This document shows, piece after piece, positions 1 through 64,000 of a stretch of 64,000 nucleotides of DNA. The translations under genes were made by a program, and so were the position numbers. The notes below the pieces were generated by a model. The model was not told the origin of the DNA, ran no database searches, and saw nothing but the letters and a program-made list of their open reading frames with translations. The stretch's first letter is position 1. Every line of letters starts with the position of its first letter. The DNA comes from Amyelois transitella (lineage: Eukaryota > Arthropoda > Insecta > Lepidoptera > Pyralidae): NCBI RefSeq assembly GCF_032362555.1, contig NC_083511.1, positions 5,456,001 through 5,520,000 of the forward strand, given 5' to 3'.

Positions 1-959
1 TCAGCGTGTTTCGTTTAAAACTACACAATAAATGTGTTGCAAAAATTATTTTAACATGAGAGAACTGTTGTAGGTAATTGTAAGGCATTGTAGTTATAAA
101 ATGCTTTTGGAACCAATTACGCCAAACTATTGATATACTTAGTTCAAATACACTGAATAAAGGAAATCGTGAGGAAATTCATAATTTAGACAATTGTATG
201 TGTAACCATAATTAGGATTAGGTTCTCCTGCTAAAGTCGCAGAGGTCGGACAAGATTTACATCGTATAAAACACTCCTAGATCGTGGTCCCCGGGATGAA
301 TGTGAGAATTTTCCTCCCAGTTGTCACCCGGTAATAAACAGGTTAGTAATAAAGTTTTCAAAATTAACCGGTGAAGTCTCTTTATATGGTTACTTCAACC
401 TGATCTATTCCCAAACTATAACTTCCCGTTTTGTAATCTATCTTTAATTAATATAATGTCGCAAACCTTGCTATGTTTTACAAAATATAATGTTACATGT
501 AATGACAATAGTAAATACTTAGATATCAAAGAAGACTTCCTGCTCTAAACATAAGAAAATGGATATAGTGTACCCATATAATATTACGTTACTTTGTTAA
601 ACTAATTTTATCAAGTATTGAAATATAACACTTTCGTAAAAAACTGTGACATGACAGACGTTTTTATTTTATTGGGACAACTTCCTTGACAACTTAAGAA
701 GTACCTCAATTTAAGAAATGTACTCAGCTTTATTTTAAGGAGGAACTGTCCTCGTGACTACTTACTAATTAGATTGTTAACATCGTATATAAATATATTA
801 AGAACATTGTTAAAACCTAACAGATTTACCTGAGATCTAACAGAGAAGCAGGCGCTCAAAGGACCTGGATGTATTAACGCAATTAACAAAACCTATAACT
901 TCACATCAATTCAAAAAAAATTTTTTTTCTCTCATTACATAATTTGTACCCACACAAGT

Positions 960-1232
960 TCATTGTAGTGCATAACGGTTCATTATCATAACATGAGAGA
1001 AAAACTCAATGACGACAACTTGACCATACAACCGGTCTCGATGTGGGCCAAATTGCTCCAGGACATGCTGGGCCACCACGGAAGTTACACTTCCGTACTT
1101 CCGGGACATTTTAAAAGTCAAGGTCATATTTTTATGTTGACAAACAATCGTAATAGGTATCGTATAGGGTAGCCAATCTTGATCTTTGTTAATCAATGCT
1201 AATTTGTCCCAATTCGTTTCATTATTAATCAC
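960..1232 (-). CDS. Hypothetical 90-residue ORF, possibly a terminal exon
   Basis: I do not recognise this product. The minus-strand frame is open for 90 codons, ending in TGA at 960-962, and its first codon is GTG rather than ATG. Just upstream on the minus strand is a pyrimidine-rich stretch followed by an AG that could be a splice acceptor, so this may be a last exon rather than a whole gene. The composition looks protein-like: a hydrophilic start with Asn and Trp, then beta-like stretches (around ITIVCQHKNMTLTF) and a hydrophobic C-terminal third. No signal peptide or membrane segment is obvious, and no neighbouring exon was found. It could also be chance open frame. Confidence 0.25.
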   Translation of the reverse strand: MINNETNWDKLALINKDQDWLPYTIPITIVCQHKNMTLTFKMSRKYGSVTSVVAQHVLEQFGPHRDRLYGQVVVIEFFSHVMIMNRYALQ

Positions 1233-3732
1233 TTATCTATAAATAAAAAAACCTGTATCCAAAATACGAATGTTATTTGATAAACTTTAAATAACTTTTT
1301 GTGCAGATAAAATATTTCCACTTTTCAGGATTACTGCATATGTATTTGTTTTTCTTTCGATTCGTCCACATTTATTAGTATATTAAAGCAAGTTTATCGC
1401 AATAAAAAATGTTTTGTAAAATTGTCTCAGCTATTTGGATTAAATAGCTAAAATTTGGCTAATTTACAAAAAGGAAATCTGAATACTATGCCAAAAATCT
1501 GTATAACGCTCTCCTTTGTAGTCTCATATAATTGTAAGCATATCCAATGCTATCGTTGTCGTAACGTTTGACGGTAGCCGTTTCTATGCTAATTCTATCT
1601 AATATGGATAATCAGCGCAATTGAAGACCTTCGTATACAATCGCTTGTGGACAATTTAAATTATTATCGATTCATATTATTCGATTTAAGCAACCGTGTC
1701 TGCTGTCCGATGAACATAGGTTTTCAAGCATGAGGCAAGATCCGCTCACCTCTTATCCGGTGCAACATGCAATTTCTAGATGTCGCCCTTCACCTAAAAG
1801 ATGTTGCAAACATCGGATTATAATAGCACTCATAATAACTAAAGTTAGACCTCGGCTTTAAATCCAATCTGAATCGAACTTTTTGAAAGGAATATAATAT
1901 TTCTCAACTTTACCGTGGTCGTTATAAAGATTATTCAGAAACCTGAGTTCAAATAATAAAGTAAAATACTAAAAATTTACGATAAAAAAAAATATTGGAA
2001 GACATTTCTATTATGTAGGTATTACAAATTGCTCTAAGGCTTAAACAAATTATGTTCTACAATAAAGCACTTATCTTGAAACATTGTCATAACAAAATGT
2101 GCACTTTTGTTATCTTGCATAAATGGGTAATTTATAATACAAACAAATTGTTACCTGATTGTCATGTATTTGAAGACACTACAATAGAAAACGTAAATAG
2201 TGGGATAATATACTGTTTATCTCAACCAGTAAATTGTGCTTTACAATTATGCCTCTTGCAAATATTGCACATTATCAAATTGTATAGTCTTACTGGAATT
2301 TATTGTGCAGAGCTCGTTTTCTTAACACTAGTTATCTCACTGATTGTATGTAAATTGCTTATCTACTAAAGGCAATAACATTTTATTAAAAACGTTGAAC
2401 CATAGAGAATTACAACTCATGCAATGACAATATTTCATGAAACATATTAAGTAAAATTTTCCTTCACAAAGTCACATTTGGTTCGTTATTACATTCCTAC
2501 TTGATGTTTAGTGACTCGGCAGTCGTCTCGGAGATCTTTGAATAAATAACGCAGTCATTCAGGGGAGTCTTTCAGAGCCTACTCAGGTATTCAGAGAGGC
2601 CGGAGACCCTTGGTGCTAATGTACCTACCGCCATCAAGAAAACGCCGCATTATGTAGCGGAGGCATGTGAGATATTAAGTGTTTTGGTTTATAAATTAGG
2701 TGCAATTGTATTATTATAAAATTCTAAAACGACACACATTGTTGCTTTTGGAGTTCTAGTTTTCCACAACCACACAAAGTGTCATTTACATAAATTTCAA
2801 GGTTTAATTTTCACAGTAAATATCATACCAATACCAAATAAGATGCAATTGTCTTAAATACAAAATAATTGTTTATAAGCATTCTTTTCATATATGTATG
2901 TATTTGAAACACGCAATTGGTTTTACGCAAATGAAAACCATAAAAAACAAATGAATTTTCAATGATAAAAAAAATCTTTTAAGTTCTCAGGTTTTATATA
3001 AATGGACATCATTATGCCATTGACTCGAAAAAATCTTTTATGAATTTCAGATTGACAAAATACATTTTCCAGTTGTCTTAGGGACAAAACAATGTGATTT
3101 TTGGTGACACTTTATTTTGTAGTGGAAAAAAAATGGAAACAATGTATTCAGGTTAACATCGAATAAATGTTGATAAGGATCGCATCGACAACATTTATAT
3201 TCCTTTGTTACCAGTAAAATATTACTGAAACCAGTTCTAGGTAGAAATTACACACGATAAAGGTAGTTTCTCATGGATTCTGGTCCAGAAAGCGCGGGCG
3301 TTGATAGTTCCCTACGGGTATAAGGACATAAAATATAGAAAGTATAGAAGATAAGCCATTGTAGGTATGTTGGACCCATAGAAATCGGACTGGGTCCAAC
3401 AACTCCCGTTTACTACGAAATAAAAGAAACAACAATACCCTACTTTTAATAAAATATAGTATTGTTGTTCCTTTTTAAGATGCAAAAAAAAAATACGATG
3501 TTTATATAAAGTTGATCTAAAAACTGTTTCAATTGAAATTAATTCACTGACTATACAAAACAAGTACACTTCTAAAAGAAGGAATGGAGAGTTTCGTGTA
3601 AATGTAGTTAGTTAATTAATGACCCGGTTGCATCCTTAGCTGTATTCCTATTGTTTCAGAGCACGATCTAGTTTCTTTCGTTTATTTTGATTCTTGATAT
3701 TTTTTTATATATACATACATGCGTATATGTAA

Positions 3733-3975
3733 TTACATCTTTATCCGTTACGAGGTAGACAGAGCTAACAGTCTCGCAAAAACTGAAGGACTTCGTTCAG
3801 CTGTAGGGCTTAATGATGAAATTGAGAATCAAATAGTGACAGGTTGCTAGTCCATCGCCTATAAGAAGAATCACAAGATTATTAGCCTATCCCATTATCT
3901 TCTTTTACGACATCTATTGGAAATAGAGGGAGTGGTCCTTTTCTAAAGTGACGGGAACCACACAGAATTTTGCAT
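3733..3975 (+). repeat. Dispersed repeat family R1, near full-length copy
   Basis: The 5' part carries a 'ttacgaggtagacagagc..aacagtctcg' segment, the middle 'ttcagctg..ggcttaatgat', then 'caaatagtgacaggttgct' and 'ccatcgcctataagaagaatc', and the 3' part 'ttttacgacatc..gagtggtcctttt'. The same ordered words recur at 12135-12330 (-), 15848-15960, 18255-18345 (-), 29538-29745, 41585-41705 and 43090-43172 (-). It has no coding capacity. I know similar sequence as abundant in moth genomes but do not assign a family name. Confidence 0.75.
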
Positions 3976-4834
3976 GGGGGCTTTATCTCTGTACAATTCT
4001 GTAGTACGGGTATGCTCGGACCCTCGAAACTAAATTGGTGGACGGAAGCAAATGCGATTTTATTGTATTAGCTCATCTCCACTCGTTAACTCGATTGACT
4101 GTAAAAGACATAGATACCAACCTTAACCCGTTTAATCCCGCATGCTTGAATTAGACGACTACTTATGATTCATTTGATCACACGATTATTGAAGGAAAAC
4201 ATTGATAAACAGATAAATAAGTCATTGACTTTATGTAACAAAGAGTTATATAATGATTACATGATGTGATTGTAATATTTGTCGAAATTCCTTTCTTTGT
4301 GCCAACGAACATCTGTGGTCATGTAAATTTCAGCGAAATCCTTTCAGTAGTGTTGTATGTTCATCTTAGTCAAAGCCTAAAATTAAAAAAGGTGATCACA
4401 AACATTTTTGTCATCTTTATACCTTCGCTACTTAAAATTTATAAGTATCGTAAAATACCACTATTTAACACGTATTAAAATTGTAAGGATAAGTTTACCA
4501 AAATGTGAACTGTACCAAATCAATGAAATACTATTTTATCCATTACAAATTCATTCTGTATGTCAAAACCGAGTGTCGTGGGGCGGATTTAATTTGACAG
4601 TTCAATGTTAAGTGGCCGCAGGGTCAAAAGGTCCATGCCACCAGATGGATTATTACTTACAAATTATATTTGTCAGCGATGACTGGGTTTACCATGTTGT
4701 GGCCTACTAGATTGGTTAAACAGAACTACAGAAACACGAACATTGTGATATCATAATAATATTAATTACACAGTAATGACAAAAATCAAAAGGTCATTGC
4801 AATACGAAAACTTTTTTAAGTTTGGGGAACACTA

Positions 4835-4990
4835 GAGCATCGGTGGCCGAAAGGTTGAAATAATGGACTAAGAAAGTAAAATGCAAAGGTTTGAATTCAA
4901 ATCATACCGCAACTATGTACTTTATCTTTTCTGAATTATGTTTCAAACATCACTTAACAATTGTCGTATATTCATGTTTAAAACTAGGTT
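4835..4990 (+). repeat. tRNA-derived SINE-like element, degenerate
   Basis: An A-box-like word (tggccgaaaggt, 4844-4855) is followed about 35 bases later by a B-box-like word (ggtttgaattc, 4888-4898). This is the spacing of an internal RNA polymerase III promoter. The downstream body ('ttttctgaattatg') resembles the tRNA-unrelated part of lepidopteran SINEs. The boxes have drifted, so it is probably an old inactive copy. Confidence 0.45.
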
Positions 4991-5034
4991 TACTGCCACT
5001 TCCAGTCCGGTAGCAAGCGGTAGTGCAGGAGAAA

Positions 5035-5215
5035 CAATACCAAATCATGGTCCAATATGGGTAAGGCTTCTTTGCAAAGGTTGTGGAGGGTAGACGGGGG
5101 TCGCTTCATGTAAAATCCTGACTAATCCAATACAAGAAGTAGGATACTGGGCTCTCACCAGAGGTGAGGACGGCGGACGTATTGGGACTTACTCCGAGAG
5201 AAAGATGACAGGCAA
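5035..5215 (-). repeat. Dispersed repeat family R2, minus-strand copy
   Basis: Read on the minus strand it contains the R2 order: 'ctggtgagagcccag', 'ggattagtcagga', 'tgaagcgacccccgtc', 'cctttgcaaagaagcc', 'ttggaccatgatttgg'. The better copies are at 50218-50480 and 51040-51290. A second, shorter minus-strand copy follows at 5795-5900. Confidence 0.6.
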
Positions 5216-5794
5216 ACACTATTCATTATTGAAGGAAAAAATGAAAAGGGCAAGGGCAACAAAACAATATGATAAGAAAAAATATATTGCTTGATAAAAA
5301 TAAATATTCAATAAATGTAACATAATGAACTTTAACATGAGTTCGATTAATATACTTTAATGATCGTTATTCTCATAATTATTATTTCTCCAGTCAGTTT
5401 ATATTATCAAAGTTGATAACTACAGTAAGAGTTCAATATAGAGCATGGTCTTCCTCATTGTAAGAACATCGCTTAACAAACTAACTAATGTAATTCAACA
5501 TAACTCAGCAAAGAATCATTGGTACATAGTCGCGGTTGTCGAACACGTGACACCCTGAGCTTCACATTTTTTCGTTCATCCATCGATGTTCTAGTTGCAA
5601 TGCTGCATCTGTAACCAGAACAGTGACCGAGGGTACATCGCGTCAAATCACTCTCATTGATCACGTTTGCTTCCGGAGTCGGCCCCTAACGCAGACGCGT
5701 AGTGTCGCCTTGCCTCGTAATTTCACATCACTTTGTTTGCTATAGATGTGTTTATTTCTGACTTTTGTTTTTATGCTTTAAAGAAAAGAGTCTA

Positions 5795-5900
5795 CTGTAA
5801 GCAACCACCGTCCGACGGGAGTCGCTTCGTGTAAAAATCAGACTTTTACAATACAGAATCGTAGTCAAAGGTGGCCTTTTCTCTAGAGAGGTGAGGATAC
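5795..5900 (-). repeat. R2 repeat fragment
   Basis: On the minus strand this reads the R2 core: 'cctctctagag', a 'gtctgatttttacac' segment, then 'gaagcgactcccgtcggacgg'. It is a partial copy. Confidence 0.5.
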
Positions 5901-7224
5901 AAGGATGATCTTGAGATCATCCTTCCTACCGTTATATTTCAATAGCACTGAATACGCCAGGAACATGGACATAAGAAAAAATATCGGTACGTTCGAGCTT
6001 AACCACTTAAGCGTAATATATGTATGTAGTCTTTAATAATCATTTATTATAAGACATGTCATGATAAGTCCGATTTTCAATGTTACTTTGTTGTGAATAG
6101 CAGTTAGATAGCAGATTTCAGATAGCAACTTCACGCAACACCTTAGAAAAGTAAATAGATGTGTTAAGAGATTCCTTTGAAACTTATTATAAGAAATCAC
6201 GATTCAAGATAATCATGGTATATGTGCGGTTTACATTTCCTTGTAACTGATTTTTAAGGAAAAATGTTTGTTTGTGGTCAAATGACATCGTGCTAAAAGA
6301 ATACTTAGTAAACCTTCGTCTTTTCATCAGATTTCTCTGAAGTAATCCAAGGGAAGATAAATAAGACAAGTCTTATTAATAGGTTATATTATAAGCAACT
6401 AGCTTAGGCTCTTAAAAAGAGTCTATTTTGTTTGCTTGAGTAACTAACAATATAACACAAAATTGTTTAAGATGAATTTTAATAGTAGTGCGTAAAATTA
6501 AAAAAAATACATATAAAAAAGTGCGACATACAACGTCAGTGGACTAGCCATTCTTATAATCAATTTATCAAAAAACTAGTTCCTTTTTTTTATTGTCAAA
6601 AACTTCTTTAGTAACTCGCTGTATCGTTCCCGTGGAAATTTCCAAAGATCCTGCCTTAACGAATATCTACGTCATTATGTCTACTGCCATATTTCTTGTT
6701 TTAAAACTATATTTTTTGTTACTTTTCGTCATGATGCGCACGGTGTTTGATATGAAAATTTATCAAAGAGTTCACTCATGATCGTTCAATAAGTCGAATT
6801 CTCTTCTCAGTTCGTGGTTGTTGCTGCACGTAAAGATTGTGGAGTATTTAACTCGTATATTTCACAAGGTACGATAGAACACGCTGATTATAAAATTACC
6901 CCAGTTATGTCCGACGGGCAATTGTTATAATAATAAATGCACTCACGCTCACTCATCCGGCTTTTAGGCCGTGTAGGGTTTCACTGCGAATTGTCTAAGA
7001 AATCTGGGTTAAGTAAAGTAATGGGTTAATTATGAAACCCAGGACGATTTTGATTCCCAAAGTAGTCAAATAGTTATTAAAATACTAGGTTATAGAAAAG
7101 TTTGCCGGGACACCCAGGAAACGTTGTTTTGCCATATGAATAAAATTTAAGTAATTTTTAGTTAAAAAAAAGGTTAAGGGTGGACAACCCTTATCATTAA
7201 GGTATATGAAAAAATAGACCTACT

Positions 7225-7315
7225 TAATATGCTCACGAAATTTCATGAGAATTGGTCAAGCCGTTTCGGAGGAATACGGGAACGAACATTGTGACATGAG
7301 AATTTTATATACAAG
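7225..7315 (+). repeat. Fragment of an RTE/SINE-type repeat
   Basis: The segment 'gaaatttcatgagaattggtcaagccg' followed by 'tttcggagga' and 'gaacgaacattgtgacatgag' is the recognisable 3' region of a repeat class common in insects. Only about 90 bases remain. Confidence 0.5.
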
Positions 7316-8224
7316 AAGAATGTATCTTTTCTCCGATTTGCGATCGGGCGACAGGAGTCATCTTAGAATGAGACGTCGACATAAAAGTAGGATTCCTGTC
7401 GGCTGAACGTCTGAAAAATTATGTCGAACTGTTCGACTGCCGAACACAGTTTCAGTCTCTTCCAAATATTTTTCTAAGGATTTTTATTGAACCACGACAA
7501 CGATTTGACAACTTTTTGTGAAATTAGATTAAATTTAAGTATATTAGTCGTAATCATAGTTGAGTAGATAAAGATAATTTTAGTTTTATCTAATGACATT
7601 TTATGGATATTTTCACAAGCTGCGTTTTACGAAAGTAATTAAATAAAATCTCTGTGAGCAATATATCCTAAGTAGTTAGATATACCCAATTTAACAGGTC
7701 AATAACTGTGGTGATACTACTGTTGAACCGGCGAATGGACTGGAGTGGAACGTTAGATTAAAATCTTTTTTCTCGACATTTTACCAGGAAACTAAGTAAC
7801 AACTCATCAAAGCAGTTTGTGGTTAATTGATAGGTAAGGTTTTTGTGCAGTGCATTGATTGTGTAGCCATTTCTTATCTTTTGTTACAAAATACCAAAAT
7901 TAAGCCAGATAATTTAAATCTTTCTTTATATTAAACTCTTAAGTTAATTAACTCGTTTTTTCTAAACTGGTACGGAACTTTCATTTGAATATACCTACAA
8001 AATGAATCATATCTTTATCTTTTCGATCCAGTCAAGTAAATAAAATTTGACTAGTTTGTACGGCATTATTTTCAATAAAATGAGGTAGTTCTTATTGATA
8101 GCTGTTTTGCAATTTGTTACAAGAGTACTAGCAATAGAAAGTAGGTCATTGTCCATAAGATTAGATAAATATAGGTAAACTTATGGGCATATTTTAAAAT
8201 AATTCCTACTTACTTCAACTGATG

Positions 8225-8270
8225 TGCGACAGAAATGAAATTTTTTAATCGTAATTTCATTTCTGTCGCA
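8225..8270. repeat. Perfect inverted repeat, 18-bp arms
   Basis: Arms 8225-8242 and 8253-8270 are exact reverse complements (tgcgacagaaatgaaatt and its complement), separated by a 10-base AT-rich loop. Nothing nearby suggests a coding role. It may be a remnant of a hairpin-type MITE. Confidence 0.9.
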
Positions 8271-8464
8271 TATTTTCTTTCTAAATTTATTCTTAGATGC
8301 TTCTGTTTGTTATGGATATTACGCTTAGTGATGCGTTATGTATTTTCAGGATATTTTCCAATGTCCAGTTGACTTTAAAGCTCAGTACCATCAAAACTGC
8401 GCGTTGGTATCTAATTGTTACTTTACATGCCGTTTACACGCCAAAATTCTGAATTGTGTAAGTC

Positions 8465-8510
8465 TGATTTTTACACGCAGCGACTCCTGTCGGAGGGTAG
8501 TTTCTTACAG
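8465..8510 (+). repeat. R2 repeat fragment
   Basis: About 40 bases matching the R2 core ('ctgatttttacacgcagcga' followed by 'ctcctgtcggaggg'). Confidence 0.45.
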
Positions 8511-9844
8511 TAGTGCGGTTGTTTTTCAGATCATATACAATATCATCATTCTGAGAATTCACACATAGAACCAATTTAAATGAATAGAGAAATAGGTTTG
8601 CCATAAAAGTCAACTGCAATAAACCAAATCATTAACCGCTTAAACGCTAATAAACTCTTGTTGAAAGAAAATGTTTCTTTAACACGCATATTCTCACATT
8701 TCAAATTGAGTGCACTTTTAATTGATCTTATTGCGTTTCTGTTATGAAAATACTATGAAGGCTACCAACTTCACCTTGTACTAGGATGTATCCATGATAT
8801 GTAGGTACTTAGTTGTAGTACTCCAGTTTTGTAAAACGTAATCTACGCAAAAGATTACGGTGTTTTTATTTTATAACTTCTTTTATTTCAAACATCTTTT
8901 TTACATGATCATGACGCCGGCGCGTTTAATTAGTCTCAGACAAATAATAAATGATAATATACCTGAAATTTCGGGAATTCGTTATTAAATTTCGCAAAAT
9001 ATTTTCAGATAATCCAAATGCTCAAAGAAACATTAAAAATAAAAAAAGAGAAAAACAATCTAATGTGTCAACAAGTTTCTTATTATATAACCCCTTATTT
9101 ATCATGAGTTTTACTTATATACCAAAATATTATAAATATTTTTATTATCAGATAAAAATATCTCAAAAACTTTTTTTTTAATTTGTTTCTTTTCTGCTAC
9201 CAAGCGGCTAAATGAGATCAACTACACTTTTGTTACTATGCATCGCGTATTAACCTTATTGTTTTACTAGGTGTTAAACCAGCCGAGCAAATCGCGATCT
9301 CTGTAATCGATATTCCTAACCTTGGCCCCAAACCGGCCCGTTGTTGTCCGCAAGATGAAGAATAATGTCTTGACGTATGACGCCTGCTCCGTATTCGCGA
9401 ACTACGCATAATCTACCTAAGTACAAGCCCTGCAATTGTCATACTCGAATAGAAGCCGTGGAAAAATATTTTCTATGAACCACTTCTATTTGTCCATGAA
9501 ATCGGCTAACAAAAAGAGCGTAAACAAATCCGGAATGTCAAATCTCGACAAGCTCCCGCCAAAAAAGTTATGACATATTAAGTCGATGCTGTGGTAAACA
9601 ACACATTGATTGATCCAGTGTCAAATTTGTTTACAGTAGGTGCTGCAAAAGTTCGCACATTTAGAAAAACAACGTGTTGTTGTCATTTGAAGTGTTTATT
9701 CTGGCCTGTTGAACAGGAGTGCAGGTGATTGTGGTCTGAAAATTAATAAGCAAATATTTAGGTACCTTTTATACATATATTTTTTTATAAACGGAGAACC
9801 ATATTGGTAGTTACTATTTATATATACATACAAACACATACGCC

Positions 9845-10045
9845 TGTTGATAGTCATCCTGGATTGGGAAAGTCAGGTTTTTACTCAAAGCCATCTCCCT
9901 TTAAATTCTGCAACCTTTGCATGGGAACCTATTGGATCATGGTAAAAGCTGATAAATGTATTCATTCCTTCAGTCGCCTTTTTGTCCATTGGAAGGAGAT
10001 ACCCTATTCTATTAAAGTGCCCGAAACTACACGACACTATTTTCC
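9845..10045 (+). repeat. Mosaic repeat: R2 head joined to R1 tail
   Basis: The first part follows R2 ('atcctggattgggaaagtca', then 'ggtttttactcaaagcc', 'tattggatcatggtaaaagc'). After 'ctgataaatgtattcattcc' it switches to the R1 3' third ('agtcgcctttttgtccattgg', 'gataccctattct', 'gaaactacacgac'). The same R2-to-R1 order occurs at 47690-47895. An open frame of about 100 codons crosses it and is treated as noise. Confidence 0.6.
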
Positions 10046-10290
10046 CTTAGTCTTTTTATATATCGGGATCAAAATAAGTCGGGAGTTAATCGATTTAAGT
10101 CTTATTTAACAATCAGTTGTAAGATTTGCTCATACAGAAATAACCCAACATCACAAGCTTAGAATGTTTATGAAAAATAATACCTACTATCAAAAAGTGT
10201 AAATGTGAGCTATATGCAAAGAGGCGTAATATCTATTTTGCTAAGTCCCTGAAAGTGTTTAAAATGATTTTTTTATATTACATTTTTAAT

Positions 10291-10359
10291 AGTTAATATA
10301 AAACAGAGAAATACGGAAAGATCCTATATCTTTCCGTATTTCTCTGTTTTATATTAACT
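10291..10359. repeat. Perfect 32-bp inverted repeat with 5-base loop
   Basis: Arms 10291-10322 and 10328-10359 are exact reverse complements over all 32 bases (the left arm begins agttaatataaaac and ends ggaaagat). The loop is cctat. No flanking gene explains it. Perfect identity in a region of otherwise degenerate repeats suggests recent origin. Confidence 0.95.
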
Positions 10360-11094
10360 TCGTGCAAATAGCATTAATTTTACAACTTTGTACATATTGT
10401 GGTTTTACACATATGTATATTACAAGATAACTAAATTGATGAACCCACAACACACAGATAAGTAGTAAGATAACATTATACAATACATACTTACTTTCCG
10501 GATTTTCTCATAAAAAAAGGATATTATCTACCAGAAAAACTAATGTTATTATTCGCTCATTAAGATATCTGCATGATTAATGGAGTAATTGTCTACAAAT
10601 GAGATCACAAAAGCTGCCCCAAAAATTGATGTAAAGATTACATTGCTAATTTTGTAAATTTAAATAACAAACAAAAACTAATAGATGACTTTATAATACC
10701 TGTAATCTGCAGTAATACAGTTTAATTGAACTTTAATACTTTAAAAGTTCCATTGAGATTTCAAATCCGCACGAATATGTTAAATGGAAAATGTTTGTAT
10801 TAATTTTTGTTACGAATAAGTTGAAAACCAACGGGACTGATATTGATGAAATTTGACATAGAAAAAGAATAGACCTTGAGGAATAACAAAGGTAATTATG
10901 ATTACAAAATAATACCTTGATCGCATCGGGGACATACTAGCAGAACATCTATAGTACACTAAATCGACGAGTTGACAAAAATTGATGCAAGGATCTAGTC
11001 AAAAGATAAAGTCTTTTTGTCTTTCCCTCGGAAAAGTCGTGATGGTACGTGACAAATAGTCAACTTGTGATCAGAAGGCCGCGGACTAATTAGC

Positions 11095-11560
11095 ACATGA
11101 ATGCGTGGTGCATCACAGTGATTCCGCTCTGGGTCATTACCGTGCAATGAAGATCATTGTCAAGGCGTCCGCGTCGCGACTAGACCGACAGATGTCGCAG
11201 CCATATATTTCATATTTAATTACCACATATTATAAAATCCCTATTTTTCTGTCTGTATGAATGCGCTAATCTCTGAAAGTTGTGAGCGGAATTATTTCCT
11301 GTTTAAAATGTTGAAAAGGAAGGTTTCTAAGGAAGGTTTATACAATCTATAGGGCATTTCGTGATTTAGGGGAGCAGTAATAGAGAATCTCCTGAAATTC
11401 CCACAAAATGATTTAATGGGATTTTTCGTTTATATCTTACGAGGTAGACAGAGTCAGTAGACTGTAAAAAGCTTTAAAAAAATAATTTTGATTATGCGTG
11501 GTGCATCCCAGTCAATTAATTGCATTTATAATGAAGATAAGATATGTCAAGTAGAGACAT
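11095..11560 (+). repeat. Weak local direct duplication
   Basis: A stretch near 11099-11165 ('atgcgtggtgcatcacagt', then 'caatgaagatcattgtcaag') resembles one near 11494-11556 ('atgcgtggtgcatcccagt', then 'taatgaagataagatatgtc'). The order of words is conserved with small gaps. Nothing else recognisable lies in this interval except a short R1-like fragment near 11430-11470. Confidence 0.35.
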
Positions 11561-12134
11561 TTAAATTTACTATATGAAACCAAGCTCTTCGACTATTTCA
11601 ATAATTACTACGCGAATTTACGCCACGTGGCACGTGATATACGAGTTTCATTGCTTACCACTCCTCTAAATTAACTAGACACATGGCTTGATTCGAGCTA
11701 GCTTGGTTAACAATGACTTCTTCATACTGACATTTCAAATTATTGGCCAGGCTAACTAGGAGAATGCATTGTGCCTAATTAATGTTGTGTACTAGCACGA
11801 TCTGTGCATACGCTAAACACGGACGTTGATGCGCATTAATTGAGTGGAAATTGATGATTCTACATGGTACTTTAACAGTATTTACAACTAATACACCGTC
11901 TTTCCGGTACATTGTATAGAAATCTAATTTAATAGTTCCATCTACATACCTACTTAGATTAACTGGTAATGCAGCTTGAAGGCTGTATCTACATTGAAGT
12001 TTATGTTGATAAGGCATGACTATGAAACGCCTAAGAATTGAGGCAAGTTAATTATTGTTGGGCCTTTACAATATTAAAAACTTCAATCAACAAATAATTT
12101 TAGAATAATACATGTATATAGAAATATAAATTAA

Positions 12135-12330
12135 CTCATAGGCAATGGGATAGGCTTATAAAATTGGGATTCTTATTCAAAATACCTAGGCGATGGGCTA
12201 GCAACCTGTCACTATTTGAATCTCAACTCAAACATAAAGCCAAATAGCTGAACGTGGCCTATCAGTGTTTTCAAGACTGTTGGCTCTGTCTACCTGCAAG
12301 AGGGATATAGCCGTGATTATATGTATGTAA
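12135..12330 (-). repeat. Dispersed repeat family R1, minus-strand copy
   Basis: On the minus strand it carries the R1 order, here visible as its plus-strand complement: 'gcgatgggctagcaacctgt', 'cactatttgaatctcaa', 'gctgaacgtggcc', 'agactgttggctctgtctac', 'gggatatagccgtgattata'. It ends beside a 'tatgtatgtaa' run, as other R1 copies do. Confidence 0.7.
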
Positions 12331-12694
12331 ATTATTTAATTTTTTATGTATGTCTATGTCATAACATAGTCTCTTATACCTTTATGCGTGGTTTTCTAAA
12401 CCACAAGTTCCGACTGGCATTAAAATGAAAATTCGTTCAATTTGAAAACACTGGAATAAGTAATAAGGAAAAAATAGACTGGACAATGAAAAAGATTGAA
12501 TTGCAACAACATGTGTACAGGTAATAAGTAGAATTTATTTGAATATGTGTTTTTCAACGATTTCGCCTTAGTCTCTTTATCATTCGTATACTAAGCGTTA
12601 TCACAAAAAGCTATAAAGATTGTTACTTTTAAAATTATTGACAAGTACAACACTAAGTCATAAATAACACAACAATTTATATACTCACTTCTTT

Positions 12695-12925
12695 GATGAG
12701 GGGTCCGGGGTGTGCCTTTTGACTGGGTTATTCAGGTTTTAACACGAAGCGACTCCCGTCTGACCTTTTCAGGGAACGTAATACATATTAGATCATGGTG
12801 AAAGCTGCACTAGATGAATGTGTCTATTTGCTCGTAAAATTATGTCTTTAACCCTTACTGGGTAGGCAGCTGGAAGTCTCGAAAAGACTGAAAAGCCACG
12901 TTCAGCTGTGTGCCAAAATGATGAC
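12695..12925 (+). repeat. Mosaic repeat: R2 head joined to R1 segment
   Basis: R2 words ('ggtgtgccttttgactggg', 'cacgaagcgactcccgtctg', 'tagatcatggtgaaagctgc') are followed, after 'actagatgaatgtg', by R1 words ('gggtaggcagctggaagtc', 'aaaagccacgttcagctgtg'). It lies just upstream of the first visible exon of gene A. Confidence 0.6.
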
Positions 12926-13007
12926 AATTCGCTAAATAAAATGAAATACAGATAGAAAGTAACAATATATTAATGATTTCTAATCAAAATGTTATTTTCG
13001 TTCACAG

Positions 13008-16000
13008 TAATCCCCAGTCAAGTTTCGAACCGAGACAAGTCGAAGGTCCCTCCGGTTGAGGTTCAGGAAGAAGAGAATGACGTGGTGTCCTCGGTGATCG
13101 GCAACTACGGGCCCTGGCAGCTCCTCATCACGTTCCTGCTGGCTCTCTTCTCGTTCCCCTGCACATTCCATATCTACCTCCCCACTTTTACGGTTAGAAC
13201 TATTTTAACATCATCTGCATATGAACTACATAATATGAACATCTATTCCGTTTTAATGTGAGAAGGGATCGAACTCTTATGAATTTCTGATGATATAGTA
13301 CTCAGATAATTTCAATGAACACGATAATCATATGAGCAACAGTCTATTGAAACATTTATAAAGTACATGTTCAATTGACTTTAGGCCTCAAATGAATGTA
13401 GGTATTATTCAGGATTATTCAAGACGAGTGCGTCAAAAACTTTTCAAGGTGTCACCGACAGACAATCGACCGAAAAAAAAACTTTACCAAATCTTTAAGC
13501 AGAAGTAAAGCGAGCCAAAGACCAAATCACTATTATTTTACAGCTATGAATATATTCTAAGTATCTACGTCCCAGCTTAAATAATTTCTTATTCTTTTTG
13601 CAGGCTAAAACAACAAACTTCTGGTGTAGAAGACCGGAAAATTTATCAAGTTTACCTTTAGAGAACTGGATCAACTACAGTCAACCAATTGACGCGTGCA
13701 GTGTGCGAGTTCTTCCACCCAGCATCACAGCTGAGAGTATTCTAAATGGGACAGCACCTTTGATAGATTCTTTCATGAAATGTCAAGCTTGGGACTACGA
13801 TCGATCAGAAGTAGGAAATACGATTATATCAGAATGGAGCCTCGTTTGTGACAGAGCCTACCTTACAAGTTTGGCAGAAGTTGTGTTCTTAGTCGGTGTT
13901 GGCATAGGAGGCGTCGTGGGTGGATGGATTTCGGACAAGTATGACCGCAGTACTAATTACTTTGTAGAATAAATCAAAAAATTATGTCAACTTTGGGATT
14001 TGCACAAGCATTTAGTATACCAAATCCATTTATTTGTATGTACAAATAGTTAGAGAATCAGTATTAATTGCAGATATTGAATTTGTAATTCGTCACAAGT
14101 TATGATTTTACGTACAAGAGTTTTCCCGGTGTGAAAGTTATTTAGTATGACGTCCAATAACTTAAAGTATACATATAACCATTTCCTGCAAAACAAAGAT
14201 TTTGAGACATGTTATAAGGTGGAAACATGATATGATATTGCAATTGGAAATACACAAAGATTAAAGAAGGAGAGACAAAATCTACTTTTCATATAACCAC
14301 TATAAAATCAACAAAACAAACGTAACATATTAACGTCTTAATTTAACATGTTATGATTTTTTTTTACGAATACCGGTAGCGAAATAATGTTGTAATTAAT
14401 TAGCACATGGAAAAACACATGAGCATAATCCATAAACCTTGTTTTGTTTTCTAAATATACTCACATGCTCGAGATTTAGCAGTTCAGATAAGAACAAAAA
14501 TAGAACTATTAATAATATTAATTGTTTGTTTTTAGGTTTGGCCGCAAGCGCATTTTGATGGGAATGGCAATAGCTCAAAGCGCATTGGCTATTCTAGCTT
14601 TGCTGGTTCGATCGTTCATTCAGTACGTCATAGTGAGGCTAGTGATGGGATTGGTATCAGTGTCTGTGGTGTATGCAGCCTTCGTGTTGTCAGTGGAACT
14701 GGTGGGTGGCAAATGGGTGACCATTGCCGGCGTCTGCAACTTCTTCCCGTTGCCGCTAGCGTATGTGATCGTATCGCTCATGTCGTTACTGCTCCCAAAC
14801 TGGAGAGACCTACAATTAGCTTTGTCTATTCCTGGGTGTCTTCTACTTGTGTTATGGTAAGATTATTTTAATACTGTTTTAAATTTAAATCAGGGTCATA
14901 CTATAAATAATATAATTAAACAAATACGTATGCGTTACCAAAATCTACGCAAATGAAAATAATTTATGTATCAACTTATTTTTTTTTTGTGCTTTGACAT
15001 AGTTTGGTGCCTTGTATATGGGTGAAGTCAAATACTTCCTGGTAATTAATTTAATGATCTCATTGAATCTCATGAATATCTTTTATATATATATATTTAA
15101 TTTTTTATTTGACGAGTTATTTTATAAACGAAAATTTTAAAACTTTTTCAGGTTTGTTTTCCCGGAATCTCCAAGATGGCTTCTAAGCATGGGAAGAACA
15201 CAAGAAGCAAAAGCAATCCTCATAAAAGCCGCAAAATTCAATAAACGAGAAGTACCAGTAGATTTGGATAAGATGTTAATGGCGCACAAGCCCGAGCCTG
15301 GGAATTCGGAAATAAGCGTGTTGTTTCTCTTCAAGGGACACCTACGAAAAAGGACGATCTGCCTCTTCATCGCTTGGTTCTCCATGACGATTGCTTATTA
15401 TGGACTCTTGCTGAATATTGGGAACTTTAACCTTGGAAATTTGCACGTCACATCAATAATCTTGGCTGTAGTAGAAATCCCAGCAATAGCGATAAGTATC
15501 CCTATATTATTGAAGGCAGGGAGGCGCATTCCAACCTTCATAAGTATGATAGTGTGTGGATTAGCTTGTGTTGCTAGCGAACTTTTCACTATGTCCATAA
15601 AAGAAGACTGGGTTGTCATTGTTTGCCTCACGATTGGAAAGTTCGCTATTGGCTCAACCAATATGATGCTTCCGATTTTTACCGCAGAACTGTATCCAAC
15701 AGTGATAAGGAACCTCGGAGTTGGCGCCAGTCAAATAGCGGCAGGGCTTGCCCTGATTGGAATACCGTACTTATGGAGATTGGTAAGTTTTGTTTAAACT
15801 ATTAAAAATTATAACAAATCAATATCTTGAAATAGAAATGAATGACTAAAAAGCCATGTTCAGCTGTTTGGCTTAACAATAGAATTGAGATGCAAATAGT
15901 GACAGTAGCTAGTCCATCGCCTAAAAGAATAATCCCAAGTTTATAAGCCTATCGATTAAAAAAGCCTATAAATTACAAATATATTTATTTTCAGCATAAT

Positions 16001-16814
16001 ATAATTTAATTTAAGATTTTATTGCGTCAAATCGATATAATATCACAATTCAACCGAATGCGACATCGAATTTACCTACCTACCTAACCTACTACTGCCT
16101 GCCTACTACTTCTATATAGTCTTATATTATTCTTAATAGCTCTTACAATTGTGTTCCAAAAATTAAACGGAGAACTATAATTTTTTCAGACGGCATTCAG
16201 TGTCCACTTGCCAATGATGACGATTGCAGTGCTCAGTGCGATCGGTGGAGGCATCGTGCTCTTACTACCAGACACCGCCAACAAGGCGCCCCCCGCCGTT
16301 ACAGGGAATGTCACGTGAGTTAAATTACTTTCGGGTTGCGCATTGGCTAAGGCATTGTCCTCCCGGCGTTAGTCCCGGTTGCAACTGCACCTCTCGATCC
16401 TGCATTTTGTAAGTCAGGTTTTTACACAAGGCGACTCCAGTATGACCTCCGCAACCTTTGGAAAATAAAACTATTAAATCATGGGTTACATATCCAATTG
16501 AATACTTTCCTTCAATCTAATACGTCCTTCAGATAGCAATCTCACTAATCCCAGAAATCATTTGCGAGTTTTGACTGTGCATCATGCTTGATGCTTATTT
16601 ATTGTTATGTTTTTATCCAAAATTACTTTTAAACTCAACATGGATGAGGAAAGTGCCAATCTCAAACTTTTCATAATTTCCTATATCTACATACTATATC
16701 ACAAAAGCCATCTATATTCTTTCAACGATTACATTTTCTGTTCACAGGCCTACGTTTGACAGTGCTTCTCCTTGTAACGGAACGTTTACAGTCTCAGACG
16801 ATAGAGGGCATTAG
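13008..16814 (+). CDS. SLC22-type organic ion transporter (gene A), 12-TM MFS
   Basis: This is a membrane carrier of the SLC22 (organic cation/anion transporter) family, expected in the plasma membrane; the substrate is not predictable. Coding exons: 13008-13192, 13604-13938, 14536-14856, 15152-15782, 16190-16314, 16748-16814. All junctions are GT..AG and keep frame. Seen in order: a charged N-terminus (NRDKSKVPPVEVQEEEND), TM1, an extracellular loop with FWC and NGT, EWSLVCDRAYL before TM2, the MFS signature GGWISDK^FGRK split by an intron, FPESPRWLLS after TM6, TM7-TM11 with TAELYPTVIRNLG, TM12, LLPDTANK, and a short tail ending at TAG 16812. About 554 residues, normal for the family. The first exon shown starts in mid-codon (phase 1), so the start exon lies upstream and unseen. 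ATG 12989 could open the same frame but would give an unusual hydrophobic start. Confidence 0.9.
15848..15960 (+). repeat. R1 repeat fragment in gene A intron
   Basis: R1 words 'gccatgttcagctgtttggc', 'caaatagtgacagtagctag' and 'ccatcgcctaaaagaataat' lie in order inside the intron between the fourth and fifth visible exons of gene A, in the sense orientation. Confidence 0.65.
16330..16500 (+). repeat. R2-related repeat in last intron of gene A
   Basis: It begins 'ttgcgcattggctaaggc' and continues 'gtaagtcaggtttttacaca', 'aggcgactccagtatgacct', 'ccgcaacctttgg' and 'aaatcatgggttacatatcc'. It starts only about 15 bases after the donor of the 16190-16314 exon. Confidence 0.6.
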
Positions 16815-18254
16815 TGATTGGAATAGTGTGAAAATGAAACTCATAGAGTTATATATGTATGTAGATTTATGGAATAGTGATATACATATGTGAATGAATG
16901 AAAAAGTGAGATAACATAACGAATTTAATAATTTAAGTTAAGGTTCATTTTAAATGTATTTTAGGATAGGAACTGCTATTTCTTAAAATTATATTAGGTA
17001 CCTTACACTATACTGAAAATCAGATTTACGAGAGATTTCTCTTTGATTTAGAGGAAGGAAAATTTCTGAAAATTCTGTAAATTAATTTATATTTATGTTG
17101 GTATATTTGTAACCCTTTACAAGCTAAAGTACCTAGTACCATGAACAATTTTATAATAAGATGTAGGTAGTTATTATTTGTACAAAAGTTGATATCGATA
17201 CTTATTTATAGGAAATATTTAAATGTGTAAGTGCATAATTAGACTTTTAATTTTATGAATGTTATTAGAGCGGCCGGTTCGCAAATATAAGGCTTTTTTA
17301 TCTGCGGCACAACAAGAATTTTGCCATTGTGTAAATATATTTTTCGATTCATTCAAGTTTTTCTTAAGTATCAAATGTAACATTATAAAAGTACGGATTT
17401 ATTTTCATATTTTTAAGACAAATAGTACCTAATACTTCGAGTGCGTCTTCTTCAGACGTCATTACCAATTTGTTCTTAATTTTGTACATAGTTAAAATAT
17501 TGATTTTTTTGTTTCGCGTAATGTCGTACATTTGATTATTACTATATTATCTTTTAAGATTTTTGGAATCACCTCTCTAAGTTATTCCTCATTTTATTAT
17601 TAATGCAGTTTTCAAAATTTTGTTTTTGTCATGTAGGTACCTACACGTACTACACGTGTTTTAAAAATGTTGTGGAGCATTTTTATTTAGCTACTTAGTT
17701 CATACAATGTATGAATATTGCATTTTCATAGCATATTTCATTGAGTGCAGTAACTTAAATAGTTAGTAAGCACCTTTTGAATGTAAGAAGTATTATATTG
17801 TTTATTCGTACCTGTTCTCATTAAGTTATGTAACTTACCATTAAATATTTAATCTCTTCGTCACATAAATGGAAAACGAGACATCAATGAAAAGTATTTG
17901 TTCTGTAATGTAAAAATAGTTGTTCTTGACACTTTTTTTCCAATTTATTATACAAGTGGTCGAGTAAATATTAAAAATGTGTTATTTTCATCACAAAAAT
18001 GAAGTTACCAATATAAAGCATAAAACTATTGAAGTATAGTTTTATACCTTTCATTTATTAAATATACATGGCATGCATATCATTATTGTGTAATATTATA
18101 CCAACTATAATGTATATAATGTATGTTTGTTTGTAAGTATGCATTTGTGCCACTAACCAGTAGATATGTTCTGTTTTATAACTTCAATATAAATCTGATT
18201 GAAAAGACATTATTTAGTTTTCTGTGATAACTTCAGATATTATTATCACTTATC

Positions 18255-18345
18255 CATAGAATAGCCAGCTGAACGTAGTCTTTCAGTACTTTTAAGACTG
18301 TTGGCTCTCCCTACCCCGCAAGGGATATAGACGATTATATGTATG
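18255..18345 (-). repeat. R1 repeat fragment, minus strand
   Basis: The 5' end of R1 in reverse: 'agccagctgaacgtagtctt', 'aagactgttggctctcccta', 'ccccgcaagggatatagac', ending 'gattatatgtatg'. Confidence 0.65.
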
Positions 18346-20495
18346 TATTTATTACCTATTCCCTATAATTTAATTTACTAACAATATTTCTCAAGATTTC
18401 CAGCCAGTTCACAAATAAATTGTACAGAACTCTTTATTTTTCTAATGCAACCAATTTTAGATTAGTGAGGAAGCTGTACTATAAAAAAAAAAACATATTA
18501 AGCTGCAACTTAGGCTTGTACTTATATACAAAAATAAAATATCGCTACGAGTGATGATTTTTTTATCTATAGATAGAAAACCAGTATATCTGCTCCGGAT
18601 GTCTGTATTAATTTAATTTGTAGGTATTAAGCAAGTTTGTGCAGCGGTTATGAATTAAATGTTTTTTTAAATAATTGACAGTATTTAATTGAAACCTCAT
18701 TCATCTCATGGTGAAACAAATTGTTTTGACTCAAATCAATGAAACTCAAGAGCAAGGTTATGAGCACCAGAATCAAGTAAAATGAACGAGCGTTTGAGTT
18801 TCATGCAAACGCCGTTACTTAGGTATATTTATATGATTTGGAACTTGAAATAGCCTATTTGAAATAGAATAGGACGTTGACTCCTGTCAGTCACGGCTAG
18901 GACAGTGCATTCCCTCGGCCGTCATTACAAAATGTCGGTAACGGTGACGCCGCCGACTACGTGACGAGCCTTCTTAAATCTGATGCTCCTCACTTCAAAG
19001 GAAGCCACTATTTCAACGGCCCACTTAAACATACTTCTTTATTTAACAACAATTTTAATGTCCATTTTTATGACAAACCCGTTTTGTCTAACTCAGACAT
19101 GACTGAAGTGATGTAAGACATCATGCAACATAATTTTTACAGTAGCTGGATTGAGGAAATTATTGGGTAAATTCAACCGCTTCTTTTTAAAGAGTTATTA
19201 TGTACTGACAGGATAAAGAACCGAATGTAATGAAGCAGCGATATTTGCGATTCAAGAATAACTTAGCTTGCCTGATCATAACTCTTCTTTGAAAGATATC
19301 GCCTTGTTTGTAAATAGCACGAAACAATTCTCGATTTCTATCCATCGGATAAAAATCTCTCGTGACTCGGAAACGCATTTATTTTCAAGGTTTGCTGTCA
19401 ATCCTATAATGATATCTCGGTGGTCAATGACCTCCGATACTGACATCATTGCATATTTAAACAGAAGTAGCCGCCGTGTATGAAAATGACCCCAAAACTT
19501 GTCATTGTGACGAATGGAGTGCGAGTCGAATGTCATAGAAAAAGGCGATACAGGGCGCGTAACGGAGGTTTCTCCATCATAGTCCTGGCGAGCGTGGTAA
19601 CTAAGGCAGCAGTACTGGGATTTGTTTATGATACCTAATGTAATTGCAATCAATTAAGTGCAACATGACAATGTTTTGTAAAAACTGAACATTGTCTTTT
19701 ATGATAAGATTGTACAAATATTAAATAGGTATTTATTGTTTATGCAGGTTACAATACGATACGTAGTAATAAGGGGTTCTCTGAAATAAAAATAGTTTCG
19801 TGAGATTTTATATTTTAATGATTAAAGTGTAAGTTATATATTTTTAATACAAAACTAAAGTTTTCCACAAATTATATCAAACAAAAATAAAAAAATTGTT
19901 AAAGAAAGTGGGAATCGATTTACTGTTTCCAATTTCCCAGCTATATCCGATGCGGGTAATGAACTATTTCTTGTAACGATATAAAAACTTAAAACTAGAG
20001 TAATACAGGTATTCTTTAGTTTTTCTTTTACTATCAAATAATGGAGTGTGCTAAAAATCGATCATTAAAACCTTTAAATTTTTTTTTTAGATTACCAAGG
20101 ATTTGCATTAGATTTTCGGAAGCTGATGCATTTAACATACAGTTATACATAGTATCACGTGTTTTGTTCACTTCTGTAGTTTTAGTTTATGTACGTATCG
20201 TAACTCTCACTTGTGATGCTGCCACCACAATATATGTACTTTCATGTGCTTTTGCGTGACCAGACTACTTGGAAACATTGACGTAATACCCGAAATGCAT
20301 TATCCTAAAAGCCTGCAATGCTAACTAGGCTACATCATGACTGGCTCATAGTAGCTGAAAAAGTTATAAGGTTCGATTCCTAAGGTCAAGATTAAAAATG
20401 ATTCTATGGATTGATAATCAACTTTTTTAATAATAAAGCGTTGTTGTGTTACTTTAAGTAACTCAAGAGGGCCCTGACTGACATCAACGAATGAA

Positions 20496-20535
20496 ATGAT
20501 GATGATGATGATGAATGATAATGAAATGATGAAAT
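20496..20535 (+). repeat. GAT/ATG microsatellite
   Basis: Tandem 'gatgat' units followed by interrupted 'aatgataatgaaatgatg'. Simple-sequence repeat only. Confidence 0.85.
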
Positions 20536-21082
20536 AAAACGAAACAAAAATCAAAAAATTGGCATGTAAGTAGTATCTTTATGTGATCTCTTCGTGCACT
20601 GAGAGAGAGCTTCCCCAAATTCCTGCAGGAGTGAATATTTTCACGTGGGCAGGACCGCGGACGTTCTCACATAATATTGGAGTACTATTAATTTCCAAAT
20701 ACACTTAATTATTATTTTTAATCAAACTAGCTGTTTTAATGGTATCATTGTTTAATGCCAGATCTAAAACATTGCAAAAGTTGACAGTGATCATAATAAA
20801 TCGGCTTCCAGTCGTATTTTTGAGAACGCACATCTAACTTAGTTAGACATCTTGATTATAGAAAACGGCTGTACCTATCGGTTTAGATGTTATTTTGTAA
20901 CGTCTAGATGAAAATTTGTTTATTTTTGTAATACTTATGTTGATTATAAGCCTTAGTTGCTTGTTCCTTCAAGACATTGAAGGTAAAAGTTAACATAACT
21001 TACAATTAAATCATGACAGAAATTGAAATTAATCATCCGATAATTACTTTCTTTACACCCACTTTATATATTTGCTCAAGCC

Positions 21083-21152
21083 AAAGGTTGACTGTCAGAC
21101 AATGCGCTTAGCATTAAGCAGCATTGTTTGTACAATAAAGGTTAAATAAATA
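21083..21152 (+). repeat. LINE 3'-tail-like fragment
   Basis: The words 'ggttgactgtcagacaatg', 'agcattaagcagcattgttt' and 'gtacaataaagg' match the terminal segment of a lepidopteran non-LTR element. Related tails occur at 38283-38340 and 54115-54200, and at 56185-56230 on the minus strand. Confidence 0.55.
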
Positions 21153-21544
21153 TACAAAAATACCTACCTAAATTATTGACCTACTTAAAACACCTGCACG
21201 TCTAATAAGCGGCAACCATATTTTTAAATACCGCATTAATCTACGTAAGAAATCAATATAGGCGTTATATCACCAAATTCCCTAAACAAAATTGTAACAA
21301 AAGTATTGCCTCATCGACATATAGCATGCTGCGAGCATTTCGATTGAATTACAAATCGAAAGACACAATACACGAGCTATACACTAGCTGTGGGGTCATA
21401 AAACACCGTTACTACAGATATGAGATGAGATCACAGCGTACTTTTGAATGAGATTTTAAAAAGGTACTTATTAAGTAATAAATATATAATTTTTTACCAT
21501 TAAGAACTACCGCTACTTACTAATAGGAATAATTCTTTCATACA

Positions 21545-21816
21545 TATATTTTTGGTATCTTGAACCGTTTTCGTAGGGTACGCAACGGAAGCCCTCAAGC
21601 ATGAATAATTTTCCCCGTTTTATTTTTCACAATTTCCATTATTTCTTCGCTCCTTATAGTTGCAACGTTATGTTTTATAGCCTAAAGCCTTCCTCGATAT
21701 ATGGTCGTTCAACACAATTTTTTTTTTTTTATTCGAACCAGTAGTTCCTGAGATTAGCGCGTTCAAACTAACATTCAAACAAATAAACTCTTCAGCTTTA
21801 TTATATTAGTATAGAT
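21545..21816 (+). repeat. SINE/RTE-derived repeat R3, plus-strand copy
   Basis: Contains 'gccctcaagcatgaataatt', 'ttccccgtttt', 'ccattatttcttcgctcct', 'tagcctaaagccttcc', 'attcgaaccagtagttcctg', and ends 'tattagtatagat'. The same words in the same order, inverted, are at 58302-58566, so the two copies support each other over about 270 bases. Confidence 0.8.
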
Positions 21817-23040
21817 GGTACTTATATACTGTAACATTGATTTCATTTACAGTATTTATCTCGTTAATATGAGACCGTTTTCTTTGTTATTTCTTTTTCA
21901 CAATCAGTAACCAATAAATTCACCTTTACATCATATCAATCTCTACTTTTACTAGTGTGATTGATTCTAGATAATTACTATGACATGAGTTAACCTCATC
22001 CTTATTTCTTTTAAATAATATCAAAAAAATTAATCTGAATATTTGTTAGGGAATATATGTAGATATTATTTCTTATGTCTTTTTTATAAACTTATTTTCT
22101 CCTTTGAATTTTATAAACGTTTTTTAAGCCACGATTCCGAAAGAACGATACGAGTACATGTGTAAACTTGCCAATGTAAGATGTTTCACATCTGTAATCT
22201 ATTTTTTTCTTAGGGAGTGGAGACGGATCGGATGTTACATCACGCCCCTTGCCCTTGTGAATTCAATAGAGTCTTGGGATCAGGTTTCCGACTTATCAAG
22301 ATTAAATTAGTTATGCTTATATATGTATCACTGTTGTTAAAATAAAAGAAATATAGAAAATGGGTACTAATTTTTTGCGCCTGTTTATTTTTAGTGATTA
22401 TTAAAAAAGAAATCCAAATGACAAGAAAATCCTATGTTACCGAAAACTGTAGCGTAAGGTTTTTTTTTTAAATAATAATATGGTGTTTAGGTATCCTAAG
22501 GATTTGGCTCTAGTTAGGTACTATCAACAAGTATCTACATAAATATAGAAAATTCAGGTCAACTAGATACGGTTGGCACAAGGCCGAAGTATTCAACATG
22601 ATGCCGGACCCATCAAGGAGATGTACTGCCATGTTCGACAACAAACACGGTATATTTTGTAGTTAAAGTTCAAGAGAACTGATAAGATACTCGTAACTAA
22701 CGACTTTGGTAACTCCCGACGAAAGAACTAATGGAAAAACTAGTGAGCCCTATGTGCTTTCATTTGCCTTGTGGTGTTCAGCAAAGAGGCGGAAGCGATA
22801 TCCGTAAAAGTTATCTTATTAACTCTTTTTCTACTTTATATAGGTATTACAGGAAAATAAAATTAAATCTAGTGTAAAACAAAAGTTTGAAATTAGCTTC
22901 GAAACACACATCCAGGGTATTCTTTAGAGGAGTAAGGATGTAACCGGGACTTAACCAGGAGAAACCAATAGCTGAGAGTCTATTGATTTGTGTTTTTTTA
23001 TATCATCGTGCAAATATTCATCACATTGAACAAAAGCGCA

Positions 23041-23380
23041 CTAATATAGATACTTCACGCGTCCGATAATGATACATAATTTGCCGCTTGCCATAAAATG
23101 ATAAGGAAGACGCCGTTTAAAATACGAATAATAAAACAATCGAATTTCAATCAATTATTAGTTCGTTTAGCGGTATTTTCGCGGTTAGTGCAGCCAATTT
23201 GGATAGTAGTGCATTTAAGGAGAGTTTGTAGTGGTGAGGTATGCGTTCGAAGCCGGTTACCTTGCACTAAGGTATGGCAGTCGCGTCTGGTGCAGGGCGA
23301 GAGTGGGTCTCACATAAAGCTTGCGCGGGTGGTGTTTCCTTTATTTGTTAGTTCGCGGTGAACCGGGGACGTGCTGAGAC
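23041..23380 (+). promoter_or_regulatory. Probable promoter and 5' UTR of the cuticular protein gene
   Basis: A locally G+C- and CpG-richer block runs from about 23170 to the ATG at 23381, unlike the AT-rich flanks, and leads directly into a five-codon exon with a strong donor. No convincing TATA box was identified. The boundary and transcription start are inferred. Confidence 0.4.
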
Positions 23381-23395
23381 ATGCGGACTCTACTG
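23381..23395 (+). CDS. First coding exon (MRTLL) of the cuticular protein gene
   Basis: ATG CGG ACT CTA CTG is followed at once by the consensus donor gtgagt (23396-23401). Joined in phase 0 to the acceptor at 30068/30069 it reads MRTLL-ICMLCAVTAYA-QYDS. That is a textbook signal peptide: a basic n-region, a hydrophobic core and an A-Y-A cleavage site before Q17. A tiny first exon encoding the start of the signal peptide is the usual arrangement of insect cuticle protein genes. An alternative first exon at 29493-29504 (MIIY, donor gtaaga) also keeps frame but lacks the positive residue. Confidence 0.65.
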
Positions 23396-26300
23396 GTGAG
23401 TTACAGTGACAAGCCTTCAAGGGCGATTTATTATAAAATGTCCTTTTATTAGTCCTTGTGTGATAAAGATGAACAGTGCTTTGTTTATGTTTTAAAAGTT
23501 TTCATATATTTATTTAATTTTTTTTTTTTATAATATTTTAATTTTATCTGAGTTGATATATGATCAGTCCATGAAAAAATACAACATTTTTTATATGTAT
23601 TATTTTCTTTAATCACGGAGCTATTAAAAATTTGTGAAATTTCTATACTGATATTTCATCATTACTTAGTTGGTTTGATTGCTCTAGTTACAAGACACCA
23701 TAAAAATAACTTAAGTAATAGTAGAAAAAATATGCAAATCATCGAGTAAGGACACAGATTGTGAAAGTTAGACAAGCGGAGCTGATAATATAATTTGCCT
23801 TACGTAGCCGGCCACTGTCTATTGCACTGAATACTTTTTGGATTCCGATCGATATACATAACATATATTGTGTTTGATTAAATTGAGTAAAGATGCTAGA
23901 AAAACTTACAACCTAATGTCGAATTACAAATTTATTATGTTTTAAACAATATAGATAAGTATTTATTATCACAGTTAAAAAGGACATTAAGCTTCTCCCA
24001 AAGACATAACCGAGAAATGCCAGGAGGATGGTGAAAATTAACTGAAAAAAAGTTAATACTCGTAAAAGTTAAACACATTTTTCGTCACACTCATTTAGAA
24101 CCAGGGCAAATTACTAGCATTACATAAATCGAATTCAGAGCGACACACGCCTTGTAACATAGAGGTATTTATTGGTTTCGCATGCCAACCTTGGCCGGGC
24201 GTGCGGTACAACTATCAGTGCACCGCAAACGTAAACTTGATAACCTTTCGACACACAAAAAACTGCCCTTCTTAATTCATAATGCGGAACTAATTGTCTG
24301 CAACAACGCATTTGGTAAACTTGTCGTATTAACTAAACGATTACGTAAACACGCAGCTCTGACCAACACATTGTTGGTTACGCTGCTAACAAGTAAACAG
24401 GCTTAGCTGCTAAAGATATGTATTACTGGTGCAGACAACGTAACTATACAGTAACCGGATGAGATTACAATTTCTTATCAAATAAAAAACATTTATCGTA
24501 CAAAAAGCTACACCTGTCGTACCGTAGAAAATGCACTTTGATATTAAGATCTTGACCTTTGCAATATGCCATATTCCAAAATTTATTTTCCATTTCAACT
24601 TGCCAAGGTTTTCCAGGGTAAGCTTATGAAGCCAATAGCTCTGGCTAAGCCACAATATGGCTAAAATTTTTATAAGTAATTTTTATGAGTCAAGCCATAG
24701 TGTGTGTAAGGTTGTGACAGTTGAGCCATGCTTTCAAATCAAATTTTCTTTATTCAAATAAGTATCAGTAATCTATAGTTTGTTAATATACTATTTATCA
24801 ACCATACAGGCATTAAACCTTTATTTTGTCTCGGATGTTTCGAATCATTTGTGGATCAGTTATGAATAAATAGTATAATGCAACGTGAAAACCCAAGTTC
24901 GTTATAAATAAAATAAAAATGCAGTGCAAAAAATATTTTAAACTACATCAAAATAACCAATAACAGTTCTATAATAATACTAGCGATCCGCACCGGCTTC
25001 GCACGGGAAGCATTCATACATATAAACCTTCCTTCCTTGAAACACTCTATCTTTAAAAAAATACATAGAGAGGGACAGACGCGGATAGCTTCTTTACGTT
25101 ATGCTATGTACATAGTGATGATACCAAGTCCTATCAACTTCATTCTGTGTATATATCGAGCAGAAAAATTCCAGTTTAAAAAAAGAAACATTGAAAAATA
25201 ATTCCTTTTAAAACCAAATAAAAAAGATAGTGACCTAATTAAAATTATGCAAACTTTCACAAGAATCGAATAAGACTCCATTATTAAATAGCTAAAAGCA
25301 TATGCTTTGCACTTTGCACAACGATATCGTTGTTCGTCATGTTTAACTGAAGGAACTGGAGACCGCACGAAATGGAAAAAGAAGTCTAAAAGTGAACCCC
25401 AAGCTTCGCAGTATAGAAATAGAATAAATAAATAATATATATAACGAAATATGTATGAGAAAAAATACACAGATGATTATACTATTGGATAAATATTATA
25501 GAAAGTTTTTTTTTTTTCAAAATAGGAACCGTGTATACCATTATTATCGCTTAATGACGTACATAACTTAAGTATAATTATATTTCCAACTGCTTTAAAA
25601 GTACAAGTACCTAATAAAAGTAGCGGCGGAACAAACTACATTAAAGAATTTTCACCGGACATCGATTACAAATTATAGTGGCGAAGGATGCAACTGGGAA
25701 CACACAAAGATTAGGAAGAGCATATCTCTCTCATCTCTGCTTATTCCCGGTTGCACCCTCGACAGAAGTGTTTCAGGGCCCGGAATCCGCCTTCCGACTT
25801 CTCTCTTCACTTGGTCCGGTTTTCGGCGTCCTCGGATTTCAGTCCATTGACTCGCGCATCATCTTTCGTGACGTCCAGCCATGATATTTTCGTGCTACCC
25901 CTTCTGCCTGGGCCGGGTAGTGGCATTAGGAAGAGCATATATCGTCTAGTATATAGGTCGTTTTTTTACTACACCGACCCACACTAGAAGTGTGGGTTAA
26001 TCAATAGTAATTGTAGCGCCTTGCAAAAGACTTCAACGAGCCTACATGCGCCACCCCACGCGTTTTGTATTGTACCACTTAGTGCGTAGCTAACGTTAGG
26101 AAATTGTTGTTCGTTATCTAATGTTTATAAATATGTTAATGTCAGTTGATAGGCTTAAGCTTAATAGAGTTAATTTGCATATTTGTATTATAGTAGCGGG
26201 AATAAATAACAAAAATAATCTTTCCACTGATTCTATATTAAATTTAGGTACTTGTAACATTACATATACAACCAATTTTACATAATTTCAGTTTCGTGAG

Positions 26301-29300
26301 TCAGTCAGTCACTCAGTGTCCTCATTTTTATATTTAAATTAAATTTATTTCTGTCATGGGGTACACAGAACCAAATAGTCTCGAAAATACCAGCTCTCTG
26401 GTTCCGATGGCTTAGTGACGGAGACAGTGACAGTTTGCTAGCCAGTTGCCCAATAAAACGATGTATTAGCTAGTCTAAATAAATCTATAAATAATTCTAT
26501 AAATGAATAAATTAAGAAAATCTGGAATTATTCAATATTTTTTTTTAATTTACCAAAGTGATTTTTTTTAGCTTATTACTTTGAGAAGTTTATTTTTGTT
26601 ATCAATATCAGTATATCAGTTACGAAAGTTTTAAAACAACGTTATTATAACCTTAAAAGATTATTAGGATTGGATTTCTGGCGGTATATCTTACGTAATA
26701 TATAATAGGGAACTTCCGCAATAATGTTCTGTATAAATCTAAGCAGATAGATATTAAGTAAAAATTGCTAACCGAGATAATTTGAAATATCCGCGATTAC
26801 ACTTTAGGAAAAGAAAGTCACGATTTTTCTAATCCCAAGTTTATTAGCTATTCCCTTATTCGCCTTTTACTACATCCATACATGGGAAAGTTATAAAAAA
26901 AAATAAAAATTTATACTTATTGAAGTAAATTAGAAACAAAAACAAAGCTCGTGTTAATAATAAGTGGTTATTTATTTATGAGACGCGAAAGCGACTAATG
27001 CAAACATTAAGTAAATATTTGCTGGTGTCAGTAGCATTACCAGTTTTAATAAAGTCGTTAAAATATACTCGTTCTAAATATTATGCACAGGTATGAAGTT
27101 AATAATTTTGCAATTCATTTGCAGTGGCCTTGGAATAAAAACAAATAAGTAAAACTTGTTTTTAGAAATCGACACAATTTTTACAAATTATTTTATTATT
27201 TTTTAAGGATTTATGAAGACAAATAAAAATCTTAGTTACCTGTTTAACATTTATCTTTAACCATAGTTTTTCTCCTTATTAAGTATAATGTATTCACGGT
27301 ATTAACCAAAATCTTAAATGTTTGTTAATTTACTCGTATATCACTTACCTCCTGCTTATATTATAAGTTATTTATATCAGGAATGCTCCGTTTTACGAAC
27401 AAACCGGTTATTACTTCATTCACTCCATTCCAATATCGCCTTGAATTACGGAAGTGCAGACTGGACTGGACACCACGGGCGTCCTTATTTGGTACTTACT
27501 TTCAAGATAATTACGAAAAATACTTCATGAATTACATACTAGAGGATATATAGGTATTTGTCCACAAAGATATTTGGATGTTCTTTTTAAAAAAAAATAT
27601 TTACTTTATAAACTTTTTAGTGATCAAACAGAAAGTAGCTTTTTCATATTTTCAAAATATCATTTAAATCAATTGATATCATATGTACATGCTAGACAGA
27701 AATGTTGAAGCTTTGCAATTTTGAAGAACTAATGTAATATTTCGCATATTGTAGACAAATAAAAGTACTGGAAAAAAGTAAAGCTAATAGGTACATATTT
27801 TGTAGAGTGCAAGGGTAGTTAGTAGATACTTTCTTAGCGAAAGTGCGTAGTAGCATTAGATTTATAGTTTATATAGATTTCCAGATAATTGAACAGTCGC
27901 AACACACGCATGTTTTCCATGTTCAATCCAATTAAAGGTATTTATATACATAACAATTTCTTCATACGCAATGCCTATGTGACGTGTTGATTGCCCATCA
28001 GCACCAAGGGTTCGTGTTACAACACCAACATTAATTTCCGAAAGTGGAGTAAGTACAACATTTGTGTGGATTGTGGTTGCGACAATATACACAAGTCAAC
28101 CAGAGTGCCTGAACGGGTCGACATCTGACATTACTCAATCAATATATGTATACTTACTGATTACATTTCCAGTACGTTGCGGGTAATTAATATACGATTT
28201 ATTTAGATTATTGTACGTGCAATTTCATTTTGAAATATCATCTCCTTGAAAGCGTCTTATAAACCAATTTTTCTTACTGCGAGATATTATTTTTCTTAAA
28301 ATTCTCCTCTTAAAAAACGTGCATGCAAATTGGATTTATCGAAAAATTTCTTTAATTTACATAGATACTATTTAGGTACCCATATAACATCTATGCCAAA
28401 TCCGTAACTGAATTATTTGATTTGGAAAGCTTAACCTTTAAAAATCAGTAGTAAAACCAGCCATATAAACATTCGAAAATAGATATAATTGCATAATTCG
28501 GCTATTTCAATTCTTAAGTCAATCGAGGATAAATACTTCCTATGCTAACTGTGAATTACAGGACATTGTGAATTAAGTTAAATAACATTGTATCCTTTGA
28601 TCGGAAATAAGAGTTGTGGTAGGGAAATAAAGGAAATAATAGTACATATAAAAATTAAAAAATAATGCATCTTTCTGTTTAAAAATATGTTTTTTACATA
28701 CTACGTATTTAATCTACTTATATACGAGTATTCATATTAGGTATACATACGAATTTGGCGTATTTATCGTTTTGACTACCTAAGTATGTAGTAACTAGTA
28801 GTAGGTATATATGTAAGTTCGTAAGATTCAGTTTGTTTCGTAAGGAACAGATGTTACTCTTTATAAATAGAATTCATTAAATTCCAAGGAGGTAAGTTAA
28901 TATAGTGCAATTTGGCAAAGGTGTGAATAACAATGAATAAAAATTTCATAATTTTTAAACAAGGGTACAGATTAAGTTATGCATTGTGCAAACAGAATGT
29001 ACCTACCCAGGTCTTGCGGCAAGAGTTTAATTCGTTCATTGCATTGAATATAATAGTCAGGGCGAGGCAAGGTAGATTGTATCGCCATAAGTATAAATAA
29101 ATGGAGCCAAGTGTGAACTGCATTGTCACGAAACAAAAAACTACAGAAACAACATAAGTAATACTAGAGATTTTGTAAGGTTGGCGGACATAGATAGGTA
29201 TAGTTGCATATTTTACTCATTCCGCGAACGCCGCTGCCACTACATCTTTTAAATTATCAGATATCTATGTAAAACAATAAATATAGACCTAAATTATAAT

Positions 29301-31118
29301 AAATTAACAAAAGGAAAAACGGTAGGAACCAAGTAAAATGAGTGAAAGTGGTTACGGATCTCGAAGGCATGTTTTGATAATTTAAGTGCGAATATTGAGC
29401 TTAGTGTATGAAAATATTGTTTAGAACCTGAAAAAACATGTTAAACTCGTAAATAAATTTTTCGACGGATCAATATATTTACAGGTTATTACATGATTAT
29501 CTATGTAAGATACCTGTACTTAAATAGTGTAACATAAAGTGTAATTACGTCTCTATCCCTTGCGGGTAGATAGAGCCCACAGTCATCAAAAGACTGAAAG
29601 GCGCTCAGACGCTTGGCTTAATGATAGAATTGAGATTCAAATAGTGACATGTTGCTAGCCCATCGCCTAAAAGAACAATCTCAAGTATATAAACCTATTC
29701 TTTACATCCATGGGGAAAAGGTGGAGTGGTCCTATTCTTTAAGTAGTTAAAAAATTATAAAATTAAGAAGAACAAACACAACTATTAAATACTCATATTT
29801 TTATTATTTTTTTAATTCATAACCCTGCACTCAAACCAAGAGAGAAAAAACATTGATTAACTTTATTTTGCTATCATTTTTATTTTTTAACCTAATGAGG
29901 TCGATTCCAAAAATAATAATTCTTTTGAGAAGATTGATTAGACATTGTCGCTAATTAATCCGTGTTATATATCTATCACCAGTGACCTCAAAATCTAGTG
30001 TAAATTACACGCACCACATTACACCCAAGGTAGACCGGTAGATTAATACGATACCTATTCTGTTCCAGATATGTATGCTGTGTGCAGTCACAGCTTATGC
30101 GCAATACGACTCGCCTATTCCCCAACGATTACTAATTCCTGGAGCTATACCAGTGGGCAGTACACGACAGGGTGGCTTCCGACAAGGAAGAATTCAAGCG
30201 CCCGTACCAGGAGGACCAAATAGAATTCGAAGGCCGGGACTGGGCAGACCCTCATTCAAATCCGTCGATGCTTCGCCTCGTCCCAGCCTCCAGTCACTGG
30301 AAGATCTCGCGAAACCCGTGACTGAAGAACCGGAGGATGAAATTGAAATCAACACTCCTACTGCTTTCTCACCAAGTATATTCTCAACACCAGAGCCACA
30401 AAATGACTTCTACGATATAACCACCACTTCGCAACCTAAACCACCTATTGTCTTCAACCCATCTTTATTCCAACAATCAACATCACCAGCACCAAAACCA
30501 GAACCTGTTCGGCCCACGCAATACCGACCTCTGTTGCTTCCACAGTCTTTTAACCCCGTAAGAAACGAACCATCTAAACCGCAACCTGTCAGACTCCAAC
30601 CGTTGTCAAGCAGACCGCAGCGCCCGGTGTTCAGACCAGAACCCAAGCCTTTTGTCGAAGAAGACAATGAGCCAGTGCAACCAGTCAGACAATACACAAG
30701 ACCTACTCAAGAACCCATCAACCGTGCGCCCGTGAAGGCTGCGCCTCAAAGATATACCGCTAGTAACCCTAGGGAGAAAAAACCAGTAGCCCAGATTATT
30801 CGCAAATATCGTGAAGAAAACGAAGATGGAAGCATCACGTGGGGATTCGAAAACGACGATGGCTCTTTCAAAGAAGAGACAATTGGTGTAGACTGTATCA
30901 CTCGCGGCAAATACGGGTATGTTGATCCAGATGGACTCAAACGCGAATATAACTATGAGACTGGCATCCAATGCGATAAAAACAAGGAGACACAAGAAGA
31001 AAAAGGTTTCATAGATTACCAAGAAAATAAGGCAGTGTTACCTAATGGTATTACGATTGATCTCGCTGCGATGGGTAAAAAATCTAAAAGGCCGTTTAGG
31101 TCGCCTGTAAATCACTAG
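23381..31118 (+). CDS. Secreted cuticular protein with R&R chitin-binding domain
   Basis: A secreted cuticle component predicted to bind chitin through an R&R (Chitin_bind_4) domain. Exons 23381-23395 and 30069-31118 give about 354 residues; stop TAG 31116-31118. Order: signal peptide 1-16; a long low-complexity linker rich in Pro, Gln, Arg and Ser (about 17-240) with repeated PxP and RPxxxP words; R&R domain about 245-306 (DGSITWGFENDDGSFKEE, then GKYGYVDPDGLKREYNYE); and a basic C-terminus. The domain has the G-x-Y-x-Y-x-x-P-x-G core but is neither a clean RR-1 nor RR-2, and two cysteines (VDC and IQC) bracket its core. The 6.7-kb intron holds repeats but no gene I can see. AATAAA lies 141 bases after the stop. 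Confidence 0.85.
24983..25090 (+). repeat. Non-LTR (RTE/CR1-type) repeat fragment
   Basis: The opening 'actagcgatccgcaccggct' with 'tcgcacgggaagc', then 'ataaaccttccttccttgaa' and 'acactctatctttaaaaaaa', is the 3' end of a repeat very common in moths and butterflies. About 100 bases remain. Confidence 0.65.
25675..25990. repeat. Dispersed repeat R5
   Basis: The segment 'gggaacacacaaagattagg' with 'aagagcatat' occurs at about 25695-25725, and 'ggcattaggaagagcatata' recurs near 25921-25940, so the interval is internally repetitive. A decayed relative ('aatacacaaagattaaagaa') lies in the second intron of gene A near 14250. The G+C content is higher than in the surrounding intron. No coding motif is seen. 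Confidence 0.45.
29538..29745 (+). repeat. Dispersed repeat family R1, near full-length copy
   Basis: Ordered R1 words: 'cgtctctatcccttgcgggt', 'agatagagcccacagtc', 'aaaagactgaaaggcgc', 'caaatagtgacatgttgcta', 'gcccatcgcctaaaagaaca', 'gagtggtcctattcttt'. This is one of the best-preserved copies and lies in the cuticular gene intron. Confidence 0.75.
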
Positions 31119-31258
31119 GTTTAAAGAAAATGTATTTATTCTAGGAAAATCTAATTTTAAGGAAGTTCTCGTTATCTTGTCATCATACTGTTAGTAAAAA
31201 ATAACACAGCTATCATCACCTGGTTGTTCGATTGTTTCGATCAGTCCAAGAGGTGTCC

Positions 31259-31264
31259 AATAAA
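31259..31264 (+). terminator. Polyadenylation signal of the cuticular protein gene
   Basis: AATAAA 141 bases past the stop codon, followed by T- and GT-rich sequence. It converges on the SAP18 signal about 255 bases away. Confidence 0.6.
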
Positions 31265-31518
31265 AAATGTAAATTGATTGTGTTCATTATTTGAAACAAA
31301 TTTCAAACCGACGAGATGATGGATGGTGGTTAAAGCGAAATACGATGGATCGTGGCAAGTAAAAAGATGTAATCTCTGCCTAAAGTTTGGTCTCTATTCT
31401 ATACCGTCTTTGGCAGCTGGTAAACAGATTTTCAAGGGTTATGTTGCAAAATATCATCAGATCTGAAGTAAGGGTTAATCCTTGCAAAATAAAAATTGAA
31501 GTAATACCAAACATGATA

Positions 31519-31524
31519 TTTATT
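31519..31524 (-). terminator. Polyadenylation signal of SAP18
   Basis: Minus-strand AATAAA about 50 bases after the SAP18 stop codon, giving a very short 3' UTR. Confidence 0.6.
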
Positions 31525-31572
31525 TCAACAAAAAATAAACTTAGGTGTACATAGTTATTGACAGAAACTTAT

Positions 31573-32261
31573 TTAGTAAGGACGATTATTAATATATGGC
31601 TGTGGGCGCCTCATGGGTGGGGGCATTCTATTGGGAGGAGTTATAGATATATCTAGGTAAAACCCAATCTGGAATTTAACCTGGGACAAGGTCTTATTGT
31701 CATCACCACCACGTTGTCCTGAACATGTTACCCCTATTTCTCTCATTCTATAAGTAGGTGATCGCAAATCTGGATAAACAATTGCAAAATCAAAGTAAGT
31801 TCCTTTACGTCGGGTCTCAGGATTTACTTCTTTGACAAGTCCAGTAAGTTCACGGAGTGATGCATCCATCCATGTGTAAATTTGAAGTTCATTTTGTGGC
31901 ACATTACCTCTCGCATAATCAGCAAGCGAGTTATGTCGACCCGTCGAGCAGAATACTCGTAACAGCAGAGGACATGTCTGAAAACAGCACAGATTGCAAT
32001 CTTTAAAAATATCATACTTTGCTTCGAATCATTGAATTATGTTTGCATTGATATGTAAGTATATTATGTTTTCGAAAGATTGATTTCACTTTTTTCATTC
32101 TTTATCCTTTGCAATAAATATCCTTCAACAACAAATGGGTAAATAGGTACCTATGATGGACAGCAGAACGTTATAAAGAATCGATATCATACCTTTTCCC
32201 TGTCTACAGGTTTTTCTATTGGTTTTACTTCTTCAACGACCATAGATTCTAATCCTGCCAT
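31573..32261 (-). CDS. SAP18: SAP18 (Sin3A-associated protein, 18 kDa; fly Bin1)
   Basis: SAP18 is a nuclear protein that links the Sin3-HDAC corepressor and is also a subunit of the ASAP/PSAP exon-junction complexes. Two exons, 32193-32261 and 31573-31977, join in phase 0 across a 215-base intron to give 157 residues, against 153 in human. Exon 1 encodes MAGLESMVVEEVKPIEKPVD then REK. Exon 2 opens TCPLLLRVF and continues GNVPQNELQIYTWMDASLRE, LTGLVKEVNPE, FDFAIVYPDL, SQVKFQIGFYLDISITPPNR and ends NNRPY. These are the hallmark blocks of the ubiquitin-like fold. The start ATG at 32261 is the only one fitting the conserved N-terminus. It faces the calcipressin gene head to head, with 1.75 kb between the starts. 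Confidence 0.95.
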
Positions 32262-32409
32262 GTCAAATAATTATTTGTTCTAACCTGAGACTATGTAACA
32301 GTTTAATTAATATGTGTGTACTTTGATTTTATTTAAATAATCAAGCTAGAGAATAGAACAGCGATAGGTAAGCAACCAAAAAATTAAATCGGCGTCTTGC
32401 TTGACTGAG

Positions 32410-32456
32410 ATGTCATTTGAATGTGATTGTCAAAAACAATCACATTCAAATGACAT
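32410..32456. repeat. Perfect inverted repeat, 21-bp arms
   Basis: Arms 32410-32430 and 32436-32456 are exact reverse complements (atgtcatttgaatgtgattgt), loop caaaa. Weaker complementarity continues outward (gcgtcttgc against gcgaagac), suggesting the core of a foldback MITE about 150 bases from the SAP18 ATG. Confidence 0.9.
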
Positions 32457-32492
32457 TGACTTCAGTAAAACTCATTGGCGAAGACACATAAC

Positions 32493-32546
32493 TTTTTTTT
32501 TTTTTTTTTTTTATGTCCGTCACCATCACCGCAAAAAAAAAAAAAA
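32493..32546. repeat. T20 / A14 inverted homopolymer pair
   Basis: Twenty T (32493-32512), a 20-base spacer beginning atgtccgtcacc (32513-32532), then fourteen A (32533-32546). It could fold on itself. Run lengths may be affected by sequencing error. Confidence 0.8.
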
Positions 32547-34015
32547 CAAAAATTTACGCATGCTATAATCTATTATTACTATTTTGAACACCTTTGTTGA
32601 GAAACATAACCAATCAGTCATATATTCCGTCATAAGAAAGGAAATAAATAAACATCACTTTTAAGACCACGTACAATAACATTTTATGCATATAAAATAA
32701 CACTAATAACGACATACACTTTAATTATTTTTAAAACATAGCAAATAATACCGTAAGTCGGTATTGATATGCAATGATAGGAAACTACTGATCCATTCTA
32801 TATTTATAAAGTTCATTCCAAATTCATTCAGAGTGTCTACTATTAGTCTGAGGCCTACTAGGTACTTATTACATATTGTTTAATAAATGCGCTCGAAGAC
32901 AAAACAATTAATCATTACACAACACACAACAATTAGGCGATGCGATGAAGAAACAGTTGCAGAGTAAGAATAAAATATGATTTTGATAATTGAAACATCT
33001 GATGGAGAACCACAATAGTTCAGTTAAACTATAATAAATATCGCTAATTATAATAATTAAAATAAATGCTGGTGTCTACTAGAGGTCAGGCTGTATCTCT
33101 TACAACTTCATGTGGCTTTCTCTCGGTCCTTTTAAATAGATGCCCGCAGAAAAGACCCATAATCCCAATACGTATAAATACTAAATTAATATATATTTTT
33201 ATAATGTCTCCAAAATTTTGACATCATATCGCGGGAAATCAAAGTTGCGGGAATCAATTATAATAATCAACTATACTTAGATTACATTTGGCGCGATCTT
33301 TAGCGTCTTTTCGTTGAAAAGAGTTGGCAGCAGTATTTTATTAGGTAGCCGATGTTGGGATGGGATTCTTTCCGAAAAAAAAAACGATACGAATCGTAAG
33401 CGGATGTCTCGAATCACAAAGAAACATCGAGGATTAAAAGATCGATTTACGATTTTTTTTTTAAATTTGCATTAATTTATAATTTAAATATCAAATCCAT
33501 TTTATATTTATATTAAAACAAGATAAGTAGATTACATTATAACTGATCTCATGCCAGTAAAATTAGTTCTCTTTAGTTCAAGGAATTCAATATCAAAAAT
33601 CATTTTGTTACCATATCAAAGTCAGATCAGGTATTAAACATAGGCATTGTAGACATTTATTTTAAATATGTATTTATTACATGAAAATGTTAAAGCCCCC
33701 GATGCTTCATAACTAAACTTTGGGAAAAAACGGAACGATTCAAAACTGCATATCGATTAAAAATCCATCTATAAGACTTGAAAATCGTTTCATTGATTAA
33801 ACGATCTCAGGTTGCCATCCTTATTCTGATCCGCATTCATGACAAGTCTCGGAGTGTTTGACGATAAATAATTTTGTTGATAAAATAATTACAAAAATCG
33901 ATTAATTCTCGTATAGTTGTAATAAATTTTCCTAGGACATGTGTTTTTGGTCGCGTTAATTGAATAGTTGTTGTAACAAATTACAAGTAATCAACAAATT
34001 GATTAACATTGCATA

Positions 34016-34687
34016 ATGGCTCATAAGGAGGATGAACAATTTCAGGAAGACGATGTTTATATCAACCCAGAAGATGGCATGCCCAATGTTCACCCTAACA
34101 TTGCTAATTTAGAACAAGAAAGTGATGACCCCGACGAAGTGGACGACTTTGATGACTTACCTAAATCAGTAATCGTTACAAATATCCATAGCGACGTTTT
34201 CGGTGACGAGAAGCTAAAGAAGGACATGGAAGACCTCTTTCGTACGTTCTCAGATAACACTACCTTTCAATGGCTACGTAGTTTCAGACGCTTGAGAGTG
34301 AATTATGACAGTCCGTTGGCGGCGGCTAACGCTAGAGTTCAGCTTCACCAATATCAATTCCATAACTCTTGTATAAATTGTTATTTCACACAGCCAGTAA
34401 CACCAGTGTCATTTAAAAACTTGCGACCGCCAGCGCCAGTGAAACAGTTTCTTATTTCTCCACCATCAAGCCCTCCAGTTGGATGGGAGCCAAGGGAAGA
34501 AGGTGAACCACTAGTGAACCATGACCTTTTGGCGGCATTAGCAAATTTGTCACCAGGTGAGAGCCATGAACTCCATGCGCCAACTCCTACCCAGCCAGCC
34601 ATAATTGTTCATACTGCCTTGCCTGCAGAAAATGGCCCCTCAACACATGGTCACACTATTGTCCATACACGCTGTCCGGATTATTGA
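34016..34687 (+). CDS. sra: Calcipressin / RCAN (Drosophila sarah, nebula), calcineurin regulator
   Basis: A cytosolic regulator that binds and modulates the Ca2+/calmodulin phosphatase calcineurin. The 223-residue frame is complete in one exon. Order: acidic N-terminus 1-50; RRM-like domain about 50-127 (SVIVTNIHSDVF, ending SCINCYFTQP); the family signature FLISPPSSPPVGW at 145-157 with the two SP sites phosphorylated in vertebrate RCANs; NHDLLAALANLSPGESHELH 168-187; the PxIxIT-like docking motif PAIIVH at 194-199; and the C-terminal HTIVHTRCPDY, matching the vertebrate IIQTRRPEY end. ATG 34016 is preceded by 'acattgcata' and fits the expected length. An intronless coding region is notable; a 5' UTR intron is possible. 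Intact frame and motifs argue against a pseudogene. Confidence 0.93.
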   Translation: MAHKEDEQFQEDDVYINPEDGMPNVHPNIANLEQESDDPDEVDDFDDLPKSVIVTNIHSDVFGDEKLKKDMEDLFRTFSDNTTFQWLRSFRRLRVNYDSPLAAANARVQLHQYQFHNSCINCYFTQPVTPVSFKNLRPPAPVKQFLISPPSSPPVGWEPREEGEPLVNHDLLAALANLSPGESHELHAPTPTQPAIIVHTALPAENGPSTHGHTIVHTRCPDY

Positions 34688-35911
34688 TATGCCATTTTGA
34701 TAAATTAGTGTTTGTGAAAAATTTAAGCAGCTGTGAGAGCTTTTTATTTAACATGTCAATTTGGTCATCTGTGATGCCACGGACATCAGTAAAAGTTTTA
34801 AACCAAAATAATTTATTTTGCAGAACAATGCAATGTTTTTAGGCTTTCAGTAGATTGTGCATTTAATTTTATTTATATATTTAAAATATTTAAAATTGGT
34901 GCTATATTTTAACAACATTAATATTATAATATAGTTTCAATTTAGTTTTGGGTATATCTATTTTATTAATTCAAGAATTTACTGCATCTCAATGATTACA
35001 TTATGGCTTATGAAAAACAAAATTAGTTTTTTGCTAATCATAACATATTCGTGGTTGCATTATAAATTGACAATCAGTTTTACAGTCCAGAGCCCAATAA
35101 TCAACTCCCAAATATTATAGTGTGAAAATTTGATTATTGTTGTAGGGATTGTTGACATGATTACAAGAAGAAAGCTAAAGGAGCTAAAAACCTTTTGTGA
35201 TCAGCTTACATGTGATGAAAATACTGGGTATCTGCCTGGCACCAAACTACCCCAGAGATAATAAATAGTGCATGCTTTTATTATAAAAATAAACTTAATA
35301 CATAAAAACCATATGTAATGAAATGGAATAAGAATTACAATATAATTGTAGGAACCTATTCTGTTAAACAGATAATTAAGTTTGTAATACTGGAATAATA
35401 AGTCAAATATCAAATTCCTCCAGAAAAGCTAGTTACAAAGGAACCCTATAGATTTGGTTGCATTTTAAGCACATTACCAGAGTCATTATTTTATGTATAT
35501 AAATCAAATTAACAGAGGGATCTCTAGTTTTGAAAAAAACCATAATTGATAAAAGTTATTTAGTAAGTACCACCTCTCAGTTGATACCCGGAGCCATATT
35601 AAAATAGTCTTGTTTGTAGAGAGCATATGGCAGCATTTGAAATTAAAAGCACAGACATTGTTATTATTTAGGTAAAATATTTTTTTTTGTGAATTATTTG
35701 AAACAAAATGTTTAGCTGTGTGGACATGTCAAAGTATGCTTTGACAAAGCAGTTTTGTCAACTATTTAGAAGCTTACTAATTGTGTAAACTGCAAATAAA
35801 TCATATAAATATTCATTCACATCAGTAAACTTGGGCCATGCCCAACTTTTACCTTTTGGGAAATCATACTCAAATCTGACAAACTTGGAGTTGTGTTATG
35901 CTGTACTGTTG

Positions 35912-35917
35912 AATAAA
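35912..35917 (+). terminator. Candidate polyadenylation signal of calcipressin
   Basis: AATAAA followed by a T/GT-rich stretch (ttactttttgtttttatttt). It would give a 3' UTR of about 1.2 kb. Earlier weaker candidates exist, for example near 35795. Confidence 0.4.
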
Positions 35918-37224
35918 GTTACTTTTTGTTTTTATTTTCCAAAGGTTATTTAAGAATTAAAAAAATAAAATAAAACAATAAAGAAGTATTGTCAAGTAAC
36001 TATTTATAGCTAAAATATTCATTTGAAAAAACATTAAAAGTATACTGAACCAGCGATTGTGAATCAGGGCCTTTGCTTATAAGTATTTATCATAATTATT
36101 TTATAACTATGTTATTGTATTAATATTAATTTTTGTTATACCAATACCAAAAATGGAACTGCAAGAGGAATTAAATTATTATAATGCCCATTTAGATTTT
36201 GTGATATTATAAACTTAATTAAATTTGTCGCCTAGAATTGAATTGTTGAAAATGTGTAAATAATAAATTATTTTTGCAACAAGCAAATAGTAGAATAGAA
36301 TGATATTGTTTTTGAGATTAGAATGCAAAAGAGGAATAGTTTCTCCTTGGTCTAGTCTGCTCATATTTCGGCCACAAATGGGCATGTAAAAATATGTAGA
36401 TAATGCTATTCTGTATTTTAAGGACCAAATAATTTATTTCACGGCTGTTATGTAATTAAGCTATTATTAGACCTTAGTTCCTATTTTTGAAGATCTTTAT
36501 ATCTTGTCTGAGAGTGGCCAATCTATGGGAGCCGATAATATTTGTACCACCAGTAACATGATGCTCAAAAGGGTGGTAGATGAAATACCAATGCAGCATA
36601 TTCTTGTCCATTTTTATTTCACAACATAATCTCTATTATATTTATTTTTAGTGTAATTTTACCTACTAACATTATTGTACCTGACTGCAAAATTATTATA
36701 GCAAAAACTCTACTGCAGTGATAGTGGATTTATTTGTTTGGAATCCTGCCTTTATGCCTGTACACACTCATCGAAAAGTATCTTTCACATCATAGCATAT
36801 GTCACTAACCCTGATTACATTTGATCAGATTTTTTTGCTGAGAAAATGAAATTGATGTCAGTTCAGTTTTATGATTGAACTAACTCATCTAGGGAGGTTT
36901 TTGAACTATTTATAAATTAGAAGCTTTATAATTTGCAGTCGGGTTTCGATCTTAATAATTAAAATGTATTGTATGTACTACGGCGTACCTATGCAATTGA
37001 TTTCACTAATAGGCTTCAAAACCCCCGAAATATCCTATGTAGATTGTTATATGGAAATGTTTTGGTGATTACATATTGATTGACTAATAGTAATAAGAGC
37101 TGGTCCCATCTGGCTTTTACCGAGATTGCAGTAGGATTGCGTGGGCGTAGGTTACTTACACGTGCTTGTTATGAAAGGTTCGTTAAATCTTCATAATCTA
37201 AATAAAAGCGAAGTAAATGAATAT

Positions 37225-37280
37225 AGTCTCTGCCTACCCCCCGGGAAAGAGCCGTTATTTAATGTTTGTATGTAAATGAA
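37225..37280 (+). repeat. Short dispersed repeat R7
   Basis: The words 'agtctctgcctacccc' and 'gggaaagagccg', followed by a 'gtttgtatgtaa' tail, recur at 41168-41222 and 42632-42690. Confidence 0.5.
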
Positions 37281-38282
37281 TATCTACAGGAATATACACG
37301 GGATTTAGAAAACAATTTGCCACTGCGCGAATATCTTGTTATTAGTGCATGGCAATGGCAAGATGTAACGCGAGGGTAGCCAAATACCTTTTTTTGCTGT
37401 GTGGTGTTTTTAGTAGTCGGTTTAAGGCTTATAAAGAAAGTACCTATAAAAACATAATAACTTATTACATCGTAATTGGAACACTACGAACCTGATTTTT
37501 TATGCGGATGAATCTTTGTCACCTTTACATGTTTATCGAAGAACTATTTGTGCATACCTACATGAATGTATCTTCTATCGATGTTTTTAATCTCACTGTG
37601 ATTATGATTTTAATTGTTTGATGTAAATATAAATTATATTGAGTTTTAACCTGTCTTTAAATTTTTTGTGATAAGATTGCTTAGGTACCTACCATGTTCA
37701 GTCAGAAATTAATATTTATTTATCAGCTTGCACCCTAGAAATCGGAATATCTTATTCATTAACATCTTATTTAGCAGTGACTACACTGTGTCAGATAGCT
37801 TGGAAGTCGCTTTCTAATTGCTTGACTTATCCATTCGGTCGTGTTCAAAAGGGACAAACGCCAGAGGGCAATTCATACATAATATGATCTTATTTATGTT
37901 TTTGCTTATTGTGGTAATTTTTTGCACAATAACAAAATAATATTGTGGAGTAGTAACGCCTTTATTAGGTAGAGGTAGGTATAGGCAGTAAATGGTAGTT
38001 AATTACTCCCAAAATTATAAAAACTTAAATACCTACCGACACTCTTACCAATTTCTCTACTTAGAGAGGTAGGTAAACTTCAATTCTGTAAAGACAAGTC
38101 GGCATTCCTGTTTTGCTTGTTGGTTGCGTGGTTCCAAAAGTTACGAAAGTTTGCTAATTTTGTCGAATTACGCATTCAATATCGATGCGATACGATCCAC
38201 TAGGTAGTTTGTAGAGCATGAAGCGCATCTTAACTCTGTGATTTCTAGTGTCCATACATAAAGACAATTCCGGTAGAGAATT

Positions 38283-38340
38283 ATGAGGCATTAAGTCCAT
38301 CCTTTGTACATTTTTTTTTTTTGAACAATAAAGTTTTTAA
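38283..38340 (+). repeat. LINE 3'-tail-like fragment
   Basis: The 'gaggcattaagtccatcctt' and 'tgtacatt' words, a T-run and 'gaacaataaag' match the same terminal segment as 21083-21152 and 54115-54200. Confidence 0.6.
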
Positions 38341-39180
38341 TGAATAATGTGTTTACTAAGATGGGTTCTAACAATGGTCATTTTCTTCTTCAGCATTTAT
38401 TTGTGTTCCAAATGTGTTTTTATTTTATTGATATTAAGGGACGGGATTCAATGATGCGATACGATAAAATAACAATCTCAAATTTATTATAATACCTAGT
38501 TATGTACATGTTTAAAGTAATAGTCAAAATAAGTTCTTTTATTTCAATTAAATAGTAACATTCCAAGCTTCTTACTAAAAAAATCAGCTATTATCATGTA
38601 GGTACCTATTGTTTTTATTTTTCATTGAAAGTCATCATCTTACAGTCATGCATGAATGCGGGGAACGGCCCACCAGAATTTCGAAAAACAGGCCAACCTC
38701 CTGATAGTTTTGAGAATTGTGCCTTCCCTGCTTCTTGGACATTCTCACACGACGTCATTAATTATGTAACTTCTTCTAATTTTCACGAAACATTACGATA
38801 GTTCGTGATATATAAAACGTAAAAAGTAGGTAGGTACTGATTATATGGATATCTAAATAGGTATCAATACATATGTATGAATATGATACCTACATATATG
38901 AGTTGTTACAACAGTTGAAATGGTTGATGAATAGAAATAGTTTTTCTTCAACATCTGAAATATTTGGATAGCGTGAAGTTAAATTATAGTTTCAAAGATA
39001 CTTTACGTTCAAAATTCCTAAGGCACTTATAATATCATCAAACTTACTGTGCAAATACATATCCCGATAACAAATAGGAACATTCGTATGTACAAATCGT
39101 TGGTCTGTTTATAAAGAATATATAAATATTAAATACCTTAATACCTACAATATCGATAGATACTAAATTACATAATATAT

Positions 39181-39186
39181 TTTAAT
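39181..39186 (-). terminator. Candidate polyadenylation signal of SLC22 B
   Basis: Minus-strand ATTAAA about 265 bases after the B stop. This is the commonest variant signal. No AATAAA lies closer. Confidence 0.25.
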
Positions 39187-39450
39187 ATATCACAATCAAA
39201 TTGTCATAGTATCTTTTCGTTTAACATCGCACATAATAGCGAAAACCTACAAATGGACGGTTATAGATCCGTACGTACCAATTAAATTATCTTTTTTTTA
39301 CTCTACGCTTGTGCTAAGATTATTAGAATGGTTTCCTTGCGTCTGTTGGTAGAAAATGGTTACTAAAATTATCCATAGGTACGCTAAGCTTTGCCCTTAT
39401 ATACATACATAAGTCCTACCCAAGGAAAATAACTACCTACTTATACAAAA

Positions 39451-40960
39451 TCATACCTTTTTACTCATATCTTCCAACGGAACCATTGCTTCAGTATTTT
39501 TATCATCTTCTGCATATGTTTTATTTCGTTTTTTACCCAGGCAACTTGCAAAACAAGTGTCTCCTTTGCCAAAAGTTTCACCGTCTGCAAGGCTCTGTGG
39601 CATTGGCTGATTCATTGTTTCAGGTAACCAAAGACATAGGAATCCAGAAATTAGAGCGATCACTCCAAAAATTACTGCTGGGATCTTAGGATTGAATGAA
39701 TCAAGTAGAGTTATCAGTGGCGTTAAAGCACCAGACAGCCTAGCGCACATAGACCCAAGACCTAATGCAGAATTACGAACCACTGTTGGAAAAAGTTCGG
39801 CTGAATAATTGAAAACGATCGCAAATGATCCCGCAATAAATAATTTTCCTATTATAACCACTGCAGTGGAAACAGTACTTCCTACTGTGAAAAAGGTAAC
39901 TGTTATACATGAGAGTCCTCCAACTAACATCATAGAACTAATCAATGGCCGTCGGCCCCAAATATCTAAGAAATAGATGACTGCGGCGTAACTAGGCAGT
40001 TCCACAAATCCGAGAATAGCTGTTATAAGATATGGATTACCCTCTAGTTTACCGGTGCTCAAAGTTAAACCATAATATGCAATTGAATTAGCAAACCAAC
40101 ACAAGCACACATTTAGAGTTTTGCTTCTTAGGTAAGGCGTCTTAAATAAATCTAGAGTTGTGCCCGATGGAGGTTCGTCGGATCCTTTAGAAGCTTCTAC
40201 TTTTCCTCTGGATACAAGATCTGCTCTATCTAATGTGTCTTCAGACTTGTTACATTTTAAAGCCTTTTCGACGATAGTCACGGATTCTTTCACTCTTCCT
40301 TGAGCCCACAACCAACGAGGTGACTCGTCCATTATCCATATGTGTGGGATGAGAAGAAGACTATGTAATCCATAAATAATTTGCAAGACTTTTCTATCGT
40401 CTATAAGTGCCCCCCATCCAGCTACTATCATTATACCTACAGCAAAAGTTGCCTGGAAGGCTACCCCACACGCAGTTCGTTTACTCGGTCCAACAATTTC
40501 CATTGTCAGTACAAATCCAGTAATATATGATCCGGCGGATCCAAAGACTCCATACAAAAATCGTATCACTAAGAATGAATAGTATTCAGGCATAAACGCT
40601 ACTAAAACTCCGAAGACTAATTGCAATACTCCAGACCAGCAAAATATTGTTTTTCTGCCATATTTATCCGCCATGCTTCCCAAGACTACTGCCCCGGTGA
40701 AGACTCCCATCATGTAAATTGTCTGAGCCAACGCTCCCATCCATCTTTTATCACAAACTAGGTCCCACTCAATAGCACGCGAGGATGACCTATATGTGGT
40801 GTCGTATACAAATCTTGAGCAGGCCACTGTTAGATTGTTTTCGTACATGTAACAGCTCTGTAGTTCGATGCCGTCTTCTGCTTTTGGTATGGCATTAAGA
40901 ATTTCTGAAGAGTTCCAAGGTGCAGCTGTCACGTTCGTATCCACTCCGTCAATCCAACAT
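39451..40960 (-). CDS. SLC22-type transporter B, large terminal exon
   Basis: Encodes 502 residues of an organic cation transporter-like MFS protein from the first conserved extracellular Cys to the stop: CWIDGVDTNVT, WNSSEILNAIP, SSRAIEWDLVCDKRWMG before TM2, GSMADKYGRK, GFVLTMEIVGPSKRT, IMDESPRWLWAQGR, the TM7-TM12 region with SAELFPTVVRNSALG, LPETMNQPMPQSL, and a cytosolic tail ending EAMVPLEDMSKKV. TM1 is missing. The exon opens with one base completing a codon after acceptor taattacag, so an upstream exon ending in phase 2 is required. None resembling TM1 is visible between here and C. The exons at 46968-47079 and 56983-57025 would join in frame (AG|A TGT, Arg-Cys), giving 554 residues. 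It is close to C throughout and shares its tail. Confidence 0.9.
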
Positions 40961-41167
40961 CTGTAATTAATAAATTGTTCTACCTTAAAAAATGTACCTG
41001 AATTGTAAAAAATCTCTATGTATCTACTTAAAAAGGGGGCTTTGGTCGATTATTAGAAGTAGATTAGATAATATATCCAATAAAGAATAACCTTACTCAA
41101 AAAAGTGCTGATTTGCAGCTTGTGTAGGTAGGTAGGTAGTAGCTACCTACTTCGTAAACAAGAGGAG

Positions 41168-41222
41168 AGATGTAGTCTCTGCCTACCCCTTCGGGAAAGT
41201 GGTATGATTATGTATGTATAGT
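41168..41222 (+). repeat. Short dispersed repeat R7
   Basis: 'gtagtctctgcctaccccttcg' region with 'ggaaagtgg' and a 'tatgtatgta' tail, as at 37225-37280. Confidence 0.5.
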
Positions 41223-41584
41223 AATGTGGTTTACATTGTATACCTAGTTAATTTCTTTAATCTCAGGATTCTTTTGTGGAATGAAGGAGTGACGAACGCC
41301 TGTTTTATTAGTGTGACTAGAAATATAATACCTTTTGTTTTAACTTCATGTTATTTTTGTGTTAAAATAAAAGCTAATCATATAACATACTCGTAGATAA
41401 AGCATTTAATATAAAAGTAACAAAAAATAATAACTTAGCTGTTATACTCGTAATGGTAGAAAAAGAGCTAGCTATTATTTCAGTACCTTCGGTCTGTCTT
41501 AATCTTTTATGCATTATTTTTTGTAGAATTCTCGGCTGATGCTTCAAGGTCCATTAGGTCCATCCTCAATACATACATACTTTT

Positions 41585-41705
41585 ACCTCATCACACATTT
41601 ATTCCTTACGGGGTAGACTGAGCCGACAGTATTGAGAGTACTGAACGACCACGTTCATCTGTATTGAGATTCTGATAGTAACAGGTTGTTAGTAACCCTA
41701 CCCTT
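41585..41705 (+). repeat. R1 repeat fragment
   Basis: 'tccttacggggtagactgag', 'ccgacagtattgagagtact', 'gaacgaccacgttcatctg' and 'atagtaacaggttgttagta' follow R1 order. Confidence 0.65.
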
Positions 41706-42631
41706 GAATCCAAACTTTATTAGGTAAGTACTTGACTTTCACAATCTGCGTGGAAGGAGAATCAGCTGGCCACACTACGTTTTCTCTTTGCTACCAGTCT
41801 CGCTTAAAAAATGACGCTAGATTTAATACAGCATGAACCTAAATGATTCTTTAGATAGGACTGTGACGATTTTGTAAAATTTCTTGGATCTGTTGACTAA
41901 GTACCTAAGTATATGATACTTGCTATCCAGTTTTAAATACAGTTTATTGTTTGTGGACTCTTTAGATGCCTTGAAGTCTTTGATAATCTGAAATGGTTTT
42001 CTAACCTTCATTTTATATGTAAGTCTTGTGCGATGTTTTCTATTTCATCATGCATGCTAATAAAAATAAAACAACATATGAATGCTTTAGATATTTTTAT
42101 TTGAAAACAAATTCCTTTATTAATTATCAAAATACAAAACTTAATAAGGTTCTTATTTCTAAATAAGTACTTAAAGAAAAACTTGTTTATAAACAACGTC
42201 AATTGACATCTTCATAACTATGGTGTTTATTTAAATGTACTCCGAAGAATAGAAAAATATAAGTGCGTTCATTAGTTTAAGTTTGCATCATGTAGTATAA
42301 AATCAATTTTAAGTACGTATATACCTATGTTTTCACAGAATACTTAATTGCGTATAAGTCTGTATTGTTTATCGTGAATCCAATTATAATTTAATAAATA
42401 TAATCAGTCTCACTGTTACTATGAACCCTTTATTTGGAACTCGGCTAGGTGTCCGATACACAAAAGTAAATTTGACTGATATAACTTACGCATTGTACTT
42501 ACCTACTTATAAGGTACAAATACAGTATATAAACGTCATTTAGGTATGTTTATTCCATTTAAAATGGGTATTTTGGCAGTTTAATGAAATTATTATTTCT
42601 CATATACAGGGATCATGGAAAGTGGAAAGTT

Positions 42632-42690
42632 GCAGTCGATGTAGACTCTGCCTGCCTCCACGGGAAAGAGGCGTGGTTTTTGTATGTAAA
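42632..42690 (+). repeat. Short dispersed repeat R7
   Basis: 'gtagactctgcctgcctcca', 'cgggaaagaggcgtgg' and 'tttttgtatgtaa', third copy of the family. Confidence 0.5.
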
Positions 42691-43089
42691 TAATATTATT
42701 CCTAAACGTGACTAGAACTTTAGCACAGTTAAATCCCTGTCTTCTTATCCTATACACAAAATAACAACTCATCTTAAAAATGCAAAGTAATTTTTTATTT
42801 AAAAAAATACCTGTTTTGTTTTTTATCTATTCTTATTCCTTATAGGTATTTACCTATTATTATAGTTTTATAATTATTACCATAAAACAGACCACTGGGT
42901 TGCAAGTAAATATCTACATATACTCGTATTAATCTTATATGGCAGTTCAATCTGTTTATACATACATACATTTAGGCTTAGATTTTATTACTAAGCATAA
43001 TAAGAACATACTTGAAGCGTATTTGTATTTTTCTTTAATGCCTAAAGTTTTTGGACATCTTTTAATAAATACACCACATTAATAAAATG

Positions 43090-43172
43090 CTGAAAACAGC
43101 TGAAAGTGGCCTTTCAGTCTTTTGATGACTGTTGGCTTTGTCTACCTCGCAGGGGATGTAGACGTGATTATA
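43090..43172 (-). repeat. R1 repeat fragment, minus strand
   Basis: Reverse copy of the R1 5' end: 'cagctgaaagtggcctttca', 'gactgttggctttgtctacc', 'gcaggggatgtagacgtgat', ending 'tatatg'. Confidence 0.65.
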
Positions 43173-43556
43173 TGTTAATAAAATGGTAATTTTATACTTT
43201 TTTACGTTCTAAGTTGTTAAAAGGTACATACTTAGGTATACATACATATATGTAATAATGAGTCGCGTAGAAAATTAGACTAAGCTTTATATAAAACAGG
43301 AGTTATGCACTTAAGTAAATAAGGTACTATACCTAATATTACCACAGCTTGTGCTACATGTCTCTTAGTATCTATGTTATCAAAGTAAAATATATGTATA
43401 TCAACATATAATAATATAGAATATATCAACCAATATACGTTATTTTCTCAGTAGTCGCTTTGAATCGTTAGCTGTCTTATAGCTAGTAAAACTGAAAGAT
43501 ATTAATAATTTAAATTAAAGTCTGTGAAAAACCGAGTTCATGTTTCAATGTGTTAT

Positions 43557-43562
43557 TTTATT
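43557..43562 (-). terminator. Polyadenylation signal of SLC22 C
   Basis: Minus-strand AATAAA about 130 bases past the C stop codon. If B and C share 5' exons, use of this site would decide which last exon is retained. Confidence 0.5.
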
Positions 43563-43691
43563 AGAACTAACCTCAATTAAATGCGCAGAATGCGTGGAAT
43601 CAAATAAACAATATTTGGTTAAATGTGCGAAGAGAATGACATAATGCTAGCACAATATGAAAATAATATTTTCTTAACTCATAAATAGCTG

Positions 43692-46600
43692 TCATGGTTT
43701 TTTCTCCATAATTTCTAGCGGTACCATTGTCTCCGGTAAATTAATCGAATCTTCACTCATTCGCCGACCTGTACAATTTGTGAAACATGTATCACCAAGC
43801 CCAAATCTTTCACCATCTTCAAGAGATTGTGGCAGATTCCGGCCATTTGTTTCCGGAAGGAAGAAAGTGGAAAAACCGGAAAATAGAGCTAAAAATCCGA
43901 ATATAATAGTTGGAATTTTTGGATTCAGTGAGTCAAGCAAACTGATGAGGGGAGTAAGAGCTCCTGATATGCTGGCGCTCATGCTTCCAAGACCTACTCC
44001 CGAACTGCGGACTACAGTAGGGAACAATTCAGCAGAATATTTGTAGATAATAGAATATGAACCAGATATGAAGAGCTTTCCAATCATAACTACTCCAGTT
44101 ACTGACGAGTGTCCGTGAGGCAGGGCTACCACTACAATACACGCTAGTCCACCTAACAACATCATCGTACTTATAAGAGCTCTATGACCAACTCTATCTA
44201 ACAGATACATAATTATAACGTAACTCGGAAGTTCTACCACTCCCATCAAAAACATAATGAAATAAGGATTACCATTAAGTTTACCTGTATTAAGAGAGAG
44301 ACCAAAATAAACGACAGAATTAGCAAACCAACAACCACAGATTATCAAAGTTTTCTTTAACATATTCGGTGTCTTGAACAAATCTGATGTACCAGCTGAG
44401 TGTTCATCGGTATACTTGGCACATGTGGCCTTGCAGTGAGACACCAAAGCAGGGGTGTCTATAATCTCGTGGGATCCGTTAATCTTCAAAGCCTTTTCTA
44501 TTATAGCTACAGATTCACGAGCTCGGCCTTGAGCCCACAGCCACCTCGGGGATTCGTCCATTATAAACCAATGAGGAAGAAGTATCGCTGCGTGTAAAGC
44601 ATACAGAATTTGTAAATAGAATCTGTTATCGATAAGATATCCCCAAGCGGCTAATAACATTATCCCAATGGCGTACATTATCTGAAATATTACTCCACAA
44701 ATAGTGCGTTTGCTCGGACCAACTATTTCCATTGCAAGCACATATCCAGCAATATAAGAACCGGATCCAAATATTCCGTACAAAAATCTGAAGACAACTA
44801 ACGTGTAATATTCATTGACAAATGCGACCGACACGCCGAGCAATAATTGCAGGAGTCCCGCCCAAACAAATGCAGCTTTTCTGCCAAATTTATCAGAAAG
44901 TCTTCCAATGACTAGAGAACCGACCACTACACCAAACATGTACGCCGTTTGTATAGCGGCGCCCATCCAATTTCTACTACAAACAAAATCCCATTCAATA
45001 CCGCGTGATGATGTAAAGTAACGTGTGTCATAAACCCAAGAACTACATTCTTCGATTGTTTTATTTTGTCCATAAATTTTGCATTCGTTGATTTTCCCAT
45101 GTTCGTTGAGAGGTATGGCATTTAGTATAAGCGAGGAATTCCATGGCTCGGTATAATTGGCAGTGTCCACATTAGGTACGGCACACCTGTAATTCAAAAG
45201 TGCCTGTTAAGTTTATTGAACTAAGTATTTTGACTATTCTAAATACCTACGTGGTTTTAAATAGTTGCGCTAATGGATCAGAAACAAAATATGCTTTGTG
45301 CTTGTTGGAAGCATAAGTTTCACAAGCGTGCAGTTGTCACTGATTTTTAATCTGCCATATTAAAAATTTGTAAGACGTAAGAGAGAGATAAAAACATGCA
45401 AATATCTATGGTTACCTATTATGAGTGTTAGACACAAGCACTTTGATTAATTTATTATAGATAGATATCCAATAGAAAGACATCTGGATTTCGTGGGAAT
45501 ATCCCAGAATTGTAAATGATGGTACGAACCACATCTTTCTGCAGGATATTTATAGTTACAACTTGTCAATATTTGACTAAAGTCTGTACTTTGTTAGAGT
45601 AAATATTGCTAAGTACAATTACGAATATACTTATGTTAGAAATTTTTATCAAATTTCATCCTGTGATTAGTAGATAGAGAAAACATATTTATATTAGTGA
45701 GATAATTAGCTACAACAAACTAAAAAAAATGGGGTTAGTAAATGAAAGCAGTGCACTTAAAAAAATAAGTTATCCAAAGTTGTACTTACGTTCCACGTGA
45801 TCTTCTGATACTTTATATTGCTCATGAAGATATGCACCCTTGAACCCGAACAAGCAAAATTGTACACTCTCTATAAATTGCATTAAAATATAACAGCTAC
45901 CGACCCCTTCGCACACCATTTCAAATATTTTAAAGTAAAAAAAGAAAATATTAAAGATAGATAATAGTAATAGCCGCAACGTGGTAGGTATATATTTTTA
46001 CTGTTTTTAAGTAAATCGGGTATATATAAAATATAATTAAAATCAATAGGCAATCAATGATTAATCCAATTCCAACCCAAGGAGAATTTATAAGAATAAT
46101 AAATGATAAATCATCATAATACCCAATCCATGCACGCATTATGTCCTTAAAACTAATTAAATATTGGTATACTTAGTTATCGTTTTCATTAAATATACGG
46201 TTATCAGTTTTATATTTGCAAGAAATAATAAAATAACATTATAAATTTCTGCCTTATTATTCCTTGTACTTAGCCAATCCCTCCACCTAAAAGTTTAGCA
46301 AAAATATGCGTAATCGAACCTAAATTAATTTGTTTTCACTCTCCTTTTTAAATCTTATCATGCTTATAATACAAAAGGAATGGTAATATTTATGTCGAAG
46401 AAAATATTTATTATTAGTGATTTCATGACAAAAAGCAATTTAATCATATTACCGTCTGGAATTTTTTTTATTGTGTCGTGTTGTGATTTATTGCTTTACA
46501 TAAATCGAAATAAAAACACTGTGGTGTTTAAATTCATAAGTATGTGTGTATTTTAAAGTGAACAATGTTTATCTTTGTAACTAGGTATATTTCATGTCTT

Positions 46601-49600
46601 GAAATTATAATTAGTTACACCTTTATAAAAGCTAAAATTTCATTTGAACAAAATAATGTATTTTCATTCTGTAAGGCATTTAAAAAAAGGTGAACAAAAA
46701 CCACGTGACTTTTTCTAAGCCCGTAGCGTTGTATCTACTCAAAGATTGTTTTTATTGGTGGATTGACCTCTGTCAACAATATCTCTATATTGTTAACTTT
46801 TTTGACCCAGACATGCCATGCTGAAAGAATTTACGTATAAGTGTATACACAGTAGGTACTTATTATTTTTAAGGCTACAAATCTCTTCATTAGTATGTTG
46901 AAAAATCTCTATAATTCCTTTTTTTAAACATGCATGTCTTGCTAAGAAATATTTTGCTGCTGCATACCTATGTTCCGGTACCGCGGCGACTGTGACAAGT
47001 GACAACATGTGCATGCCAGCGGTTAAGGCAGAGAGGATGTGGAGGATGAACTGGAAACATTGGTACCGACCGAAGTCTCCTGAAATCGATATGAGTTAAC
47101 AATTAGTCCATTATTAATAAATATATGGAGATGCAGAAATAGCGCAAGTAACATAAAAATAATTTTCTGAGGGAAGAAGACAGAATTTGAATAGGAGAGC
47201 TGTGAAAAACAATATCAAAAAATATAATGTATTCCACAGAATTTTAAAGGAGCGTCGTAGAATACTGCTTTGGCTAATGATATCGCTGGAATCTTAAGAT
47301 TAAGAGGAACATAATAATATTCATCAAAAAACGGTAAAACACTCGCGGTGGACCCAAAAAATTGTCTCCTTAATATTGACAATAAAAAACACGAATTCTC
47401 AGAATATTTCTGAGAAAAATGTAATCCATAGTCTAAAAATTAAGTGACTTCAACCGTATTTGTGGCAGTCGTGAACAGAGAATGCAAATGTCGTCACTAA
47501 AGCGTGAAAATAATTATGTTGAATACATAATGAAGTCTTTATTGTATTGTTTGCTTTGAACTGATAGTCCGGTAATGACCTATAAAACCTTTTTCTATGC
47601 AACCCACAATTAGTATAAGCTTTACTTAAAATAGTGGATCAAAAAAAGAATATACTTATTACTCGTACTTTTTCGTGGTGTCAGTCACGTGTTGGGGTGT
47701 ACCTTTTGACCATAAAACTGTTTTGGGTTAGTCAGGTTTTTACGAAAAGCGACCGAAGATTGAGGAACCTAACCGATTTTGGATCATGATAAAAGCTGCA
47801 CTAGATGAATGTGCCTTATCTCTTAGTCTCCTTTCATTACATCCTTGGGAGAGAGAAGTGTTCCTTTCGTAAAGGGCCGAAATCCACACGGTATCTTCAT
47901 AACAGCTTGTTAAGATATAACGAAAAACATAACAGCAAGCCTCATAGAAGGCTTGATAAACAACTTCTCTGGACGTCATGCATGATGTACGACTTCTGTT
48001 GATACAGATGTAACCCCGTTATAATTATACCGCAATTGATAACTCCAACAGACGATAAGTGTTCCATTTAACACAGCTCTGAGTTATTATTCATTAATCG
48101 ATTGACTTTTATTTTAAAAGAACAATTTAAGTAATTATTCTTTATATTGTTTTTGATCCCTTATCCCTGTGTACTGCACACATCACCATATCGTTACTGA
48201 TATTTAAAAGAGTAAAGTTTCCGACCGACCCGATCATAATTCTTTCACTGTTACAGAGGTTCATTACGTGCGAGCATTAAAGACTGTGTTTGTAGGCTAA
48301 GGCTGTGTCTGGCCAATAGTTTAAATATATAAAATAAAATGACTGATTGACTGACACAATATATACTCATAACACAAACCGCTGGGAAATGACATGTGAA
48401 ATTTGGCAACTGAACTCCATAGTTTTAAAGACGTATAAAGAATTTTTCCAAAATTCACGAGGCAACGCAAATTAGCGAATACTTCGATTTTCTCTGCCAT
48501 AGCCGCGAGCGTATTCCATTCTAAGTCGCATATTAAGTAGATTATTTTCCACGATTCACTAAACTCTACTAAACTTGGCAATTTTTTACTAGGCGGATGA
48601 CGAAGGTAGACATTATCGTTTACATCAATCATCTACTTTACACAACTAGGTAACAGTCGGCTATTTATGTTTCTGTACGTAATACCTTGACTGGAAATAG
48701 TATGCATTTTAATTGCGACCGTTAATACCGATTACCGATTAGCATACCCGCGGAAATGGCGCCCTCGATATGAATTGAGATGATTATCTCTCTCTTTAAT
48801 AGATTTGTGAACTACATAATACTTACTTATGCAAAATTAACATATAGGATAATGAATTAATTAAAAATATAAGGAAACTGTCGCAGAGATCATAAAGTAT
48901 TTATATGGTTTTCTAAATTAAAATACCTCATACATGGAAGGTCAACTTTTTTATCGAATCTTGAATGATACCTATCTTAAATTCTGAAATCATAAATTTT
49001 TAAGCGTTATCTATTTTTTAATAAAGAATGTAAAGGAAATTGTTATACTGTTTTAGCTTAACCTTTATACTAATAAGTCCGTAGTTAAATTTGATAATAC
49101 GGGTGAGAATTCCAAAATATTTGCGTTATTTTCGAGGAGACGTGTGTAACTGGCACCGGCCCAACAGCGCGACCTAAATATCCTATCCATCATTTAATAA
49201 GTTCTGTTAATTTATTCAAGTAGAATGTACAACTGTAATATACCTTTAAACAAATAGTAGGAAAATACTTAATAAAATAAAGACGCATGCCAAATGCCAT
49301 ACATTAGAAGTGTTTAATCCTAAAATACTTATAATGTACTGTTACGGTTCTGGGTAGGAATGTTGTGTTTGTGAAAAGTGGGCCATATAGAAAAATTATT
49401 TACTATAATACGTCTACTTTATGCCGTATATAGTATGTGTGCCGTGTGGTTCTCGGCACTTTAGAATAGGACTACTCCGTATCTTTCCTAGAATGTTGGC
49501 GTAGATGGATAAAAGCAACTAAGGAAATGGCTAAACTATGTAAGGTAACTATGAATATCTACTAAACGAATGTCGTATACTTTTTTTAGTTTCCATTGTA

Positions 49601-52600
49601 AATCAGACAGAAAACTTCAGTCTAGAATTAACTAACTATGTAAGTATTTATGGTCAGATTCAATGAAATTAGTAAACTATTCACATGCATACATACCTTA
49701 AAATTTCATACGAGTATTTTTGTGGGCGTATAACGTCATTTACATAAATATAAATGACAATTCCACGCTAATCACAACTCAGCATATTGTTCTGTTCAAT
49801 ACAAAGAACAATATCTGTTCAATGAACAAATTATCTTACGTAAGTACATCAGTTAACATTGGTCTGTAAATATTGTAGTGGAACTGGAAATATAATCTAG
49901 TAATTCAAAAAATTACTAACGCAGATTATAAAGCTTTACGTACCTAGCTAGGTTTAAAAAAACATCAAAAAGATGACCACACGCATTTTACTATACTTAT
50001 AGACATTTATTGTGTGCATCAGAAGATGACGACCATATTTTGATCGTGTTTAGCGACCACAAAACAAATAAGTTCTGTGGTGACGACAGAGCATAGATTA
50101 CCAAAGAATATATTTGCTCTAAGACTAAACTAATATCACGACCGTGAGATAAAAGATTATGAATTAGGCACGAATCGAAAATGTTATAAAAGTTCGTATG
50201 GTAACTAAGTCTGAATCTTCTTCCTCCTGGCTATAGTCCTATTATATCCTCACTACTCTGGCGAGGAGCCCGGGTTACGCCTATGACTATGGAACCTACC
50301 TGGATTACGTGACTCAGAAATCTAGCCTCTGCAACCTTCCCAGAGGAACCTAACCGGTAATGGATCATGGTTACACATTCAGATATCCAATTGCTTAATG
50401 TGCAGATTTGCTCACGATGTTTTTCTTAGGCGTAAGAGCATCGCTTAGTATTCTAACTTATGTAGGTACATAACTTCGAAAATAGTCTTACATAGCTGAG
50501 GTGAGATTTGAATCTTGATAATTAAGCCTAAATATGTCGGATGCATATAGGTATGTATAACTTATCAGCACATTTATTTAACAATTTTTATCCCTTCCTG
50601 TGCATGTCGTAGAAGGCTCCTAAAAGGCAAAGCCGTAACAACATTGCATCAAGCAGGCACTCGACTATAAAAAAATTGACAAACGTTCAATGTTATGTTA
50701 TACATGTGCTTTTAGTTTGTTACCAACATATTTAGTCTTTATCCGGAATATACCAAGCAGTCTCTTATATAACAGTTGAAAGAAATTCAGAAGAAAAGAA
50801 CATGACAAAATATTATGGATTCCTAATCGCTTTTTCTTTATAGGTTCCATTAATGATGCGTAGCTATGGCTTGAACTTGCGTATTTGGCTATATTTGTAT
50901 ATCTTATCTGACCCAGATATTATTATGATGATACCATGGTATCAAAAGGTGACATCGCAAACATATCAGGCCTTGAATTATTAATGTAAATACTGTTATA
51001 ACATAGCAACCATAAAAGCAATTTTTGCTATCTAATAACTCTCTACTCTTGCCCTGTGGCTATAGTCCTGATTGCATGTTCACCACTCTGGAGAAGAGCC
51101 CGGGGTAAGCCCTTGACCATGGATCCTGGATGAGTCAGGTTTTTACAAGAAGCGACTCCCATCTGACCTTCGCCACCTTAACAGGTTAACCCGTATTGGA
51201 TCATATGATTGCACACCCAGCTGTCTGAATGTGCAGGTTTCCTCACGATGTTTCCCTCACTGAAAGAAGTGATATCTTATAACTGTTCTCATATAATTAT
51301 TTTCGCGATGTACATACCTAATTTGTTAACTTAATGTTTTTGCCAGGTGTCATGATTTTGAATATGTGTGGCTTTTGATAGCATTTCAATAATTTATCTA
51401 TCTATCTAATTCGATCTCTAGGTATACCTTACATCGTCCTTTCGTTATCCTTATAAGATAATACTGTCTATGGTTATATTGGAAAGTAAATAAAACAAAT
51501 ATTACAACTGAGTACCTACATTGTATTGCTGCACCACACGCATTTATATTTCTTGTATGTGTACCTTTTTTGTATGTGTTATACTAGTTAGTTAAGAGCA
51601 TAATCTGTTATTTCCTTTCTTGTTTTTTTTTTGTGCACTTTCCTATTCGAATCAAAAATTGCAGCTTAACAATCATAATCAAAGAGCATAAACGTCTTTC
51701 TGTTATCATACAAATAAATCTTAATATGATAACAACATAATACCTATGTCGGCTATCGCATAATACTTAGTTAGCTGACGTCAATAGACACACCTCCTAG
51801 TTTTATGAAGTTGTTTGCACTAGTAAGAGTTACTACTCAAAGCATAGATATAGATTTGGCTAGATACCGTTCTACTAAAAACTGAGCGTGTCAAGTTTGT
51901 CTAAGTCAACAGAGCGGAATACGGAGTAAACTCATTGTGGTTGGTTTGTATGACTCCATTTTCATATTAAAAACCATAGAAGGGTCAAATTTTTCTGTAA
52001 GAAACTATACGTATAGTTCGGTTAGACTGTCACAATTTAATAAATCTACTGGTCACTCTTTTGCTACGCGAATTTAGTAGTTCTTGCAGAGTCTAGCAAA
52101 CCTATGTCTGTATGTTTGCGCATGAAAATGTAACGCATTGTTGGTTCTCATGTTTAGTGACAGGTAATTATTCCTAGTCACGAAGAATGATCAGCTGACT
52201 TCATTTTCTCTAAATATATTTTCAAACATTCTGTTGTCACTGAAGGACTGTGTTGTGATTTGCGGCTGGAACTAATTATAGGTTACAACAAATGTCAGAC
52301 ATTTTAACAAGTTGATGTAATGTGGTACTAATATTTAAAGGTGTACCGTAAAACGGGGTGAATGGGAACAAATTCGAAAAAGATTTTGCGTGTGGCTTTT
52401 TCAGATGCAATACGTAAAGCAAGAAATTATGAATTTTTCATAAATTTCACCATGCCTCGACTAGAACCATGGTCCACAACTATGGTTTGACATTATCATA
52501 GATATTCCTATCTGTGATTTAATATGATGGATTTCGTGATAGATAAGTAATTAACCATGACACCATTTAGTTATTTAATTATTAATAAATGTGCAAATTG

Positions 52601-55600
52601 ATAAAATTCTTTGAAAAGATGATTCTAATAATAAAAAAAGCCTGGTAAGGTTGAGTTAAACTCGCGCACGAGGAGTTCCGTACAATTTTATTTGCAAAGA
52701 AAATATCCTATATCTCATAAACTATTTCATCGATTTGTTCTAACTAATTTTTGTTAGACATAATCAAAATTGTTTTAGCAGTCTTCTTATCATTTACAAA
52801 AACCTATCCAACGATAGCCCACAAGGCTATATTCTCATAAAAATATTGTTCCTGGAAGGAGTGCTACTTTTAATAATTTTATTTTTTAAAATCAACTGCA
52901 TAATATTTCTTAAAACAAATACCGTCCTACTTTTAAATGTCAACCTGCACCCTATGTGCCCCAATCTCCTACAAGGTAGCGCAGGTCAAATGGGAATCGT
53001 TTCGAATAGAAACTTGACCTACGCAATCGGGAGTAACCATGGACTAAGTGCAAGGGCACCGAACACATGTGACAATTTATACAAATCGCTTCAGAAATTC
53101 AGAAAAAACAGACCAACAAAATACAAAAAAAATTAATGTATATTTTAAGTAGTTGTAATATTGATATAGGTATCAGAAGGTAGAAATGTTCTTTACCATT
53201 ATCATTTATAACAACACTTGACGTGAAAGTAGTGGCATTCCAAATAAGGCAAGGTCAGTAGCAAAGCTGATAAGACGTTACCCTTGGAGCAATAAACTGA
53301 TTTAAAATTGAATCTCAACATATAACGGTATTCGAGGTCGTTGATCTAAAATTTTAAAAGCTTGATTCTTCTAACTTCGAACTAACTTCTGCCCTGGGTT
53401 TTGTTACTGTAGGAATTTGTAAAAATCCTTCCTAATCTATTATAAAGTTTTTTTTTTTTAAAGTGACAAATTAAAAAATAAATAAAAAATATCTAATCAT
53501 TCCGTAATAATGTTATTCGAAAATACTATAGGTAATGTATGTATGCAATGTGCCAAATTTTATGTACCTATGATAATGAGATAACGACCTGACTACGATT
53601 ATATGTATTGCCTAATCTAAAAAGTTGTAGCAAATCAACATTACTATATCAAATAACAATAAAAATATAAAATCTCCATGATAAGTCTGTTATTAATCAA
53701 AACTTAACAGATAACACGGTTTATCTTGCAACATACATGTAAGGTGAATGTCTCAATCAAGGAAGAAGTAGTTACATTGAAATTGAATTTTAGCTTATTT
53801 TTTCATATTTAAATGAAATACGTAAAATTTATATCCCTATAACAAGTTAATAAAAAATCGTTGGTAGGGAAAATTTTACTTACTTAAAAAAAAAGGATTG
53901 CCAAAAGTATAGTTGGTTCAAAAGTTGCAGTTTAGTACTTAAAAAATGTAATAGTGTTGACAACCATAAACTCATAGCGAGGGTTATCAAAAAGGCATTT
54001 CGCTTCATAATCGCTGCACCTATTTATTTATAGATATTGTTAATTTACTATTGTTTTATGTATGTTTATTATTATTTTGTGTAATTTAAATATATTTTTT
54101 TGACCCCACCTAATTTCTCTGTCGAATTCAATGGTTGACTGGTAGATAATGCTTCCAGCATTGAGTCCACCTATTGTTAAAGTTTAAATAAATAAATAAA
54201 ATAAACTAATTAAAAGTTGAATATACTCAGATAACATTTGTTAATTGTAATTATATGTAAACTCAAAAGATATGCATGCTAACGATGATTTAATTTTAAT
54301 TTATGCAATGCATGCTTAATCTTGTAATTGCCACTTGGCAATTAGGTGCCTTCTGATAAAATTGTTAACGTATGGAAAAAAATTGTAACTTATCAATACT
54401 GACGAAATATTTGAGGTACCTACTAATAATACTTAATCTTATTCTATTACATTATTTAAATAAGTATCTATAACATTATACTTATAACAATTTCCCAAAT
54501 GGAAATCAAAATGAAACATTGAATTAAATTGTTCCTAAACTCGGATAAAAGTCAAGGACTTGTACAAAGGCTACGCATGACAATATTGTATGGTACCTAC
54601 TGACTTATACGCCTAGCCAAAATTAATGTGAGTTTAGAGGGGAAAATTCCATCATCATCATCAGCCTTTCAACAACAATCTATTCTTGTTTAAATAATTA
54701 AAACAAGCGGTTAATACATCATATATTATATACATCTATACTATTATTTAAACCGTAAAATATTACGCAGAGATACCTAGTGTTATAAATATCACACTAT
54801 ATATAATATATATAGTGTGATAAAGAGTCTGTTACCAAGAAGTAATTTGAAATATGCTACATGGGCGTGATAAAAACACAAGCGTCTAGCTTATTTATGA
54901 AATAGATATTGACTTTAGCGACATTATGTTTGCTATCTATGGTATCGATAAAAATATCAATTGGCAAAAAGAACACCAGATTTTTCAAATAAGTCTGATA
55001 GTCAATGACATAACAATTACTAAAGCCGGTATTATTACAAAAACAAACGTGATCAAGGAGAATCTATACTTGTTCATGTATTATCTGTTTGGAAATGTTA
55101 TTGTAAATTTCCGAACTACTTATCTCATTATCTATGAGAAAAGATGTGACACGCACACTTTTCGAAGGCACAGGGTGGTACAGAGTACTTCATAAATTAC
55201 ATCACAGACACACTCCGAGTAGATAAACTCCAATGGATTTTGGTAAGTGGATGCTTTAAATTATTATGTTACAGAATTTTTTGTAGAGTTTACCAGGGCC
55301 AGGCCAGAAAAGTTGACCTTGAACAGTTTCCTAGGTATTTTTAACATGTAGTCTTACCAGTGATTTTTACGTAGATACATTAAGAATATTTAAACATTTT
55401 TACATACTTACGCCATGTTGGGAATTCGATCGCATGTCGTGATTATTCAAAGTTCTTTCAGTTTTAGTGGAAATTACCATTCTGTGCTGACTATACATAT
55501 TGAGAAGCCCCTTCCCAAAATGTATAGTTATATTTCCGCGACACATCTGATGACGTTAAGGCTGCTTAAAAAACAGGATAATATTGTAAGAACCTATAAA

Positions 55601-57025
55601 AATAAACAGACCTGTACCATAAAGAGTTGCAGTGCTGTCTTGAATAATAATAATCATATATACCAAGAGGTTTTTTCAATTTATGTTTGGAAGTAGGTGG
55701 ATTTACCTGCTATCTATTGACATTACCTACTTATGTTTATCATAGATCAGTTGTAAGATTAAAACAATTTGTTGCTAAGTAGGTACAACAATATGAGGTG
55801 AAATTTCATTTCGTTGTAATTATTTGTTGTTGTCTTAATTATTATCCAAGTAAGTCGTAAATTTAAGCATACAATTAGTAGTAAGAAGTTGAGTTATTTA
55901 CGGTCCTACTGATGATTATTACACTGAGAATATCACTTCCAAGCGTGCATAACGTGCAGACACATTAATTAAACAATGCATTTAGCCCATGTCAGAATGT
56001 TCGCATTTAAACAGATGAAGGAATAAAACGATAGTTTGTCGACCTCTTTTGCGCAGTGGTAATATGTGTTTGCCTCTGAGGCGAAAGGTACTCGGTTCGA
56101 TCCTTTGTTGGGCGTGTTTTAATTTTCAAGTGGATCTTAGCTATCTTATTTTTATTTTATTATGTAATGTATGTTTAAAATTATAAAAAGATAGATAGAC
56201 TCTTTATTGCACCATAAGTAAAAGAAAAATAGAAAAAAAAACACAGGTAATGAAGTACCTACAAAGGCGGACATATCGCTAAAGTACTTAGTTTAGTCAA
56301 TATTTATCAACAAAAACCCATGATAATCCTAACAACAACTAGTTATTCCAAACTTAATTAATAAAATTAGCCCTCTATCTTATCCGCAACTTAACCGAAG
56401 TCTACCCTTCTTCGTGACATGACGCAACATTCAGCTCTATCTGACCACATCGTAATTGTATCCAAACAGAAAGGTCATACTGATATCGATACTGTTAAGT
56501 AACAGTTTCATGACACTTAGTGGCAAGTTAAAAAACTCATTATGAAATTACAATGATTAAACTTTTATGCATAATTTTTTATAATATGAGTTAAATACCT
56601 ACTCGTAATATGCCTACAAAATTGACAATTTGTATTTTAAACTATCTCTACCTACCTATTTCAAGTACATATTTTAAATATTACAAATACTTTACAAAAC
56701 TATATGAGACCAAATGAAAAACTTTGACACAGCATCTTTCGAATCTTTTACTAGAAAGTGCGTGACCGCAAAAAACAGTAAGGCAATGATTATGTGAAGG
56801 TAATGCAACGTGGAGAATTATTATCATTGTATTACCAACTCAAGACGACAGACCGGTTGCAAGAACCAGACTTATAAACGGTATCGATGCATTATCTACG
56901 GGTTTTGACACAGCTGCAGAAATTCTTGTAAATCATTAAAGCACATGCGGTTAAGTTCCATATGTTCCAATCGGCCACTTACCGAGTTTCCCCATCATCT
57001 CTTCCAAAGCGACATCCTTGTCCAT
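43692..57025 (-). CDS. SLC22-type organic cation transporter C, three coding exons
   Basis: A plasma-membrane MFS carrier of the SLC22 group; substrate unknown. Exons 56983-57025, 46968-47079 and 43692-45186 join in phase 1 and phase 2 to give 549 residues, the family's normal length. Exon 1: MDKDVALEEMMGKL. Exon 2: GDFGRYQCFQ then TM1 (about 22-44) and VPEH. Exon 3 from Cys53: an extracellular loop with NYT and NSS glycosylation sites, EWDFVC, TM2, GRLSDKFGRK 145-155, EIVGPSKRT, MDESPRWLW about 261-269, the TM7-12 region with SAELFPTVVRSSG, PETNGRNLPQSL, and a tail with CFTNC ending MVPLEIMEKKP. The ATG at 57025 sits in aaccaaccATGG. A 5' UTR intron acceptor (cattacag) lies about 40 bases upstream of it. 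Intron 1 is 9.9 kb. Confidence 0.9.
45187..46967 (-). other. Intron 2 of SLC22 C
   Basis: The donor on the minus strand is AG|gtatgc, weaker than consensus; the acceptor is gaattacag. AT-rich, with no second TM1 exon and no strong repeats seen. Confidence 0.6.
46968..47079 (-). CDS. Exon 2 of SLC22 C (TM1 exon), possibly shared with B
   Basis: The 112-base exon encodes 36 complete codons, DFGRYQCFQFILHILSALTA through VPEH, with split Gly and Arg codons at its ends. The GDFGRYQ motif and the following hydrophobic stretch are the conserved N-terminal cytosolic motif and TM1 of insect organic cation transporters. It is flanked by acceptor tcgatttcag and donor gtatgc. It ends AG (phase 2), and both downstream large exons begin with one base followed by TGT (Cys), so either join restores an Arg-Cys. 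Confidence 0.85.
47690..47895 (+). repeat. Mosaic repeat: R2 head joined to R1 tail
   Basis: R2 words ('gtaccttttgaccataaaac', 'gttagtcaggtttttacgaa', 'ttggatcatgataaaagctg') run through 'cactagatgaatgtgcc' into the R1 3' third ('cttagtctcctttcattac', 'tccttgggagagagaag', 'gccgaaatccacacgg'), like 9845-10045. Confidence 0.6.
50218..50480 (+). repeat. Dispersed repeat family R2, long copy
   Basis: Full order: 'tggctatagtcctattatat', 'cctcactactctggcgagga', 'gcccgggttacgcctatgac', 'ctctgcaaccttcccagagg', 'aacctaaccggtaatggatc', 'atggttacacattcagatat', 'gcagatttgctcacgatgtt', 'taagagcatcgcttag'. This is one of the two best copies. Confidence 0.75.
51040..51290 (+). repeat. Dispersed repeat family R2, long copy
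   Basis: Same word order as 50218-50480, adding the segment missing there ('gagtcaggtttttacaagaa', 'gcgactcccatctgaccttc') and ending 'gtgcaggtttcctcacgatg', 'tttccctcactgaa'. The two long copies lie about 560 bases apart in direct orientation. Confidence 0.75.
54115..54200 (+). repeat. LINE 3'-tail-like fragment
   Basis: 'tggttgactggtagataatg', 'cttccagcattgagtccacc', 'tattgttaaagtttaaataa' and an 'aataaataaa' end. Same terminal segment as 21083-21152 and 38283-38340. Confidence 0.6.
54790..54822. repeat. Inverted repeat, 15-bp arms
   Basis: Arms 54790-54804 (tatcacactatatat) and 54808-54822 are exact complements with a 3-base loop. Partly simple AT sequence. Confidence 0.8.
56040..56110 (+). 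repeat. tRNA-like SINE head
   Basis: A-box-like 'gcgcagtggtaatatg' and a good B box 'ggttcgatcc' (about 56094-56103) with tRNA-like spacing, then 'tttgttgggcgtg'. It resembles the tRNA-derived head of a moth SINE. The cloverleaf stems do not pair well enough to call a functional tRNA. Confidence 0.5.
56185..56230 (-). repeat. LINE 3'-tail fragment, minus strand
   Basis: The reverse complement reads 'cttatggtgcaataaagagt' followed by 'ctatctatc', the usual end of lepidopteran non-LTR insertions. Confidence 0.5.
56983..57025 (-). CDS. Exon 1 of SLC22 C, start codon
   Basis: ATG GAC AAG GAT GTC GCT TTG GAA GAG ATG, ATG GGG AAA CTC G, then donor gtaagt. It encodes MDKDVALEEMMGKL plus the first base of Gly15. 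This short acidic cytosolic N-terminus directly before GDFGRYQ is typical of insect organic cation transporters. The sequence around the ATG (accATGG) is a favourable initiation context. Confidence 0.85.
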
Positions 57026-57089
57026 GGTTGGTTCGTGTTTATTTTTCTTCCTGTTGCCGAAGTTCTGTAATGTAATTAACGTGATTCAC

Positions 57090-57245
57090 AGACACCATTG
57101 ATGGAAGAGTGGTGAGCGCGGGAGCGAGTGTGGGCGAAGACAGGCGTGCGACCCGTCCTGCCGGCGGACGGGCGAATGCTCGGCTATCGGCGGCGTGACG
57201 GCGTGGCGCCAGCGACGTCGTTGCCGCAATCGTGTGAAAAAAAAT
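57090..57245 (-). promoter_or_regulatory. CpG-rich block, likely promoter/5' UTR of SLC22 C
   Basis: About 150 bases strikingly rich in CG dinucleotides within AT-rich surroundings, placed 65-220 bases upstream of the C start codon. On the minus strand it leads to a possible donor (caatg|gtgtct) and then the acceptor cattacag just before the coding exon, suggesting a noncoding first exon. A 94-codon open frame through it is a composition effect. Confidence 0.4.
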
Positions 57246-58301
57246 CTCAACCTCTTATCTTTATTAGGCCGTAGCTCCTGTCTTGAGCTGTCAACACTAC
57301 CAGACTTATCAACTGCATGATATAATAATATCCGCCTTAGCTCCTTCCAAGCTAAACATACACATGCCACCAGATTATTATATGGAACAATGAATGTGTT
57401 TTCACACCCTACGTCTACTAGGCGGTAAAGCTATCAGAGAATGACTCCAACTCTACTTGAGTATAAACACCATGAAAAGAGCGCTTGCTATTCTAGATAT
57501 AGGAACTGTGACTTCCGCATTTGTATTGTACTGTGTACATAAATTGAGGAAAATACATACTTATATATTTTTGACTTCTTGATATCAAAACGACATACAC
57601 GCACTTTATAAATTAAATAACACAAATTCTTTCTATGCTAATCAACATTTCTTAATCAACACCAATTTCATATGCATTAATAAATATAATCACATAGGTA
57701 CCTGAATATTAAATAAGTAGTTATTAGAAAATAAAATGTTTTAAATTTTGAAATGGTTGATAAGTAATATTTTTTATATGGTTGAGAAGCTTTTTTTATG
57801 TTAAATGACATTAATTTAATGATGCATAAATTGGCAATATATTAATATTAACAAAGATTGATATTTGCATGCTAAAAAATTTGCTAATAAGGCAATATAT
57901 CTGTATGATAATTATTATTAGGACCATATTGTAAACCCTATTGTAGTAAACAAATAAAATTAAATATTTGAAGTAAACAAACATAAATAAAACGGAAACT
58001 GAAACATCAAACGTTGATTATTGTTTAATCTTTGAAGTTTGCATCAATTTTGTGAAGTTAAAACTCATAACTATGTAATTGCTATTTTACCTATCGATGA
58101 AACGCAATTTTCTACGTTTTAAACATTTGGTACGTTTAACTAGAATTGTATAGATGGAAAGTTATTGGGTAGGTAAGTACCTACCTATTCACATGATTTT
58201 TCCCCCACCTTTCTCACACACAGTGTCTTTGTATTATATGTTGACATTTCTGCACTTAAAATAAAAATATTGAGGAATTTGACATAACTGTTTTTAATCT
58301 A

Positions 58302-58566
58302 TACTAATATTATAAAGCTGAAGAGTTTGTTTGTTTGTTTGAACGCGCTAGTCTCAAGAACTACTGGTTCGAATTGAAAAATTCTTTTTGCTTTGAATAT
58401 ACCATTTATCTTGGAAGGCTTTAGGCTATATAACATCATGCTTCAACTATTAGGAGCGAAGAAATAATGGAAAATGTCAAAAGAACGGGGAAAATTATTC
58501 ATCCTTGAGGGTTTCAATGATGCCCAAAATAACTATTCCACGCGGACGGAGTCGCGGACACAGCTA
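58302..58566 (-). repeat. SINE/RTE-derived repeat R3, minus-strand copy
   Basis: The reverse complement of this stretch matches 21545-21816 over nearly its whole length, and additionally has the 5' head 'ctagctgtgtccgcgactcc' and 'cgcgtggaatagttattt'. It ends in 'ttgtttgtttgtttg' repeats and 'tatactaatat'. Confidence 0.8.
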
Positions 58567-59585
58567 GTTAATAATAATTGCTAAAGGAGATATGGATATC
58601 AGTTGACGCTACTTTATACAAACTAATTTATTATAAATAATATTCAAAGCACGTAGCTATTGGCGGGAAGGCAGATAATGACACTTTATATTTCATATGT
58701 TTCCGCTCTCAAACAAACCCAAACCCTTGAACTCTACGTAGGTCAGTAAAAATTTATACTGAATAGGTACACTGCTTAAACCCGACACGATAATTTGAAT
58801 TTAATATGATTAGACCAAATATTTAAACGCATTATATAGGTACTTAGACCTCTCTCGTTGGTCCTATAACCTAGCCAATTTTTTCTTTTCTATTACCTAT
58901 TAATTATTGTCACCACAGCGAAAAAGAACAAAAGTTTAACAATAGGTAATTAGCAGACTTGTTTGTTTATGTGGCTCATATGAGCTCGACGGCATTTGAC
59001 CTTACAAACTTACACTTTATATATTTTTTGTGGTTACATAAACTATACCAAAGTATAGATTTCAACTGGCTACTAACCTCCATGGTTTGAAGTAAATCTT
59101 ATTATTATTATTTCGTGTTGGTAAGCACTAGGTAGCCTTCGTCTATTCACCCATACAACCGTTAGACAAATTATAAATGTTCTCCATTCCTGTAATATTC
59201 AAATTAAATTAAATTATTTATTAATTAAAAGTTTTATTCTAGATAACTTAGTACAATAAGGTGACTTAATTAATGCCCTAGGTGATTTTCTACCTATCTA
59301 GTAGTAGGTAAATATATAAGTTTAACAATAAAGTCTACAACGCTACTAGAAAAAGGAGACATTTTGCATTCGAGAAATATCTCAACCTATCAATTTTATT
59401 GGCTATTTCTTATCTATAATTCTACTAACTTCTTTGGTAATCTCTTCTTTTCTCGCATTACATTTTTGCATAGCTAGTTCAAATACTCAATCACTCATTT
59501 AGTGTAAAACCATTAATTTCTAGCCTAAATCTACGCAGCCACGATCAAATGTCATACGTATCAATACGGACCATTGTATTGTGCC

Positions 59586-62500
59586 ATGTCTATGTAAGTC
59601 TGATACTAGTTTTTCAAAGAATTTATAAAGAATTTAAAAATATATCGATCGGTATACTAAAATATAACTATTATTTTAGAATCGGCACAGTGTATGAAGA
59701 TGTAACTACTGATGTGGTAGGGAGTATCGGTACTTGGCAATGGCTGGTGGTATTTTTGTGTACTGCTTTCATGGTACCTTCGATCTTTATTCAGTTTGAA
59801 GACATGTTCCTCCTCCGCCAAGTGGAGAATGTGATGTGTATTCCACCATCCGACATTCAAGTTACCAATACTAGCCTATGTTTCGTCCATCTAGAAGGAA
59901 ATGCCACAGCCATCATAGAATGCGAAAGGTGGTACGTTAAATTATTGTGGATGATTTGGTTGCAAAAGGCTGTAAGTATATTTTTAGTTTATGATGTTCT
60001 TCTGATGTTGTCACTAAAAAATTGGAAGAGACAGATTAAATCAAAGTATGTATTAACTATTTAGAATACATAGGTAAATCCTGGTACCAAAATCTGGAGA
60101 TTCTTTGGTGAACGCTCAACCTTATTTACTTGACATGCCCTCTTATTCCTTAACTTTAGAACAGAAATATCTTGATAGATATTTCTGATTCTTTCTGATC
60201 ATTATAGAGAAGATATATACCTATATAATGTATATCTTCTCTTTATACTTTGTAAATACTCCCTCCACAAATATTTCTCTCATCTTTTCATAAATTATTG
60301 CTTTCCTCAGCTGTTATGCGGTCATTGGGTACAATTATACCTACTTACTATCTGTTATTTTGTTGTACCGAAAGTGCGATGTAAAAAAATGTTTGCAGTG
60401 GATGATATTTTGCGACAACAGGATGAAATTAGTGTCAACGGCCATGGTGAGCCGGGTCGGCCAAGTGTTCGGCAGCTTCATTTTCGGTTTTATTTCTGAT
60501 AGGTGAGTGTCTGTTGAGTACTGAGCGTTGTGATTCACCCGAACCAATTACTTTACGATCTACCGCCTTTTATCGCGATATTTGGCTTGATGGAGTGCTT
60601 GAGATCTTAGTGCAGCTGATCTTTGATTTGATCCGTCCACTGTATCGTGCTACGATCCCCGGGTCTCTGCTATTTTCCAGTGACCACGAGTTTCTCCAGG
60701 TTATCGGCTGATTACCTGGTTATAATGTCAATTTCTCACTATCAACAACTGAAATACACCCGCGGCCTGGCCCGCGTCATTACGAATTCCCCTGAATTTC
60801 GAGAAATCCTCCCTAAGTGCACGGATCATATATGAAACCTACATGCCAACTTTGAAAGCGGTTGAATTGCGTTGATTATCAGACAGTTGTTATCGTCATG
60901 AAATCATCTTTTATAATTAAATTATATTTTAGTTTTGGAAGAAAAGCTGCTATCATGATAAACGTCCTGTCGGAAACAATTTTAGGTCTTCTATTGACTT
61001 TCTGCGATTCCGAGGCATGGTATCAACTCATAGTGTTTCTTACCAGTTTGTGCTGTAGCGCTTTTAAATACTTGGGACTAATATTGAGTGAGTAATTGTT
61101 ATAATTTTAGTCTTTTAGAAGACATATCGGGGATGATGCTCATTGGTAATTGCTACCTACTTAATAAAAAAAACTATGTTTTGTTTTTAAATTTCTATCT
61201 TGATTGAATGATTAAGTATTGTTTGCTATTATCTATAGGTTTACTGTTGTTGGCTTAAGGTTTACCTGTTGTAGTTTTAAAGCTTATCTAAGTTTTTAAT
61301 AAATAGGTACCTATATGATTTCGAAGAGAGACATGATTTCAGGGAGGTTTTGAAACTGCCCATAAACGTCGATAACGGACGAATAGATGAGGTTTATCGG
61401 AAACATTACATTTACCATATTATTATTAACTGACGCAACAAAATAATGTGTATACTTACATCTGATGCAATTATTATTCGCGTTATTATCAGTTATTACT
61501 GTAATTTGACACCAAACGTTTATTTATCATAATTTAATTTATTATCTTACTTAGGTACATATAAAAACTAGTAATGGTTTTTCTTGAAACGAAATCTATT
61601 TACTGAAAATATAAGATTTTCACCAATGAGTGCGCGCTACATTGGTCTTTTGAGTTCTTTTCCAGATCATAGGAAAGGGCGAGGAGGAAAAATGTTTGAT
61701 ACCAAATACTTGTGCCCATCTAATTCAGAAGTCAGAACTAGAAAGTTATTTTGAATAAAAACATTATTGTCACACGTACAGTACCTATCTAACATGACTC
61801 TCTAGGTATATGATCTAATAAACCAATGAGTCATTTACTTACAAAATACCGATTTACCACGGCACTATATTTTTTACCGGGTATGAAAGGTAGCCTTTGT
61901 CCTTCTTCAGACTCTTTATTATATAAATACGTGTTTTGTGTTAGAAGAGGATTGGTTCCGTGGAGAACGTGTAAAGAAGAAACAAACAAACAAACTTTCA
62001 CATCTTTCACATGCATTGTATATTAGTAGGTAAGTATGGCTTAAAAAAAAGGAATCATCTCGGATTTTTTTTCTCTACGAAAAGTTCATTTCTCAATAGA
62101 TTGGCATTAACGATATCTCAAATGCATATATTTACTCAACGTCCATTCTTTCGTCGAAAGCGGAACTAAATAATTATGCTTATTTTCACCTTATTTTCTG
62201 TAAACCTAAGTATATATAAAATTTTAATAAATGCAGAAAAGCATTGAAATTGTCAATTGATTAATTAAAGTCTTACCTCTTAGTATAAACCGTACTGACA
62301 ACTATTTAATAATCATAATTTTGATTTAAAACAAATTCTATGCTTTTACAGCATGCGAAATTGCTAGCAACGAATGGCGTTCATGGCTGAATACAATTGT
62401 GATGCTGCCTCGGCTGTTTGCATTGATTTGCACGGTTCCGCTGGCGAACTGCACGGGGAATCAGCAGACGTTGAGTTTCATTGCGGTTTTGTATGGCGCT

Positions 62501-64000
62501 ATGCTCATAGTTCTGTTAAGGTAACGATACATAAAGTACTGTTTCAAATTTCATGGAATGCTTTAGATGTTTACATTGATTTACACGGTCCTGCTGGCGA
62601 ACTGCACGGAGAATTGGCAGACTTTATGTTTCATTACGGTTTTATAAGGTGCTGTAGAAGGACTTTGACGCCTCATGCCGCCATGGTCCTGTTAAGGTAA
62701 AACAATATGTTTAGATCTGTTGTTATTATTAAACGGCTAATCAAATCAATATTACGATTTGATTTGGTTAATTTTTGTTGTACAACTCTCATTTTCTTCG
62801 TATATTGTCAATTGGTGAACAAATTCTCAGATAAGAAATTGTTCAAGGAGCTCTTTATTTGTTCTTTGATGCTATAGGTACTTACACGACAATACTCGTA
62901 GTATTGTCGCGAACGCAAAAAAACAAATCGTACCTGCTTTCTTAAAAAGTAAATTGTTAATAGTTATAAGAAGGTACAACTGCCTTCTAGGAACTTACTT
63001 TTTGAAAAGGACAGGGAGTATTTTTTTTGGAGGTATAGTACAATTATAAAAGCCGATTCCAACTTTAACTTATTTGAACAAGGTACTGCCTAGGGCACTG
63101 TTTCTTTGAGCAACCTTACTTTCAAAAATAGTAAGACAAAAAATTATGGATAGCGATCTATCTACAATAATTTTATCTATGAGAGGCCTTTGCCTAGCAA
63201 TGGTAAACATAAATAGGTCAAAAAAAGTTACCTTTAGAGATGTCCACAAAATGTTTATTAATTAGATATTAAATCTATTTCAGATGGACACCAGAATCCC
63301 CGCAATGGCTACTATATAGCCGAAAAATAAAGAAAGCAGAAAGGATTCTACTGACAGCTGCAGTAAGAAACGGGATTTACCTATGCAGTGATTTTAAAAT
63401 AAGACCAATTAATCAAAGAGTACGGGAAATTTTTAACTTTTTGTTTGTGATTATCTCAAATCTATATTTAAAAAAAAAATTTTCAACCTCATTTACTATG
63501 GTTGAAAAGTCCATCGTTAAAGTTAGAAAGTCCAACCAGAATCAAATAACATTGTAGTGGCAATGTGATTTGTTTGAACTCTTCCACGCATACAAAGGTG
63601 ATGGCAACAGCTCAGTAGGTATTAATAATTAGTTACAACCCTAGGTAAAACTTGTTTGTAATTCAAAACTTGTTTAAATCAAGAGACTTGATTGAGCTTA
63701 AAAATACTTGAAACCAACATTTAATTATTTTTAAATGATGATTTAGGGAGGCAGCCTACTTATTTCTCTTAATGCAAATTTTTTCTTTTTTAATCCTCGC
63801 TAAAAGGAATACCTCGAATAAGAAAACATTTACTTTCCAGGCGTATTCTTGCATTGATGAACCAAGAGTATGTTTAGGGCTTCTAAACACTTACAATATA
63901 CGAATAACAATTTTCATATCGCTTTTGTTTTGGGCGTTATATTATTTCCAATGGAGCTATTTATACGTAAGATTATACAGTGATATACTTGAAGAACAAT
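59586..64000 (+). CDS. SLC22-like transporter D, divergent, 3' end outside window
   Basis: A diverged MFS carrier of the SLC22 type, truncated by the window end near TM7. Exons inferred: 59586-59593, 59680-59971, 60399-60502, 60933-61087, 62352-62520, 63284-63419, 63841-64000 and on. All sites are GT..AG and phases match. Exon 1 is only MS plus two bases, giving MSIIGTVYEDVTTDVVGSIG, then TM1, a short extracellular loop with CIPPSD and NTS/NAT sites, WMIFCDNRMKL, TM2, FGFISDS^FGRK, TM3-4, CEIASNEWRSWL, TM5-6, TPESPQWLL (family PESPRWLL), and TM7 FISLLFWALYYFQW. Two intron positions match gene A. The motif changes (Arg to Ser in the SDR loop, Arg to Gln in PESPRW) mark a fast-evolving paralogue. 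The donor after 63419 is the least certain. Confidence 0.78.
60162..60242. repeat. Two adjacent short inverted repeats in gene D intron
   Basis: Hairpin 1: arms 60162-60172 and 60177-60187 (cagaaatatct), 4-base loop. Hairpin 2: arms 60206-60217 and 60231-60242 (agagaagatata), 13-base loop. Both lie between the 59971 donor and the 60399 acceptor. Confidence 0.8.
62550..62697 (+). pseudogene. Dead duplicate of the preceding gene D exon
   Basis: About 130 bases beginning near 62567 repeat the 3' part of exon 62352-62520 in direct orientation, starting about 46 bases after its donor. In the homologous frame the copy reads FTLIYTVLLANCTENWQTLC then FITVL and stops at TAA (62643-62645), where the parent reads FALICTVPLANCTGNQQTLS, FIAVLYGAM. 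After the stop the copy has an insertion of roughly 24 bases, then resumes and keeps the donor end (ctgttaag|gtaa). No acceptor is visible at its left edge. Confidence 0.8.

Follow-up and report, generated by a model that had tools for sequence, protein, structure and literature searches.

Tandem alternative last exons are already known as a kind of gene organisation, the examples being pip and PGRP-LC of Drosophila. The terminal exons of pip are homologous, tandemly duplicated and chosen one at a time, as would be the case for the locus described here. Unlike this locus, pip is a sulfotransferase gene with eight clusters that are treated, in the passage describing them, among UTR duplications, whereas here there are two exons, each predicted to encode almost a whole 12-TM transporter. 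PGRP-LC is an immune receptor. Its 3′ variable regions are likewise mutually exclusive parts of one pre-mRNA, but the protein family is another one and the choice is said to involve competing RNA structures (PMC9013439). In a crude test at the present locus, RNA pairing between the donor side of the exon encoding the first transmembrane helix (TM1) and either acceptor side, over 400 nt of each, did not exceed that of shuffled sequences, 19 and 7 of 60 shuffles being as strong. The gustatory receptor gene Gr39a of Drosophila has its large exons at the 5′ side and its common exons at the 3′ side, an orientation that mirrors the one found here. As here, large alternatively spliced exons (four) are combined with a few small common exons (three), and the divergence of the former was called broadly equivalent to gene duplication (PMC2204066). 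Within the SLC22 family itself, tandem copies form a six-gene cluster in Drosophila, whose members, unlike the exons considered here, are given as separate genes in a paper whose main text does not use the words exon, splice or isoform (PMC7139749). The SLC22 orthogroups specific to Ditrysia likewise reflect a lepidopteran expansion of the family, but the account of them, as far as it bears on this question, deals with proteins and not with exon sharing (PMC11837612). Among the titles and abstract openings listed from the open-licence literature, there was no case of SLC22 exon sharing or of alternative last exons in insect transporters.

The window, that is, the whole stretch of 64,000 nucleotides of Amyelois transitella DNA that was analysed, carries on its minus strand two homologous terminal exons, B and C, in tandem and in the same phase, each with its own stop codon. 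An earlier note had described them as 1.5-kb last exons that open with a single base followed by TGT, and the sequence confirmed both this description and their coordinates; both exons are intact. The acceptor AATTACAG precedes both. The features, in the order of transcription, are:

56983 to 57025, minus strand: start exon of 43 nt (14 codons + 1 nt), consisting of MDKDVALEEMMGKL and the first base of a Gly codon, with the donor gtaagt (ATG...CTCG/gtaagt)

47080 to 56982, minus strand: putative intron 1, 9.9 kb

46968 to 47079, minus strand: TM1 exon of 112 nt (2 nt + 36 codons + 2 nt), phase 1 in and phase 2 out, bounded as atcgatttcag/GAGACTTC...GAACATAG/gtatgc with AG at its 3′ end, encoding DFGRYQCFQFILHILSALTAGMHMLSLVTVAAVPEH, with a Gly and an Arg codon split at its ends

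40961 to 46967, minus strand: putative intron of the B transcript, 6.0 kb, with the whole C exon inside

43692 to 45186, minus strand: last exon C (gaattacag/GTGTGC), TM2 to TM12 and C-tail, stop ending at 43692

43557 to 43562, minus strand: AATAAA, possibly the poly(A) signal of C, 130 nt beyond its stop

39451 to 40960, minus strand: last exon B (taattacag/ATGTTGG), TM2 to TM12 and C-tail, stop ending at 39451

39181 to 39186, minus strand: possible B poly(A) signal ATTAAA, weak, 265 nt past the B stop

The organisation of these features suggests, with a probability of about 0.8, that they form one gene with two alternative last exons, which would have arisen by a tandem duplication limited to the terminal exon. 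The start and TM1 exons would be spliced either to C, the near exon, or to B, the far one, and each last exon would supply TM2 to TM12, the C-tail, its own stop and its own 3′ end. The choice of exon would then yield two distinct 12-TM transporters of the SLC22 type whose N-termini and first helices are identical. The junction 46968^40960 is presumed to be in use. Competition between splicing and 3′-end formation at C may set the choice, with the C poly(A) site as the presumed switch, although the signals 130 nt after C and 265 nt after B are no more than expected by chance; AATAAA occurs twice in the 792 nt examined, against about one occurrence expected at the local base composition.

In silico splicing of the start, TM1 and last exons gave open proteins of 554 aa with B and 549 aa with C. 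The TM1 exon had been claimed to join either last exon in frame with Arg-Cys at the junction, and this was borne out: the junction codons are AGG (AG + G) and AGA (AG + A), both encoding Arg, so that the joined sequence reads His-Arg-Cys either way. Agreement of phase alone is not specific, because other SLC22-like first exons in the genome, L016 among them, also seem to end in AG/GT. For the start exon, the assignment rests on its phase and on how the joined protein aligns with the N-termini of SLC22 proteins.

The joined B and C match SLC22/OCT proteins over their full length, which places them in the SLC22 family as putative transporters. Scores against PF00083 were 127.5 bits for C and 117.2 bits for B, and the closest solved relatives of both are SLC22 proteins, with SLC22A3 first (7zh0, 237.2 bits with C). 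The N-terminal part of the joined C protein (residues 8–71) aligned to OCTN2 with 21.3 bits. Against the OCT-type model TIGR00898, residues 15–507 of joined B covered positions 1–505 of 506 with 358.6 bits and joined C covered the same positions with 380.0 bits, both below the curated cut-off of 550.75 bits; when the 5′ exons were left out, the scores were 349.3 bits for B, with the match starting at position 97, and 369.8 bits for C. A simple hydropathy scan, in which helices are not cleanly countable, showed in the joined proteins a hydrophobic stretch at about residues 22–49, Cys at 53, 87/88, 99 and 121, and further hydrophobic stretches.

The remark that only one TM1 exon is visible had been made by eye, and searches by profile, by splice-aware scan and across the whole genome now back it. 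The known exon scored 70.8 bits with a profile that included it and 20.6 bits with one built without it. The runners-up on the minus strand between 39 and 64 kb of the window scored 8.0 bits (62252–62169) and 6.8 bits (in the stretch of the start exon) with the first profile and 6.4 bits with the second, and no second TM1-like exon was found by profile in this region or in the 20 kb further upstream. When 30 kb of flank was added to the window, the exon upstream of C remained the sole close match. The splice-aware scan of the window ranked 320 minus-strand candidates, giving the TM1 exon a score of 187 (181 with an alternative start) and the next candidate 16. When the TM1 exon was compared by tblastn with the four stretches that lie between the exons or above them, 32 same-strand matches were obtained; the 15 matches listed all lie in intron 1, and none of these was longer than 16 residues or above 17.3 bits. 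Profile, splice-aware scan and tblastn alike found no TM1-like exon within 40961–46967 or 47080–56982. In the whole genome, the TM1 peptide found its own exon (E 8.8e-20) and one match of 41% identity (E 1.9), apparently the first exon of a different gene. Within the sensitivity of the profile, B and C have a single upstream TM1 exon.

This sensitivity was determined with mock TM1 peptides. Among 500 mocks, 495 reached 15 bits at 60% identity; at 50%, 250 of 500 scored at least 15 bits; and at 40%, 110 of 500 exceeded 9 bits and 19 of 500 scored at least 15 bits. The profile can therefore miss regions below about 50% identity, and exons at 40% or less are mostly missed. Failure of the method as the reason for the missing second TM1 exon was rejected, because the exon-inclusive profile gave at least 14.0 bits, a line taken from the results and not fixed in advance, to TM1 in seven divergent SLC22-like genes of the genome: one at 13.1 kb of the window (14.7), five arrayed in tandem on the chromosome that carries B and C (C7:5.396–5.418 Mb; 14.0–23.8) and L004 (19.6). 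This array consists of five SLC22-like exon-match sets, each with its own TM1-like stretch, and a partial sixth stretch in it scored 9.5 bits. Two further divergent SLC22-like genes scored low (6.2 bits at 59.7 kb of the window and 6.4 bits for L003), and L008, a 3.7-kb piece that possibly does not include its TM1 exon, scored 2.8 bits. Unrelated hydrophobic stretches reached 8.9 bits in the window, and those in the 10 kb past its low end (L014) reached 10.6 bits, or 11.0 bits when the other profile was used.

These figures bear on the alternative of an independent B gene, which would have a promoter of its own and a strongly diverged TM1 exon, or a TM1 spread over small exons, that escaped the searches. 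The intervals 40961–43691, 45187–46967 and 47080–56982 have room for such an exon, the sensitivity of the profile drops below 50% identity, and two divergent TM1 regions of the genome did score low. However, B and C are 54–63% identical in each of five regions, so a TM1 exon belonging to B should be about 60% identical, a level at which nearly all mocks were found, and neither the minus-strand profile scores nor the tblastn matches listed indicate one. These searches found no TM1 exon for B between 40961 and 43691, and the separate gene is unlikely. Loss of a second TM1 exon through assembly error has a negligible probability, given an assembly of 327 Mb in 33 contigs, the absence of any N from the window and from the 30 kb of fetched flank, and the lack of any other close TM1 copy in the genome.

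In the SLC22/MFS fold, TM1 is required and contributes to the substrate path. The earlier note had remarked that B alone is without TM1 and a start codon, and this holds: the open stretch ahead of B (41049–40960) has no Met, the first Met within B is residue 38, and no TM1 exon of its own was found. B might instead be expressed from a private 5′ exon providing Met and a short N-terminus, as an 11-helix protein, or from read-through of C. Short start exons are unrecognisable by homology, but the requirement for TM1 argues against an 11-helix protein, as does the B acceptor, which retains the exact phase and the Cys codon that fit the TM1 donor; this alternative is quite improbable.

The B and C acceptors are both weak, with 10 pyrimidines in 20 positions compared with 13 for the TM1 exon. 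The weakness of the B acceptor, together with a somewhat longer branch of B in a four-protein tree (0.37 vs. 0.26 for C), would fit a relic exon no longer spliced to anything. Against this stand the 502 open codons of B, kept despite saturated synonymous change (B vs. C, pS 0.76, dN 0.35, both still open), and the retained ESPRWL and GSMADKYGRK motifs. Of 472 columns, 18 have a residue common to two outgroups that is altered in B alone, and 16 have one altered in C alone; such residues have been lost about equally from B and C, so B looks used, and a relic is very improbable. The chance of a 502-codon open frame is about 1e-17 at the local base composition, which together with the 60% identity of B and C (296/495) indicates that neither exon is due to chance. 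With no second TM1-like exon found in the regions searched, a compatible phase and residue at the junction and similar conservation of B and C, the proposal of the earlier note that one set of 5′ exons serves both last exons is the reading that the sequence supports best.

One gene with two alternative last exons could be mistaken by a gene finder, which might annotate B as a truncated SLC22 gene or a pseudogene, or split B and C into two genes; in that event, moth transporter counts and RNAi designs could be wrong. If true, the arrangement would be a natural experiment on the extent to which two transporters tied to one helix can diverge, and on how cells select one of two alternative last exons when each encodes almost a whole transporter. 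With one TM1 helix common to both transporter bodies, TM1 could not evolve independently in the two proteins.

An old tandem duplication would have copied the last exon and its acceptor and not the TM1 exon. Duplicated intron DNA marking its extent was sought, and the matches obtained were short repeat-like ones (78–79%, 51–64 nt) in the DNA downstream of B and of C, and chance-level ones. Orthologous DNA was sought in viral contigs (8 pattern matches) and genome contigs (54), neither an insect genome collection, and none of the matches was confirmed. The locus is probably an old, stable two-in-one gene, in which one TM1 helix would have served two bodies that are now 60% identical and saturated in synonymous change. 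Genome-wide, B and C are mutual best matches at this identity, and the next matches by score are 28–29% identical over about 400 residues.

The start exon, the exon for the first transmembrane segment (TM1) and the two SLC22-type last exons, B and C, were all borne out on the sequence at the minus-strand positions claimed for them in the earlier note:

57025-56983, minus strand: start exon, ending in CTCG, donor gtaagt
47079-46968, minus strand: TM1 exon, ending in CATAG, donor gtatgc
from 45186, minus strand: last exon C, acceptor gaattacag
from 40960, minus strand: last exon B, acceptor taattacag

Scripted splicing of the two 5′ exons to either last exon gave a reading frame open from ATG to stop, of 554 aa via B and 549 aa via C. 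The residues at the junction were the same by both routes (...VPEHRC), in agreement with the earlier note. The first Met of B is residue 38 of the exon, so that an upstream exon is required; otherwise part of the loop would be lost along with TM1. The last exons matched PF00083 with 117.2 bits (B) and 127.5 bits (C), and the solved structures closest to the joined proteins were SLC22 proteins, with SLC22A3 at the top. Alignment to TIGR00898, a cation transport protein family, began at position 97 for exon B alone and at position 92 for exon C alone, and both joined proteins covered positions 1-505 of 506. The 5′ exons added 9.3 bits for B and 10.2 bits for C, and the curated cut-off of 550.75 bits lies above the score of either joined protein.

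The claim that B and C share one set of 5′ exons depends on there being a single TM1 exon. A TM1 profile, built from four solved SLC22 proteins and the TM1 exon, was run with filters off against all six-frame stretches of at least 15 residues in the window. The TM1 exon scored 70.8 bits with its own sequence in the profile and 20.6 bits when it was left out of the profile, and the runners-up were an SLC22-like gene (plus strand, 13.1 kb; 14.7 bits) and plus-strand background (8.9 bits). In the minus-strand part from 39 to 64 kb, the TM1 exon was followed by scores of 8.0 bits (62252-62169) and 6.8 bits (the start exon's own stretch). The window was also scanned in a splice-aware way for AG...GT stretches that fit the phase and span 32-47 codons; of 320 minus-strand candidates, the TM1 exon scored 187, an alternative start of the same exon 181 and the next 16. 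The profile reached at most 8.8 bits in the 20 kb further upstream and met a single unrelated hydrophobic stretch (10.6-11.0 bits) in the 10 kb past the low end of the window. When the TM1 exon was compared by tblastn with the regions between the exons and above them, the best 15 of 32 same-strand matches were no longer than 16 residues and scored no more than 17.3 bits. Searching the whole assembly (327 Mb, 33 contigs) with the 38-residue TM1 peptide (E up to 10) gave two matches, the TM1 exon itself (E 8.8e-20) and C7:2747918 (41%, E 1.9), which has its own Met at the start and is close to SLC22-like matches at 2.75 Mb. This search scores the best candidates only, so that distant TM1 exons can escape it, and the divergent ones found by the profile indeed went unlisted.

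Mock TM1 peptides reached 15 bits in 495 of 500 cases at 60% identity, 250 of 500 at 50% and 19 of 500 at 40%. Identity between B and C lies at 54-63% in all five regions compared, so a TM1 exon of B's own should have been seen, unless it had diverged much faster. A natural control was provided by the array at C7:5.396-5.418 Mb, where five SLC22-like genes, with 28-37% identity to B in their individual exons, all have a TM1-like stretch of their own (14.0-23.8 bits); a sixth, partial stretch scored 9.5 bits at 5412652 (DDVIETAIGKFGKYQ). Two other divergent SLC22-like genes gave just 6.2 and 6.4 bits, and the short piece L008 2.8 bits. The tandem gene copies of the array have thus retained their own 5′ exons, and for B none was found.

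B and C are identical at 296 of 495 residues, and their 495 codons differ 168, 110 and 302 times at positions 1, 2 and 3. With dN at 0.35 and pS at 0.76, synonymous change is saturated and dS has no finite value; the reading frame of B is open despite this. In the whole genome, B and C are reciprocal best matches (60%), followed by score by two single-exon SLC22-like genes, L003 and L004 (28-29% over about 400 residues); higher identities elsewhere are confined to short pieces (at most 53% over some 38 residues). Over 472 columns aligned with these two genes as outgroups, both exons retain 77 outgroup-shared residues, while 18 are altered in B only and 16 in C only. In the tree, the branch of B is somewhat longer (0.37, against 0.26 for C).

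Mutually exclusive, tandemly duplicated terminal exons are already known, for example from Drosophila pip and from the 3′ regions of PGRP-LC (PMC9013439), and large alternative exons from the gustatory receptor gene Gr39a (PMC2204066). On sequence evidence, the predicted B/C locus is a well supported further instance of duplicated alternative terminal exons. SLC22 genes lie in tandem in Drosophila (PMC7139749) and have expanded in Lepidoptera (PMC11837612); exon sharing is absent from the relevant passages of both accounts, and the matches listed among open-licence papers included no case of this type. The arrangement most likely arose by tandem duplication of a last exon and its acceptor without TM1, which would leave two last exons behind a single 5′ part. 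The TM1 donor would then join the near exon C, with cleavage downstream of it, to give transporter C; if the acceptor or 3′ end of C were unused, the donor would join B, 6.0 kb away. Candidate poly(A) hexamers occur in the expected places (AATAAA at 43562 for C, ATTAAA at 39186 for B), yet are no more frequent than by chance. The two acceptors are both weak and similar, which would suit a regulated choice. Base pairing able to steer this choice was sought and none was found.

Several neighbours are handy anchors for locating the orthologous locus:

30042-31118, plus strand: insect cuticle protein (PF00379, 25.0 bits, at its cut-off)
31573-32028, minus strand: SAP18 (140.1 bits)
34007-34687, plus strand: calcipressin/RCAN (123.6 bits)

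The multi-exon SLC22-like gene at 12977-16320 (plus strand) includes a TM1-like exon of its own near 13.1 kb, which scored 14.7 bits, and the part of the gene at 15141-15794 matches PF00083 with 54.8 bits. A divergent, possibly SLC22-like gene at 59640-64000 (plus strand) extends past the window edge; GSIGTWQWLVVF at 59.7 kb and ESPQWLLYSRK at 63.3 kb were recognised by eye, and Pfam gave no match for 59474-60061. Outside the window, which spans C7:5456001-5520000, the region C7:5396000-5419000 contains at least five multi-exon SLC22-like genes in a tandem array on both strands. Finally, the sequences downstream of B and of C (36500-43691, minus strand) share short, repeat-like pieces with 78-79% identity over 51-64 nt, perhaps a dispersed element.
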